Source of the DNA: an uncultured Clostridia bacterium
GTDB lineage: Bacteria; Bacillota; Clostridia; Oscillospirales; Acutalibacteraceae
DNA length: 45,854 nucleotides
Reading direction: 5' to 3'
Assembly (NCBI GenBank): GCA_946186665.1
Contig: CAMHOE010000018.1
Span: 1-45,854 of the forward strand
In this document: positions 1 through 45,854 of the stretch, piece by piece
How the letters are laid out: the number at the start of each line of letters is the position of its first letter
Numbering within the stretch: position 1 is the stretch's first letter
Position numbers and translations under genes: made by a program
Notes under the pieces: generated by a model
Seen by the model: only the letters and a program-made list of their open reading frames with translations
Told to the model about the DNA's origin: nothing
The model's database searches: none

Positions 1-312
<312 letters not shown>

Positions 313-389
313 AGATTCTCTTGGTTCACAGCTAGGCTTCTACTTTCGCTTGCTTTATTCAGTTTTCAGGGTGCGAACCCTTTTACATA

Positions 390-418
390 AATCCGGTCAA
401 CAAGACCGGATTTTTTTT
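390..418 (+). terminator. Rho-independent terminator of the rRNA operon
   Basis: Arms AATCCGGTC (390-398) and GACCGGATT (404-412) form a perfect 9-bp stem with loop AACAA, running into eight T residues. It lies about 80 bases after the 23S end, too close to leave room for a 5S gene. Confidence 0.92.
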
Positions 419-437
419 ATATCATAAAAAATATCAG

Positions 438-515
438 ACGGGCAGATACATGGGGAAAACCCTTTTCCGGCGGAAAAAGGGTTATTCCCCATACCCCTTT
501 CCTAAAAAACCGCTG
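438..515 (-). repeat. Dispersed intergenic repeat, copy 1 (with internal hairpin)
   Basis: On the minus strand this reads CAGCGG, a T run, AGGAAAGGGG, then a long inverted repeat, then CCCCATG and CTGCCCG. The two ends match the repeat at 9195-9236 (CAGCGGTTTTAGGAAAGGG, CCCCATGCAGCTG) and 3659-3716. This copy carries an extra imperfect hairpin at 452-490 (GGGGAA/TTCCCC outer arms, CTTTTCC/GGAAAAAG inner arms). No reading frame is evident; the rest of 313-645 holds only the terminators of the flanking genes. Confidence 0.5.
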
Positions 516-606
516 ATTTTTAAGTGTATGTTCACTTCTGTATTGTCGTTAGGTAATGATATTTTTAAAGCTGTTTTGTCCGGCATATAAATTTAATAAA
601 AATAAT

Positions 607-643
607 AACCGGCTGTCATAATATCATATGTGACAGCCGGTTT
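607..643 (-). terminator. Terminator of the XRE regulator gene
   Basis: Arms AACCGGCTGTCA (607-618) and TGACAGCCGGTT (631-642) form a 12-bp stem just behind the stop codon of the minus-strand gene at 646, with a T-rich tail on the minus strand. Confidence 0.8.
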
Positions 644-645
644 AT

Positions 646-918
646 TTATATGCTTTTTTTTAAATCTTCTAATGCACTTTGTATTTCATTGATTTTTTTT
701 TCAACGTTTTGTTTGGAATAATAATTTGTATTAACTCTACCTACAATGTAGTCAATAGTAACTTCGAAAAAATCAGCTAATTTTATCAGTGCATAACTAT
801 CAGGATTTGTTTTTCCTGTTTCATAATTGGATAATGTTTTTTGATCTATCCCCGTTGCTTTTGCAACATCAATTTGACGTAAATCTCGGTCTTCCCGTAG
901 ACTTCTTATTCTGTTCAT
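646..918 (-). CDS. XRE-family helix-turn-helix repressor (90 aa)
   Basis: Small DNA-binding protein made almost entirely of one HTH_3/Cro-C1-type domain (residues about 4-60). Recognisable features are LREDRDLRQIDVAKATGID (helices 1-2), the recognition-helix stretch QKTLSNYETGKTNPD, and LIKLADFFEVTIDYIVG. A short charged helix (residues 65-90) may dimerise. The start is fixed by AGAGGAGG upstream on the minus strand. It is divergent from the membrane-protein pair at 1099-2093, and the shared intergenic region holds a consensus promoter with a palindrome in its spacer, so local control of that pair and of itself is plausible (inference). Confidence 0.9.
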   Translation of the reverse strand: MNRIRSLREDRDLRQIDVAKATGIDQKTLSNYETGKTNPDSYALIKLADFFEVTIDYIVGRVNTNYYSKQNVEKKINEIQSALEDLKKSI

Positions 919-976
919 ATTATAGATTACCTCCTCTTAATAAAAAAAATAATACTATAAAATTACTATTTTTCTA

Positions 977-1006
977 TTGACAAACTAAGTATTTACTATG
1001 TATAAT
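977..1006 (+). promoter_or_regulatory. Consensus sigma-A promoter with possible repressor operator
   Basis: -35 TTGACA (977-982), 18-bp spacer, -10 TATAAT (1001-1006). The spacer holds AGTA-TT-TACT (988-997), an inverted repeat placed where a bound repressor would block polymerase. TACTAT also recurs just upstream. The promoter drives the gene at 1099. Confidence 0.75.
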
Positions 1007-1098
1007 ATGATTATAGGAAATTATTAGTATATATTTGAACTATAGTCAAATAATACTGAATTTTCGCACAATATAATAAAAAAAAGGAGTTAATTACG

Positions 1099-1419
1099 AT
1101 GTATGGCAAAAGTTTAAAACAGTTGAAAGTAGGGTTTATTGTATGTTTCATTCTTGGAGCTGCAATGGGTTTGTTCGCACTTATCATGAATCTTGGAAAC
1201 TTTTCGCTGCTTATGCTTATCATAATGGCTTTATTGACCATTATTCTTTTTCCGTTTGAAATAATGGCGTTTTTCTTGAATGGTAAGAATATTTTTAAAG
1301 GTCTTATCGCGCCTATTCCTGTTCTTTCTTTTATCTTGGAATACTTTAAAGGATTAGGAAGAGCGTTTGTTGCCTTTGTCTGGATGTTAAAAGCAATGAT
1401 TAAAGGTGAACAACAATGA
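1099..1419 (+). CDS. Small membrane protein of unknown function (106 aa)
   Basis: I do not recognise the family. Two hydrophobic stretches that look like membrane helices lie at about residues 12-30 and 34-58, with a weaker hydrophobic segment near 85-98. There is no signal peptide or metal motif. AAGGAG (1084-1089) precedes the ATG at good spacing. Its stop overlaps the start of the next gene (ATGA at 1416-1419), so the two are translationally coupled and probably work together under the promoter at 977-1006 and the divergent XRE regulator. Confidence 0.75.
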   Translation: MYGKSLKQLKVGFIVCFILGAAMGLFALIMNLGNFSLLMLIIMALLTIILFPFEIMAFFLNGKNIFKGLIAPIPVLSFILEYFKGLGRAFVAFVWMLKAMIKGEQQ

Positions 1420-2093
1420 ATGACAATACATTTCAGCAATGGATCAAGGGTCTTACTGAAACTACTCCGCAACAGGATGTTTCAGGACTATTGCTTGTAA
1501 CAGGGTTGATATTTGGGTCGATCATTATTGTTATCCTTATGTACTTTGGCTTAAAAAAATGTGTCCGATTTGGCAATAAAATTGGACACAGTGTGTTTTC
1601 ATTTAATATTATTCTTTTTGGTATACCTGTTTTTATGTTTTTATTTTTAAAAAGTTTTTTTCATATCAATATTCCTGATATGGTATTGATCATAACAACA
1701 GTGTTATGCTGGGGTATCGCACTCGTTTATAATGTGATAATCTTAAGAAGTAGTATTATTTTTATGATCAGATATACTTATTTGCAATTTCTTTTCGGTA
1801 TATTGTTAGCATCTGTAGTAGGTGCAATTATAGCAAGTGTGCTATTTTTCTGCGTTATTGGTTTGGCTGTTGGTTCTGAAAAATCTTCATATTATGATAT
1901 TACTCTTGTACCAATTGGTGAAGATATGTTTTCTTCGTCATCTCATATGATAAGAGCAAGATATGACGAAAATCGTTCAGGATTTCTTATAGGAGAAAAT
2001 GGCGAGGTTTTTGAACATATCAGCGGAAACCAATATATGCTTTTGTCATCTTCAAATTCTGACTCAGCGTTTAATATATATGTGACCACTTAA
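1416..2093 (+). CDS. Membrane protein of unknown function (225 aa)
   Basis: Four hydrophobic segments are visible (about residues 22-46, 60-80, 86-108 and 120-150), followed by a soluble C-terminal tail of about 70 residues that is polar and Ser/Gly-rich. The family is not recognised. Overlap with the upstream gene by four bases implies coupled translation. Codon use is AT-rich compared with the housekeeping genes further along, as is that of its neighbours at 646-1419, which fits an acquired module. No enzymatic motif was seen. Confidence 0.75.
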   Translation: MNDNTFQQWIKGLTETTPQQDVSGLLLVTGLIFGSIIIVILMYFGLKKCVRFGNKIGHSVFSFNIILFGIPVFMFLFLKSFFHINIPDMVLIITTVLCWGIALVYNVIILRSSIIFMIRYTYLQFLFGILLASVVGAIIASVLFFCVIGLAVGSEKSSYYDITLVPIGEDMFSSSSHMIRARYDENRSGFLIGENGEVFEHISGNQYMLLSSSNSDSAFNIYVTT

Positions 2094-2171
2094 TAATTAT
2101 ATAATAAAATGACTGTCGGAGCATCACTTCGGCAGTTATTTGTTATATGTATTTATAATGAAATATTATTT

Positions 2172-2198
2172 CGGCACCACAGGAATATTGTGGTGCCG
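2172..2198. terminator. Hairpin between convergent genes
   Basis: Perfect 10-bp stem: CGGCACCACA (2172-2181) and TGTGGTGCCG (2189-2198). It lies between the convergent genes ending at 2093 and 2215 and probably ends both transcripts, although neither side has a strong T run. The stretch ATATTGTGGTGCCG recurs at 3950-3963, where the MITE copy is inserted. Confidence 0.5.
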
Positions 2199-2214
2199 AT
2201 TGGTAATATTATGC

Positions 2215-3408
2215 TTAATAATAGAAAACATGATCGAACAAATCACTCATGTATGATTCTCTTGCTGACAATGGCAGTGATTCGCCTGTTATAGCAAAGT
2301 TTCCGGATTTTGATAAGTAATCTATGCTTGACATTTTTTCTTGGATTTCTTTTACACTCAGTTTGATGCCGCTGCCACCACTACCTGCGGTAATATCACT
2401 CACCTTATAAAAATCAAATAAGTATTCATATGTATTATCTTCAGAAACCCAGAAATTGTATTCAATGTCGTCATGACCTATTCCGTATCTTCCGTATGAT
2501 TCAAATTTTGATAAACCAAAACCATCAACATACTGCAAGTTACCGTCAATAATACACTGTTTAACATAGCATAAAGAGTCACCAAGACCTCTTGTTGCAT
2601 ATTTCGACGTCAGTATACCAAGATTTCCATTTTCATCAATGTAAAGCTCCTGCGTTATTTCAGAAAAAATGCCTACATCCGCTCCTGCGGTTCTTATGAA
2701 ATCTGCAAAGTCTTTATAACCGGGATATTCCATATATGCTCCATTGATATATTTAACGATCTTAAGAGCAATACCCTGTTTATTATTATCAACAACATAT
2801 CCGTTTGTATTTCTGTAAACGCCGCAGTAATACTGTATTACAAGCTCGTAACTGCCATCGTTATTATAATCTGCAATTTCAGATTTGTTGATTTTCCAGG
2901 TTTTGGAATAATCGTCGGTATATGTTGTATTGATAATTCCTTCTGTTTGCATTGTGCTTGCGTAATTTTGTAATGCCTGAATTTCTATCTCCTGTGGGTT
3001 AGGCTCCGAAACAGGCTCAGGAGACGGTTCCGGTGAAGGTTCCTGCGAAGGTTCCGGCGAAGGCTCGGGAGATGGTTCCGGTGAAGGTTCAGACGAAGGC
3101 TCGGGAGATGGTTCCGATGAAGGTTCAGGAGATGGTTCTGACGAAACGTCAGTCTTTGATGAAGCAGTTGATTCAACTGAGCTTTCGTTTTCGGAAACAT
3201 TTGATATATCAGAGACTATTGTGCTGCTTTCATTTTGTTCTGTGTTTTCAGTCTCTTTTGACAACTCTGAAGGTGATTTTTGACTTTCAGCTTCTGATAC
3301 CTTACTATACTGATCAAGTTCACCATTCTGAGTATTATTACAGCCGGAAACAATAACTGTACTTAATGCAAATATACAGATCAATACCTTCAATAATTTA
3401 TTTTTCAT
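2215..3408 (-). CDS. Secreted lipoprotein with Pro-Glu-Ser repeat linker (397 aa)
   Basis: The N-terminus has a basic start, a hydrophobic core and the lipobox VSGC, so Cys23 is probably lipidated and the protein tethered outside the membrane. Residues about 30-90 are Ser/Glu-rich, and about 93-138 are a low-complexity linker built from PSPEPSSE/PSPEP units. The C-terminal domain (about 145-397) contains a DYNNDGSYEL stretch that resembles calcium-binding FG-GAP/EF-hand-like loops seen in clostridial lipoproteins; its function is unknown to me. AAGGTGG precedes the start on the minus strand. The gene stands alone with its own promoter at 3507-3535. Confidence 0.82.
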   Translation of the reverse strand: MKNKLLKVLICIFALSTVIVSGCNNTQNGELDQYSKVSEAESQKSPSELSKETENTEQNESSTIVSDISNVSENESSVESTASSKTDVSSEPSPEPSSEPSPEPSSEPSPEPSPEPSPEPSQEPSPEPSPEPVSEPNPQEIEIQALQNYASTMQTEGIINTTYTDDYSKTWKINKSEIADYNNDGSYELVIQYYCGVYRNTNGYVVDNNKQGIALKIVKYINGAYMEYPGYKDFADFIRTAGADVGIFSEITQELYIDENGNLGILTSKYATRGLGDSLCYVKQCIIDGNLQYVDGFGLSKFESYGRYGIGHDDIEYNFWVSEDNTYEYLFDFYKVSDITAGSGGSGIKLSVKEIQEKMSSIDYLSKSGNFAITGESLPLSARESYMSDLFDHVFYY

Positions 3409-3506
3409 AAACTACCACCTTACAATTTTAATCGTTAATGAATGATTGTAAACCTAAAAATAAAACTAATTATTATTTATTATGATTAATTATAAATCAT
3501 ATTAAT

Positions 3507-3535
3507 ATAATACAATTATTATTATTGTATGTCAA
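3507..3535 (-). promoter_or_regulatory. Promoter of the lipoprotein gene
   Basis: On the minus strand: -35 TTGACA (3530-3535), 17-bp spacer, -10 TATTAT (3507-3512), about 100 bases ahead of the start codon. The rest of 3409-3658 is very AT-rich and shows no gene. Confidence 0.7.
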
Positions 3536-3658
3536 CTATTATTATTAATAATATCTATAACATTAAAAAGCAAATAAACAGTACATGATTTTATGAAAAT
3601 TAAAAAAATTGCAGATATATTTATGTGTTCATATATTAAAAAAACTAATCATAAATTA

Positions 3659-3716
3659 TTCAGCGAATTCAGGAAAGGGATAGGGAAACGTTTTTTTACC
3701 ATGCAGCTGCGCCAGC
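3659..3716 (+). repeat. Dispersed intergenic repeat, copy 3
   Basis: TTCAGCG, then AGGAAAGGG and, after a short insertion, CCATGCAGCTG. This is the same order of blocks as at 9195-9236 and, inverted, at 438-515. It ends 17 bases before the MITE. The open frame that runs across it (3593-3811) is not a gene. Confidence 0.5.
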
Positions 3717-3733
3717 AGTCGGCAATATTGTGG

Positions 3734-3949
3734 CACGTCAATCTAATTTGGAAATTATTTTGTTACTTTTCAGAATCAACCTTCTTTCTTGAGCTTGCCG
3801 AAAGGGCTTAAAGTGCGTTTTTTCTAATTAATTAAACCTGACAGGCATAGTAAAGTGTGCATAAGTCACTCAAAGATTATTCGCTTAACGCTCAAAATGA
3901 CATCTTATTAAACTTTGTATCATTTTGATGTCTGAATTAGATTGACGTG
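3734..3949 (+). mobile_element. MITE-like element, copy 1 (216 bp)
   Basis: Perfect 15-bp terminal inverted repeats, CACGTCAATCTAATT at the left and its complement at the right. It is flanked by the 9-bp direct repeat ATATTGTGG (3725-3733 and 3950-3958), a target-site duplication. Comparing base by base, all 216 bp are identical to 22112-22327. There is no transposase frame inside, so it must be mobilised in trans. Each TIR carries an outward-facing TTGACG. Repeats of 9-10 bp are produced by several transposase families (IS4 and IS256 among them), so the helper family is not decided. Confidence 0.9.
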
Positions 3950-3967
3950 ATATTGTGGTGCCGCTTA

Positions 3968-4001
3968 TTGATTTTATGTTTTATATTTGTTATATTATAA
4001 T
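3968..4001 (+). promoter_or_regulatory. Probable promoter of the DIP1984-family gene
   Basis: TTGATT (3968-3973) followed after 17 bases by TATATT (3991-3996), with an overlapping TATAAT (3996-4001). It starts nine bases after the target duplication of MITE copy 1. Confidence 0.45.
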
Positions 4002-4066
4002 CAGAAGTTGGGCTTATATTTTTTATTGTTTATATATCGGTTGTGATTTAAGGGAGGAATAGTTGT

Positions 4067-4519
4067 ATGAAATTAGCTGAAGCATTGCAGGAAAGGGCTG
4101 ACCTTAATAAAAGAATAGAGCAGCTCAGGGTTCGTTTACAAAATAATGTTCTGGTGCAGGAGGGAGAGCAGCCTGCGGAAAACCCAGCTGAACTATTAGA
4201 GGAGTTGGATAACTGTGTAAACAGACTGGAAGAACTGATGGCACGTATCAATAAAACCAACTGCATTACAAAAGATCATGGAACGACTATTACAGAACTC
4301 ATTGCCCGAAAAGATGCCTTAGAGGTAAAAATACGTATTTACCGTGAAACGGCGAATGTTGCCTCAAACACGGCAAGACGTGCAATGCACAGTGAGATAA
4401 AGGTAATGAGTGCTGTGGAAGTGAGAAAACTGCAAAAGAAAATAGACACTATGTCCAAACAATTAAGAGAAACCGATAACCGTATTCAGGCACTGAATTG
4501 GGTTACGGAACTTGTATGA
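4067..4519 (+). CDS. DIP1984 family protein (150 aa)
   Basis: Matches the DIP1984 family (once labelled septicolysin), short all-helical proteins of unknown function. Family traits seen here are the N-terminal MKLAEALQERADLNKRI, then QLRVRLQNNVLVQEGE, EELDNCVNRLEELMARIN, and the central LIARKDALEVKI. The sequence is largely heptad-patterned and probably forms long antiparallel coiled coils. The start is set by AGGGAGG at ideal spacing. The gene is directly followed by a tRNA-like sequence at 4527-4630, probably on the same transcript, which hints at an RNA-related role (inference). Confidence 0.85.
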   Translation: MKLAEALQERADLNKRIEQLRVRLQNNVLVQEGEQPAENPAELLEELDNCVNRLEELMARINKTNCITKDHGTTITELIARKDALEVKIRIYRETANVASNTARRAMHSEIKVMSAVEVRKLQKKIDTMSKQLRETDNRIQALNWVTELV

Positions 4520-4526
4520 TGAATTG

Positions 4527-4630
4527 AATATGGGTAGTCTTTGGGGCGAATGTATCTCTGCGGCTGAGAATGAGTCCGCACCTCGGAATGCCGTGTGAGC
4601 AGCGGTCGGGTTCGATTCCCGATTTATATT
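4527..4630 (+). ncRNA. Candidate tRNA-like structured RNA
   Basis: A perfect T-arm is visible: stem TCGGG (4606-4610), loop TTCGATT (4611-4617), stem CCCGA (4618-4622). The seven bases after it (TTTATAT, 4623-4629) pair with ATATGGG (4528-4534; four Watson-Crick and three G-U pairs) as an acceptor-like stem, followed by TA at the places of tRNA U8 and A9. Where a D-arm and anticodon arm should be there is instead a longer region with stems TGCGG/CCGCA (4559-4580) and CGG/CCG. It is therefore not an ordinary tRNA. Bacterial Y RNAs (YrlA) carry a comparable tRNA-like module, but no Ro60/Rsr gene is in view. A degenerate tRNA remnant is the alternative. Confidence 0.42.
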
Positions 4631-4742
4631 GTTATGCTCAGACAAATCATTAATGTATCGTTATATACAATAAATTATTACCGTGCATTGACCAAAGATG
4701 AGGGACGGGTATGGGGATATTATATTTTATGGGAGAATTGAT

Positions 4743-6017
4743 ATGAACATTCCTCTTGCAGACAGAATAAGACCGCAGTCATTATCAGATATTGCCGGAC
4801 AGCATCATCTGCTGGATGAGGGTAAACCTCTCAGAAATATCATCATGTCAGGCAATATCCCAAACATGGTTTTTTACGGACCCTCAGGTGTAGGCAAAAC
4901 TACCCTTGCTTCTATTATTGCAAAGCAGACAAACCGTACACTGCGTAAGCTGAACGGAACTACAGCCACCACCTCTGATATCCGTAATATCGTGTCTGAG
5001 CTTTCAGGCTTTGACGGTATAAACGGGATATTGCTGTATCTTGACGAGATACAATACTTCAATAAAAAACAACAGCAGACTCTGCTTGAATTTATAGAGA
5101 ACGGAAGCATTACGCTTATAGCTTCAACTACGGAAAATCCGTATTTCTACGTATACAGTGCGATACTCAGCCGCTCTACAGTATTCGAGTTCAAGTCTGT
5201 GGAAAAAGACGATGTAAAAAAGGCTGTTGACCGTGCCGTATCTGTTCTTGAAAAAGAAACAGGTGAAGAAATAGTTTTCACCGATAAAGCCGTTGAACAT
5301 ATCGCTTATGCCTGCGGAGGAGATGTGCGCAAGGCGATAAATGCGGTGGAACTTTCAACCGTTTCTACTCCGTTGGTTGAAAATAAAAGAGAAGTAAGCT
5401 TCGAGACCGTAGCTTCCCTTACACAGAAAAGTGCAGTTAAATATGACCGTGAAGGCGACGAACATTATGATTTGCTCTCGGCTTTTCAGAAGTCTATGAG
5501 AGGCTCTGACCCTGATGCTGCCATACATTATCTTGCGCGGATACTTGCAGCGGACGACCTTCCCTCAGCCTGCCGCAGACTAATGGTTTGTGCCTGTGAG
5601 GATGTGGGTCTTGCAAATCCTCAGATAATCCCCATAGTAAAGGCTGCTGTTGATGCCGCAATGATGGTCGGACTCCCTGAAGCGCGGATACCTCTTGCAG
5701 ATGCTGTGGTACTTGTTGCATTGTCACCCAAGTCAAATTCTGCTTATCTTGCCTTTGATAAGGCTATGGCAGATGTAAAAGCAGGCAAGGGCGGCGGTTT
5801 TCCAAGACAGCTTCAGAATAAGCATTATGACGGTGATGATGTCAAAAACAAAGGGCAGTTCTATATCTACCCCCACGATTATCCGAACCATTGGACATAT
5901 CAGCAGTATCTGCCTGATAGTCTTGTGGGTACGGTATACTATACGCCGGGAGAAAACAAAAATGAACAGGCGTACAAAGCATACTGGGACAGGATAAAGA
6001 AAAATAATCAATACTGA
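4743..6017 (+). CDS. rarA: Replication-associated recombination protein A (RarA/MgsA AAA ATPase)
   Basis: AAA+ ATPase that acts on stalled replication forks and single-strand gaps together with SSB. Walker A GPSGVGKTT is at residues 46-54 and Walker B LLYLDEIQ has its acidic pair at residues 101-102. The sensor-1 region reads IASTTENPYF, followed by the arginine-finger segment AILSRSTVFEF. The C-terminal tetramerisation part contains SDPDAAIHYLARIL and the family-typical GGGFPRQLQNKHYDGD. At 424 residues it has the usual length. I choose the ATG at 4743 because GGGAG precedes it and family members begin MxxPLADRxRP; an earlier in-frame ATG at 4698 gives an unlikely extension. Confidence 0.95.
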   Translation: MNIPLADRIRPQSLSDIAGQHHLLDEGKPLRNIIMSGNIPNMVFYGPSGVGKTTLASIIAKQTNRTLRKLNGTTATTSDIRNIVSELSGFDGINGILLYLDEIQYFNKKQQQTLLEFIENGSITLIASTTENPYFYVYSAILSRSTVFEFKSVEKDDVKKAVDRAVSVLEKETGEEIVFTDKAVEHIAYACGGDVRKAINAVELSTVSTPLVENKREVSFETVASLTQKSAVKYDREGDEHYDLLSAFQKSMRGSDPDAAIHYLARILAADDLPSACRRLMVCACEDVGLANPQIIPIVKAAVDAAMMVGLPEARIPLADAVVLVALSPKSNSAYLAFDKAMADVKAGKGGGFPRQLQNKHYDGDDVKNKGQFYIYPHDYPNHWTYQQYLPDSLVGTVYYTPGENKNEQAYKAYWDRIKKNNQY

Positions 6018-6077
6018 AAACTTAAGATTTAAAAATGAATAATAGAGGTATGTTTTCACACAGTGAAAACAATTATA
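6010..6077 (+). repeat. Dispersed ~70-bp repeat, copy 1
   Basis: Begins AATACTGAAAACTTAA, contains AAAAATGAATAATA and ends in a short hairpin TTTTCAC/GTGAAAA followed by AATTATA. It matches 23750-23819 at most positions. It covers the last codons of rarA and the leader of dus. Confidence 0.6.
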
Positions 6078-6089
6078 TATGGTGATAAA

Positions 6090-7046
6090 ATGAAAATAGG
6101 AAATGTAGAGATAAAAGGTCATGCGTGTCTTGCGCCTATGGCAGGAGTAACGGACAGAGCTTTCCGTGAACTGTGCGTCAGCTTTGGAGCGGCTTATGTT
6201 GTGGGTGAGATGGTCAGCTCAAAGGGATTGACATACAAAAGCGAAAAATCCCGTGAGCTTTTAGAGCTTTCAAAAGAAGAACGTCCTGCGGCGGTACAGC
6301 TTTTCGGAGACGACCCGGAGAATATGGCTCAGGCTGCAAGGATAGCGCTTGAATATGAACCGGATATAATAGATATAAATATGGGCTGTCCTGCGCCGAA
6401 GATAGTAAACAATGGCTGCGGCTCAGCACTGATGAAGGATCCTGAGCTTTGCGGAAGAATAGTAGCTGCTGTAAAAAAATCAGTCGATGTTCCGGTAACT
6501 GTAAAGCTTCGCAAGGGCTGGGACAAAAATTCAGTTAATGCGGTAGAGGTTGCAAAGATATGTGAGCAGGCAGGAGCAGATGCAGTCACCGTTCACGGAA
6601 GAACACGGGAACAGCAGTATATGCCCTCTGCGGACTGGGATATTATAAAACAGGTCAAGAAGTCGGTCAGCATACCTGTAATAGGAAATGGTGATGTTAC
6701 AAGCGCAGAGCTTGCGGCAAAAATGTATGAGTATACAGGCTGCGACCTTGTGATGATAGGACGGGGCGCACTGGGAAATCCGTGGATATTCCGTGAAACA
6801 TCAATGCTTATCGGACATGACCGACCCTCAATGCCCGTTACAAATGCCGAGAGGATATCTGTACTTTTGCGGCACGTTCAGAAGCTTTGTGAGTATAAGG
6901 GCGAAAGCATCGGAATGAGAGAGGCACGTAAACACGCCGCATGGTATTTCAAGGGAATAAAGGGTGCAGCTGCCCTCAGAAAAAAAGCTGTTCAGCTGAA
7001 TACCTTTGATGATCTTATAGACCTATGCAAGTCTGTAGATATATAA
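6090..7046 (+). CDS. dus: tRNA-dihydrouridine synthase (Dus family)
   Basis: FMN-dependent enzyme that reduces uridines in the tRNA D-loop. The TIM-barrel start LAPMAGVTDRAFRELC binds FMN, and the catalytic Cys is residue 100 in NMGCPAPK. Other family motifs are VTVKLRKGW, AVTVHGRTREQQY, VIGNGDV and MIGRGALGNPWIF. The 318-residue length from ATG 6090 suits the DusB group of Firmicutes. A GTG 27 bases upstream (6063) is possible, but it falls inside the repeat at 6010-6077. It sits 72 bases behind rarA in the same direction. Confidence 0.95.
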   Translation: MKIGNVEIKGHACLAPMAGVTDRAFRELCVSFGAAYVVGEMVSSKGLTYKSEKSRELLELSKEERPAAVQLFGDDPENMAQAARIALEYEPDIIDINMGCPAPKIVNNGCGSALMKDPELCGRIVAAVKKSVDVPVTVKLRKGWDKNSVNAVEVAKICEQAGADAVTVHGRTREQQYMPSADWDIIKQVKKSVSIPVIGNGDVTSAELAAKMYEYTGCDLVMIGRGALGNPWIFRETSMLIGHDRPSMPVTNAERISVLLRHVQKLCEYKGESIGMREARKHAAWYFKGIKGAAALRKKAVQLNTFDDLIDLCKSVDI

Positions 7047-7083
7047 TAGTATAATAATTTCACGCAAAAAGGAGGAAAGCATA

Positions 7084-7725
7084 ATGTATGAAAGCAGAAG
7101 ATCAGGTAAAGTCATAAGGTACATAATTTTATTTGCTGTGCTTATTTCAGTCGGAGTATACTTTTTTTACAAGAACGGCTTTACCAATTCTGTTGAGGGA
7201 ATACGTGACCCGATACAGGAGAGTGCATCAGGAAGCGTTACCATTGAACGGGGAGAATACAGATTCGTTGTACATTTTCAGTACAGTTATGATATAGAAG
7301 CGCTTGTGGTGCATACTCATGACTATGGGTCGGGTGTAGATTCATTGCTGTCTCCGAAAGACCTTGCTCTTGCATGGGGTTCTGTAGCAGCACATAACAA
7401 AGATGTAAACTTTAACTGGGATCAATCAGGCCGCTGGTACAGCTGGCACGTGAAGTCGTGGGACGAGCTGGATGAAGTGGGCGGAAAGATGGGCGTTATC
7501 ACACAGTCCGCCAACAACCATATAATCCCTGCCGGCGAAAGGGTAAAAAACGATGTTATGGCAATAAAGAAAGGCGACCACATCAGACTACAGGGTTATC
7601 TTGTAAATATAGAAGGATATAAAAACGGAACAAAGTGCTATTACTGGAACAGCAGCACAACAAGAGGCGACAGCGGAGATCATTCATGCGAGGTCTTCTA
7701 TGTAACAGAAGTAGAGTGGCTTTAA
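7084..7725 (+). CDS. Membrane-anchored extracytoplasmic protein of unknown function (213 aa)
   Basis: A single N-terminal membrane helix (about residues 12-28, after basic RRSGKVIR) anchors an external domain of about 180 residues. Conserved-looking features are SPKDLALAWGSVA, the tryptophan-rich QSGRWYSWHVKSW, and SANNHIIPAGE near residues 139-149. I have an impression of similar proteins across bacteria with the His-Ile-Ile-Pro motif but cannot name a function. A strong AAGGAGG site sets the start. It lies 37 bases behind dus, probably on the same transcript, and ends at the shared terminator 7744-7775. Confidence 0.8.
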   Translation: MYESRRSGKVIRYIILFAVLISVGVYFFYKNGFTNSVEGIRDPIQESASGSVTIERGEYRFVVHFQYSYDIEALVVHTHDYGSGVDSLLSPKDLALAWGSVAAHNKDVNFNWDQSGRWYSWHVKSWDELDEVGGKMGVITQSANNHIIPAGERVKNDVMAIKKGDHIRLQGYLVNIEGYKNGTKCYYWNSSTTRGDSGDHSCEVFYVTEVEWL

Positions 7726-7743
7726 TAAAAAGTGAAATTCAGA

Positions 7744-7775
7744 GGCGGAATGTGGAGTTACACATTCCGCCTTTT
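7744..7775. terminator. Bidirectional terminator
   Basis: Perfect 11-bp stem, GGCGGAATGTG (7744-7754) and CACATTCCGCC (7761-7771), with TTTT on the plus side and A/T-rich sequence on the other. It lies between convergent genes. Confidence 0.85.
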
Positions 7776-8497
7776 CATTCCAGATTTCCGGTGTGGAACA
7801 TTATCGCTGAAAGGGCTGCAAGGGGTGCAGTTTCTGCTCTGAGTATTCTCTTGCCGAGAGTGGCGGTCTCAGCACCGTTATCTGTGAGAAGCTCCACTTC
7901 TCTTTCTTCAAAGCCGCCCTCCGGTCCTGTGAATATGGCAATTTTCTTATCTTCCGGAAGGATAAGCTCTCTCAGGGGCTTGCCGCCGCCCTCATAAAAT
8001 AATATTACCCTGTCGAATTCGTCAAGACTGTCAGCAATTTTCTTCAGCTCGCTGATATGGGTTACTTCAGGAATGATTGCTCTGCGGGACTGCATAGCTG
8101 CCTGCTGAGCTATTTTCTGATATCGCTGACATTTTTTTTCAGCGGCTTTGCTGTCCGGACGTGAAATACACCTGTCCGTGAGAACGGGTACGATCTTGTA
8201 TACTCCAAGCTCTACGGATTTCTGTATTACGTTTTCCATTTTGTCACCTTTTGTCAGGGCTGCAAATAATGTTACCTGTACAGAAGCTTCGCTGTGACAT
8301 TCGCTTTCAGATATTTCACGGACCTCCACTCCCTCAGAGCTTATCCTTTCTATCCTGCACAAATGCTCTCTTTTGTTTTTATCGCATAAGGTTATAACTT
8401 CTCCCACAGCCATTCTCAGGGACTTTGTTATATGCTGTGCATCCTCACCTGTGATAATATGCGTATCTTTTATATCTTCAACAAAAAACCAATCCAT
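7775..8497 (-). CDS. rsmE: 16S rRNA (uracil-1498-N3)-methyltransferase RsmE
   Basis: SPOUT-class methyltransferase that modifies U1498 of 16S rRNA using SAM. An N-terminal PUA-like part (residues about 1-70; DAQHITKSLRMAVGEVITLCD) is followed by the knotted domain with FTGPEGGFEEREVELL and LGKRILRAETAPLAAL near the C-terminus, the SAM-binding trefoil knot. The 240-residue length is normal. The start is 18 bases behind the stop of the CrtO-like gene, so the two form a minus-strand operon, here without the prmA gene that often precedes rsmE. Confidence 0.95.
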   Translation of the reverse strand: MDWFFVEDIKDTHIITGEDAQHITKSLRMAVGEVITLCDKNKREHLCRIERISSEGVEVREISESECHSEASVQVTLFAALTKGDKMENVIQKSVELGVYKIVPVLTDRCISRPDSKAAEKKCQRYQKIAQQAAMQSRRAIIPEVTHISELKKIADSLDEFDRVILFYEGGGKPLRELILPEDKKIAIFTGPEGGFEEREVELLTDNGAETATLGKRILRAETAPLAALSAIMFHTGNLE

Positions 8498-8515
8498 GTT
8501 ATTATCCTCCGATTT

Positions 8516-9076
8516 TTATATCTGTTCTGTAAAAGCCGCAGCGGCAGTATTTTCAGCATTATCATTAATTCTGAGCTGTCTGAGTCTTTCACGTTCCTGT
8601 TTCTTTATTATTACTTTTCTGAATTTTTGCAGTCTGATACGGTTATATCTCTGTATGCACACAAAGGGTACGTTGCCGAGCAAAAGACAGAATGTAAGGA
8701 ATATCCCCATTACAGTATCGTTGATGATCAGTATTATTATTGCGAACAGACAGTTCATGGAGTGATCCCACTCACCTCTACAGGTTTCGAGTATAAATTC
8801 GTCAATGTATTCCAATGACACATCGTCAATATGATCTTTAGAAAAACCGTCCTTACCGATATGCTGAGGAAGAGCGTCCTTCCACTTTTTTATTCTGAGC
8901 ACATTTTCATAATATCTGCCGTCATGCTCCCATTTGTGTACCTGAAACATTTTTCTGTCAGGAGAAAATGTTTTCGGGCTTTTGACTGTACAAAGAAAAA
9001 ACATCGCATAATGCCAGACCGTACCCAAAAGTATATTGATGAGCAGTGTATTCAGAAAGGGCTGATCCTTAAGCAT
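8516..9076 (-). CDS. CrtO-like acyltransferase homologue, membrane protein (186 aa)
   Basis: Resembles the glycosyl-4,4'-diaponeurosporenoate acyltransferase family (CrtO of staphyloxanthin synthesis). It shows the WEHDGRYYENVLRIKKWKDALP block, GFSKDHID, an ETCRGEWDHS block and the closing PFVCIQRYNRIR. Membrane helices lie at the N-terminus (about residues 9-29) and in the middle (about 108-145). The start at 9076 is chosen for AAGGAGG seven bases upstream; a longer frame to 9238 would run through repeat copy 2. Many homologues occur in organisms that make no carotenoid and no other carotenoid gene is here, so the substrate is open. It is operonic with rsmE. Confidence 0.8.
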   Translation of the reverse strand: MLKDQPFLNTLLINILLGTVWHYAMFFLCTVKSPKTFSPDRKMFQVHKWEHDGRYYENVLRIKKWKDALPQHIGKDGFSKDHIDDVSLEYIDEFILETCRGEWDHSMNCLFAIIILIINDTVMGIFLTFCLLLGNVPFVCIQRYNRIRLQKFRKVIIKKQERERLRQLRINDNAENTAAAAFTEQI

Positions 9077-9194
9077 AGAACGACCTCCTTTGTCCGCCGA
9101 TACATAATGAACAATTATATACTTTTTTGACCGGATAAATGTTAACAAAATATGAACAAAACTTATCGTGCAGCTTTTAAAGAAACAGAAATAA

Positions 9195-9236
9195 TTCAGC
9201 GGTTTTAGGAAAGGGTTCCCCATGCAGCTGTCCGGC
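9195..9236 (+). repeat. Dispersed intergenic repeat, copy 2 (shortest form)
   Basis: Runs from TTCAGCGGTTTTAGG through AAAGGGTTCCCC to CATGCAGCTGTCCGGC. It lacks the insertions present in the copies at 438-515 and 3659-3716 and so probably shows the basic unit. It lies in the divergent region between the CrtO-like gene and pncC. Confidence 0.55.
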
Positions 9237-9289
9237 AAAATTGTTTTCCGTGTTATACGACAAATTTTACTTGTAAAACAATTCTTCTC

Positions 9290-9318
9290 TTGTTATCTTT
9301 ATATTAAAATGCTACAAT
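9290..9318 (+). promoter_or_regulatory. Promoter of pncC
   Basis: -35 TTGTTA (9290-9295), 17-bp spacer, -10 TACAAT (9313-9318), 30 bases ahead of the start codon. Confidence 0.65.
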
Positions 9319-9347
9319 AGATTATACATCTGAAAGGGAGAATAACT

Positions 9348-9947
9348 ATGTCAGAATTTATAAAAACTGATGGAGCTTCAGAAGAATATTCCGGTGCAGT
9401 ACGATTTCCGGTGAAGGAAAGGTGCATTATCGACACGGCAATACAGGGATATCATGAGGGTGACGATATTCAGCAAAGGCTTGTACAAGCGCTTACAAAG
9501 AAAAATAAAAAAATAGCAACGGCAGAAAGCCTTACCGGGGGACTGCTTTCAAAAAAAATAACCGAAGTTCCGGGAGCATCCCTTGTGTTTGAATGTGGGA
9601 TATGCTCCTATTCAAACAGGATAAAGCATGAGCTTCTGGGAGTCAGCACAGAGACTCTCGAACGATTTACAGAATACAGCTCCGATACAGCATCAGAAAT
9701 GGCACAGGGAGTAAGACGTATTTCCGGCGCTGATATAGGTATATCTGCGACCGGTATTGCAGGTCCCGGCGGCGGAACACCTGAAAAGCCTGTAGGACTT
9801 GTTTATGTGGGACTGAGTACTCAGCAATTTACTGATGTATATGAGCTTCTGGTAACAAATGCAGACGGCAGCAGAGAGATGATAAGAGAAGCTTCTGCAA
9901 GCTTTATTCTTTCAAAGGCACTGGAATATATCGAAAGCTTGCCATGA
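9348..9947 (+). CDS. pncC: CinA C-terminal domain protein (nicotinamide-nucleotide amidase type)
   Basis: The core (about residues 44-198) is the CinA C-terminal/PncC amidase fold, which deamidates NMN to nicotinate mononucleotide in pyridine-nucleotide salvage. Family motifs are KIATAESLTGGLLSKKIT, GASLVFECGICSYSNRIKHELLGV and SATGIAGPGGGTPEKPVGLVYVG. The ~43 N-terminal residues are not part of the domain and look like a lineage-specific extension; the GGGAG ribosome site before 9348 supports this start. The CinA N-terminal molybdopterin-like domain is absent. Confidence 0.9.
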   Translation: MSEFIKTDGASEEYSGAVRFPVKERCIIDTAIQGYHEGDDIQQRLVQALTKKNKKIATAESLTGGLLSKKITEVPGASLVFECGICSYSNRIKHELLGVSTETLERFTEYSSDTASEMAQGVRRISGADIGISATGIAGPGGGTPEKPVGLVYVGLSTQQFTDVYELLVTNADGSREMIREASASFILSKALEYIESLP

Positions 9948-10046
9948 TTTTATATCCGATTTGTAAAGCATACCGATAATATAACAAATAGTATAAACAT
10001 TGAAAAATAATTGATAAATTTATTGTAAAATTTTGTGCAAAAACTA

Positions 10047-10075
10047 TTGATTATGCAAAGTTTTTGTGCTAAAAT
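10047..10075 (+). promoter_or_regulatory. Promoter of malQ-glgP with flanking inverted repeat
   Basis: -35 TTGATT (10047-10052), 17-bp spacer, -10 TAAAAT (10070-10075). The inverted repeat CAAAAACT (10038-10045) and AGTTTTTG (10059-10066) brackets the -35 and could be an operator (inference). Confidence 0.6.
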
Positions 10076-10171
10076 GTTTAGTGAATATTAGCGATTTAAA
10101 TGTATAATTATCTGCAAAATACAATATGATGCAGAAAAATCCCTAATTTTAAGATCGGAGATGATTTCAAA

Positions 10172-13100
10172 ATGGCAAGAAGTGCGGGCATACTTATGCC
10201 CATAACAGCACTGCCGTCACCCTATGGTATTGGTACACTTGGCAAGGCGGCTTATGATTTCGTTGACTTCCTCAAGGCATCTGGTCAGAAGTACTGGCAG
10301 CTGCTTCCTGTGGGTCCGACAAGTTATGGTGATTCACCATATCAGTCCTTCTCTACTTATGCAGGCAACCCCTATCTGATAGACCTTGATATGCTTTGCG
10401 ATGACGGTCTGCTGATCAAAGAGGATCTCAGAAAGATAGACTGGGGCAGCAACTCTCAGTATGTGGATTATGAAAAGATCTACAACGAACGCTTTAAGGT
10501 CCTCAGACAGGCTTATGAAAACTTCAAGAGCAGAAATCAGCAGGAATACTGGGATTTCATGCGTGATGAGGACAGATGGCTCACAGACTATGCCCTTTAC
10601 ATGGCTGTAAAGAAAATGTTTGATGACAAGGCATGGACAGAGTGGCCGGATCACCTTATCAAGTACAGAAATCCGGATACTATAAATTATTACCTCAATC
10701 TGCTGTATGAGGATGTAATGTTCTGGAAGTTCGTACAGTTCCTCTTCTACAAGCAGTGGAAAGAGCTTAAGGAATATGCAAACGATAACGGCGTGAAGCT
10801 TTTCGGCGATATGCCAATATACGTTGCAATGGACAGTGCTGACACATGGGCTAACCCCGATGTGTTCTGGCTGGATGATGAGAGAAAACCCGTATGCGTG
10901 GCCGGATGTCCGCCGGATTACTTCTCAGAGACAGGTCAACTCTGGGGCAACCCCCTTTATGACTGGATCTATCTTGAGGAGACAGGCTTTGACTGGTGGA
11001 TAAGACGTGTAGAGGGCGCAGCAAAGATGTTCGATGTTACAAGAATCGACCATTTCCGTGCCTTCGACCAGTTCTATGCTATCCCCTACGGTGCAGAAAA
11101 TGCCGTTAACGGCGAGTGGCTGGACGGACCCAATATGAAGTTCTTCAATAAGATGAAGGAGCGTCTTGGAGATATACCGATCATTGCGGAAGATCTGGGC
11201 TTCCAGACTCCGGGTGTAAAGAAGCTGCTCAAGGATTCCGGCTATCCCGGAATGAAGATACTTGAGTTTGCTTTCGACTCTCGTAAGGACAGCGATTATC
11301 TGCCTCATAACTATTCCCAAAACAGTGTATGCTATACCGGCACACACGATAACGATACAATAATGGGCTGGCTCAAGACCATATCCAAAAAGGATCTTGC
11401 CTTTGCCGAAGAGTATTGTGGCCTGAATAAAACAGAGGGCTATAATTGGGGCTTCATTCGCACGGCATATGCAAGTGTGAGTGATTATGCCATTGTTCAG
11501 ATGCAGGATATACTTGCTCTTGGCGGAGAAGCAAGAATGAACGAGCCGTCAACGCTCGGCGGAAACTGGACATGGAGAATGAAAGAGGGAGCAGCAACTC
11601 CTAAAATTTCAAAAAGGCTTTATAACTTGTCAAAAATTTACAGAAGGCTGGAGGATGACAAAAAGATGAAGAAAAATGCCATTATCGACAACCTCGTGCT
11701 TACCGCAAAGAACGAGTATTGCAAGGAGCTCAGTGAGCTTTCTGCTGCGGAGCTTCACGAAGCTCTCGGTAAATCAATGATGGGCGCTATCTCTGAGAGA
11801 TGGGCAGAAAGCAAGAAGAACCATGCGGAGCACCGCCGTGCTTATTATCTCTCGGCAGAGTTCCTTATGGGACGTATGATGTACAACAACCTGTATGCTA
11901 TGGGTGTTCTTGATCACACAAAGAAGCTTCTTGCAGACAAGGGTATTGATATTAACGTATTTGAAGAGGTTGACGACGCAGCGCTGGGCAACGGCGGTCT
12001 GGGCAGACTTGCTGCATGTTTCCTTGATTCGGCTGCAACTCATGACGTACCGCTGGACGGCTATGGCATACGCTATAAGTACGGTCTGTTCAAGCAGGAA
12101 ATAGTTGACGGCTTCCAGGTAGAGGTTGCTGACGACTGGCAGCACTTCGGCGATCCCTGGTGTATCAGAAGAAACGAGGATACCGTTACAGTAGAGTTTG
12201 CTGACCAGAAGGTAAAGGCTGTACCCTACGATATGGCTATCATCGGCTACGGCACAGATAATATCAACACACTCCGTCTGTGGCAGGCAGAGGCAGTTAA
12301 TGACTTTAACTTCCTTGAGTTCAATGACTGCAAGTATGATGAGGCTGTTAAGGAAAAGAACGCAGCAGAGAATATCTCTAAGGTGCTTTATCCTAACGAT
12401 AACAGCTATGAGGGTAAGGTCCTCAGACTTAAGCAGCAGTATTTCTTCTCATCTGCTTCCCTCCAGGATATCCTGAAGAGATACAAGAAGAGACATGGCA
12501 CAGAGTTCAAATATTTCGCAGAAGAAACAGCTATCCAGCTGAATGATACTCATCCCACAATTTCTATCCCTGAGCTTGTAAGACTTCTTACAAAGGAAGG
12601 CTGTGACTTTGACTGGGCTCTCAGCGTAGCACAGAAGACATTTGCATATACTAACCACACCGTAATGCAGGAGGCTCTTGAGAAGTGGAGCATTGACCTT
12701 ATGAAGGGTATTCTTCCTGAGGTTTACGATATCATCGTAAAGATCAATGACAGACTTATCGCTGAGCTTAAATCAAAGGGATTTGACCAGCCCACAGAGG
12801 AGCAGAAGGCTGCTGCAAAGAAGGGCGAGACTCCTAAGACAAGAATGGACAACATGGTTATCATCGACGGTAAGGTTGTACACATGGCTCGTATGGCTAC
12901 CTATGCTTCAAGCTATGTAAACGGCGTTGCTGCTATCCATACTCAGATCCTTAAGGACGATACACTCAAAGAGTGGTATGAGCTTTATCCTGAGCGTTTC
13001 CAGAACAAGACAAACGGTGTTACACAGCGTCGTTGGCTGGGACTTTGCAACCCTGAGCTTTCCGAGTTCATCACAGATCTTATCGGCAAGAAGTGGGTAC

Positions 13101-14071
13101 GCAATCTTGACGAGCTTAAAAAGCTTGAGGCTAAGATCACAGATGAGAACGTTGACAAGTTCAACGGTATCAAATATCAGAAGAAAAAAGAGCTTTCCGA
13201 GTTCATCCAGAAGCATGACAATGTTTACATTGATCCTGACTTCATGTTTGATATTCAGGTTAAGCGTCTCCACGAGTACAAGAGACAGCTCATGAACGCA
13301 TTCTCAATCATGGCTATCTACTTCCGTCTCAAAGAGGGCAAGCTCCCGAACTTCACTCCTACAGCATTCATCTTTGGTGCAAAGGCTGCTCCCGGCTATG
13401 CAAGAGCAAAGGCTATCATCAAGTACATCAACGAGATCGCTAACCTCATCAACAACGATCCCGATGTTAACAACAAGATGAAGGTCGTATTTGTATCCAA
13501 CTACAACGTATCTTATGCAGAGAAGATCATTCCTGCTGCTGATATACATGAGCAGATCTCTACCGCAGGTACAGAGGCTTCAGGTACAAGTAACATGAAG
13601 TTCATGATCAACGGTGCTGTTACTATCGGTACTTATGATGGTGCTAACATCGAGATCGCAGAGCAGGCAGGCGAAGAGAACGAGTATATCTTCGGCGCAA
13701 GAGTTGAAGAGATCAACGAGATCAAGGATACCTATGATCCTAAGAAGATCTACGAGGCTAATGCAGAGGTCAAGAAGGTTATCGATACTCTTATCGATGG
13801 TCGCTTCAACGATGGCGGCAAGACAGGCGAGGGTTCCTTCAAAGAGCTTCATGATTCACTCCTTGAGGGCGCAAGCTGGCATCAGGCTGACCATTACTTC
13901 ATCCTGAGAGATCTTCCTGAATATATCGAGGCTAAGCTTCAGGTTAACAACGATTACAAGAACAGAAGAGAGTTCGCAAGAAAGTGCCTTATGAACACTG
14001 CAAACTCAGGACAGTTCTCCAGTGACCGTACTATCCTCCAGTATGCAACAGAGCTTTGGAAAGTAAAATAA
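10172..14071 (+). CDS. malQ-glgP: Fused 4-alpha-glucanotransferase / glycogen phosphorylase (1299 aa)
   Basis: Residues 1 to ~498 are a complete MalQ (GH77), which moves glucan chains between maltodextrins. Its catalytic residues are Asp293 (VTRIDHFRAF), Glu340 (IIAEDLG) and Asp393 (YTGTHDND), and it ends in the family-typical KRLYNLSKIYRR. Residues ~499-1299 are a complete glycogen/maltodextrin phosphorylase (GT35), with GNGGLGRLAACFLDS, QLNDTHPTISIPEL, RRWLGLCNPEL and the PLP lysine Lys1143 in EASGTSNMKFMINGA. It releases glucose-1-phosphate from the longer chains MalQ makes, so the two activities are sequential. Both halves are full length and the linker is almost nil. The phosphorylase half uses favoured codons strongly, as expected of an abundant protein. 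An internal start is described at 11650-11668. Confidence 0.95.
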   Translation: MARSAGILMPITALPSPYGIGTLGKAAYDFVDFLKASGQKYWQLLPVGPTSYGDSPYQSFSTYAGNPYLIDLDMLCDDGLLIKEDLRKIDWGSNSQYVDYEKIYNERFKVLRQAYENFKSRNQQEYWDFMRDEDRWLTDYALYMAVKKMFDDKAWTEWPDHLIKYRNPDTINYYLNLLYEDVMFWKFVQFLFYKQWKELKEYANDNGVKLFGDMPIYVAMDSADTWANPDVFWLDDERKPVCVAGCPPDYFSETGQLWGNPLYDWIYLEETGFDWWIRRVEGAAKMFDVTRIDHFRAFDQFYAIPYGAENAVNGEWLDGPNMKFFNKMKERLGDIPIIAEDLGFQTPGVKKLLKDSGYPGMKILEFAFDSRKDSDYLPHNYSQNSVCYTGTHDNDTIMGWLKTISKKDLAFAEEYCGLNKTEGYNWGFIRTAYASVSDYAIVQMQDILALGGEARMNEPSTLGGNWTWRMKEGAATPKISKRLYNLSKIYRRLEDDKKMKKNAIIDNLVLTAKNEYCKELSELSAAELHEALGKSMMGAISERWAESKKNHAEHRRAYYLSAEFLMGRMMYNNLYAMGVLDHTKKLLADKGIDINVFEEVDDAALGNGGLGRLAACFLDSAATHDVPLDGYGIRYKYGLFKQEIVDGFQVEVADDWQHFGDPWCIRRNEDTVTVEFADQKVKAVPYDMAIIGYGTDNINTLRLWQAEAVNDFNFLEFNDCKYDEAVKEKNAAENISKVLYPNDNSYEGKVLRLKQQYFFSSASLQDILKRYKKRHGTEFKYFAEETAIQLNDTHPTISIPELVRLLTKEGCDFDWALSVAQKTFAYTNHTVMQEALEKWSIDLMKGILPEVYDIIVKINDRLIAELKSKGFDQPTEEQKAAAKKGETPKTRMDNMVIIDGKVVHMARMATYASSYVNGVAAIHTQILKDDTLKEWYELYPERFQNKTNGVTQRRWLGLCNPELSEFITDLIGKKWVRNLDELKKLEAKITDENVDKFNGIKYQKKKELSEFIQKHDNVYIDPDFMFDIQVKRLHEYKRQLMNAFSIMAIYFRLKEGKLPNFTPTAFIFGAKAAPGYARAKAIIKYINEIANLINNDPDVNNKMKVVFVSNYNVSYAEKIIPAADIHEQISTAGTEASGTSNMKFMINGAVTIGTYDGANIEIAEQAGEENEYIFGARVEEINEIKDTYDPKKIYEANAEVKKVIDTLIDGRFNDGGKTGEGSFKELHDSLLEGASWHQADHYFILRDLPEYIEAKLQVNNDYKNRREFARKCLMNTANSGQFSSDRTILQYATELWKVK
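11650..11668 (+). promoter_or_regulatory. Internal ribosome site and in-frame start of the GlgP half
   Basis: GGAGG (11650-11654) is followed 11 bases later by ATG (11666-11668). The ATG is in frame and is residue 499, exactly where a free glycogen phosphorylase would begin (MKKNAII). This looks like the old start of a separate glgP that became joined to malQ when the malQ stop was lost. It could still give free phosphorylase. Confidence 0.5.
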
Positions 14072-14129
14072 TTACCCGATATTGTCAAAGGCTTTAAAAG
14101 AGCACAGAATTTTTCGGGATAAATAATCA

Positions 14130-14172
14130 GGCAGGCGTATCATCCGATCGGGGATGATGCGCCTGCCTTTTT
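14130..14172 (+). terminator. Terminator of malQ-glgP
   Basis: A 16-bp stem, GGCAGGCGTATCATCC (14130-14145) against GGATGATGCGCCTGCC (14152-14167), with one G-U pair and then TTTTT. The core (ATCATCC/GGATGATGCGC) is shared with the amylase terminator at 43188-43227. Confidence 0.92.
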
Positions 14173-14234
14173 GAGTAATGAATATGTTAATATCTGATAA
14201 ATGAAGTTTGATCATAACTTTTATACAGGTAAAA

Positions 14235-14261
14235 AATGATGCCGGATATTCCGGCATCATT
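14235..14261 (-). terminator. Terminator of the zinc-ribbon membrane protein gene
   Basis: Stem AATGATGCCGG (14235-14245) and CCGGCATCATT (14251-14261). On the minus strand it runs into a T6 tract. Confidence 0.85.
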
Positions 14262-14302
14262 AATTCTGATTTAGTAATATTGTTATATAGTATTATAAAG
14301 CA

Positions 14303-14809
14303 TTATGGGAGCCTTGTTCCGCAGTTGCAGCAGAATACGTCATTTCCGGTGTTTTCGGTACCGCATTTAGGACAGATTTTGGTCTGTAGGTTTGGCGCAT
14401 AAACAGGCGCAGGGGAAATTACAGGAGCTACAGGTGCTGCAGGAGTTACCGCAGCCTGAGGGAGAGACGGTACTGCACCGTCTTTGACAGCAATTGCCTT
14501 TATGTAGTACAAGGTATCAGTGCTGTTTTGAACAAGCTCTCCGTATGAAATAATGAACATACATAATATGTAATTAAAGACTTCCATTATAAGATAAAAG
14601 ATAATTGATCCTATAATGCCCCATACGGCTGCGGCATTGGTCGATGAATAGCTGCTGTAATATCTGCTGCTATAATAATTGTGGCTTGCGCTGATAACTG
14701 AGGCGAAAGATATAATACCTAAGACCAAAAACACCGTTAGTATAATAGAGTTAAGTATAAACACTACTATACCAAATACCTTCATTTTGCTGCCGGGATT
14801 TGAAAACAT
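14303..14809 (-). CDS. Membrane protein with C-terminal zinc ribbon (168 aa)
   Basis: Two hydrophobic segments (about residues 9-37 and 61-90) separated by a Ser/Tyr-rich loop, then a Pro/Ala-rich linker (about 115-140) and a C-terminal CPKCG...CCNCG zinc ribbon (residues about 146-165). This layout is common in Firmicutes membrane proteins of unknown role. The start is set at 14809 because AAGGAGAG precedes it; a longer frame to 14932 has no ribosome site. It is divergent from the two membrane proteins at 15019-17014, which also carry Cys pairs. Confidence 0.82.
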   Translation of the reverse strand: MFSNPGSKMKVFGIVVFILNSIILTVFLVLGIISFASVISASHNYYSSRYYSSYSSTNAAAVWGIIGSIIFYLIMEVFNYILCMFIISYGELVQNSTDTLYYIKAIAVKDGAVPSLPQAAVTPAAPVAPVISPAPVYAPNLQTKICPKCGTENTGNDVFCCNCGTRLP

Positions 14810-14913
14810 AGAAATCTCTCCTTCTTTTATTGTAAAATTCATGTAATAATTATAAACTGATGATAAAAATATGTCAACACTTGAATGAGAAATATACAAT
14901 ATTTTCGAAATGC

Positions 14914-14942
14914 TTGCGCTTTTGAAAAACATAGTGTATAAT
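14914..14942 (+). promoter_or_regulatory. Promoter of the 15019 gene
   Basis: -35 TTGCGC (14914-14919), 17-bp spacer, -10 TATAAT (14937-14942). Confidence 0.6.
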
Positions 14943-15018
14943 TATAGCCGGATGTGCTTATATCAGGAAAAAAGGAATAAAGATATTTTTAAATATCATA
15001 TTGAAAGGAATAATTATA

Positions 15019-16005
15019 ATGGCAAATTTTCAACAGCAATTTGAAGCAATGGGTTACAAGTATGATAAGCTTACAAGTGTTGGCTACAATAACGTTAATG
15101 GGTTTTACTTTACTGTTTGTGTTGCGCCTGACGGCAAACAATACACTGTAAGCGTAAGCTTCGCTTTGCCGGATGCAAATGCGGCAGGGTACTTTAATCA
15201 GGCACTGGGACAGTTTTTGGCAGAAAGGAAAAAGACGATAATATCCGGAGTATACGCAAATAACCGTCTTGACCTTTGCTACAAATTCAAAGGACTCGCG
15301 CCTGACGTGACTGAAGGCGTTAAGGAAGCAACAGACGCCTGTATGTATTTTTTCAATCAGTTCCGGGCTGTTCCTGCTTGCTCCTGCTGTGGTCGTCCGA
15401 ACGGGACTTCTCTCTATGCTATGGAAAAAAATATCTCGGCTTTGTGTTCAGAGTGTTTTGTGAGTGAAAGAAGCCGGATATCAACTAAGAATCGTGATAT
15501 TGATGAAACTAAGGAAAATGTTCCGCTTGGAATAGTCGGCTCCGTTCTGGGTGCTCTTGTAGGTGCCGTGATCTGGGTACTGATGTCAGTGCTTGGCAGA
15601 ATAGTATGGGCGGCAGGATTGGCTTCCGGCGTTTTATCCTTCTTTGGTTATAAACGCTTTGCTAAAAAGATGACCAGAAAAGGGCTTATTATCTCTCTTG
15701 TACTGGGCTTTGTAATACTCCTTGCAGGTATGTACTGTGCATTTGCAATAGATGTGTATAATGCGGAAAACGACTACTTAACTGAGTACAATACATATTT
15801 TTCGGATTATCTTGATGGACCGAGAGAATATATAAGCTACTTTGATGCTTTAGCACTTGTGCCTGAGTATTTCGTATATGATGTTGGCACGGCTATATAT
15901 AACAATATTTTCGGTATAATCGGATATGTTGTAGCGGCTGTGGGTTGTATCGCAACTACTATGTTTGATAAAAAGACCAAGAATCGCATAGAAAGGCTTA
16001 TGTGA
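15019..16005 (+). CDS. Zinc-knuckle membrane protein, paralogue 1 (328 aa)
   Basis: The N-terminal soluble domain (residues about 1-115; FQQQFEAMGYKYDKLTS...) is followed by a Cys-pair motif CSCCGRPNG...CSECF (about 118-148). Then come glycine-rich membrane helices (about 168-215 and 222-245), a loop, and a last helix (about 292-312). The same order is found in the next gene, so this is a tandem duplication. Function unknown. The start follows AAAGGAA; a TTG at 15001 would add six residues. Confidence 0.8.
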   Translation: MANFQQQFEAMGYKYDKLTSVGYNNVNGFYFTVCVAPDGKQYTVSVSFALPDANAAGYFNQALGQFLAERKKTIISGVYANNRLDLCYKFKGLAPDVTEGVKEATDACMYFFNQFRAVPACSCCGRPNGTSLYAMEKNISALCSECFVSERSRISTKNRDIDETKENVPLGIVGSVLGALVGAVIWVLMSVLGRIVWAAGLASGVLSFFGYKRFAKKMTRKGLIISLVLGFVILLAGMYCAFAIDVYNAENDYLTEYNTYFSDYLDGPREYISYFDALALVPEYFVYDVGTAIYNNIFGIIGYVVAAVGCIATTMFDKKTKNRIERLM

Positions 16006-16063
16006 CAGGCTTGTGTTTTCAGAAGTTCCCATTTGTATGGTGGTATGGTGGTGACAGAGAGTT

Positions 16064-17014
16064 ATGACAGAAAGTGAATTTCAGGAATTTATGATAACTA
16101 TGGGTTATCGGTATAATGAAAAAGCAAAAACGGCCTTCAACAGCTTTGAGGGTTTCCGCAATCTTGTTGACTTCAACGAAAAGGAGAGCCGGTATTCCCT
16201 GCGTCTTGACTGCATGATAAAACAGGGAGAGGATGCTTCAAAGGTAGCTGAACGTCTTGAAAAATTCCGCCTTGAACATAAGAACAATGTTCTGAAGGCG
16301 GTGCTTGGAAAAAAACTGATATCCATAACTCTTAAGATGACCATAGATTCCGATATTGACAAAGAAAAGCTCAGGGAGCTTGTGCGGCTTATGACAGAGC
16401 TTTGCAAGAGCGGTATGCTTGTGCCTGTCTGCCATATATGCGCAAGAGAACGAAAGACAGGTCTGTATGTTGTGGGTAAGGAAGTCACTGCTATATGTGA
16501 CTCTTGTATAGCAAGAAAACGCCGTCTTTATGAAAAGCGCAAGGATTTGTTTATCAAGAAGAAACAGAATATGTCAGCCGGTCTTATAGGTGCGGTGTTC
16601 GGCGCGGCGTTCGGGGCAATGATACATATATTGCTGTATCAGCTTTTTCCCGTGTACGGAACAGGAAGTGTGTTTATAATATCTCTGACATATATAGGTT
16701 TTGTTATAACGGGCCACAGGGCAACAAAGAAAAGCGGTGTGATATGCGCGCTTATTGCCTTTATCGCTTTTATAGCGGCAGAGTATGCTGCAATGATACT
16801 TAATACCGCTATACTTATAGAACGTGAGGGCGGCGGCATAGCGTTGTCAGAGTCTATATATATAACGAACTCCAGCTTTGAGGATACAGCCAACCTCTGG
16901 GCGCTTGTGCCGGAGCTTAGCATTGGTGTGGGGATAATAATAGTTATTGGTATCGCATATTTGCTGAAACGTAAGTATACTCGCCCAATGAAGATATCTA
17001 AAAACATTCTGTAG
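16064..17014 (+). CDS. Zinc-knuckle membrane protein, paralogue 2 (316 aa)
   Basis: Shares the layout of the preceding gene: an N-terminal domain beginning FQEFMITMGYRYNEKAKT, a Cys-pair motif CHICARERKTGLYVVGKEVTAICDSC (given in part; about residues 123-148), then AGLIGAVFGAAFGAMIH and further membrane helices. The homologous positions MGYxY, GLYxxxK and CxxC are obvious by eye, although overall identity looks low. It lies 58 bases behind paralogue 1 and is probably cotranscribed. Function unknown. Confidence 0.8.
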   Translation: MTESEFQEFMITMGYRYNEKAKTAFNSFEGFRNLVDFNEKESRYSLRLDCMIKQGEDASKVAERLEKFRLEHKNNVLKAVLGKKLISITLKMTIDSDIDKEKLRELVRLMTELCKSGMLVPVCHICARERKTGLYVVGKEVTAICDSCIARKRRLYEKRKDLFIKKKQNMSAGLIGAVFGAAFGAMIHILLYQLFPVYGTGSVFIISLTYIGFVITGHRATKKSGVICALIAFIAFIAAEYAAMILNTAILIEREGGGIALSESIYITNSSFEDTANLWALVPELSIGVGIIIVIGIAYLLKRKYTRPMKISKNIL

Positions 17015-17098
17015 ATATTTTATGAATAAAATATTAATGCACAAAAATTCACACAATAATTTGGATAGAATTGAGCGTGATATCCTTCACGTTTGTAC

Positions 17099-17127
17099 TT
17101 GACGAAACTATAAAATAATCCTATAAT
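17099..17127 (+). promoter_or_regulatory. Promoter of a candidate small RNA
   Basis: -35 TTGACG (17099-17104), 17-bp spacer, -10 TATAAT (17122-17127). No coding start follows; a terminator does, at 17229-17265. Confidence 0.65.
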
Positions 17128-17133
17128 ATATGT

Positions 17134-17265
17134 AGGGTGTTTACCGTATTAGCACACAATATATGGTGAATATCTGTACTGTGTGGAGTGCGGTACAACA
17201 TTATCTCTTGCAAATAAATATGAAGGATATTGAGGACATCGAGCGATCGGTGTCCTCGATTTTTG
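17134..17265 (+). ncRNA. Candidate ~130-nt small RNA
   Basis: Bounded by the promoter above and a strong terminator: ATTGAGGACATCG (17229-17241) pairs with CGGTGTCCTCGAT (17248-17260), then TTTT. Inside, TGTACTGT and TGCGGTACA (about 17175-17197) form another hairpin. No convincing open frame with a ribosome site exists. Identity unknown; it does not match 6S, SRP or tmRNA as far as I can tell. Confidence 0.5.
17229..17265 (+). terminator. Terminator of the candidate small RNA
   Basis: A 13-bp stem with two G-U pairs (arms 17229-17241 and 17248-17260), followed by TTTTG. Confidence 0.75.
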
Positions 17266-17397
17266 TCGGTGGTTTTTAAAAAGGTATTCAGAGGTTCCCT
17301 TATAAAAAAACAAAAGAAAAGAACCCAAACCTGCGGCAACAAGCTTGGGATCTAAACTTCTTCTAAAATTAAGGGGAATTAAGGAGGGTAGAACATA

Positions 17398-17432
17398 GTA
17401 CTCGAACGGTGCGGCTCCGTTCTCCTGAGTAC
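17398..17432 (+). other. Strong two-part hairpin in non-coding DNA
   Basis: GTACTC (17398-17403) pairs with GAGTAC (17427-17432), and inside it AACGG (17405-17409) pairs with CCGTT (17417-17421). A smaller stem CCCAA/TTGGG lies upstream near 17325-17349. No T run follows. The remainder of 17015-17635 is AT-rich and shows no gene; ATGAACAA occurs twice at 17520-17538. Confidence 0.4.
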
Positions 17433-17635
17433 AGATTAATTATAATACATAAAAAAGAGTCAAATGTTAAAGAAATATTAATAACTTTTTAAGTTTTGCG
17501 ATTTTATTTTGGCGTAAGTATGAACAATTTATGAACAAATCCGGAACACAGTAAATTTAAATGTACAAGTGGAATGTTTTATTGTTGAATAACAGAGAAA
17601 AAAGAGTAGTTTTTCACAAAAAAGCAAGTGAACTA

Positions 17636-17664
17636 TTGACTCATATTAAATCATGTAATATAAT
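17636..17664 (+). promoter_or_regulatory. Promoter of the secreted-protein locus
   Basis: -35 TTGACT (17636-17641), 17-bp spacer, -10 TATAAT (17659-17664), near consensus. Confidence 0.75.
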
Positions 17665-17670
17665 ACCAAT

Positions 17671-17863
17671 GTCATATACAGAACGGAGAAAGTAGAATAT
17701 AGCGGCTGAGTGTAACGGTGGGACTTAGCAGTTATGAATGGGGGTTGCAGGAGTTTTTGTCGCCGCATGCGTCGTTTCATGGTGAATGGTCTGGTTTTAT
17801 GACATTCCTGAACCGAGCATAAAAGCATAAAGGAATTTTATTGTTTGAAAGGAAATTGGTACT
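17671..17863 (+). promoter_or_regulatory. Long GC-richer 5' leader, possibly structured
   Basis: About 190 bases lie between the predicted transcription start and the first ATG. The middle is richer in G than its surroundings, and GCGGC (near 17701) can pair with GCCGC (near 17761) to close a ~65-base domain. I do not recognise a known riboswitch class in it. Confidence 0.3.
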
Positions 17864-18321
17864 ATGAAAGTTAAAATTATGAAGAAAGCGTTAGTGTTTT
17901 TGTTATGGCGGTTGTGATTGCAGGTGCATTTTCTGCTACTACTGTGAATGCTTTTTCTACAAAAGATTATGTAGGTCAAATAGGAACAAGAGAAGAGGTA
18001 AGAAGCGGAAAGTATCTTGTCGTGGGTGCCTTTGGTAAATACACATATGTGGCATCTAATGACAGCGATCATAAAGGTAGTTTGAAGTCGGCAAAGTGTA
18101 CGTCATATAAATACGAAAAGCCTGGAGATAAGTATGTTACATACAGCAAAAAATCCAAGACAAAAGCAGCCAAGAATGTAATGACAGATAATGTAACTTT
18201 TGATGATTCTGTTGCGAAGATTGAGTACTATGGAGCGGTATACAGAACATCTTGCTCGAATTCTGGTATTCTTGAGAGTGGAAAAATAAGGATCTACAGA
18301 TCCGGCTGTCCTATAAAATAA
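17864..18321 (+). CDS. Secreted small protein with frameshifted signal peptide
   Basis: The frame from 17905 encodes 138 residues that begin inside a signal sequence (AVVIAGAFSATTVNA). The proper start is ATG 17864, behind AAAGGAA, reading MKVKIMKKALVF, but it is one base out of register. Adding one T to the T5 run at 17897-17901 would join them into a perfect signal peptide, with cleavage after VNA. The mature part (about 115 residues) is Lys/Ser/Tyr-rich with three Cys; its family is not recognised. The two-permease/ATPase ABC system downstream suggests a secreted bacteriocin-like or signalling protein (inference). Slippage, phase variation, true decay or a sequencing error could each explain the shift. 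Confidence 0.65.
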
Positions 18322-18333
18322 TGATAAAAAAGC

Positions 18334-18362
18334 CTGCTCTCGCTATATGTAAGCGAGGGCAG
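18334..18362. terminator. Hairpin behind the secreted-protein gene
   Basis: An 11-bp stem, CTGCTCTCGCT (18334-18344) and AGCGAGGGCAG (18352-18362), with one G-U pair. The plus side lacks a T run, so it may be a leaky terminator letting some transcription reach the ABC genes, or an RNA-processing site. Confidence 0.55.
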
Positions 18363-18522
18363 ACAAAACTTTATCGTACGTTGAATTAATAAAGGGGAGT
18401 CCTGAAATAATCCGACTGATGAGTGGTGCCGGTCGATTAACGTTCCCTTATGGTTATGTTTACTGAGGTGCTACTTATTTACGGCGGTTTCAGAGAACCC
18501 CTGAATATTAAGGGGGTAAACA

Positions 18523-19854
18523 ATGCCGATATTTTTGACAATAAAAAATGTTGGCGTTTTGTTAAAAAGACATACGTCAATATTTGTATTTATTTTTATT
18601 TCACTTGTTATATGTACTGTAATATCCTTGCTGGCATCAGGAATGGTCGATTCAGTTCCGCAGAGATTAACTAAGGATCAGATGGAAAGTCTTGAGGGTT
18701 ATTATAATGAGTATGTTATAGATTTTAGTAATGGCTGCAATCCTGTTGTAGGAAACGGTTTAACAAAACCGCCGGAAAATGATGAAGTTGATTATCTGTA
18801 CAGAGTTTATGATACTTCTACAGGTGAGCTTTTATATGAGGGTATGGACTTTGATAAAGCGTATGAGATATATAAGCCGTTTTCAGAGGAAATTAATGAA
18901 TACCAAGAAGAAAATCAAATGGAAATGCCTTACTCTGAATATAAGCTTTGGTTTACGTATGTAAGTATACCCTCCAATTTTGATGAACTGCCAAAGGTCA
19001 GTGATATAAGGGACCGGGTATCAAAAATAATAAAAGCCGCAGGTGTTTACTTTGAAGATGCGAGAATTCTGGGTGTATGCGACAATAAATCAAGTATAAA
19101 CTATATGGCAAAAATAGGCGATGATACACGCAAAGAAAATGAGGTCGATATCAGCTATTCAAAATTTCACTTTGCAGATGGTTTGCAGTCAGAAATAAAT
19201 AAGGGGGATACTATAGAAATAGGCTCAGAAAAATATACTGTCCGGAATGTGGAAATAACAGATGACGAAGGTGGACCTACATACGTTAATGCTCGATATG
19301 AAGATGTGGGCGATTTTATTGTAAATAATTTTGTGTTTGCTCTGACAGAGGATGCTCCGGAAGAGGTAAGAAAAAAAGTGGATGACCTTGTGGAAGAACT
19401 ATTTACGGATTATTCACCTGACATAACACCTCCTTCACCTAAGCCGCTGATCGAAAAGCAATTCAATAATATGGTTTATATGATATCCTTTATTATCATG
19501 GCTGTTATTATGATGAACATATCACGTCTGTATTCTTATATTATCTCACTGAGAAAAAATACAGTTGCGGTATACAGATTATGCGGAGCAGATAAGGCAG
19601 CTGTTTATCTTATATGTCTTATTGAAATTGCTTTTCTGCTTTGTACATCATATGCTGTCGGAGTGTTGTTGTTTCACTTTGGCGTAGTAAACGGATTATC
19701 ATTTATGTTCCCCACTTTTTCTGAGTTCTTCACGCTGAATATTTATCTTATCAGCTTTGCTATATACCTTGTTTTGGGTATATTTATATTGTTTGGGAAT
19801 ATAGTTCCATACATCAGGAAAAGCATAGATGAAGGCGTAAGGAGGGCGAACTGA
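18523..19854 (+). CDS. FtsX-like ABC transporter permease, subunit 1 (443 aa)
   Basis: Has the MacB/FtsX layout: an N-terminal membrane helix (about residues 20-43), a large extracytoplasmic domain (about 45-310), and three C-terminal helices (about 318-338, 360-388 and 403-430) with the sequence YRLCGADKAAVYLICLIEIAF typical of these permeases (shown in part). A GGGGG ribosome site precedes the ATG. Its stop overlaps the start of the next permease. With it and the ATPase at 21106 it should form a heterodimeric mechanotransmission-type transporter. Confidence 0.85.
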   Translation: MPIFLTIKNVGVLLKRHTSIFVFIFISLVICTVISLLASGMVDSVPQRLTKDQMESLEGYYNEYVIDFSNGCNPVVGNGLTKPPENDEVDYLYRVYDTSTGELLYEGMDFDKAYEIYKPFSEEINEYQEENQMEMPYSEYKLWFTYVSIPSNFDELPKVSDIRDRVSKIIKAAGVYFEDARILGVCDNKSSINYMAKIGDDTRKENEVDISYSKFHFADGLQSEINKGDTIEIGSEKYTVRNVEITDDEGGPTYVNARYEDVGDFIVNNFVFALTEDAPEEVRKKVDDLVEELFTDYSPDITPPSPKPLIEKQFNNMVYMISFIIMAVIMMNISRLYSYIISLRKNTVAVYRLCGADKAAVYLICLIEIAFLLCTSYAVGVLLFHFGVVNGLSFMFPTFSEFFTLNIYLISFAIYLVLGIFILFGNIVPYIRKSIDEGVRRAN

Positions 19855-21104
19855 TGATACATATAAATATGGCATATCGTATATTTACTAAGAAATTCTT
19901 TTTTCATCTCATTCTTATTCTTGAGCTTGCCCTGACTCTTGTTCTTGTGAATGTTTTTGTAGGTATATACGGAAATAGTTATACACTATACAGACCGTAT
20001 GAAAACATCCTCAAAAATAGTGGAGTGGCAGTTAACTATGATGGAAATTTACTTTTTGACGGCAAGATAAAGGCTCTTAAAGAAGAGCTTGGTGAGGACA
20101 CAGATATCTATTATAGTCAGGATGTTATGTTTATTGAGGAGGATTACGAGAAGTATGGACTGCCTGTTTCCTCTTTGCCGCATGACGGTGGAATGGTGGA
20201 AATAATATTGCCGGATACAAGAATATTATCCGAACTGAAGCTTCCTCTCTCTGAGGGCAGATGGCTGTCAATGGAAAAGGATAATGACGGCTGTATTGAA
20301 GCGGTGATCACAGGCGGTACAGACGCAGAAGTCGGCAATATTTATGATACTCCGGCAGGAAAAATCAAAATCGTAGGTATTCTCAGCGATGACACGTATG
20401 AATTGCCGACAGGTTATTCTTTGTCTTTTGGTGAAGATCTGAAACTGACAGATTTTTATGAGCCTTTTAATCCTAATGTTAATCTGAGAGGTTCTTATAT
20501 GATTTTTAACAGAGAATTGATCGAGGATAATACCGGCGAAGAAGTTTACCTTGTAACAACTCCTCTTATTTTCATATCTTATGGGCAATTAACTTCCTCA
20601 GAAGAAGCTTCTGCTATAGAAACAACAGTAAAGATCTTATCGCCCGAAGAAGAGCAGGAAGACCTTATATTAGCTGATTTCTCACAGCTTCGCAAGAATA
20701 CTGATGAATACATGACTGAATTTATGATGGAGCTTCTTCCTATTGCTGTCGCTGTTATTATTATAGCGGCTATAGGTATTGCCGGAACATCGGCTATTCT
20801 TGCACTGAGAAATCTGAGAAATTTCTCTATATTTTATTTATGCGGCAGTAAATGGAGTGACTGTATTAAAATAATGCTTGCAGATATAGGTATAGTCACA
20901 GCAGCGGCACTTGTTCTGAACACTGCTGCAATATTTACTCTGACTGCACTAAATATGGAAAGTCTTATTGGTATGGATATTGGTATAATGAATGTTTTGG
21001 TTACATTGGGTACTGTAGCAGCTATTCTGATAATCTCTGTCATTTTGCCAATAAACGTTTTAAAGTCTAAAACACCTGTTGAATGTCTTAGGGAGGAAAA
21101 CTGA
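19854..21104 (+). CDS. FtsX-like ABC transporter permease, subunit 2 (416 aa)
   Basis: Same fold order as its neighbour: one N-terminal helix (about residues 15-37), an extracytoplasmic domain rich in acidic residues, and three C-terminal helices (about 295-320, 343-368 and 378-402), with FSIFYLCGSKWSDCIKIMLAD before the second. The start codon overlaps the upstream stop (TGATG), with GGAGGG in the end of the previous gene. The two permeases are diverged paralogues, suggesting an obligate heterodimer. Confidence 0.85.
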   Translation: MIHINMAYRIFTKKFFFHLILILELALTLVLVNVFVGIYGNSYTLYRPYENILKNSGVAVNYDGNLLFDGKIKALKEELGEDTDIYYSQDVMFIEEDYEKYGLPVSSLPHDGGMVEIILPDTRILSELKLPLSEGRWLSMEKDNDGCIEAVITGGTDAEVGNIYDTPAGKIKIVGILSDDTYELPTGYSLSFGEDLKLTDFYEPFNPNVNLRGSYMIFNRELIEDNTGEEVYLVTTPLIFISYGQLTSSEEASAIETTVKILSPEEEQEDLILADFSQLRKNTDEYMTEFMMELLPIAVAVIIIAAIGIAGTSAILALRNLRNFSIFYLCGSKWSDCIKIMLADIGIVTAAALVLNTAAIFTLTALNMESLIGMDIGIMNVLVTLGTVAAILIISVILPINVLKSKTPVECLREEN

Positions 21105-21105
21105 T

Positions 21106-21777
21106 ATGATACAAATACAGAGTCTTTCAAAGACTTACAATTACAAGAAGCCTAATGCGTTTAAAGCACTTGACAATATTTCTCTGGAAATAAAAGATGG
21201 AGAGCTTGTTGCGATCATTGGCAGATCCGGCGCGGGAAAGTCAACCCTTTTACATATTATAGGCTGTATCGATACGTTTGAGGAGGGCAGCTATAAAATA
21301 GATGGTGAGGATATACATAACATCGGAGATAAAAAGCTTGCAGTTATACGAAATCAAAAAGTTGGTATCGTTATGCAGGACTTTGCTTTAATCGAAGATT
21401 ATAATGTCCTTGAAAATGTTAAGCTTCCGTTATACTTTGCACACAAAAAATCAAAGGGAGCTGAAAAGGCTGCAAGGGAAGCACTTGAAAAAGTGGGCAT
21501 TTCTGATCTCGCCCAAAAGTCTGTCAATAAGCTCTCAGGTGGTCAGAAGCAGCGTGTTGCCATAGCCAGAGCTATAGTAAATGACCCCTCCTTTATCTTG
21601 GCGGATGAACCGACAGGTGCTTTGGATACAAAGACATCCTCAGAAATTATGGCTCTTTTTAAAAAGCTCAACAGCGATGGAAAGACTGTTATTATAATAA
21701 CTCACGACCTATCTATAGCAGATCAATGCAAAAGAAAAATTGAAATATCCGACGGAAGAATAACTGCCAGTGCGTGA
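21106..21777 (+). CDS. ABC transporter ATPase, MacB/LolD type (223 aa)
   Basis: Energises the two FtsX-like permeases. Walker A GRSGAGKST is at residues 39-47, followed by the Q-loop in VMQDFALIEDYNVLENV, the signature LSGGQKQRVAIARA, Walker B FILADEPTGALD, and the H-loop ITHD. ATG 21106 is chosen for GGGAGG at 21091-21096; an in-frame ATG at 21079 lies inside the previous gene. Similar ATPases serve lactococcin-972-type bacteriocin loci and MacB-like exporters. The last codons form part of the tandem duplication at 21768-21847. Confidence 0.92.
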   Translation: MIQIQSLSKTYNYKKPNAFKALDNISLEIKDGELVAIIGRSGAGKSTLLHIIGCIDTFEEGSYKIDGEDIHNIGDKKLAVIRNQKVGIVMQDFALIEDYNVLENVKLPLYFAHKKSKGAEKAAREALEKVGISDLAQKSVNKLSGGQKQRVAIARAIVNDPSFILADEPTGALDTKTSSEIMALFKKLNSDGKTVIIITHDLSIADQCKRKIEISDGRITASA

Positions 21778-21847
21778 CCGGCGGGTGACCCGCTGGACGA
21801 CTTATAACTCAGTGCGTGACCGGCGGGTGACCCCGCTGGACGACTTA
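21768..21847 (+). repeat. Tandem duplication across the ATPase stop codon
   Basis: A 37-38-bp unit starting CAGTGCGTGACCGG and ending GGACGACTTA occurs at 21768-21804 and again at 21810-21847, differing by one C. The first copy includes the last codons and stop of the ATPase gene. The second leads into structured element A. GCGGG and CCCGC inside each unit can form a small hairpin. Confidence 0.75.
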
Positions 21848-22027
21848 GAACGCATCAACTTCTGATTGAACCGTCCGCGTCGCGCTCTTTATAGAGCGCT
21901 TTGGCTAATGCTGTAGACGTCTGCGACTGCCCTCCAAAATTGAAACCGTCCATAAGCGTACCGTAAGGGGCGTGTTGGGCGGAGAAATGCGGACAGTGAA
22001 TGTTCGGTCATACTATCAGAGTGAGCG
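21838..22027 (+). ncRNA. Structured repeat element A (diverged pair with 23946-24136)
   Basis: A 190-bp block aligns along its whole length with element B downstream of glyA. Shared blocks include CTGTAGACGTC, AAACCGTCCATAAGCG, ACCGTAAGGGGCGTGTTG and GCGGAGAAATGCGG. Possible structure: stem GCGCTC/GAGCGC (21882-21887 with 21894-21899), and stem CG..CC / GG..CG around a GTAA (GNRA) tetraloop at 21963-21966. Family not recognised; strand and transcription are uncertain. The 84 bases to the MITE hold a further hairpin, CCGGCA/TGCCGG (22080-22094). Confidence 0.45.
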
Positions 22028-22111
22028 TTAGCGCCCGAAGGAAGTGCCCTTGGGGTACGAACGCCAGCGCGAATTGGTACCGGCAGCTTGCCGGGCGAAC
22101 TTGGAGCGGCA

Positions 22112-22327
22112 CACGTCAATCTAATTTGGAAATTATTTTGTTACTTTTCAGAATCAACCTTCTTTCTTGAGCTTGCCGAAAGGGCTTAAAGTGCGTTTTT
22201 TCTAATTAATTAAACCTGACAGGCATAGTAAAGTGTGCATAAGTCACTCAAAGATTATTCGCTTAACGCTCAAAATGACATCTTATTAAACTTTGTATCA
22301 TTTTGATGTCTGAATTAGATTGACGTG
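22112..22327 (+). mobile_element. MITE-like element, copy 2 (216 bp)
   Basis: Identical over all 216 bp to 3734-3949, with the same 15-bp terminal inverted repeats. It is flanked by the 10-bp duplication TGGAGCGGCA (22102-22111 and 22328-22337). It sits in the same orientation relative to the downstream gene as copy 1, nine bases before the -35 of the glyA promoter when counted from the target duplication. The full identity suggests recent movement or gene conversion. Confidence 0.9.
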
Positions 22328-22346
22328 TGGAGCGGCAGGTTGCCGC

Positions 22347-22375
22347 TTGCACTGGGGGGAGAAATGGTGTATAAT
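22347..22375 (+). promoter_or_regulatory. Promoter of glyA
   Basis: -35 TTGCAC (22347-22352), 17-bp spacer, -10 TATAAT (22370-22375). Anything that acted further upstream has been displaced by 216 bp by the MITE. Confidence 0.7.
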
Positions 22376-22410
22376 GAGGGTACTATAAAATAAAGGAAGA
22401 GGTAAAACCA

Positions 22411-23664
22411 ATGTATAATGATCTGATGGATGTAATAGGCTTTGTCGGTAAGTACGACGGCGATGTCGCTGAAGCTATGAATGATGAGCTTAAAAGACAA
22501 CAGAGAAATATCGAACTTATAGCTTCTGAGAATATCGTCTCTCCTGCGGTTATGGCTGCTATGGGCTCGGTGCTGACAAATAAGTACGCAGAAGGCTATC
22601 CCGGAAAAAGATATTACGGCGGCTGTCAGTATGTGGATGTTGTGGAGGATATCGCAAGAAAACGTGCGTGTCAGCTCTTCGGAGCAGAATTTGCGAATGT
22701 TCAGCCCCACTCCGGCGCTCAGGCTAATACCGCTGTCTATTTTGCTATGCTTCAGCCCGGCGATACCGTTATGGGTATGACACTCTCTGAGGGCGGTCAC
22801 CTTACTCACGGCTCTCCTGTGAATATCTCCGGTAAGTACTTTAACTTCGTATCATATGGCGTTGACCCTGTGTCTCACAGAATAGACTATGATAAGCTCT
22901 ACGATCAGGCTATGCAGGTAAAGCCTAAAATGATAGTATGCGGCGCAAGCGCGTACCCCAGAATAATCGACTTCAAACGCTTCAGAGAAATCGCAGATGC
23001 CTGCGGTGCTTACCTTATGGTGGATATGGCTCATATCGCAGGTCTGGTGGCAGCAGGCGTACATCCCAATCCGGTACCATATGCACACTTTGTAACAACA
23101 ACTACACACAAGACCCTCAGAGGTCCCAGAGGCGGTATGATACTTTGTAGTGAGGAATACTCCAAAGAGATAAATAAGGCAGTGTTCCCGGGTACTCAGG
23201 GCGGTCCTCTTATGCACATTATCGCTGCAAAGGCTGTTTGCTTCGGTGAAGCTCTTAAGCCGGAGTTCAAGACTTACGGCGAAAATATAGTAAAGAATGC
23301 TCAGGCTCTTGCAGAGGGTCTTACAAAGAGAGGAAACAAGCTTGTTTCCGGCGGTACCGACAACCATGTAATGCTTCTTGATCTGACACAGAGCGAAGTG
23401 ACAGGCAAGGAACTGGAGCGCAGGCTTGATGAAGTGCAGATCACCGCTAACAAAAACACCGTTCCTAACGAACAGAGAAGTCCCTTCGTAACAAGCGGTA
23501 TCCGTATAGGTACACCGGCAGTAACAACAAGAGGCTTTGGCGTTGAGGAAATGGATAAGATCGCAGAATACATCACACTTGCGCTGAATGACTTTGAAAA
23601 CAGCGCTGACAAAATACGCAATGGTGTAAACGAGATATGCCAGAAGTTCCCGCTTTACGCATGA
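22411..23664 (+). CDS. glyA: Serine hydroxymethyltransferase
   Basis: PLP enzyme converting serine plus tetrahydrofolate to glycine plus methylene-tetrahydrofolate, the main one-carbon source of the cell. Family motifs are [37 protein letters not shown] (given in part), [25 protein letters not shown] and the PLP-lysine motif [14 protein letters not shown], with Lys234. The 417-residue length is normal. AGGAAGAGG precedes the ATG. It is monocistronic with its own promoter and terminator. Confidence 0.97.
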
Positions 23665-23701
23665 TCTCTGTATATCAGGCTGCAATAGAATAACTGGTAA
23701 C

Positions 23702-23739
23702 GGACGTGCTGTCATGATTTGACGGCGCGTCCCAACTTT
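23702..23739 (+). terminator. Terminator of glyA
   Basis: A 13-bp stem, GGACGTGCTGTCA against TGACGGCGCGTCC (23702-23732), with G-U pairs, followed by AACTTTTTTT. Confidence 0.85.
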
Positions 23740-23749
23740 TTTTATAATT

Positions 23750-23819
23750 AATACTGAAAACTTAAAACTGAAAAATGAATAATAATCGGTACATTTTCGC
23801 ATAGTGAAAAAGAATTATA
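23750..23819 (+). repeat. Dispersed ~70-bp repeat, copy 2
   Basis: AATACTGAAAACTTAA at the left, AAAAATGAATAATA in the middle, TTTTCGC/AGTGAAAA near the right end and AATTATA at the end. It matches 6010-6077 with scattered differences. Confidence 0.6.
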
Positions 23820-23945
23820 GTAAGTGTGATATAAACTGTAGCTTCATACTGTACAGGCGCATTTGTTGAGTAGGCGAAAAATTTTTTTGTTCGGAGAGAG
23901 CAGCCGAGCAGCCATATGTCTGCAACGGCGGTGCGTGACTGCACT

Positions 23946-24136
23946 GGACAACTTAACAACGTATTTGTTTCTAAAATAACCATTCGCGTCGTGCTACATA
24001 GGGAGCACTTTAGCTGTTGCTGTAGACGTCTTTTACTGCCATCCAAAGATAAAACCGTCCATAAGCGCACCGTAAGGGGCGTGTTGTGCGGAGAAATGCG
24101 GGCAGGAAAAGTTGAGGTATAGATATCAGAATGAGC
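23946..24136 (+). ncRNA. Structured repeat element B (diverged pair with 21838-22027)
   Basis: A 191-bp block homologous to element A. The hairpin here reads GTGCT/AGCAC (23991-23995 with 24004-24008) where A has GCGCT/AGCGC, so one base pair changed C-G to U-A with pairing kept. The GTAA-capped stem (24066-24081) has C-G where A has a U-G pair. The ~57-base core has only a few substitutions, all at places that keep pairing or lie in unpaired sequence. A short frame through it (23916-24122) is not a gene. Confidence 0.45.
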
Positions 24137-24214
24137 ACAAGCCTTGTGCCTATGTTAATTGGTACAGAAAAACAGGAGGTTATTAGACAATATGGAGATT
24201 TTGTTAATAAACTA

Positions 24215-24242
24215 TTGACAAAAAATTAAATATGTTTAAAAT
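24215..24242 (+). promoter_or_regulatory. Promoter of the first pilin gene
   Basis: -35 TTGACA (24215-24220), 16-bp spacer, -10 TAAAAT (24237-24242). Confidence 0.6.
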
Positions 24243-24307
24243 AGAGAATAAGAATATATGATTAAAAGTATGTGGTTAAATAATAAAAACATGGAGGTAG
24301 GGGTGTT

Positions 24308-24796
24308 ATGACTATGTTAAGAAGATTTAATAAGAGTAAAAGCGGCTTTACACTGGTAGAGCTTGTGGTTGTTATTGCGATACTCGGTATCCTGGCTGCT
24401 ATCGCTATACCGTCTGTGGTCGGTATAATCAACAATGCCGGGAATACAAGAGAAAAGGACAACGCAGCCGCTCTTGACGAAGCTTGCGTAAATTACTATG
24501 ATATGGTTGTCGCAGGAGCACTGAACAGCTCAAATAAGGGTGGCTCAACTCAGTCGGATCTGCCGGGTCCGCGCGGAACAGTGGCAGCTTGTAAAGCAGC
24601 TGCAAGAAATGCTACGGTGATCCATGCCTGCGAATATTCCAGTCTGCCGAACATTATCAAAGAGCTTAACGGCGGCAGTGATGTTTACGTGTATGACGAT
24701 GCCGGCGATATCATGACGAAGAGTGAAGCAGATGAAAAGGGTATTACCGTGACCACAGTTACCAAGACAACAAAGCTTGGAGACCTTTATAGGTGA
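24308..24796 (+). CDS. Type IV pilin-like protein (162 aa)
   Basis: Class III prepilin: short basic leader MTMLRRFNKSKSG, then FTLVELVVVIAILGILAAIA with Glu5 after the cleavage site, the helix that packs in the pilus core. The remaining ~120 residues form a soluble head with two Cys that may pair (ACKAAAR and HACEYSS). The N-terminal ~35 residues match the pilin at 25305 almost exactly, but the heads differ and codon choice is less biased, so this is probably a minor or alternative pilin. GGAGG (24293-24297) sets the start. It has its own promoter and terminator. Confidence 0.9.
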   Translation: MTMLRRFNKSKSGFTLVELVVVIAILGILAAIAIPSVVGIINNAGNTREKDNAAALDEACVNYYDMVVAGALNSSNKGGSTQSDLPGPRGTVAACKAAARNATVIHACEYSSLPNIIKELNGGSDVYVYDDAGDIMTKSEADEKGITVTTVTKTTKLGDLYR

Positions 24797-24853
24797 TAAT
24801 CATCAGAAAAACAGCGGCAGGGGAGCGTTCGGATACAGGCTCCTGAACCTTGA

Positions 24854-24893
24854 ATGAACACCGTCGGTACATTAAAGTATCGGCGGTGTTCAT
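24854..24893 (+). terminator. Terminator of the first pilin gene
   Basis: A 17-bp stem with G-U pairs, ATGAACACCGTCGGTAC (24854-24870) and GTATCGGCGGTGTTCAT (24877-24893), followed by a T-rich tail. Confidence 0.75.
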
Positions 24894-24991
24894 AATTTGT
24901 TTGTAATTTTTTGCTTTCTGAAACTTTATAGACATAAATTATTATCAAATTTTTTAAAAAACAGAAAGAATAACGAAACAAAAATATTAAT

Positions 24992-25031
24992 TTATGAACA
25001 GAATATTAACAAGGAAATAATTTGTTCATAA
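24992..25031 (+). promoter_or_regulatory. Inverted repeat upstream of the major pilin gene
   Basis: TTATGAACA (24992-25000) and TGTTCATAA (25023-25031) form a perfect 9-bp inverted repeat about 160 bases before the -35. The rest of 24894-25189 is extremely AT-rich with no gene, which suits a bent upstream promoter region. Confidence 0.35.
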
Positions 25032-25189
25032 TTATTTTCCGTTAAATTTACCACATTTAATAAACAAAAAGATACTAATTGAACAAAAAATAGTCAAAGT
25101 TGAAAGTTTATTACAAATTATCCGTCATTATGCACAAAAATAAATTCATTTCTTTTACATAATAATTTAAAAAAAATTAAAAAAAAGTA

Positions 25190-25218
25190 TTGACATTTTG
25201 TTAATAAAGAGTTAATAT
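25190..25218 (+). promoter_or_regulatory. Strong promoter of the major pilin gene
   Basis: -35 TTGACA (25190-25195), 17-bp spacer, -10 TAATAT (25213-25218), preceded by long A/T tracts. The leader (about 25225-25304) can form a 5' hairpin that could protect the mRNA. Confidence 0.75.
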
Positions 25219-25304
25219 ATATTCAACAAATGAACACGACGTTCCACCCTTCAGGACGACGGTTCAGATTAAAAAAATTTTATTAAAGAAAGAGGTAATC
25301 TATC

Positions 25305-25811
25305 ATGACACTCCAGCAGAAGATGCTCGCTAAGCAGAGCAAAAAAGGTTTCACACTCGTTGAACTCGTAGTAGTTATCGCAATCCTCGGTATCCTCGCA
25401 GCTATCGCAATTCCTTCAGTTGTAGGTATCATCAACAACGCTCAGAACTCAACTAAGGAAGCTAACGCTACAGAGCTCGCAAGTGCTTGCAAAACACTCT
25501 ACTCAGAAGTAGCATCAGGCCAGCTCAACCAGAAGACTCCTGCTGATGAGCTCAACGCACTCGGCACAGCTAACCTTCCTGCAGCAAACGCAACAGTTTC
25601 TGACTGCAAGGCTAAGGCTGGCGCACTCACAGTTCAGGACGCTATCGACTATCAGGGACTTAAGTCAAAGTTCGACAGCACAAACATCAGTGACTATGTA
25701 TATGTAAAGAAGGATGGTTCCATCTACTTCAAGGATACATACACAGGCACAAGCGATGGCACACTCACACTCGGTCTTACACTTAAGCAGCTCAGAAACG
25801 GCACAACCTGA
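25305..25811 (+). CDS. Major type IV pilin (168 aa)
   Basis: Class III prepilin with leader MTLQQKMLAKQSKKG, then FTLVELVVVIAILGILAAIA with Glu5. The head (residues about 50-168) contains two Cys (SACKTLYS and SDCKAKAG) and a Thr/Gly-rich end. Codon use is extremely biased (nearly all Leu in the helix are CTC), unlike every other pilus gene here, and the promoter is near consensus. Both point to the abundant structural pilin. AAGAGGT precedes the ATG. A terminator follows immediately, so it is transcribed alone. Confidence 0.93.
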   Translation: MTLQQKMLAKQSKKGFTLVELVVVIAILGILAAIAIPSVVGIINNAQNSTKEANATELASACKTLYSEVASGQLNQKTPADELNALGTANLPAANATVSDCKAKAGALTVQDAIDYQGLKSKFDSTNISDYVYVKKDGSIYFKDTYTGTSDGTLTLGLTLKQLRNGTT

Positions 25812-25862
25812 TAATAGGTTAGTACCTGTAAGAAGCTATTCGTAGCTAAAACTTAAAACTCA

Positions 25863-25893
25863 GCCCGAAACGACAAAATCGTTTCGGGCTTTT
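25863..25893 (+). terminator. Terminator of the major pilin gene
   Basis: Perfect 11-bp stem, GCCCGAAACGA (25863-25873) and TCGTTTCGGGC (25879-25889), with TTTTGTTTG behind it. Confidence 0.92.
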
Positions 25894-26128
25894 GTTTGTT
25901 GTATGATACAAAACAATCGTATGCACCAACCTGACCGGAAGAAAGATAAGAATATCTGCTGTTATGCGAAATATGAATATTGACGAAATAGAAATTAACG
26001 CTTTGTAAGAAATATCAAAAATTCCCGTTTCCTTTTGGCAAAACATTGGTAGTTCAAGCATTATTGCATAAATGAAATAGATTTTTTATAACTATATGCA
26101 CAAATTATATCAATTTATAAAATAATTA

Positions 26129-26157
26129 TTGAAAAACAGGCGTTTTTGTGATAAAAT
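26129..26157 (+). promoter_or_regulatory. Promoter of the pilus assembly operon
   Basis: -35 TTGAAA (26129-26134), 17-bp spacer, -10 TAAAAT (26152-26157), with about 105 bases of leader. The stretch 25894-26128 shows no gene. Confidence 0.6.
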
Positions 26158-26270
26158 AACTAAAAGAATGCTATAACTGTCTGTATGTCTGGGTTTTCAG
26201 TGTGCAGAAGTTTCGGTGTTTAAATTTTGTGGCAGTGTAAAATAAAATTTTTTAAGAGTGTGGTGTATTT

Positions 26271-28115
26271 ATGAAAACGGTAGCAACTGTAATGCAGTTA
26301 ACACGAAGCCTTCTTATCCTTACTCCCGCTGAGTATGATAAACAAGAGGGCGGTCTTGGCATGGGCAAAAAGAGAACATCTTCAATGCCTACGAACTTCA
26401 GCATTCCGCAGATTTTTGAGCTGAACGATTCATTGAAGGAGCGTCCGTTTGAAAAATCGGAAGAGCTTGCAGCATTTGTAAAACGCTGCGCCGAAAGCGT
26501 AAGTATGGAGCTTGGTGACCTCTTTATATGTATTGAGGATGAAGATGTACTTATAACAAAAGAGTATAAGCACGCTGTTGAAAACAAGGAAAAGCTTCTC
26601 CTCGTATTTGCAAAGGTAGAAGCAGAAGCCGTACTCCATCAGGAAGTAGACAAGTACACTATCCTGAATTTTGAGTATGGTCAGCAGTATGGTAAGTCAA
26701 ACAAGTCTGAGGATGTATCAGCTTCACTGTTTGCGATGAATACCGGTATGCTTACCGATATACGTGCAAATTTCTCTGCGGCAGGACTCAGAATAGTTAA
26801 AATAGTTCCGCCTATTGCCGGTATGCTCTATACAGCAAAATCAGACGTGAACTCCGCAACAAGGGCTGTTGCCGTTATCAGCATGGATTTTGCCGCTACA
26901 CGTCTGGTCGTACTTCACAATGGTGCGCCTGTGTTCCAGCAGTCCTTCTCAAGTGTTCTTGAGGATATAGCAGAGCTGTTCATGCTTGAATTCGGTATCA
27001 GTAAGCTCGGCGCTATTGACCTTATCCGTCAGGAGGGCCTTGGAGTATGTAACAAGTGCAACTCCGCAACAACAAGAAAACAGACAATGACAATGCTCGA
27101 CAACGCAGCAGGTGAGATACTCAGAAACCTCAGAATGGTAATCTCAACAATGCGTCTTGATATCGACCAGATCGTTCTCTGTGATGCTCTGGCAAAGATC
27201 CCGAATATCTCGGCATACTGCCGTCAGGTGGGTCTTACAGCTCCTATGGAGAACATCATGAACCTGTTCTCCGGCGGCTCACTTCCGCCTACAGTTACAG
27301 AGTCAGCTAAGGAAAGAGGCTTTGCTCCTGTATCATTCATTACCCTCAACGGCGTTCTTACAATGCCTGTCAACGAGGCTAACCTCCTTCAGGGCGAAAC
27401 AAATATTATGGCGGCTCTTTCATCAGAGGGCAGCAATAAGCTCGGTAACTTCGCAGCAAGTGTTCTTGGTGTTGTTGCAGCAGTATGGGTGCTTGGTGTA
27501 TCAGGCTGGTGGTTTGCTCTTGAAATGCAGAAGAACAACGATGCCAATGAGCTTCAGAACCCCAACTTTACAAGAGCTCAGCAGCTTATAGACGATGAAG
27601 CGAAATATTCTGCTCTTGTTGAAAATGTGGCTGTGGATCTGGAAACACTCCCCCAGACAGAGAATAAATCCTCTGTAGTAGTTAACCATGTTTATGATGA
27701 GATAGTCAAGAAGGCACAGAACTTTGACAGTATCGCAGTTGTCAAAAACAATGTGGAGGGTGTGGATACTATTACAGCTAATGTAAGCTTTGCTGTAAAG
27801 GATTATAACTCCTTCGTTGACCTGAAAAACTCTATAGCAGACGCAGGCTTCTTCAATGTATCTGAGCAGCTGACAGTTTCTAAGAGAACAAGAGGCGACA
27901 GCACAAATCTTGTAAGCTATTACCAGTGTGAGATGAACTTCACTGTTTCCGAAAGTGGTATGGAGCAGGCTGCTCTTACTGATTCTGAGCTTGCGGCTCG
28001 TGATGCAAGACTCCAGAAGGCAGTTGAAGAGGGTTCTGATTCTAAGGACAAGGGTAAGACGAGCGAATCATCAAGCAGCAGCAAGTCTGAGGAAAGCTCA
28101 GCTGTGAAAGCCTGA
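26271..28115 (+). CDS. pilMN: PilM-PilN fusion, pilus alignment complex (614 aa)
   Basis: Residues 1 to ~360 resemble the actin-like PilM (MNTGMLTDIRANFSAAGL, AVAVISMDFAATRLVVLHNG, FQQSFSSVLEDIAELF), although the usual N-terminal DIGS phosphate loop is not recognisable. NEANLLQG (about 365-372) looks like the PilN motif INLLP that binds PilM. A membrane helix at about 394-416, a coiled-coil segment and a ferredoxin-like domain up to ~575 complete PilN. In most bacteria these are two proteins; here the cytoplasmic and membrane partners are covalently joined. The last ~45 residues are Ser/Lys/Glu-rich. Ribosome site is weak. Confidence 0.85.
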   Translation: MKTVATVMQLTRSLLILTPAEYDKQEGGLGMGKKRTSSMPTNFSIPQIFELNDSLKERPFEKSEELAAFVKRCAESVSMELGDLFICIEDEDVLITKEYKHAVENKEKLLLVFAKVEAEAVLHQEVDKYTILNFEYGQQYGKSNKSEDVSASLFAMNTGMLTDIRANFSAAGLRIVKIVPPIAGMLYTAKSDVNSATRAVAVISMDFAATRLVVLHNGAPVFQQSFSSVLEDIAELFMLEFGISKLGAIDLIRQEGLGVCNKCNSATTRKQTMTMLDNAAGEILRNLRMVISTMRLDIDQIVLCDALAKIPNISAYCRQVGLTAPMENIMNLFSGGSLPPTVTESAKERGFAPVSFITLNGVLTMPVNEANLLQGETNIMAALSSEGSNKLGNFAASVLGVVAAVWVLGVSGWWFALEMQKNNDANELQNPNFTRAQQLIDDEAKYSALVENVAVDLETLPQTENKSSVVVNHVYDEIVKKAQNFDSIAVVKNNVEGVDTITANVSFAVKDYNSFVDLKNSIADAGFFNVSEQLTVSKRTRGDSTNLVSYYQCEMNFTVSESGMEQAALTDSELAARDARLQKAVEEGSDSKDKGKTSESSSSSKSEESSAVKA

Positions 28116-28147
28116 TACGGTCAAAATAAATACGGAGGTAAACAATA

Positions 28148-28921
28148 ATGGATAATAAGAAACAGTTTAAGGTTCCGGGTTTTCTTTTGGCTATTATCGC
28201 CATACTGGTAGTCTGCATTATATTCATATTTGTAGTACAGGTTCCCTTCTCCCAGAATTATGACAAATATCAGGAAGATCATGCTTCCGCTGTAAGCCAG
28301 ATAAGCTTATATAACGATTATCTTTCAAGAGCTGATGAGGTTCAGAAGAGTATAGATAAGATGAAGAGTGAGTATGAGCTGAAGAGCGCTAACCTCTTTG
28401 CTAATGCTACTACATCTCCTGATGATATCAGAAAAGTGCTCACAAGACTTAACTATGATATCCTTGCTCTTTCTATCAATACCGGTGTGCCGGATGCTCA
28501 GGGCAGAACAACGGTTGCAGGCGGTCTGCTCTATTCTACATCAGTAAACTACAAGTTCGTTTGTACTGAGGAAAACATTTCTCAGACACTGAACTACCTT
28601 GAGCTTGAAGCTGACAGTGCTTACTACATAGACAGCATCAGTATTACTAACTATGTTGACCCTGCGGCAGAAGCAGCAGCAGAGGCTGCGGATGAGTCCG
28701 GCGAAGGCTCCGGAGAAGAATCCGGCGAAGGCTCAAAGTCAGAGACTTCAAAGAAGCAGGCTTCTGATGATGCAGAGATCATTGATATCAGCGGAGTTTC
28801 AGGTGTAAACAAAACAGCTGACGCAAGATATGAAGTTACCTTCAACATGAGTCTCTATTACTTCGTAGCTCCTGAAGAGGAATCAGTAGAGGAGACAGTT
28901 GAGGAAAGCTCTGAAGCATAA
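28148..28921 (+). CDS. pilO: PilO-like pilus assembly protein (257 aa)
   Basis: Short cytoplasmic start, one membrane helix (about residues 11-32), a coiled coil (about 40-85) and a ferredoxin-like domain (about 90-170 plus 220-245), interrupted by an acidic Gly/Ser/Glu insert (about 177-205). Position between PilN and the remaining machinery and the topology fit PilO, the partner of PilN in the inner-membrane alignment complex. GGAGGT precedes the ATG. It sits 32 bases behind pilMN. Confidence 0.8.
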   Translation: MDNKKQFKVPGFLLAIIAILVVCIIFIFVVQVPFSQNYDKYQEDHASAVSQISLYNDYLSRADEVQKSIDKMKSEYELKSANLFANATTSPDDIRKVLTRLNYDILALSINTGVPDAQGRTTVAGGLLYSTSVNYKFVCTEENISQTLNYLELEADSAYYIDSISITNYVDPAAEAAAEAADESGEGSGEESGEGSKSETSKKQASDDAEIIDISGVSGVNKTADARYEVTFNMSLYYFVAPEEESVEETVEESSEA

Positions 28922-28947
28922 TAATAACTAATGAAGGATAATCTTCT

Positions 28948-29895
28948 ATGCAGCCATTAAATTATCTGACAACAACAAGCGGAATAATATGGACAGCCGC
29001 TTGTGTCCCGATGGGAGTATTTCTCATGTGGCTTGCATACTTTATAATCAACAGGATACCCGCAAGCTGGCTCTGCGATTACGGCGAAACACCGTCGGCG
29101 GAGCTGCTTTCGGGGAAACGTGTAAGGTATGTCGGCTCAGGGATATTGATGTCCGTTATCACAGTGTTATGTCTGGTATGTTGCAGATTACAGTTCAATA
29201 AAGGCTATGATATCTATTTTACGGTCTTTGGACTTATCATTGTCATAGCACTGATGATAGCAGTGTGCGATATAAAATATACCATCATTCCTGACCAGTT
29301 TACTATAGCTGTTGCGCTTATAGGTATATTCATAAGTGTGTATGATATAGTAAGAGGTTATGGGCTGCTTCATACAAGCTGGTGGTCACCTCTTGCAGGT
29401 GCGGTCATGGGCGGAGGAGCAATGCTCCTTATAGACTTTATAGGTATGATCATCTACAAAAAAACAGGTATGGGCTTCGGCGATGTAAAGCTTTTTGCCG
29501 CAGTCGGTATCATAACCGGTTTTCCCGGAACACTCTATGCCTTTGCTATATCCCTTGTAACAGGTCTTATAGGCTTTGCAGTGATCATAGTAGCTTCAAA
29601 ATTCTTCGGCGGCGTGGATGCAGATGCGGCTGAGGGTGTTGCAGAAGCTCAGACAGAAGAGACGGGAGTAGCTGCTGTTACTGACAGCAAGCCGGAAGAA
29701 GTTCCCTCCGCTGCGGAGATAACTGCCGATGTGGCAGAAGCCAATGAAGAAGCTCAGGACCAGACAGAGGATGAGGGTAATGATGGTGCGTATCTTGCTT
29801 TTGGTCCCTATATCGCTATCGCACTCATAGTTTATTTATCACTTTACGATATTGTACAATCAGCAGCGAATCTTTATCTCGGACTTTTTAAGTAA
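28948..29895 (+). CDS. pilD: Prepilin leader peptidase PilD (315 aa)
   Basis: Aspartyl peptidase (A24) that cuts prepilins after the leader Gly. Both catalytic motifs are present: Asp in AVCDIKYTIIPD (about residue 110) and GFGDVK (about residues 174-179). Seven to eight membrane helices. The N-terminal part lacks the CxxC pairs of proteobacterial enzymes that also methylate, so N-methylation is doubtful. An acidic insert of about 50 residues (about 232-285, Ala/Glu-rich) precedes the last helix and is unusual. Confidence 0.92.
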   Translation: MQPLNYLTTTSGIIWTAACVPMGVFLMWLAYFIINRIPASWLCDYGETPSAELLSGKRVRYVGSGILMSVITVLCLVCCRLQFNKGYDIYFTVFGLIIVIALMIAVCDIKYTIIPDQFTIAVALIGIFISVYDIVRGYGLLHTSWWSPLAGAVMGGGAMLLIDFIGMIIYKKTGMGFGDVKLFAAVGIITGFPGTLYAFAISLVTGLIGFAVIIVASKFFGGVDADAAEGVAEAQTEETGVAAVTDSKPEEVPSAAEITADVAEANEEAQDQTEDEGNDGAYLAFGPYIAIALIVYLSLYDIVQSAANLYLGLFK

Positions 29896-29912
29896 TCAAA
29901 GGAGTTGAAACC

Positions 29913-31613
29913 ATGAAAGCCGGTAACTTGAAAATCGGACAAATACTTATAAATTCCGGTGATATCACCGAAGAGCAGCTCGAAGAGGTGCTCCAGAAGC
30001 AGAGGGAATCCGAAAATAAAAAACGTATTGCCGACCTTCTCATCGAGGATAAGATCGTTACCGAGCAGCAGGTTTGCCGAGCTCTTGAAAAGCAGCTCTT
30101 TATGCCGTATGTGGATCTGGATACTATAACGATCCCTGAAGAGCTGAGCGGCATTATCCCTGAGGAAATGGCAACGAAAAATATGGTTATCCCCATAGAG
30201 CAGGACGGACGTTTTCTTACCGTTGCGATAGGCGACCCGCTTAACTATAAAGGTATAAAGGATCTGTCTATCACAACAAAAATGAAGATAATGCCTGTTA
30301 TCGCCGAACCTTCAAAGATATCCGGAAAGATACGTGAAATGTATGCGGCTCAGAAGGCTATTGACGACGCTAAGGAGTTCCTTGAATCCAAAGGCGGCAA
30401 GACTCAGGCTCAGCTCGATGCGGAAGAGGCGGCAAAGGATGCTAATGCAAACGACCAGCCTATTATCCGCTTCGTAAACAATATGATAGAAGAAGCAATC
30501 TTTGCAAAATGCTCCGATATTCATATAGAGCCTATGGAAAAATGTCTGAGGATAAGGTTCCGTATCGACGGTAAGCTCCAGATATATATGGAGACAAGCC
30601 CGGAGCTTATACCTTCGGTAACATCCCGTATAAAATTTATCGGCAACATGAATATTGCTGAAAAACGTATACCACAGGACGGTCGTATCAACTACCGTGT
30701 CGGTGGAAAAGAAATAGACTTCCGTATCTCGGTTCTTCCCAGCGTTTTCGGTGAGAAGATCGTTATGCGTATTACGACCTCTCTGGGCATGGAGCTTAAA
30801 AAGGAAAATATAGGCTTCCTTCCGGAGAACCTTGAAAAATTCAATCATCTTGTAAAAAGTAACAGAGGCATTATACTTGTAACGGGTGCTACAGGTTCCG
30901 GTAAATCAACAACGCTTTACACCGCTCTTAACGAGGTAAAGGGTGAGGATATAAACATCATCACCGTTGAGGACCCTGTCGAAATGCTCCAGACAGGTAT
31001 CACTCAGGTACAGACAAATGATAAGGCGGGTCTTACATTCGCCTCCGCTCTTCGTAGTATTCTTCGTCAGGACCCCGACATCATAATGGTCGGTGAGATC
31101 CGTGACGGTGAAACGGCCGGCATCGCCGTACAGGCAGCTATTACCGGTCACTTGGTTCTTTCTACGCTCCATACCTACGACGCACCAAGCTCGGTTGCTC
31201 GTCTGGTAGATATGGGTATCGAACCGTACATGGTGTCCTCCGCACTGTTGGGCATCATCGCTCAGAAGCTTGCACGACGTCTCTGCAATGACTGTAAGGA
31301 AGCTTACAGCCCTGACCAGAATGAGAGGATCGCTCTTAACCTTGATCAGAATGAAGAGATAACTCTCTACCGCAAGTGCGGCTGTGAGAAGTGCAACAAA
31401 AAGGGCTATAAGGGACGTATTGCCGTTCATGAGATCATGCTCCTGAGTTCACCCCTTAAGCGTGCGATAACTGAGGGTATGAGTACAGATGACCTCAGAG
31501 AGCTTGCTGTTAAGGAAGGCATGATCCCGATGAAGGAAAACGTAAGAATAGACGTTCTTAAGGGACTTACATCTTATGAGGAATACGTTGATATGACGAT
31601 CAATAATGACTAA
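29913..31613 (+). CDS. pilB: Type IV pilus assembly ATPase PilB (566 aa)
   Basis: Hexameric ATPase that drives pilus extension. The N-terminal T2SSE_N/MshEN domain begins KIGQILINSGDITEEQLEEVL. Then come Walker A GATGSGKST (residues 325-333), Asp box EDPVEMLQTGITQVQ, Walker B DPDIIMVGEIRDGETA, His box HLVLSTLHTYDA, and the tetracysteine zinc motif CNDC...CGCEKC near residues 456-492. The start is 18 bases behind pilD with AAAGGAG. Confidence 0.96.
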   Translation: MKAGNLKIGQILINSGDITEEQLEEVLQKQRESENKKRIADLLIEDKIVTEQQVCRALEKQLFMPYVDLDTITIPEELSGIIPEEMATKNMVIPIEQDGRFLTVAIGDPLNYKGIKDLSITTKMKIMPVIAEPSKISGKIREMYAAQKAIDDAKEFLESKGGKTQAQLDAEEAAKDANANDQPIIRFVNNMIEEAIFAKCSDIHIEPMEKCLRIRFRIDGKLQIYMETSPELIPSVTSRIKFIGNMNIAEKRIPQDGRINYRVGGKEIDFRISVLPSVFGEKIVMRITTSLGMELKKENIGFLPENLEKFNHLVKSNRGIILVTGATGSGKSTTLYTALNEVKGEDINIITVEDPVEMLQTGITQVQTNDKAGLTFASALRSILRQDPDIIMVGEIRDGETAGIAVQAAITGHLVLSTLHTYDAPSSVARLVDMGIEPYMVSSALLGIIAQKLARRLCNDCKEAYSPDQNERIALNLDQNEEITLYRKCGCEKCNKKGYKGRIAVHEIMLLSSPLKRAITEGMSTDDLRELAVKEGMIPMKENVRIDVLKGLTSYEEYVDMTINND

Positions 31614-31706
31614 GTAACCGGCGGACAGATATACAATACAAACTTTCTGTCCGAAGCTGAAAAGCTCATTGAAACACAAAATTAATAATGAATGGGGTAG
31701 ATTTAA

Positions 31707-32753
31707 GTGGATTTTTACAGCCTTGTAAAAGAAGCCGTTACGAAGGGTGCGTCCGACGTACATATCGCTTCGGGTAACCATCCTGCATACCGTCTGCACG
31801 GTAATGTGTTCTTTACAAATGATCCCGCTCTTAATGAAGCGGAAGTTACAGCAATCATAAAAGCAGTACTTAACAAATCAAGATTTGAGACCTTCCTCCA
31901 GACAGGTGAGGCCGATGCCGCAGTTGAGATAGGTGAGTGCGGACGTTTCAGAGCTAATGCTTTCAGACAGCGTAATGGTACAGCTCTTGTACTTCGTGTT
32001 ATCAACAGCGTTGTTCCTGAACTTTCCACCCTCAGCCTGCCTAACTCCATCAGAAAAACACTTGACCTGAATTCCGGTCTGGTGCTGATGTGCGGACCTA
32101 CCGGTTCCGGTAAATCAACAACACTTGCGGCTCTTATCAATGAGATCAACAAATATAAGAGCAAGCACGTTATAACTATCGAGGACCCTGTTGAGTTCCT
32201 GCATACACCTAAGCGCTGCATTATCAACCAGAGAGAGATAGGCCTTGACAGCCGTTCTTACCCTATGGCTCTTCGTGCTGCGATGCGTGAGGACCCGGAT
32301 ATTATCCTCGTAGGTGAGATGCGTGACCGTGAGTCTATCCAGATCGCACTGACAGCAACTGAGACAGGTCACTTGGTTTTCTCCACAGTACATACAGAGG
32401 GTGCAGCAAAGACTATCGACCGTCTTGTTGATATCTTCCCTCCGGATCAGCAGCAGCAGATCAGAGTTCAGCTTTCTACCTCACTGAAGGCGGTTATCTC
32501 GCAGAGACTTCTTCCGAGAGCATCAGGCGGACGAGTTGCGGCTTTTGAGATCATGTTCGTAACCACCGCTATCAGTAACCTTATCCGTGAGAATAAGGTT
32601 GCAAATATCCAGCAGTCTATCCAGCTTGGTCAGCAGTACGGTATGATCACGATGAGCAAGAGTATCGATAATCTCCTTGCTCAGGGACTTATCACCGAGC
32701 AGATAGCTAAGGCTTGGAACTTTGATATAGGCGATACTGACGCAAGAAGATAA
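31707..32753 (+). CDS. pilT: Type IV pilus retraction ATPase PilT (348 aa)
   Basis: Retraction ATPase: N-terminal ASDVHIASGNHPAYRLHG, Walker A GPTGSGKST (residues 130-138), Asp box EDPVEFLH, Walker B DPDIILVGEMRD, His box GHLVFSTVHTEGA, and the PilT-specific AIRNLIRE-like stretch AISNLIRENKVANI. The start is GTG, as no ATG fits the family N-terminus (DFYSLVKEAV). Presence of PilT means the pili can probably be pulled back, giving twitching or reeling-in of bound substrate. Confidence 0.95.
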   Translation: MDFYSLVKEAVTKGASDVHIASGNHPAYRLHGNVFFTNDPALNEAEVTAIIKAVLNKSRFETFLQTGEADAAVEIGECGRFRANAFRQRNGTALVLRVINSVVPELSTLSLPNSIRKTLDLNSGLVLMCGPTGSGKSTTLAALINEINKYKSKHVITIEDPVEFLHTPKRCIINQREIGLDSRSYPMALRAAMREDPDIILVGEMRDRESIQIALTATETGHLVFSTVHTEGAAKTIDRLVDIFPPDQQQQIRVQLSTSLKAVISQRLLPRASGGRVAAFEIMFVTTAISNLIRENKVANIQQSIQLGQQYGMITMSKSIDNLLAQGLITEQIAKAWNFDIGDTDARR

Positions 32754-32767
32754 GGGAGTGAACAGTA

Positions 32768-34018
32768 TTGAAGTATAAATATGTGGCAATGAACGCCAGG
32801 AACCAGAAAAAGGAAGGTGCTATTGAAGCAGAGACCCAGAATGATGCAGTAGCACAGCTTCGTCAGAAAGGTCTTGTCGTTCAGGATATAAGCGCACTTG
32901 GTAGCGACAGTGATGAACCTACCAGTATATGGCAGATGGATCTTGGCGGAGATATCCACACTAAAAAGATCCAGGCTAAAAAGCTTCTTATGATACTGAG
33001 CCAGCTCGGTATGATGATGAAAGCAGGTATTAACCTCTCGCTGACAATGGAAATTATGATCCAGTCTGAAAAGGATGTCAGCATGAAAAAGATCCTGAAA
33101 GAGATCAATGAAAGCCTCTATACAGGTTTTACTCTTTCTCAGGCTATGAGAAACTTCGCAGGCTTCCCACCGATATATATCAGTATCATAGAAGCCGGTG
33201 AGGCAAACGGTCGTCTTGATGAGGCGTTTGAACAGTGTGCTCAGATATGTAAGAAGGATATCGCTCTCTCCGGTAAGATCAGAAGCGCATTGATGTATCC
33301 TCTCTTCCTTATTGTGCTCGTTATTGCCGTTGTTATCATCCTCTGCGTGTTCGTTCTTCCGACATTCGCAGGTGTGTACGACTCCTTCGGCGGCGACCTG
33401 CCGGGACTGACAGTCGCTATGATGGGCTTGTCAGACTTCCTTATCGGATACTGGTGGCTGCTTATTATCGTTACGGTCGGTGTTGTTGTAGGTCTGAGAA
33501 CACTGAAAAAGACAAATGCAGATTTCCAGATGTGGTGGGCAGAAATGCAGCTCAAGATACCGCTCGTTGGTCCTATCATCCGTCAGAACTCACTTGCTCG
33601 TTTCTGCCGATTGATGTCAACGCTTACGGATTCAGGTATCCCGATCCATAAGGCAATGGCTCTTTCAAGAGATGCTGTACCGAACAAGTATGTTCAGGAA
33701 AAAGTACAGGCTGTACTTGATGATGTACAGATCGGTGTATCCATCAATGCGGCTATGGCTAAGCATCCGGTATTTGACCCGATCCTCGTTTCCATGATCC
33801 GTGTCGGTGAGGAATCCGGTATGCTTGGTGACTCACTTCACAAGATGGCTGACCTCTTCGAAGATCAGGCAGATGAGTCCACAACAAAGCTCACAGACAT
33901 GATGACACCTATCATGACGGTTGTTATCGGTGTAGTTGTTGGTACACTCGTTGTTGCAATGATCCTCCCGATGTTCGGTATGTACGGTCTGGTATCAGAC
34001 GCATCAAGCACATCATGA
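32768..34018 (+). CDS. pilC: Pilus platform protein PilC (416 aa)
   Basis: Inner-membrane platform of the T2SSF family on which pilins are assembled. It begins KYKYVAMNARNQKKEGAIEA as family members do, with two T2SSF repeats (about residues 78-200 and 283-403) and membrane helices at about 178-200, 222-245 and 380-403. Conserved segments are LMMMLSQLGMMMKAGINL-like in repeat 1 and FCRLMSTLTDSGIPIHKAM in repeat 2. The start is TTG (32768) preceded by AAGGGAG, 14 bases after pilT. Confidence 0.95.
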   Translation: MKYKYVAMNARNQKKEGAIEAETQNDAVAQLRQKGLVVQDISALGSDSDEPTSIWQMDLGGDIHTKKIQAKKLLMILSQLGMMMKAGINLSLTMEIMIQSEKDVSMKKILKEINESLYTGFTLSQAMRNFAGFPPIYISIIEAGEANGRLDEAFEQCAQICKKDIALSGKIRSALMYPLFLIVLVIAVVIILCVFVLPTFAGVYDSFGGDLPGLTVAMMGLSDFLIGYWWLLIIVTVGVVVGLRTLKKTNADFQMWWAEMQLKIPLVGPIIRQNSLARFCRLMSTLTDSGIPIHKAMALSRDAVPNKYVQEKVQAVLDDVQIGVSINAAMAKHPVFDPILVSMIRVGEESGMLGDSLHKMADLFEDQADESTTKLTDMMTPIMTVVIGVVVGTLVVAMILPMFGMYGLVSDASSTS

Positions 34019-34102
34019 TCAGCATAATGCTCTGTGCTTTTGTACGTTTTCATCTGAGAAAATATCATATCGCCCCAGAATATCAGGGCTGATATCAACA
34101 AG

Positions 34103-34139
34103 GCGCATCGCTCTTTTTGGGCGGTGCGCTTTCTTTTTT
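34103..34139 (+). terminator. Terminator of the pilus assembly operon
   Basis: An 11-bp stem, GCGCATCGCTC (34103-34113) and GGGCGGTGCGC (34119-34129), with two G-U pairs followed by TTTCTTTTTT. It separates the assembly genes from the minor pilin unit. Confidence 0.8.
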
Positions 34140-34293
34140 ACTGTGTGTTTTTCTTATGTATATGTATAGTTTATTCTTGATGTCAGAATAATTGAAAATA
34201 TTATTATTCTATGAACAACTGTTACTAAAAAGAGTATAAAAAATGAACAATTTTTTAATTTTAAATTCGTAAAAATTTATTATAAAAAAACAC

Positions 34294-34321
34294 TTGAATA
34301 GTTTTCTGTTTATAGTATAAT
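34294..34321 (+). promoter_or_regulatory. Promoter of the minor pilin/adhesin unit
   Basis: -35 TTGAAT (34294-34299), 16-bp spacer, -10 TATAAT (34316-34321). The upstream intergenic DNA holds ATGAACAA at 34211-34218 and 34242-34249. Confidence 0.6.
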
Positions 34322-34395
34322 GTAAATATACAACTATAAGTGGCGGAATGTGTATTTGCGGACTTGTACATTCTATTAAAAAGGAGGAGTTGTGA

Positions 34396-34944
34396 ATGAA
34401 GAAACGATTACGGCACAACAAAGTAAGGCTAAGGTCCAAAAAGGGTATGTCTCTTGTGGAGCTGCTGGTGGCAGTAACTATTATTGTACTGGTATTCGGC
34501 GGAACTGTCGGTGCAATGGCTAACGGTTATTCCAGCACTTTGTATAACGCACAAAAGACTATCGACGCTGCGGAAGGTGTTTCACTCAATGATATTATCT
34601 TTGAGGGAATAGAGAACCAGTACTTTGAAAGCGCGGATGAATGCAACAAGTATTTCTTTGGTACAGGCGGAACCAAAAACCCGAATACAGATCCTACAAA
34701 CTCTATCCATGAGGCGGCAAAGTCAGTAGACAGCGGTGTGAGGTATGTTACCTCAGCTGATTTTCCGAGCACTGACAGTTCTATTGTATTGCAGTACACT
34801 ATAGTAACGGACTCACGCAGTAATGTGAGTACAGGACTTGGCTCAAAGGAAGTAAGCGGAGTAACAATAAAAACAGCCGTAAGGACTGTAGAAGGAATCG
34901 TTACTAATACATCTTTTGTTCCGTATGGCCTTGATGAGGAATGA
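34396..34944 (+). CDS. Minor prepilin (182 aa)
   Basis: Basic leader ending KKG, then MSLVELLVAVTIIVLVFGG with Glu5: a class III pseudopilin. The head (residues about 45-182) is Asn/Ser/Thr-rich with FFGTGGTKNPNTDPTN. GGAGG precedes the ATG. It is first in a three-gene unit of prepilin-like proteins, the usual order for a tip-priming complex (compare GspI/J/K and PilV/W/X). Confidence 0.85.
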   Translation: MKKRLRHNKVRLRSKKGMSLVELLVAVTIIVLVFGGTVGAMANGYSSTLYNAQKTIDAAEGVSLNDIIFEGIENQYFESADECNKYFFGTGGTKNPNTDPTNSIHEAAKSVDSGVRYVTSADFPSTDSSIVLQYTIVTDSRSNVSTGLGSKEVSGVTIKTAVRTVEGIVTNTSFVPYGLDEE

Positions 34945-34948
34945 TTGG

Positions 34949-35581
34949 ATGGTGAATGAAATGAAAAAGATCAGATCGCGTAAGGGCTTTACGCTTGTAG
35001 AGCTTATAGTTACAGTAGCAATTCTCAGTATTACTTCAAGTCTGTTGGTTGCGATCGTTGCCAATTCAATCAATAACTACTCCAAGGCATCTATAACTGC
35101 GACTGAGCAGGATGTTGCTTCACAGATAGAGTCAGATATCCTGTTCTTTGCTGTGAGAGCAAACGGCGCTGAAGGAGTGGATACCGCTACTCCGGGCGTT
35201 TCAGTACCGGCAGCTGATGAGAGTGCCTATTATGTGTACATTGAAGACGGCAAAGTCAAAACAATATTCAGTGATGTAGAGGTAGTCGGTGAGTCTGCTA
35301 TAGTAACTGACTATGTGTACGATGGAGTGGAAAAGATCACATTCCAGCTGAAAAAGCAAAAGACAGCAAAGGATGACACATCGTCCAAAAAAAGATACGG
35401 ATTTCTTGAATATGAGATAGTAATGAAGCACGGCTATACTATTAAAGGCTCTGTGGTAATGGGTAACATTCCGGCAGATGCTACGATGGATGTTATTGAC
35501 ACGGACTCGTTCGTTGATTCGAACTATCCGGTAGTTCTTGAAACGAGCGCATCAGGTAAAGGTCTGAAGTTTACCAGATGA
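34949..35581 (+). CDS. Minor prepilin (210 aa)
   Basis: Leader MVNEMKKIRSRKG, then FTLVELIVTVAILSITSSLL with Glu5. The head of ~160 residues is rich in beta-prone sequence (YYVYIEDGKVKTIFSD, YGFLEYEIVMKHGYTIKG) and resembles PilW/GspJ-like proteins in size. GAGGA (34936-34940) favours ATG 34949; ATG 34961 would give a shorter leader (MKKIRSRKG) and is nearly as good. It begins four bases after the previous stop. Confidence 0.82.
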   Translation: MVNEMKKIRSRKGFTLVELIVTVAILSITSSLLVAIVANSINNYSKASITATEQDVASQIESDILFFAVRANGAEGVDTATPGVSVPAADESAYYVYIEDGKVKTIFSDVEVVGESAIVTDYVYDGVEKITFQLKKQKTAKDDTSSKKRYGFLEYEIVMKHGYTIKGSVVMGNIPADATMDVIDTDSFVDSNYPVVLETSASGKGLKFTR

Positions 35582-35610
35582 TCAATTATTAGTGGAAAGG
35601 AGTTGCTGAT

Positions 35611-38600
35611 ATGCAAAGATTGAAAAGCAAAAACAGTAAAAAAGGTTTTTCGCTTGCTGTTGCAATGGGTGTGGGTATCTTTCTGATACTTATTGCGTCA
35701 TCGCTTATGTTTATAGCGATGAACAGTGTATCCAACACAAGCACTAACCTGAATTATCGTCAGGCGTATCTGAATGTAAAAAGTGCTCTGGATTATGCTA
35801 CATCGTATTATTCAAATAATGTTGATGACTATTCCGATATAGGCACAGAGTATATGACGATGAATGATAAAGCCGGCGGTTCGACAGCTAACGGCGCTAC
35901 GATATCTACAGATGAGACTAAGCTCAATGAAGCTATGACCTACGTAATAGCAGAGTATATCGAAGCCAACGATTCAGAACCGGCTGCGCTGAGTCTTTCC
36001 GGATATGCAAAATACAGCGATTCATTCGGAAACAAAACTAGCAGCGTCAAGCTGAAGGTCGTATACACTATAGGTTCGATAGGTCCTAACAGACTTACAA
36101 CAATGGTCGTTGACCGTGAGTTCAAAAGCGGGGGCGGCGGTGAAGAAACTATCACACTGAATGTTAAGCAGCCTGAAGACATGGGCTTCCAGATGAGTTA
36201 CTACGTCTGGACATACAGCGATACCGCAAACGCTTACAGCGGTCACACCTCAGGTGAAGACAGCTATTCATATAATCCTGAGGTAGGCAGACTTAATGAA
36301 TCAACACTTGAAGATAATATCGTTTATCCTAACGGTAAGTGGAATACAAGAGATGACGATACCAGAGGTCCGCAGGCTATCATGGCTGATGCCGGCGATG
36401 GCTGGTACACCGGTAACTATGTTATCAAGAGCGGACGTGTTCCGTGGTTCAATATAATCTTCGCACAGAAGGGTTCTATACTCGGTCGTGATTGTTCAAA
36501 TATATACAACTCACAGACAAACGAGATGTTCCACCTCTGGTACCTCAACCCGAACGACAAGAATATTTATTTCGAGTTCCTTGACAAGCATTATCTTGCA
36601 GAAGGTCACTGGACACACTACTACACCGGCAAGAGATGGAACGGCTATGAAGGACTTGAAGATACTATTCTCGTTTATGTAAAGAATATCAAGACAACTG
36701 TACATTTCAGAATACAGGATGTTGACAGCACAAGCATCGCTCCTACAATAAGCGCTCCTTATCTTACTGTTACAGGTGCTTCAAATTTCTCATCTGAGAG
36801 CTACACAGCCGGCGGAGCTACCGTGACAGGTACAAGCATGACATATGAAGGCTGCGGCTGGTGGTCTGCTGTTGTTGACGCAGGCGGCTCGATGAGTGTT
36901 GGAGTATCGGCAAACGGATCATCATATTCAGCAGCCGGTATTTCACCTAACTCCAACAATGAGGTATGGCTTGTTGCAAAGCCCGGAAGCAGCAACATGA
37001 ATGTACATCAGTCAGAGCAGAATTCACTTATTGATCTTGGCGTGGATCTGAACTCTTATGTAACTGTACACGCAAAGGTTGCTGATTACACAAAGAAGGC
37101 TGCACCCGTCCTTTCATATAAGGATGAGAGCCTTAACTCCTCAACAGAGAGAATTAACCTCCTTAAAACAGTTATCAACGCAAAGCAGATAGAAAAGACA
37201 AACTATACTTCTGAAAGCTATGCAGTTCTTGAAGCTGCTATGCAGGCAGCGCTCAGGGATCTTGCTGATGATGATTTCATCAGAAATCAGGTAACAGATC
37301 CTGATACGATATCTGAAAAGATAAAGAAAGCAGACGAGGCGTACAGAGCGCATATCGATGCTATTAATACAGCAATAGCAAATCTTGTTCCCGGAACAGC
37401 TACACCGGCTGAGATCGATGCTCTTCAGAGACTTGTAAATGACGGTGACACAGCAGTAGCTGAGCAGGAAGCAAGCAGTAAGTACGATTATGAAGCATAC
37501 ATAAAGTTCACAAAGGACGACGGTCCCTATAAGACAGCAAAGGCTGCTCTTGCAGATACCAGCTCACTTGTATCCACAAGAGCTCAGGAACTTACAAGAG
37601 ATCTTAACGATGCGCTCACAGAGCTTTATGCCGGCATACTTATGAAGGATATTCTTAAGGGCAACATCGACAAAGCAAGAGATCTTGTTGACAGCGAAAG
37701 CTATGAAGCAAGCTACAGAGATATCCTCAGACTTGAGCTTGATGAGACAGACCCTGAAAGTGCGATAAGCGTTTATAACGGCACAGATGTTTCTCAGGCA
37801 GTTATCGATGCAGCAAATGACAGACTGGAAGCAAAGATCACTAATGTCATTAATCACCCCTATAGCGCAGGCGGCGATACTACGAACCTTGAAACAGCTA
37901 TGTCAACAGCAAGCAATGCGCTTGATTCGGCTGTGAAGGATCCGATGGACGGTCACGAGCTGTCAAGTGTTGAAAAGAAGAACTATACAGATGATACATA
38001 TAATGCTCTTAAGTCAAAGTATGACGAAATAGCAGCAATGGATCTTTCTACAAAGTCTCAGTCTCAGATCGACGCTCTTACAGAAGAGTTGTATGAGAAG
38101 ATTTACGCATTCAATGTGATTAAGCCTATTGGTACTAACAGTGAGCTTAGTTACAACAAGAAGATCAAGGTGTTCGTATATCCTGATGGATTTGAAGGTG
38201 ACTTTGAGCTTTCTCAGTATATAGGCGGCGCAGAGTCTACGACTCTTGCATCTTCTGCACTTACTGATGATGGTCTCAACGGCTACAAGTATATCGAGAT
38301 CGACAAGGGCGTATTTGATGGTATCGTTATCAATGCGTTTAACACATCAGGTCTGGAAAAGACTTCCGGCCTTGTTGATATCACAAGTGTATCCGGAAAC
38401 AACCTTGTATTCGTAATAGATGCTGAAGGCAATATCAGACAGACAACATTTACAACAATCTACGGCGGATTTACAGGCGGCGGCAATACATTCGGTCAGC
38501 CTCTGTCTGAGGATGGTTCTCCTGACGGAAAGCTTGTTTACGCTGTATATGAAAACTACTATTATGTTCTCAGATTCCTTACTGATGAAACAAAGAAAAT

Positions 38601-41600
38601 CATCGTTAACAGCAAGGTAACACTGGTAGGCGGTGAGGAGAGAGTATATGCTTACGATTTCGGTAAGCTTCCGGCAGGTGACTATGTTGCTCAGATATCC
38701 TCCGATATTGAAACAGCAGAGATCGTCAATGCTGATAACATTTACCCGAAATATACTGAAGCACCATCTCCCACAGAGCCTGTAACACCGGCAGCTTATA
38801 CTTCAGGTGATTACGAGATCGACCTCCTTGCTGATACAGATGCAAGCTACATTTATTTCACCGACTCAAGATGGGACAGCATATACTGGGGCGACAATAC
38901 ATATGCTTACTTCTTCGATGACAGTGAGAACACAGTAGGTCCTGCATGGCCTGGTATGGCGATGACAAAAGCAAAGGCTGACAGCTCCGGCAACATGAGA
39001 TATAAGATCAAACCTCCGGCAGGCGCAACTAAGGTCATCTTCAATAACAACAATATCAGCCAGCAGTCTGCAACAAAGACATTTAAGCTCGGATGTGGTT
39101 ACTCTAAGGGTACATATCAGGGCGAACTGAACCACAAGAAAACATTTGAAGTAAATGAATATACAGTTGCAACAAACGGTGGAGAAATCGAAGGCACTGT
39201 ATATGAAAGCGAGTACATTCATATCACAAACAACATGGGTTGGGATAACCTCCACATCTGGTTCATAGATGCTGAGGGTCACGACTCAGGTGCCGGCGCA
39301 CCGGGCTTCTACCTCGAGTATGAAGGACAGAATGCAGAGGGTAAGGATGTATATAAGATCCAGCCTCCTGTAGGCGCAGTCAAGTTCATAGTCGGCGATG
39401 GTACAGGTGCAGACGGCGGCGATAAGACAATGAGCGATGCTACAGTTTATCTTGGTGAGACATACTACACCAATGACAACATAACATGGCTCAGAGCAAG
39501 CGAGGTAGTTACACCTCCGGATGTTCCGGATGTACCGGATGTTCCCGATATTCCCGGCGGCGGCGGAACAACAATATATCCCGACGACGGCTCAAGCCCG
39601 GCTGGCGGTGCAACAGACGTTGATGCTTCTAATATAAGCATGGCCTATGTCGGCGGCAGCAAAGTAAGAGTTCAGAACAGAGGTTACTACGAAATCTATG
39701 GCGTAGGTGCAAAGACAAATGACTACGGTTACCCGATGAATGACGGCACCTATATGTACGGCGGTGACCGTATCAACATGAATTCCGGCGGACGTCAGGG
39801 TGCAGCTAAGCTTACACCTTATTATGACTGGTATGAATTCAAGCTCCCTGTTTCTAAGGAAGGTTATTATAACTTCCAGCTTAAGGGCATGAACAAGGAT
39901 AATGAAGGCGTAAGCAACGTTGAGGTCAAGAAGGCTTATGGTGATGTCTGGGTAGAGCAGGTAAACAATAATATCAACACAGGATATTATCGTAACTTCA
40001 ACCTTCTTACTTTCGATCCGGAAGCAACACAGACTTCAAAGACCCTTACTGTTTACTTCAGACAGACAGACGGTTGGTCAAATGTCAAGCTTGCAGCATA
40101 TGGTGCTGAAAACGCAGGTACAATGGAACCGACCGGAAGACTTACAAGAGGTTCCAACAGCAATATTATCTACTTCGATAATATTTCAAAGAACACACCT
40201 TTCCTTACTTTCTCCGCAGATTATACTTATGTAACTGCTGATGGCACAACAGTAACAGAATCAAAGAACTTTAAAACAAGCTTACAGGGCGGCGACTACA
40301 TACTGTTTGATCCTAACGCAAGTGAGGGTTACGGACAGTGGGTAAGCTTCGTATCCGATCAGGAAATGCTGAAGCGTGCAGCTAAGAACCTGATGAGCAT
40401 GTACTACGGCAGAGTTATAATTTCCAAGTATACTGATGATGGTGAAGTTGAGAGCTATGGAGACAATACGTATCGCTTCTCAGAGAGACTGAAGAATATG
40501 TTCCTTGATTACGCTTCATCAACAACAAGTAACGGTGTTACATACTATCAGCTCAAGGATGTTAAGTCTGCATTCCCGGATGAAGCAGACGCGTTTGCAA
40601 GAGCAAGTTATATCAATGCAACACTTGTAAAGTATACTGAATTGTTTGATACTATGAGCATGGCAAGAATGTATGTTGCTGCACCTCTTAAGGATTCAGA
40701 CCTGAGCGCATATCATCTTACCAATCTTATTCATGGCGATGGCGGCGGTTTCTATCCTGAGTATCTCTCAAGAACAAATGAGTTCAGAAGATATTCAGAG
40801 GCTACTTCAAAAGCAGTCAAGAAGCGTCTTGCACAGGCTGAGCAGGTTTACCTGTCAGATTCAGGTTCTGCGTCAGATACCGATGGTCATGTATTTACAA
40901 TTGACAGTGCGAAGAGAGCACTTGAAAGAGCTATGAATGGTCTTGAGGTTGAGAGTGAAGGCTCGATTGGTATTTGTCTCTATGACGCACAGAAGAAAGT
41001 AGCTAATGGTTCCAAGTTCAAGCTCAGATACAAAGAAAGTGCGACAGCAGCTGGCTATACAGAAGTACAAGTAACTGAGTATAACCGTGAGAGATATCCG
41101 ATATACTTCGTTAAGACAAGCGATACAATGAAGAGTATCTATGACGTACAGTTCATTGAAATTCCTCTGGTAGGCGCTCATGCCGGCGAAGAAGTTCTTC
41201 TTGGTTCTCCGAGAAGAGTAATGACTGAAGATGATCAGTGGGTTTATGTAGACATCTCTACAGGTACTCCTTACTGGTCCCCGAACAGCTCCTCTGACTA
41301 CAGAGAAATCACAACAGATTTGTTTGTTGAAGAGGATGATGAAGAGCCTGTTAAGTACACTATGAAGAAGTGGAAAAAGTCTGACGGTACTGAGAGTGAT
41401 GATTATCAGCCGATGACATTGCTTTTCGTATACGATACAACTATTGAGTGTTCTGTAGGTAACTATGTCATAAAGGCAGGCGCTTACTACTTCACTAATT
41501 CTGATACTGAGGAAGTTGGCTCTGTTATTTCCGGCGGTACGATCAATCTCTTCAGTTCCGAAGCAAGAAGCTACTTTACTGACCCTGAAAACTATGGCGA

Positions 41601-42180
41601 ATATGTCGAAAACGCTGTAACAGGTGATTCACTTGGTTGGAATGACAGCGGAGACTTCAGAACAGGTACTAATACCTCAGCGGGACGTAATGTAAACTTT
41701 GAGATGAACAGCGGTTCACTTACAAAGTATGCTCCTTACTATTCTTATTCTTCAACAGACGGTCTGTATTTCAGATGGAGTTCTGCTGAGCCTCTTTACG
41801 CAACAACTACTGTTAAGCTCTATGCTGATGAGTACAGGTTTGCTTTCTCTGGTACTCTTGACGGTACTAAGGATAATACAAGAGGCACACACTTCTATCT
41901 CTTTAGTAATGATTCTGCTGCTGATGAAATGATAGTAGACTTCTTTACGGACGTTCCTGTCAAGTATTATGACTCTATGGGTAAGAAACATGAGTTTGTA
42001 ATCTATGAAGGTAAGTACAAGATTGAGAAGGAAGACCCGGCACAAGACTTTATTGCTGACTTCTACAATGAAACTTACTGGAAGAGTTATGAGCATGTAA
42101 CATACATCGGCAGAGGCGGAAGTTCCTTCAGCACTGACGGTGCAACCACAGGTTCCCTTACACATGGTGCATATGGCTGA
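35611..42180 (+). CDS. Giant prepilin-like tip adhesin with starch-binding-type modules (2189 aa)
   Basis: The N-terminus is a PilX/GspK-like prepilin: KKG then FSLAVAMGVGIFLILIASSL, with Val rather than Glu at position 5, as in tip pseudopilins. Behind it is an exceptional exported region of over 2100 residues. Visible parts are FIVAR-like helical repeats (about 513-590 and 786-820), two modules resembling CBM26 (about 1078-1165 with YFTDSRWDS, WPGMAMTK, KVIFNNNN; about 1200-1295 with NNMGWDNLHIWF), a Pro-Asp linker (about 1300-1312) and a long, unassigned beta-rich C-terminal half. Earlier segments (about 200-440) have similar Trp/Gly-rich patterns. AAAGGAG precedes the ATG. I infer a pilus-tip adhesin for starch-like glucans. 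Confidence 0.82.
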   Translation: MQRLKSKNSKKGFSLAVAMGVGIFLILIASSLMFIAMNSVSNTSTNLNYRQAYLNVKSALDYATSYYSNNVDDYSDIGTEYMTMNDKAGGSTANGATISTDETKLNEAMTYVIAEYIEANDSEPAALSLSGYAKYSDSFGNKTSSVKLKVVYTIGSIGPNRLTTMVVDREFKSGGGGEETITLNVKQPEDMGFQMSYYVWTYSDTANAYSGHTSGEDSYSYNPEVGRLNESTLEDNIVYPNGKWNTRDDDTRGPQAIMADAGDGWYTGNYVIKSGRVPWFNIIFAQKGSILGRDCSNIYNSQTNEMFHLWYLNPNDKNIYFEFLDKHYLAEGHWTHYYTGKRWNGYEGLEDTILVYVKNIKTTVHFRIQDVDSTSIAPTISAPYLTVTGASNFSSESYTAGGATVTGTSMTYEGCGWWSAVVDAGGSMSVGVSANGSSYSAAGISPNSNNEVWLVAKPGSSNMNVHQSEQNSLIDLGVDLNSYVTVHAKVADYTKKAAPVLSYKDESLNSSTERINLLKTVINAKQIEKTNYTSESYAVLEAAMQAALRDLADDDFIRNQVTDPDTISEKIKKADEAYRAHIDAINTAIANLVPGTATPAEIDALQRLVNDGDTAVAEQEASSKYDYEAYIKFTKDDGPYKTAKAALADTSSLVSTRAQELTRDLNDALTELYAGILMKDILKGNIDKARDLVDSESYEASYRDILRLELDETDPESAISVYNGTDVSQAVIDAANDRLEAKITNVINHPYSAGGDTTNLETAMSTASNALDSAVKDPMDGHELSSVEKKNYTDDTYNALKSKYDEIAAMDLSTKSQSQIDALTEELYEKIYAFNVIKPIGTNSELSYNKKIKVFVYPDGFEGDFELSQYIGGAESTTLASSALTDDGLNGYKYIEIDKGVFDGIVINAFNTSGLEKTSGLVDITSVSGNNLVFVIDAEGNIRQTTFTTIYGGFTGGGNTFGQPLSEDGSPDGKLVYAVYENYYYVLRFLTDETKKIIVNSKVTLVGGEERVYAYDFGKLPAGDYVAQISSDIETAEIVNADNIYPKYTEAPSPTEPVTPAAYTSGDYEIDLLADTDASYIYFTDSRWDSIYWGDNTYAYFFDDSENTVGPAWPGMAMTKAKADSSGNMRYKIKPPAGATKVIFNNNNISQQSATKTFKLGCGYSKGTYQGELNHKKTFEVNEYTVATNGGEIEGTVYESEYIHITNNMGWDNLHIWFIDAEGHDSGAGAPGFYLEYEGQNAEGKDVYKIQPPVGAVKFIVGDGTGADGGDKTMSDATVYLGETYYTNDNITWLRASEVVTPPDVPDVPDVPDIPGGGGTTIYPDDGSSPAGGATDVDASNISMAYVGGSKVRVQNRGYYEIYGVGAKTNDYGYPMNDGTYMYGGDRINMNSGGRQGAAKLTPYYDWYEFKLPVSKEGYYNFQLKGMNKDNEGVSNVEVKKAYGDVWVEQVNNNINTGYYRNFNLLTFDPEATQTSKTLTVYFRQTDGWSNVKLAAYGAENAGTMEPTGRLTRGSNSNIIYFDNISKNTPFLTFSADYTYVTADGTTVTESKNFKTSLQGGDYILFDPNASEGYGQWVSFVSDQEMLKRAAKNLMSMYYGRVIISKYTDDGEVESYGDNTYRFSERLKNMFLDYASSTTSNGVTYYQLKDVKSAFPDEADAFARASYINATLVKYTELFDTMSMARMYVAAPLKDSDLSAYHLTNLIHGDGGGFYPEYLSRTNEFRRYSEATSKAVKKRLAQAEQVYLSDSGSASDTDGHVFTIDSAKRALERAMNGLEVESEGSIGICLYDAQKKVANGSKFKLRYKESATAAGYTEVQVTEYNRERYPIYFVKTSDTMKSIYDVQFIEIPLVGAHAGEEVLLGSPRRVMTEDDQWVYVDISTGTPYWSPNSSSDYREITTDLFVEEDDEEPVKYTMKKWKKSDGTESDDYQPMTLLFVYDTTIECSVGNYVIKAGAYYFTNSDTEEVGSVISGGTINLFSSEARSYFTDPENYGEYVENAVTGDSLGWNDSGDFRTGTNTSAGRNVNFEMNSGSLTKYAPYYSYSSTDGLYFRWSSAEPLYATTTVKLYADEYRFAFSGTLDGTKDNTRGTHFYLFSNDSAADEMIVDFFTDVPVKYYDSMGKKHEFVIYEGKYKIEKEDPAQDFIADFYNETYWKSYEHVTYIGRGGSSFSTDGATTGSLTHGAYG

Positions 42181-42204
42181 TACGATATTCCTTTAATAAA
42201 CAAG

Positions 42205-42233
42205 AAACCGACACATTTGTGTCGGTTTTTTGC
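42205..42233. terminator. Terminator between convergent genes
   Basis: AAACCGACACA (42205-42215) pairs with TGTGTCGGTTT (42218-42228), followed by a T6 run on the plus side. It closes the giant adhesin transcript and may serve both directions. Confidence 0.85.
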
Positions 42234-43073
42234 TTATGCTTGTATTATTTCATTTGATGAGCAGCCGCAGCCTGTTTTACGGTTTGAAGGAATGTTGGAC
42301 GGGAAGAACTCGTTTGTCGGGAAATCTATGCTGCTGAAAAGCTCACATGGGTCTTCTGAGCTGGATACACATTCCTTATGAGGGATACAGAAGTCGTATG
42401 CAGGTACAAGCATCTGCACGTTTCGTTCAAGCTGTACGATAGTAAATATGCCTAAGGATACAAGCACCTGCTTGTCGGAGTCTGCCGGAGAAAACTCTCC
42501 GCCGTAACGACGCATGATATTTTCCGGTATGCGCATTGGCGAAAGCTGGGGACCGCAGCGTCTGTCGATAAGCTTTGCAGAGAGAGGTATCGGTTCTGCC
42601 ACCTGAACTACAGCCTTTGGACAGTTGCGTGAGTGGTTTGTGGGTGCTTCTCCCATTTCGTCCGGACATTCGGATGTGAAAACCTTTACACTGCCGTCAC
42701 TTCCGAACAGGACTGCACGCTTAGAAAAAACAGACAGCCCCTTTACCGGCATCGGCAGGGAGTTCGGAGCCATGAAAACGTCAAGACTTATGTCAAAATA
42801 AAACGTCATATCAATGGCGTAAAAACCTTTGTTGAACGGCACAGGCTGTAACCCTATTGAAACACTGCATACATTGACGTCATTGAGCCGGACATTTGCG
42901 GCTTTGTCTATCATACACTGTCCGGGCTTTGTAAGTAACACCGGCAGGTCCTCCAGACAATCCTTATCAGAGCAGGAATCATAGATCCTTGAGGCATTTA
43001 TGCAGACAGCCTCCTTGACCTTATCGCTGGGGTAGCATGAGTCGCAGCCGCTGCAAATATCAGTATCTGACAT
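42234..43073 (-). CDS. Cys-rich conserved clostridial protein of unknown function (279 aa)
   Basis: Begins with CSGCDSCYPSDKVKEAVC and has Cys pairs throughout, including ECPDEMG, NCPKAVV, CIPHKEC and a final CGCSS (about 15 Cys in total). The central part (VNVCSVSIGLQPVPFNKGFY, KRAVLFGSDGSVKVF, LGIFTIVQLERNVQMLVPAY in pieces) looks like a conserved family I associate with Clostridia but cannot name. There is no signal peptide or membrane helix, so it is cytoplasmic; Cys clusters suggest metal binding. GGAGG precedes the ATG on the minus strand. TGAACA and TATTAT 17 bases apart may be its promoter. Confidence 0.82.
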   Translation of the reverse strand: MSDTDICSGCDSCYPSDKVKEAVCINASRIYDSCSDKDCLEDLPVLLTKPGQCMIDKAANVRLNDVNVCSVSIGLQPVPFNKGFYAIDMTFYFDISLDVFMAPNSLPMPVKGLSVFSKRAVLFGSDGSVKVFTSECPDEMGEAPTNHSRNCPKAVVQVAEPIPLSAKLIDRRCGPQLSPMRIPENIMRRYGGEFSPADSDKQVLVSLGIFTIVQLERNVQMLVPAYDFCIPHKECVSSSEDPCELFSSIDFPTNEFFPSNIPSNRKTGCGCSSNEIIQA

Positions 43074-43187
43074 AATCGTTCCTCCTTATGTTTGTCTATA
43101 CCATATAATATGTGGATATGATCATTTTGTTCATCATAAAAATATTCTCTGAAAGATAATTTTATACTTATAGATCAAAAACATGAC

Positions 43188-43227
43188 AAAAAGCGCATCA
43201 TCCGTTTATTGGATGATGCGCTTTTTT
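43188..43227. terminator. Terminator of the amylase gene
   Basis: Perfect 16-bp stem, AAAAAGCGCATCATCC (43188-43203) and GGATGATGCGCTTTTT (43211-43226), with T runs on both strands. It shares the ATCATCC/GGATGATGCGC core with the malQ-glgP terminator at 14130-14172. Confidence 0.92.
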
Positions 43228-43244
43228 AAGTGATGATATCAGGA

Positions 43245-45683
43245 TCAGTCGTTATCCTTTTTTCTGCTTGCGATAAAGAATACTGCAACTGATGCAAGAC
43301 CGATCATTATGATCACAACTGCAACAACAAAGGTGCTGTCTGCTGTGTTTACAACGCCTGTTGAAGTTGTGGTGGTCGTAGTGGTCGTTGTCTTGGGAGC
43401 AGAGCTTACAGATGAAGCTGTGCTTGTTGTAGAGTCAGACTTTGTTGAAGAGGTTACGCTTGTGTCCTTAGAAGTATCAGTGCTGCCTTCGGAAGTATCA
43501 GTGCTGCTGTCTTTTGATGTATCCTTGCTTGTGTCTGTGGATGTATCCTTAGACTCGTCTTTGCTCTCGTCTTTGCTCTCATCTGAGCTTTCGTCAGAGC
43601 TTTCATCTGAGCTTTCGTCTTTGCTCTCGTCAGAGCTTTCGTCAGAACTCTCGTCTGAGCTTTCATCAGAGGGTTCGGGGTCTACTTCTGCATTGAGGTC
43701 TACCCACTTTGTGCCGTCATAGAGCATCTGGTCTGTGTAAGCCATTGTAAGACCGTCCATCATTGCTCCGGGTATCTGGTCGCCGTCACCGTTATTGAAG
43801 ATGACCATGATGTGCTCACAGCTTGCGAACTGCTCGGGAAGCTCATAGCTGAAATAGCCGTTTCCGAAGTCTGTCATCTTGACACCCGGCCATTCGCCGT
43901 TTGTTATGGTCTCAGCACCGCTCTCGTCATATACGTATACGTTAACGGTTGACCAGTTTATCTCGCTGTTATCGAATATGATTCCGCCGCCCTCAAGAGC
44001 AGGAAGCTCTCTTTCTGCAAGCTTGCGGTAGCCTGTATCAAATGAAACAGTCTCTCCGTCAGGTGTTGTACCATAAAGTGTGATGGCAATGTATGATTCA
44101 GGAGCAAACTCGCTGCCGATAGTTATAACGTCGCCGTCACTGAAGCTTCTGGAGTCCTCGTAATTCTCATAATCTTTGGATGTTCCATATATCATGTAGT
44201 AAGTATCAGTTACGTTGATAGCATGGAGTGTGATGTCGATAGTGTCTGTAAATGTTGTACCGGACTCAGGCTCTGCATAGACCTTGCTTGTGTAGGGTGA
44301 ATTGTAGACAACTGCGATACCGCTCTCGCCTACAGTACCTGAAATTGTTGTTTCAGTAACAACAAATTCGTTGCCGGTAACTTCGTCATAGTATGTGCCT
44401 GCCGGAACATAGCCGCCTGCGTTTTCTACAGAAACCTCACCGCTGCCGCTGCCGCATACGATAACTGCGCCGCCGCCTGCACGGGTAACTACTGAGTTGT
44501 TGTCGGTAACTGCATAGCTCTCAGCTGTGCCGATCATTGCATTATGGAAGTGGTTGACAGCTGCAATCTCAGGAGCTCTGAAGTGAGTGCTGCCCTTAAC
44601 GCCTATTCTGATGCTGTCTCTTGCGGTTGCGAAGGGACGTGAAAGGTAAAGCGAGGTCGAGTCTGCCTTTGCTGTAACGAGCGCATATGCACGGTCGATT
44701 ATATTCTGCTCGATGCCGTTTGACTCCAGACCCTCTTCCTTAGAATATGTATCGTGGCTCTCGCCCCAGTATACTATTTTATTTGCAGAGATGCCCTTCT
44801 GGTCCCAGTTGCCGGTCTTTTCAGGAGCCTTGCCTTTGTTGAATGACTTCAGAACAGTGTCGCTGTAGGAGCTGTCTGTTACTGACATATAGTTGGTATA
44901 CTCAGCCATAAGATCCTCGCCGCCGCCGTCTACAGGGCTTGTAAGGATCTCGCCGTAGTTGTAAAGACCTGAATTTGTAACTGCCGGCCAGAAATCACAA
45001 TCCTCGCTCGGAAGTGCGATATGCTTTGCAGCGTCCCAACGGATACCGTCAACGCCCAGACTCTTAAGGTCCTGAACGTAGTCTGCAACTACCTGTTGTA
45101 CATAAGGGTCCTCAGAGTTAAGGTCAGGCATTCCGATATCGCCGTGAGTTACCTGATGACGGTTAGCATAGCTTACTACCTCGCCCTCATTATGCCAGTA
45201 TTTATCAGCTTTCAGATCTTCCTGAATGTTGTCGTGGTTACCTGCAAGGTGGTTTGCAACAACGTCAACTATGACATTGATGCCGTAGACTTCAGCCTGC
45301 TCACAGAGGGCAGCAAGCTCTTCGCGTGTGCCAAGATCTCCTTCTTCTGCTACAGTAAAGGAAAGGGGCTGATACAGCCAGTACCAAGGACCTGTGCTTG
45401 CAGCGGGCTGTACAGGAGAAACCTGTATAGAGGTGAAGCCTGCTTCAGCGATAGCATCAAGCTCATTAGCTATGTCGTTATAAGACCAGTCAAAGCAGTG
45501 AAGTATAACACCGTCCTGAATGTTATCTGCAAGACCATAGCCGGCTGCGGGTGCAGCACTTGCGTTTGTGGAAGCAACAGCTCCCATACCTGCAAAGGCT
45601 CCGAGAGCAAGTGAAGCGGTCAGTGTGAGGGCAACAGTCTTTTTACTCAGACCGCGCCTTACGGACTTAGTTTTGTTTTCCAT
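43245..45683 (-). CDS. Surface-anchored alpha-amylase, GH13 subfamily 28-like, with CBM26-like module (812 aa)
   Basis: Signal peptide (about 1-43), then a GH13 domain (about 48-430) that hydrolyses alpha-1,4 bonds in starch. Region I is DVVANH (140-145), nucleophile Asp217 in GIRWDAAKH, acid Glu245 in YGEIL, and Asp311 in WGESHDTY; ESHD instead of ENHD is typical of the AmyE-like subfamily 28. A CBM26-like module (about 575-660; WSTVNVYVYDES, EWPGVKMTDFGNGYFSYELP in pieces, VIFNNGDG) follows. Then comes a DESS/DESK/DTSK repeat linker, a Thr run, one membrane helix (about 781-803) and the basic tail RKKDND. A sortase site is not clear (VVNTADST where xPxTG would be). AGGAGAG precedes the ATG. 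Confidence 0.95.
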   Translation of the reverse strand: MENKTKSVRRGLSKKTVALTLTASLALGAFAGMGAVASTNASAAPAAGYGLADNIQDGVILHCFDWSYNDIANELDAIAEAGFTSIQVSPVQPAASTGPWYWLYQPLSFTVAEEGDLGTREELAALCEQAEVYGINVIVDVVANHLAGNHDNIQEDLKADKYWHNEGEVVSYANRHQVTHGDIGMPDLNSEDPYVQQVVADYVQDLKSLGVDGIRWDAAKHIALPSEDCDFWPAVTNSGLYNYGEILTSPVDGGGEDLMAEYTNYMSVTDSSYSDTVLKSFNKGKAPEKTGNWDQKGISANKIVYWGESHDTYSKEEGLESNGIEQNIIDRAYALVTAKADSTSLYLSRPFATARDSIRIGVKGSTHFRAPEIAAVNHFHNAMIGTAESYAVTDNNSVVTRAGGGAVIVCGSGSGEVSVENAGGYVPAGTYYDEVTGNEFVVTETTISGTVGESGIAVVYNSPYTSKVYAEPESGTTFTDTIDITLHAINVTDTYYMIYGTSKDYENYEDSRSFSDGDVITIGSEFAPESYIAITLYGTTPDGETVSFDTGYRKLAERELPALEGGGIIFDNSEINWSTVNVYVYDESGAETITNGEWPGVKMTDFGNGYFSYELPEQFASCEHIMVIFNNGDGDQIPGAMMDGLTMAYTDQMLYDGTKWVDLNAEVDPEPSDESSDESSDESSDESKDESSDESSDESSDESKDESKDESKDTSTDTSKDTSKDSSTDTSEGSTDTSKDTSVTSSTKSDSTTSTASSVSSAPKTTTTTTTTTSTGVVNTADSTFVVAVVIIMIGLASVAVFFIASRKKDND

Positions 45684-45752
45684 TTAAATCACTCTCCTAA
45701 AATAAAATAACCATACTGATTTTACAAAAACCAATACTTTTGTACATTGTAC

Positions 45753-45781
45753 ATTATACCACCATTTTATTTATTTGTAAA
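45753..45781 (-). promoter_or_regulatory. Promoter of the amylase gene with TGTACA repeat
   Basis: On the minus strand: -35 TTTACA (45776-45781), 17-bp spacer, -10 TATAAT (45753-45758). Just downstream, at the expected transcription start, TGTACA-T-TGTACA (45741-45753) is a doubled palindrome and a likely operator (inference). The remaining bases to the window end show no gene. Confidence 0.65.
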
Positions 45782-45854
45782 GAGCGAGTGACCCTGCCGC
45801 ATGGAAATCAAGTTTCTTCAAAAGAAAATTAGAAATCTAAAATTCTAAGAATAT

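Follow-up and report, generated by a model that had tools for sequence, protein, structure and literature searches.

A giant K-type prepilin with CBM26-type, putatively starch-binding modules in the type IV pilus cluster of a Ruminococcus-group gut bacterium

Modular type IV pilins are known in 264 architectures, some of them with carbohydrate-binding domains, and exposure of such modules at the pilus tip is expected (PMC8179133). In S. sanguinis, PilB and PilC consist of an N-terminal pilin module onto which one extra adhesive module each has been grafted (vWA and lectin, respectively), and GspK is a pilin with an extra domain for which a place at the tip, with I and J, has been proposed (PMC8179133). 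CbpC, GP25 and Pil3 of Ruminococcus albus and R. flavefaciens tie type IV pili to polysaccharide adhesion in that genus; the substrate there is cellulose, the R. flavefaciens pilin has a mass of 14 kDa, and the parts of the source considered here describe no giant bearing a carbohydrate-binding module (PMC3672088). Pseudoruminococcus massiliensis, a resistant-starch degrader related to R. bromii, has type IV pilus genes that include 'PilX', and its pili may bind food particles according to the authors; the parts considered here describe no starch-binding module of the pilus, and the term CBM26 does not occur in the main text (PMC8726730). The starch adherence proteins Sas6 and Sas20 of the R. 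bromii amylosome have CBM26-type folds, and Sas20 carries a dockerin and no prepilin; the words pili and pilus are absent from the text of the Sas20 paper (PMC9112005).

The protein described here, from a Ruminococcus-group gut bacterium, resembles S. sanguinis PilB and PilC in joining an N-terminal pilin module to grafted adhesive modules, but it is of K-type, belongs to a family of 2000–2900 residues and contains CBM26. It shares predicted CBM26-type folds with Sas6 and Sas20; it is, however, a prepilin, and neither dockerin nor cohesin is found among its Pfam matches at E-values up to 5. The initial annotation held that starch adhesion through pilin-fused modules was not a described mechanism. 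This is too strong as a general statement, since modular pilins with carbohydrate-binding domains have been published (PMC8179133), but our search of the open-licence literature yielded no account of either a CBM26-bearing pilin or type IV pilus-mediated adhesion to starch.

The pilus cluster and its last gene

The window, that is, the whole stretch of 45,854 nucleotides that was analysed, contains a type IV pilus cluster that is closed by the gene of the giant (Table 1). PilB, PilC, PilD and PilT were recognized by profile matches together with pilins, the set that defines type IVa systems; the giant lies within a type IV pilus unit that includes PilT, as had been proposed. The best NCBIfam match of PilB is TIGR02538, below its cut-off (583 versus 676). 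PilM, PilN and PilO are represented by weak or homologue-based matches only: the putative PilM/PilN-like protein itself matched nothing in Pfam or NCBIfam, its L044 homologue matched PilO (E = 4.4e-4; 20.9 bits, cut-off 22), and the best Pfam match of the putative PilO-like protein is TraF_2 (25 bits, at its cut-off). The two minor prepilins before the giant are ordinary ones, as previously noted, each exceeding the cut-offs of both N_methyl and IV_pilin_GFxxxE. For the J-like prepilin, an ATG was chosen as the start inside a listed open reading frame that begins with TTG at 34916.

Table 1. Features of the pilus cluster, the giant prepilin and the neighbouring amylase, in window positions
Feature	Position	Strand	Basis
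Prepilin A, major-pilin-like	24308..24796	+	N_methyl 37.3 bits, above cut-off
Prepilin B, major-pilin-like	25305..25811	+	N_methyl 37.8 bits, above cut-off
Putative PilM/PilN-like assembly protein	26271..28115	+	Homologue in L044; one membrane segment by eye
Putative PilO-like protein (weak)	28148..28921	+	Amuc_1100 pilus-like family, E 0.0015, 18 bits vs 180; same place in relatives
PilD prepilin peptidase	28948..29895	+	Peptidase_A24 57.4 bits
PilB assembly ATPase with MshEN domain	29913..31613	+	T2SSE 437 bits; MshEN 66 bits
PilT retraction ATPase	31707..32753	+	TIGR01420 439.2 bits vs cut-off 319.1
PilC platform protein	32768..34018	+	T2SSF 198 bits
Minor prepilin, I-like, Glu5 present	34396..34944	+	N_methyl 24.0 bits vs 21.2
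Minor prepilin, J-like, Glu5 present	34961..35581	+	N_methyl 30.3 bits vs 21.2
Giant K-type prepilin, 2189 aa	35611..42180	+	Open reading frame intact
Pilin module, about residues 13-155, long helix and beta-sheet, no Glu5	35647..36075	+	AF2 model of residues 1-520; conservation
Beta domain D1, residues 176-325, CBM20/CBM26-like by fold only	36136..36585	+	Low confidence (pLDDT blocks 34-69)
Helical spacer (predicted), about residues 510-845	37138..38145	+	Profile resemblance of 500-845 to partly helical 1715-1800, 93%
CBM26 module 1, residues 1077-1164	38839..39102	+	
CBM26 module 2, residues 1199-1285, canonical Trp to Ala	39205..39465	+	
PDVPDVPD/GGGG linker	39508..39600	+	Sequence
Conserved C-terminal region, residues 1334-2189	39610..42177	+	
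Alpha-amylase with CBM26	43245..45683	-	N-terminal signal and C-terminal membrane segment by eye

The N-terminus of the giant reads KKG/FSLAVAMG, with Val at position 5. That it is a prepilin helix without Glu5 is borne out in the relatives: neither Glu5 nor any other acidic residue occurs in the first 24 mature positions of any of the 29 full-length copies (the window and 28 fetched), and the Gly and the helix are kept in all 29. The giant begins with a class III signal, made up of a basic leader, a Gly and a hydrophobic helix, and its predicted N-terminal fold is that of a pilin. The N_methyl profile, a model that rests on Glu5, did not match the giant, which counts against the prepilin class. 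Pfam matched no family in the N-terminal 500 residues of the window's giant, nor did GspK or PilX profiles match this protein; PilX_N matched one of the eight relatives scanned (L106; E = 4.6e-4), at 20.5 and so below its gathering score of 25.5. The VIA list for the N-terminal model has no pilin or GspK row, but it is filled by beta domains and thus carries no weight.

Tip pseudopilins of the GspK/PilX type generally lack Glu5, and GspK has about 300 residues, far fewer than the giant. The 'tip-type' assignment of the giant is supported only by analogy, namely by the missing Glu5, by its being the last of an I-J-K-like trio, and by the occurrence of shorter K-like prepilins in the type IV pilus clusters of related genera.

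Modules of the arm

The Pfam CBM26 family (PF16738) matches module 1 at residues 1093-1153 (E = 2.2e-9; 37.7 bits, cut-off 28.1), and this module retains the aromatic/WPG/NN/Q pattern seen in amylase CBM26s of known structure, whose pattern residues presumably line the binding site. The sequence evidence supports the CBM26 identity of module 1, and the match is more than chance because the giant is conserved in the genus and a second copy was found by an iterated profile (E = 4e-22). This second copy is diverged: Pfam alone does not call it and reports a single CBM26 stretch in the giant, its motif stretches are APGFYLEY and FIVGDG, the Trp of WPG is replaced by Ala, and the IFNN motif is lost. 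Of the two CBM26-pattern segments first reported, module 1 stands and module 2 was overstated: YFTDSRWDS, WPGMAMTK and VIFNN, quoted for the pair, all belong to module 1. The 'CBM tandem' is weaker than claimed because module 2 has lost its canonical aromatic in this genome. When the module rows of the relatives were sorted by hand into first and second types, WPG was found in all nine first-type modules, and Phe or Trp was kept at the motif site in seven of eight second-position modules (that of L059 lacks the motif). Ala at this site recurs in the single weak module of L064.

Structure prediction of the module region, a check proposed in the initial annotation, gave predicted folds whose best VIA matches are R. 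bromii proteins, Sas20 for module 1 and Sas6 for module 2. The Foldseek pair match to 6b15 could not be overlaid when treated as one rigid unit (rmsd 14.5 and 14.9). Searching the PDB with the region as a single sequence yielded chance matches only (homospermidine synthase and one other); the alignment-based search succeeded. The predicted models are of modest confidence (mean pLDDT 58 and 70). Overall, the initial observation on this locus largely holds and is partly confirmed.

Elsewhere in the arm, the conserved domains D2 (residues 358-477) and D3 (1784-1894) have predicted folds like those of the alpha-glucan-binding families CBM26/25/41, by structure only; sequence profiles gave no relation of D1, D2, D3 and other segments to CBM26 (at most 1.6% for each of the 14 segments). 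A tentative and rather doubtful extension is that the entire arm serves to grip alpha-glucan through four or five folds of starch-binding type (D1, D2, two CBM26 and D3), in which D2 and D3 would work in every member and the 1080–1334 cassette would be exchanged to tune specificity. If so, all members of a gut genus would use retractable pili to hunt for starch, and the amylosome would have a pilus-based equivalent.

An amylase with a similar module had been reported in the same window, and its CBM26 is clear (residues 568-640; Pfam, 73.3 bits). A conserved starch-gene neighbourhood was considered and rejected: none of the 19 full-length relatives with at least 3 kb downstream has a match to this amylase there (in nine of the 28 the downstream sequence is too short), and the two matches found, at L078 and L079, lie in loci without the giant.

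The giant and its cassette among relatives

The giant, or fragments of it, is present in 35 of 37 genomes of the genus, which is represented here by metagenome-type assemblies only. Among 394 genomes of the order, drawn evenly from the larger group, six have matches to the giant, all in the same family, and CBM26 is also present in a related giant from a different genus. Within the genus, identity is 94–99% for PilT, 30–53% for the two minor prepilins, and 29–40% for the best segment of the giant (28 full-length copies). This contrast between a near-invariant motor and a fast-changing tip arm suggests that the tip may be where selection by substrate acts.

The CBM26 segment is a variable cassette. 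Leave-out profiles and Pfam together make CBM26 clear in eight of the 29 full-length copies, probable in five (L058 and the group of L060, L061, L063 and L067) and unproven in 16. CBM26 in the cassettes of all relatives, as a first profile-profile run had indicated (80–98% for eight of 11 groups), was rejected, the profile having included some of their own rows. With leave-out profiles L041 stays at 95% and the L060 group at 88%, but groups C, D and J and L064 drop to 44–61%, and no more than 17% remains for groups A, B, F, G, H and I. L063 has only 12.9 bits by Pfam, against the 88% of its group. L058 (group J, 55%) is just at the Pfam cut-off (28.1 of 28.1), and it alone reached it when the cassettes of 10 relatives were scanned singly; the best CBM26 relatives lie outside those 10.

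Readings of the arm

We favour, with a probability of roughly 0.58, the reading that the giant is a GspK/PilX-type tip prepilin tethering the pilus to alpha-glucan; we infer its processing, its tip position, its glucan binding and the part played by retraction. PilD would cleave the giant after Gly12, and at the pilus tip the cleaved protein would assemble with the I- and J-like minor prepilins. Past the pilin module it would continue as a long arm of CBM26-type starch-binding modules and beta-sandwiches resembling alpha-glucan-binding ones, and the PilB/PilC pilus would offer this arm to starch or another alpha-glucan. Retraction by PilT would then bring the cell up to the granule, where surface amylases could act at close range.

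Several observations count against this reading: the folded arm of a 240-kDa protein would need to cross the cell wall, clear CBM26 is confined to a minority of copies, the PilX_N match is below its gathering score, the gene can stand apart from the pilus genes, the module 2 aromatic is lost, and the models are of modest confidence.

The prepilin route might instead supply a membrane anchor or short pseudopilus only, starch being bound at the cell surface without long retractable pili. The arm is very large, the most extreme multi-domain modular pilin in the parts of the cited survey considered here having 860 residues (PMC8179133), and the giant gene lies away from the type IV pilus genes in 10 of the 29 full-length cases. 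However, the I-J-giant order is found in the other 19, alongside machinery with PilT; where the giant is displaced, none of the clade's five informative clusters shows another relative of it after J; and PilB is kept in all 16 genomes tested. We regard such a surface adhesin as rather unlikely. A further alternative is that the arm's target is a protein or a different glycan (glycogen, exopolysaccharide, cell-wall or host), with the CBM26-like modules as drifted scaffolds; this is unlikely given the amylase-type pattern retained in module 1 and the invariant WPG in the first-type modules of relatives. Very improbable is a type II-like secretion pseudopilus with the giant as a piston tip exporting amylases: the subunit is GspK-like and one genome has 17 CBM26 matches, but PilT belongs to the retraction family, the window's amylase appears to have its own signal and membrane segment, and a piston through an outer membrane is ill-suited to this cell type.

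The first capture of insoluble starch by gut bacteria is known for few systems only. If the favoured reading is true, starch-binding modules on a tip prepilin would couple the capture of granules to pilus retraction, the modular-pilin idea would come to cover food particles as well as host receptors, and the genus would have a clear, testable adhesin.

The type IV pilus cluster and its terminal prepilin

The contig belongs to a draft genome of 2.55 Mb, and its type IV pilus (T4P) cluster begins with a pair of major-pilin-like prepilins, followed by proteins resembling PilM/N and PilO, whose assignments are weakly supported, and then by PilD, PilB, PilT, PilC, two minor prepilins (I and J) and the giant, a K-type (GspK/PilX-like, putative tip) prepilin. 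The initial annotation had noted two ordinary minor prepilins followed by a giant one without Glu5, as well as PilT, and our analysis confirmed it on each count: Glu5 is present in both minor prepilins and absent from the giant in all 29 full-length copies (that of the window plus 28 fetched from relatives), and PilT lies inside the cluster, between PilB and PilC. The N-terminus of the giant consists of a basic leader, then Gly12 and a hydrophobic helix, and no acidic residue occurs within the first 24 mature positions in any of the 29 copies. The predicted structure of residues 1–520 is pilin-like, with a single long helix and a beta-sheet (mean pLDDT 58).

PilB has an MshEN domain together with a c-di-GMP motif, both scoring above the cut-off, and pilus assembly may therefore be under c-di-GMP control. 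The two minor prepilins show 30–53% identity across 22 loci each, diverging about as fast as the giant, whereas PilT is 94–99% identical across loci. Elsewhere in the window, a 1299-residue fusion protein combines two maltodextrin steps on a single chain.

Coordinates of the features discussed in the text
Feature	Location	Remarks
GH77–phosphorylase fusion	window 10172–14071 (+)	4-alpha-glucanotransferase (GH77), residues 9–474; carbohydrate phosphorylase, residues 588–1298
T4P cluster, overall	window 24.3–42.2 kb	major-pilin-like prepilins first, 2189-residue prepilin last
PilB	window 29913–31613 (+)	
Minor prepilins I and J	window 34396–35581 (+)	
Giant	window 35611–42180 (+)	
Giant of genome G005	L051:5065–7917 and 8077–12045 (-)	two ORFs
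PilC of L044	L044:6874–8140 (+)	two overlapping ORFs
Other large proteins	L055:4053–11393 (-); L081:2320–5325 (-); L080:1516–7158 (+)	4 to 6 CBM26-like stretches
Giants apart from T4P genes		L052, L054, L056, L060, L061, L063, L065, L066, L067, L068; one group of the genus

Distribution of the giant and its CBM26 cassette

The loci of relatives (15 named) come from assemblies of uncultured Ruminococcus, Clostridiales, Clostridia or Ruminococcaceae, mostly RUG (rumen genome) isolates. Matches were obtained in 36 of the 37 same-genus genomes, including the genome of the window itself; that in G035 is a CBM26 in another protein only, and with this genome not counted as a carrier, the giant, complete or in fragments, is present in 35 of 37. 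The two genomes without it are both drafts less than 82% complete. The same search matched none of 23 genomes from other families. Family-wide, a profile of the N-terminal part matched 19 of 300 genomes, in nine of 135 genera; three other genera (g241, g254 and g40) have giants of 1920–2039 residues, and in the remaining ones the K-like prepilins are shorter, two of these lying where a contig ends. A CBM26 is present in the g254 giant (50.8 bits, three stretches), scores below the cut-off in that of g40 (12.2 bits) and gave no match in that of g241 in the same scan. The arm appears to have arisen as growth onto a pre-existing K-type prepilin.

The alignment of the giants is interrupted in many relatives at residues ~1080–1334, the cassette that carries the CBM26 modules. 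Pfam recognized CBM26 in 14 of 32 cassettes at E <=0.05. Iterated profiles revealed two or three strong copies in eight of the 29 full-length proteins, and CBM26 is probable in five more, four by a leave-out test and L058 at Pfam's cut-off; in the other 16 it is unproven by these three approaches. CBM26-like stretches also occur in three other large proteins, at loci L055, L080 and L081.

Probable relocation of the giant

The order PilC–I–J–giant was found in 16 of the 29 full-length cases (the close relatives L035 and L036 both being counted in the 29), and I–J–giant with no PilC within the available stretch in three (L041, L058 and L064). The giants of the other 10 have no adjoining PilC, I or J; for L068 just 0.9 kb is available upstream, and the T4P cluster of that genome lies on another contig (L125). 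Seven T4P clusters with I and J were fetched from this displaced-giant clade: two stop within 310 bases after J, and the five that extend more than 2.5 kb beyond it lack any relative of the giant in that stretch, where a motif scan returned solely an unrelated 116-residue ORF, in L124. PilB was found in 16 of 16 genomes tested. We read the situation as one K-type subunit per genome, relocated yet retained. The split ORFs of the G005 giant and of the L044 PilC each represent either an assembly error or a real break.

Novelty and proposed mechanism

Modular pilins, carbohydrate-binding ones among them, are already described in excerpts of PMC8179133; those of PMC3672088 link T4P to cellulose adhesion in Ruminococcus, and those of PMC8726730 describe a starch-degrading bacterium whose T4P genes include a 'PilX', and suggest that its pili bind food particles. 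The earlier statement that starch adhesion through a pilin-fused CBM tandem is not a described mechanism thus stands only in part: no K-type prepilin bearing CBM26 was found in the published literature searched, but carbohydrate binding by modular pilins is, on those excerpts, not new.

Beyond the presence of the genes, we infer cleavage, tip assembly, an alpha-glucan grip and retraction. Most likely, PilD cuts the giant after Gly12, and the cleaved protein most likely makes up the pilus tip together with I and J. The arm, running from the pilin module through the beta domains D1 and D2, a helical spacer, beta domains and the CBM26 cassette to the C-terminal region, would take hold of alpha-glucan, and PilT would then retract the pilus.
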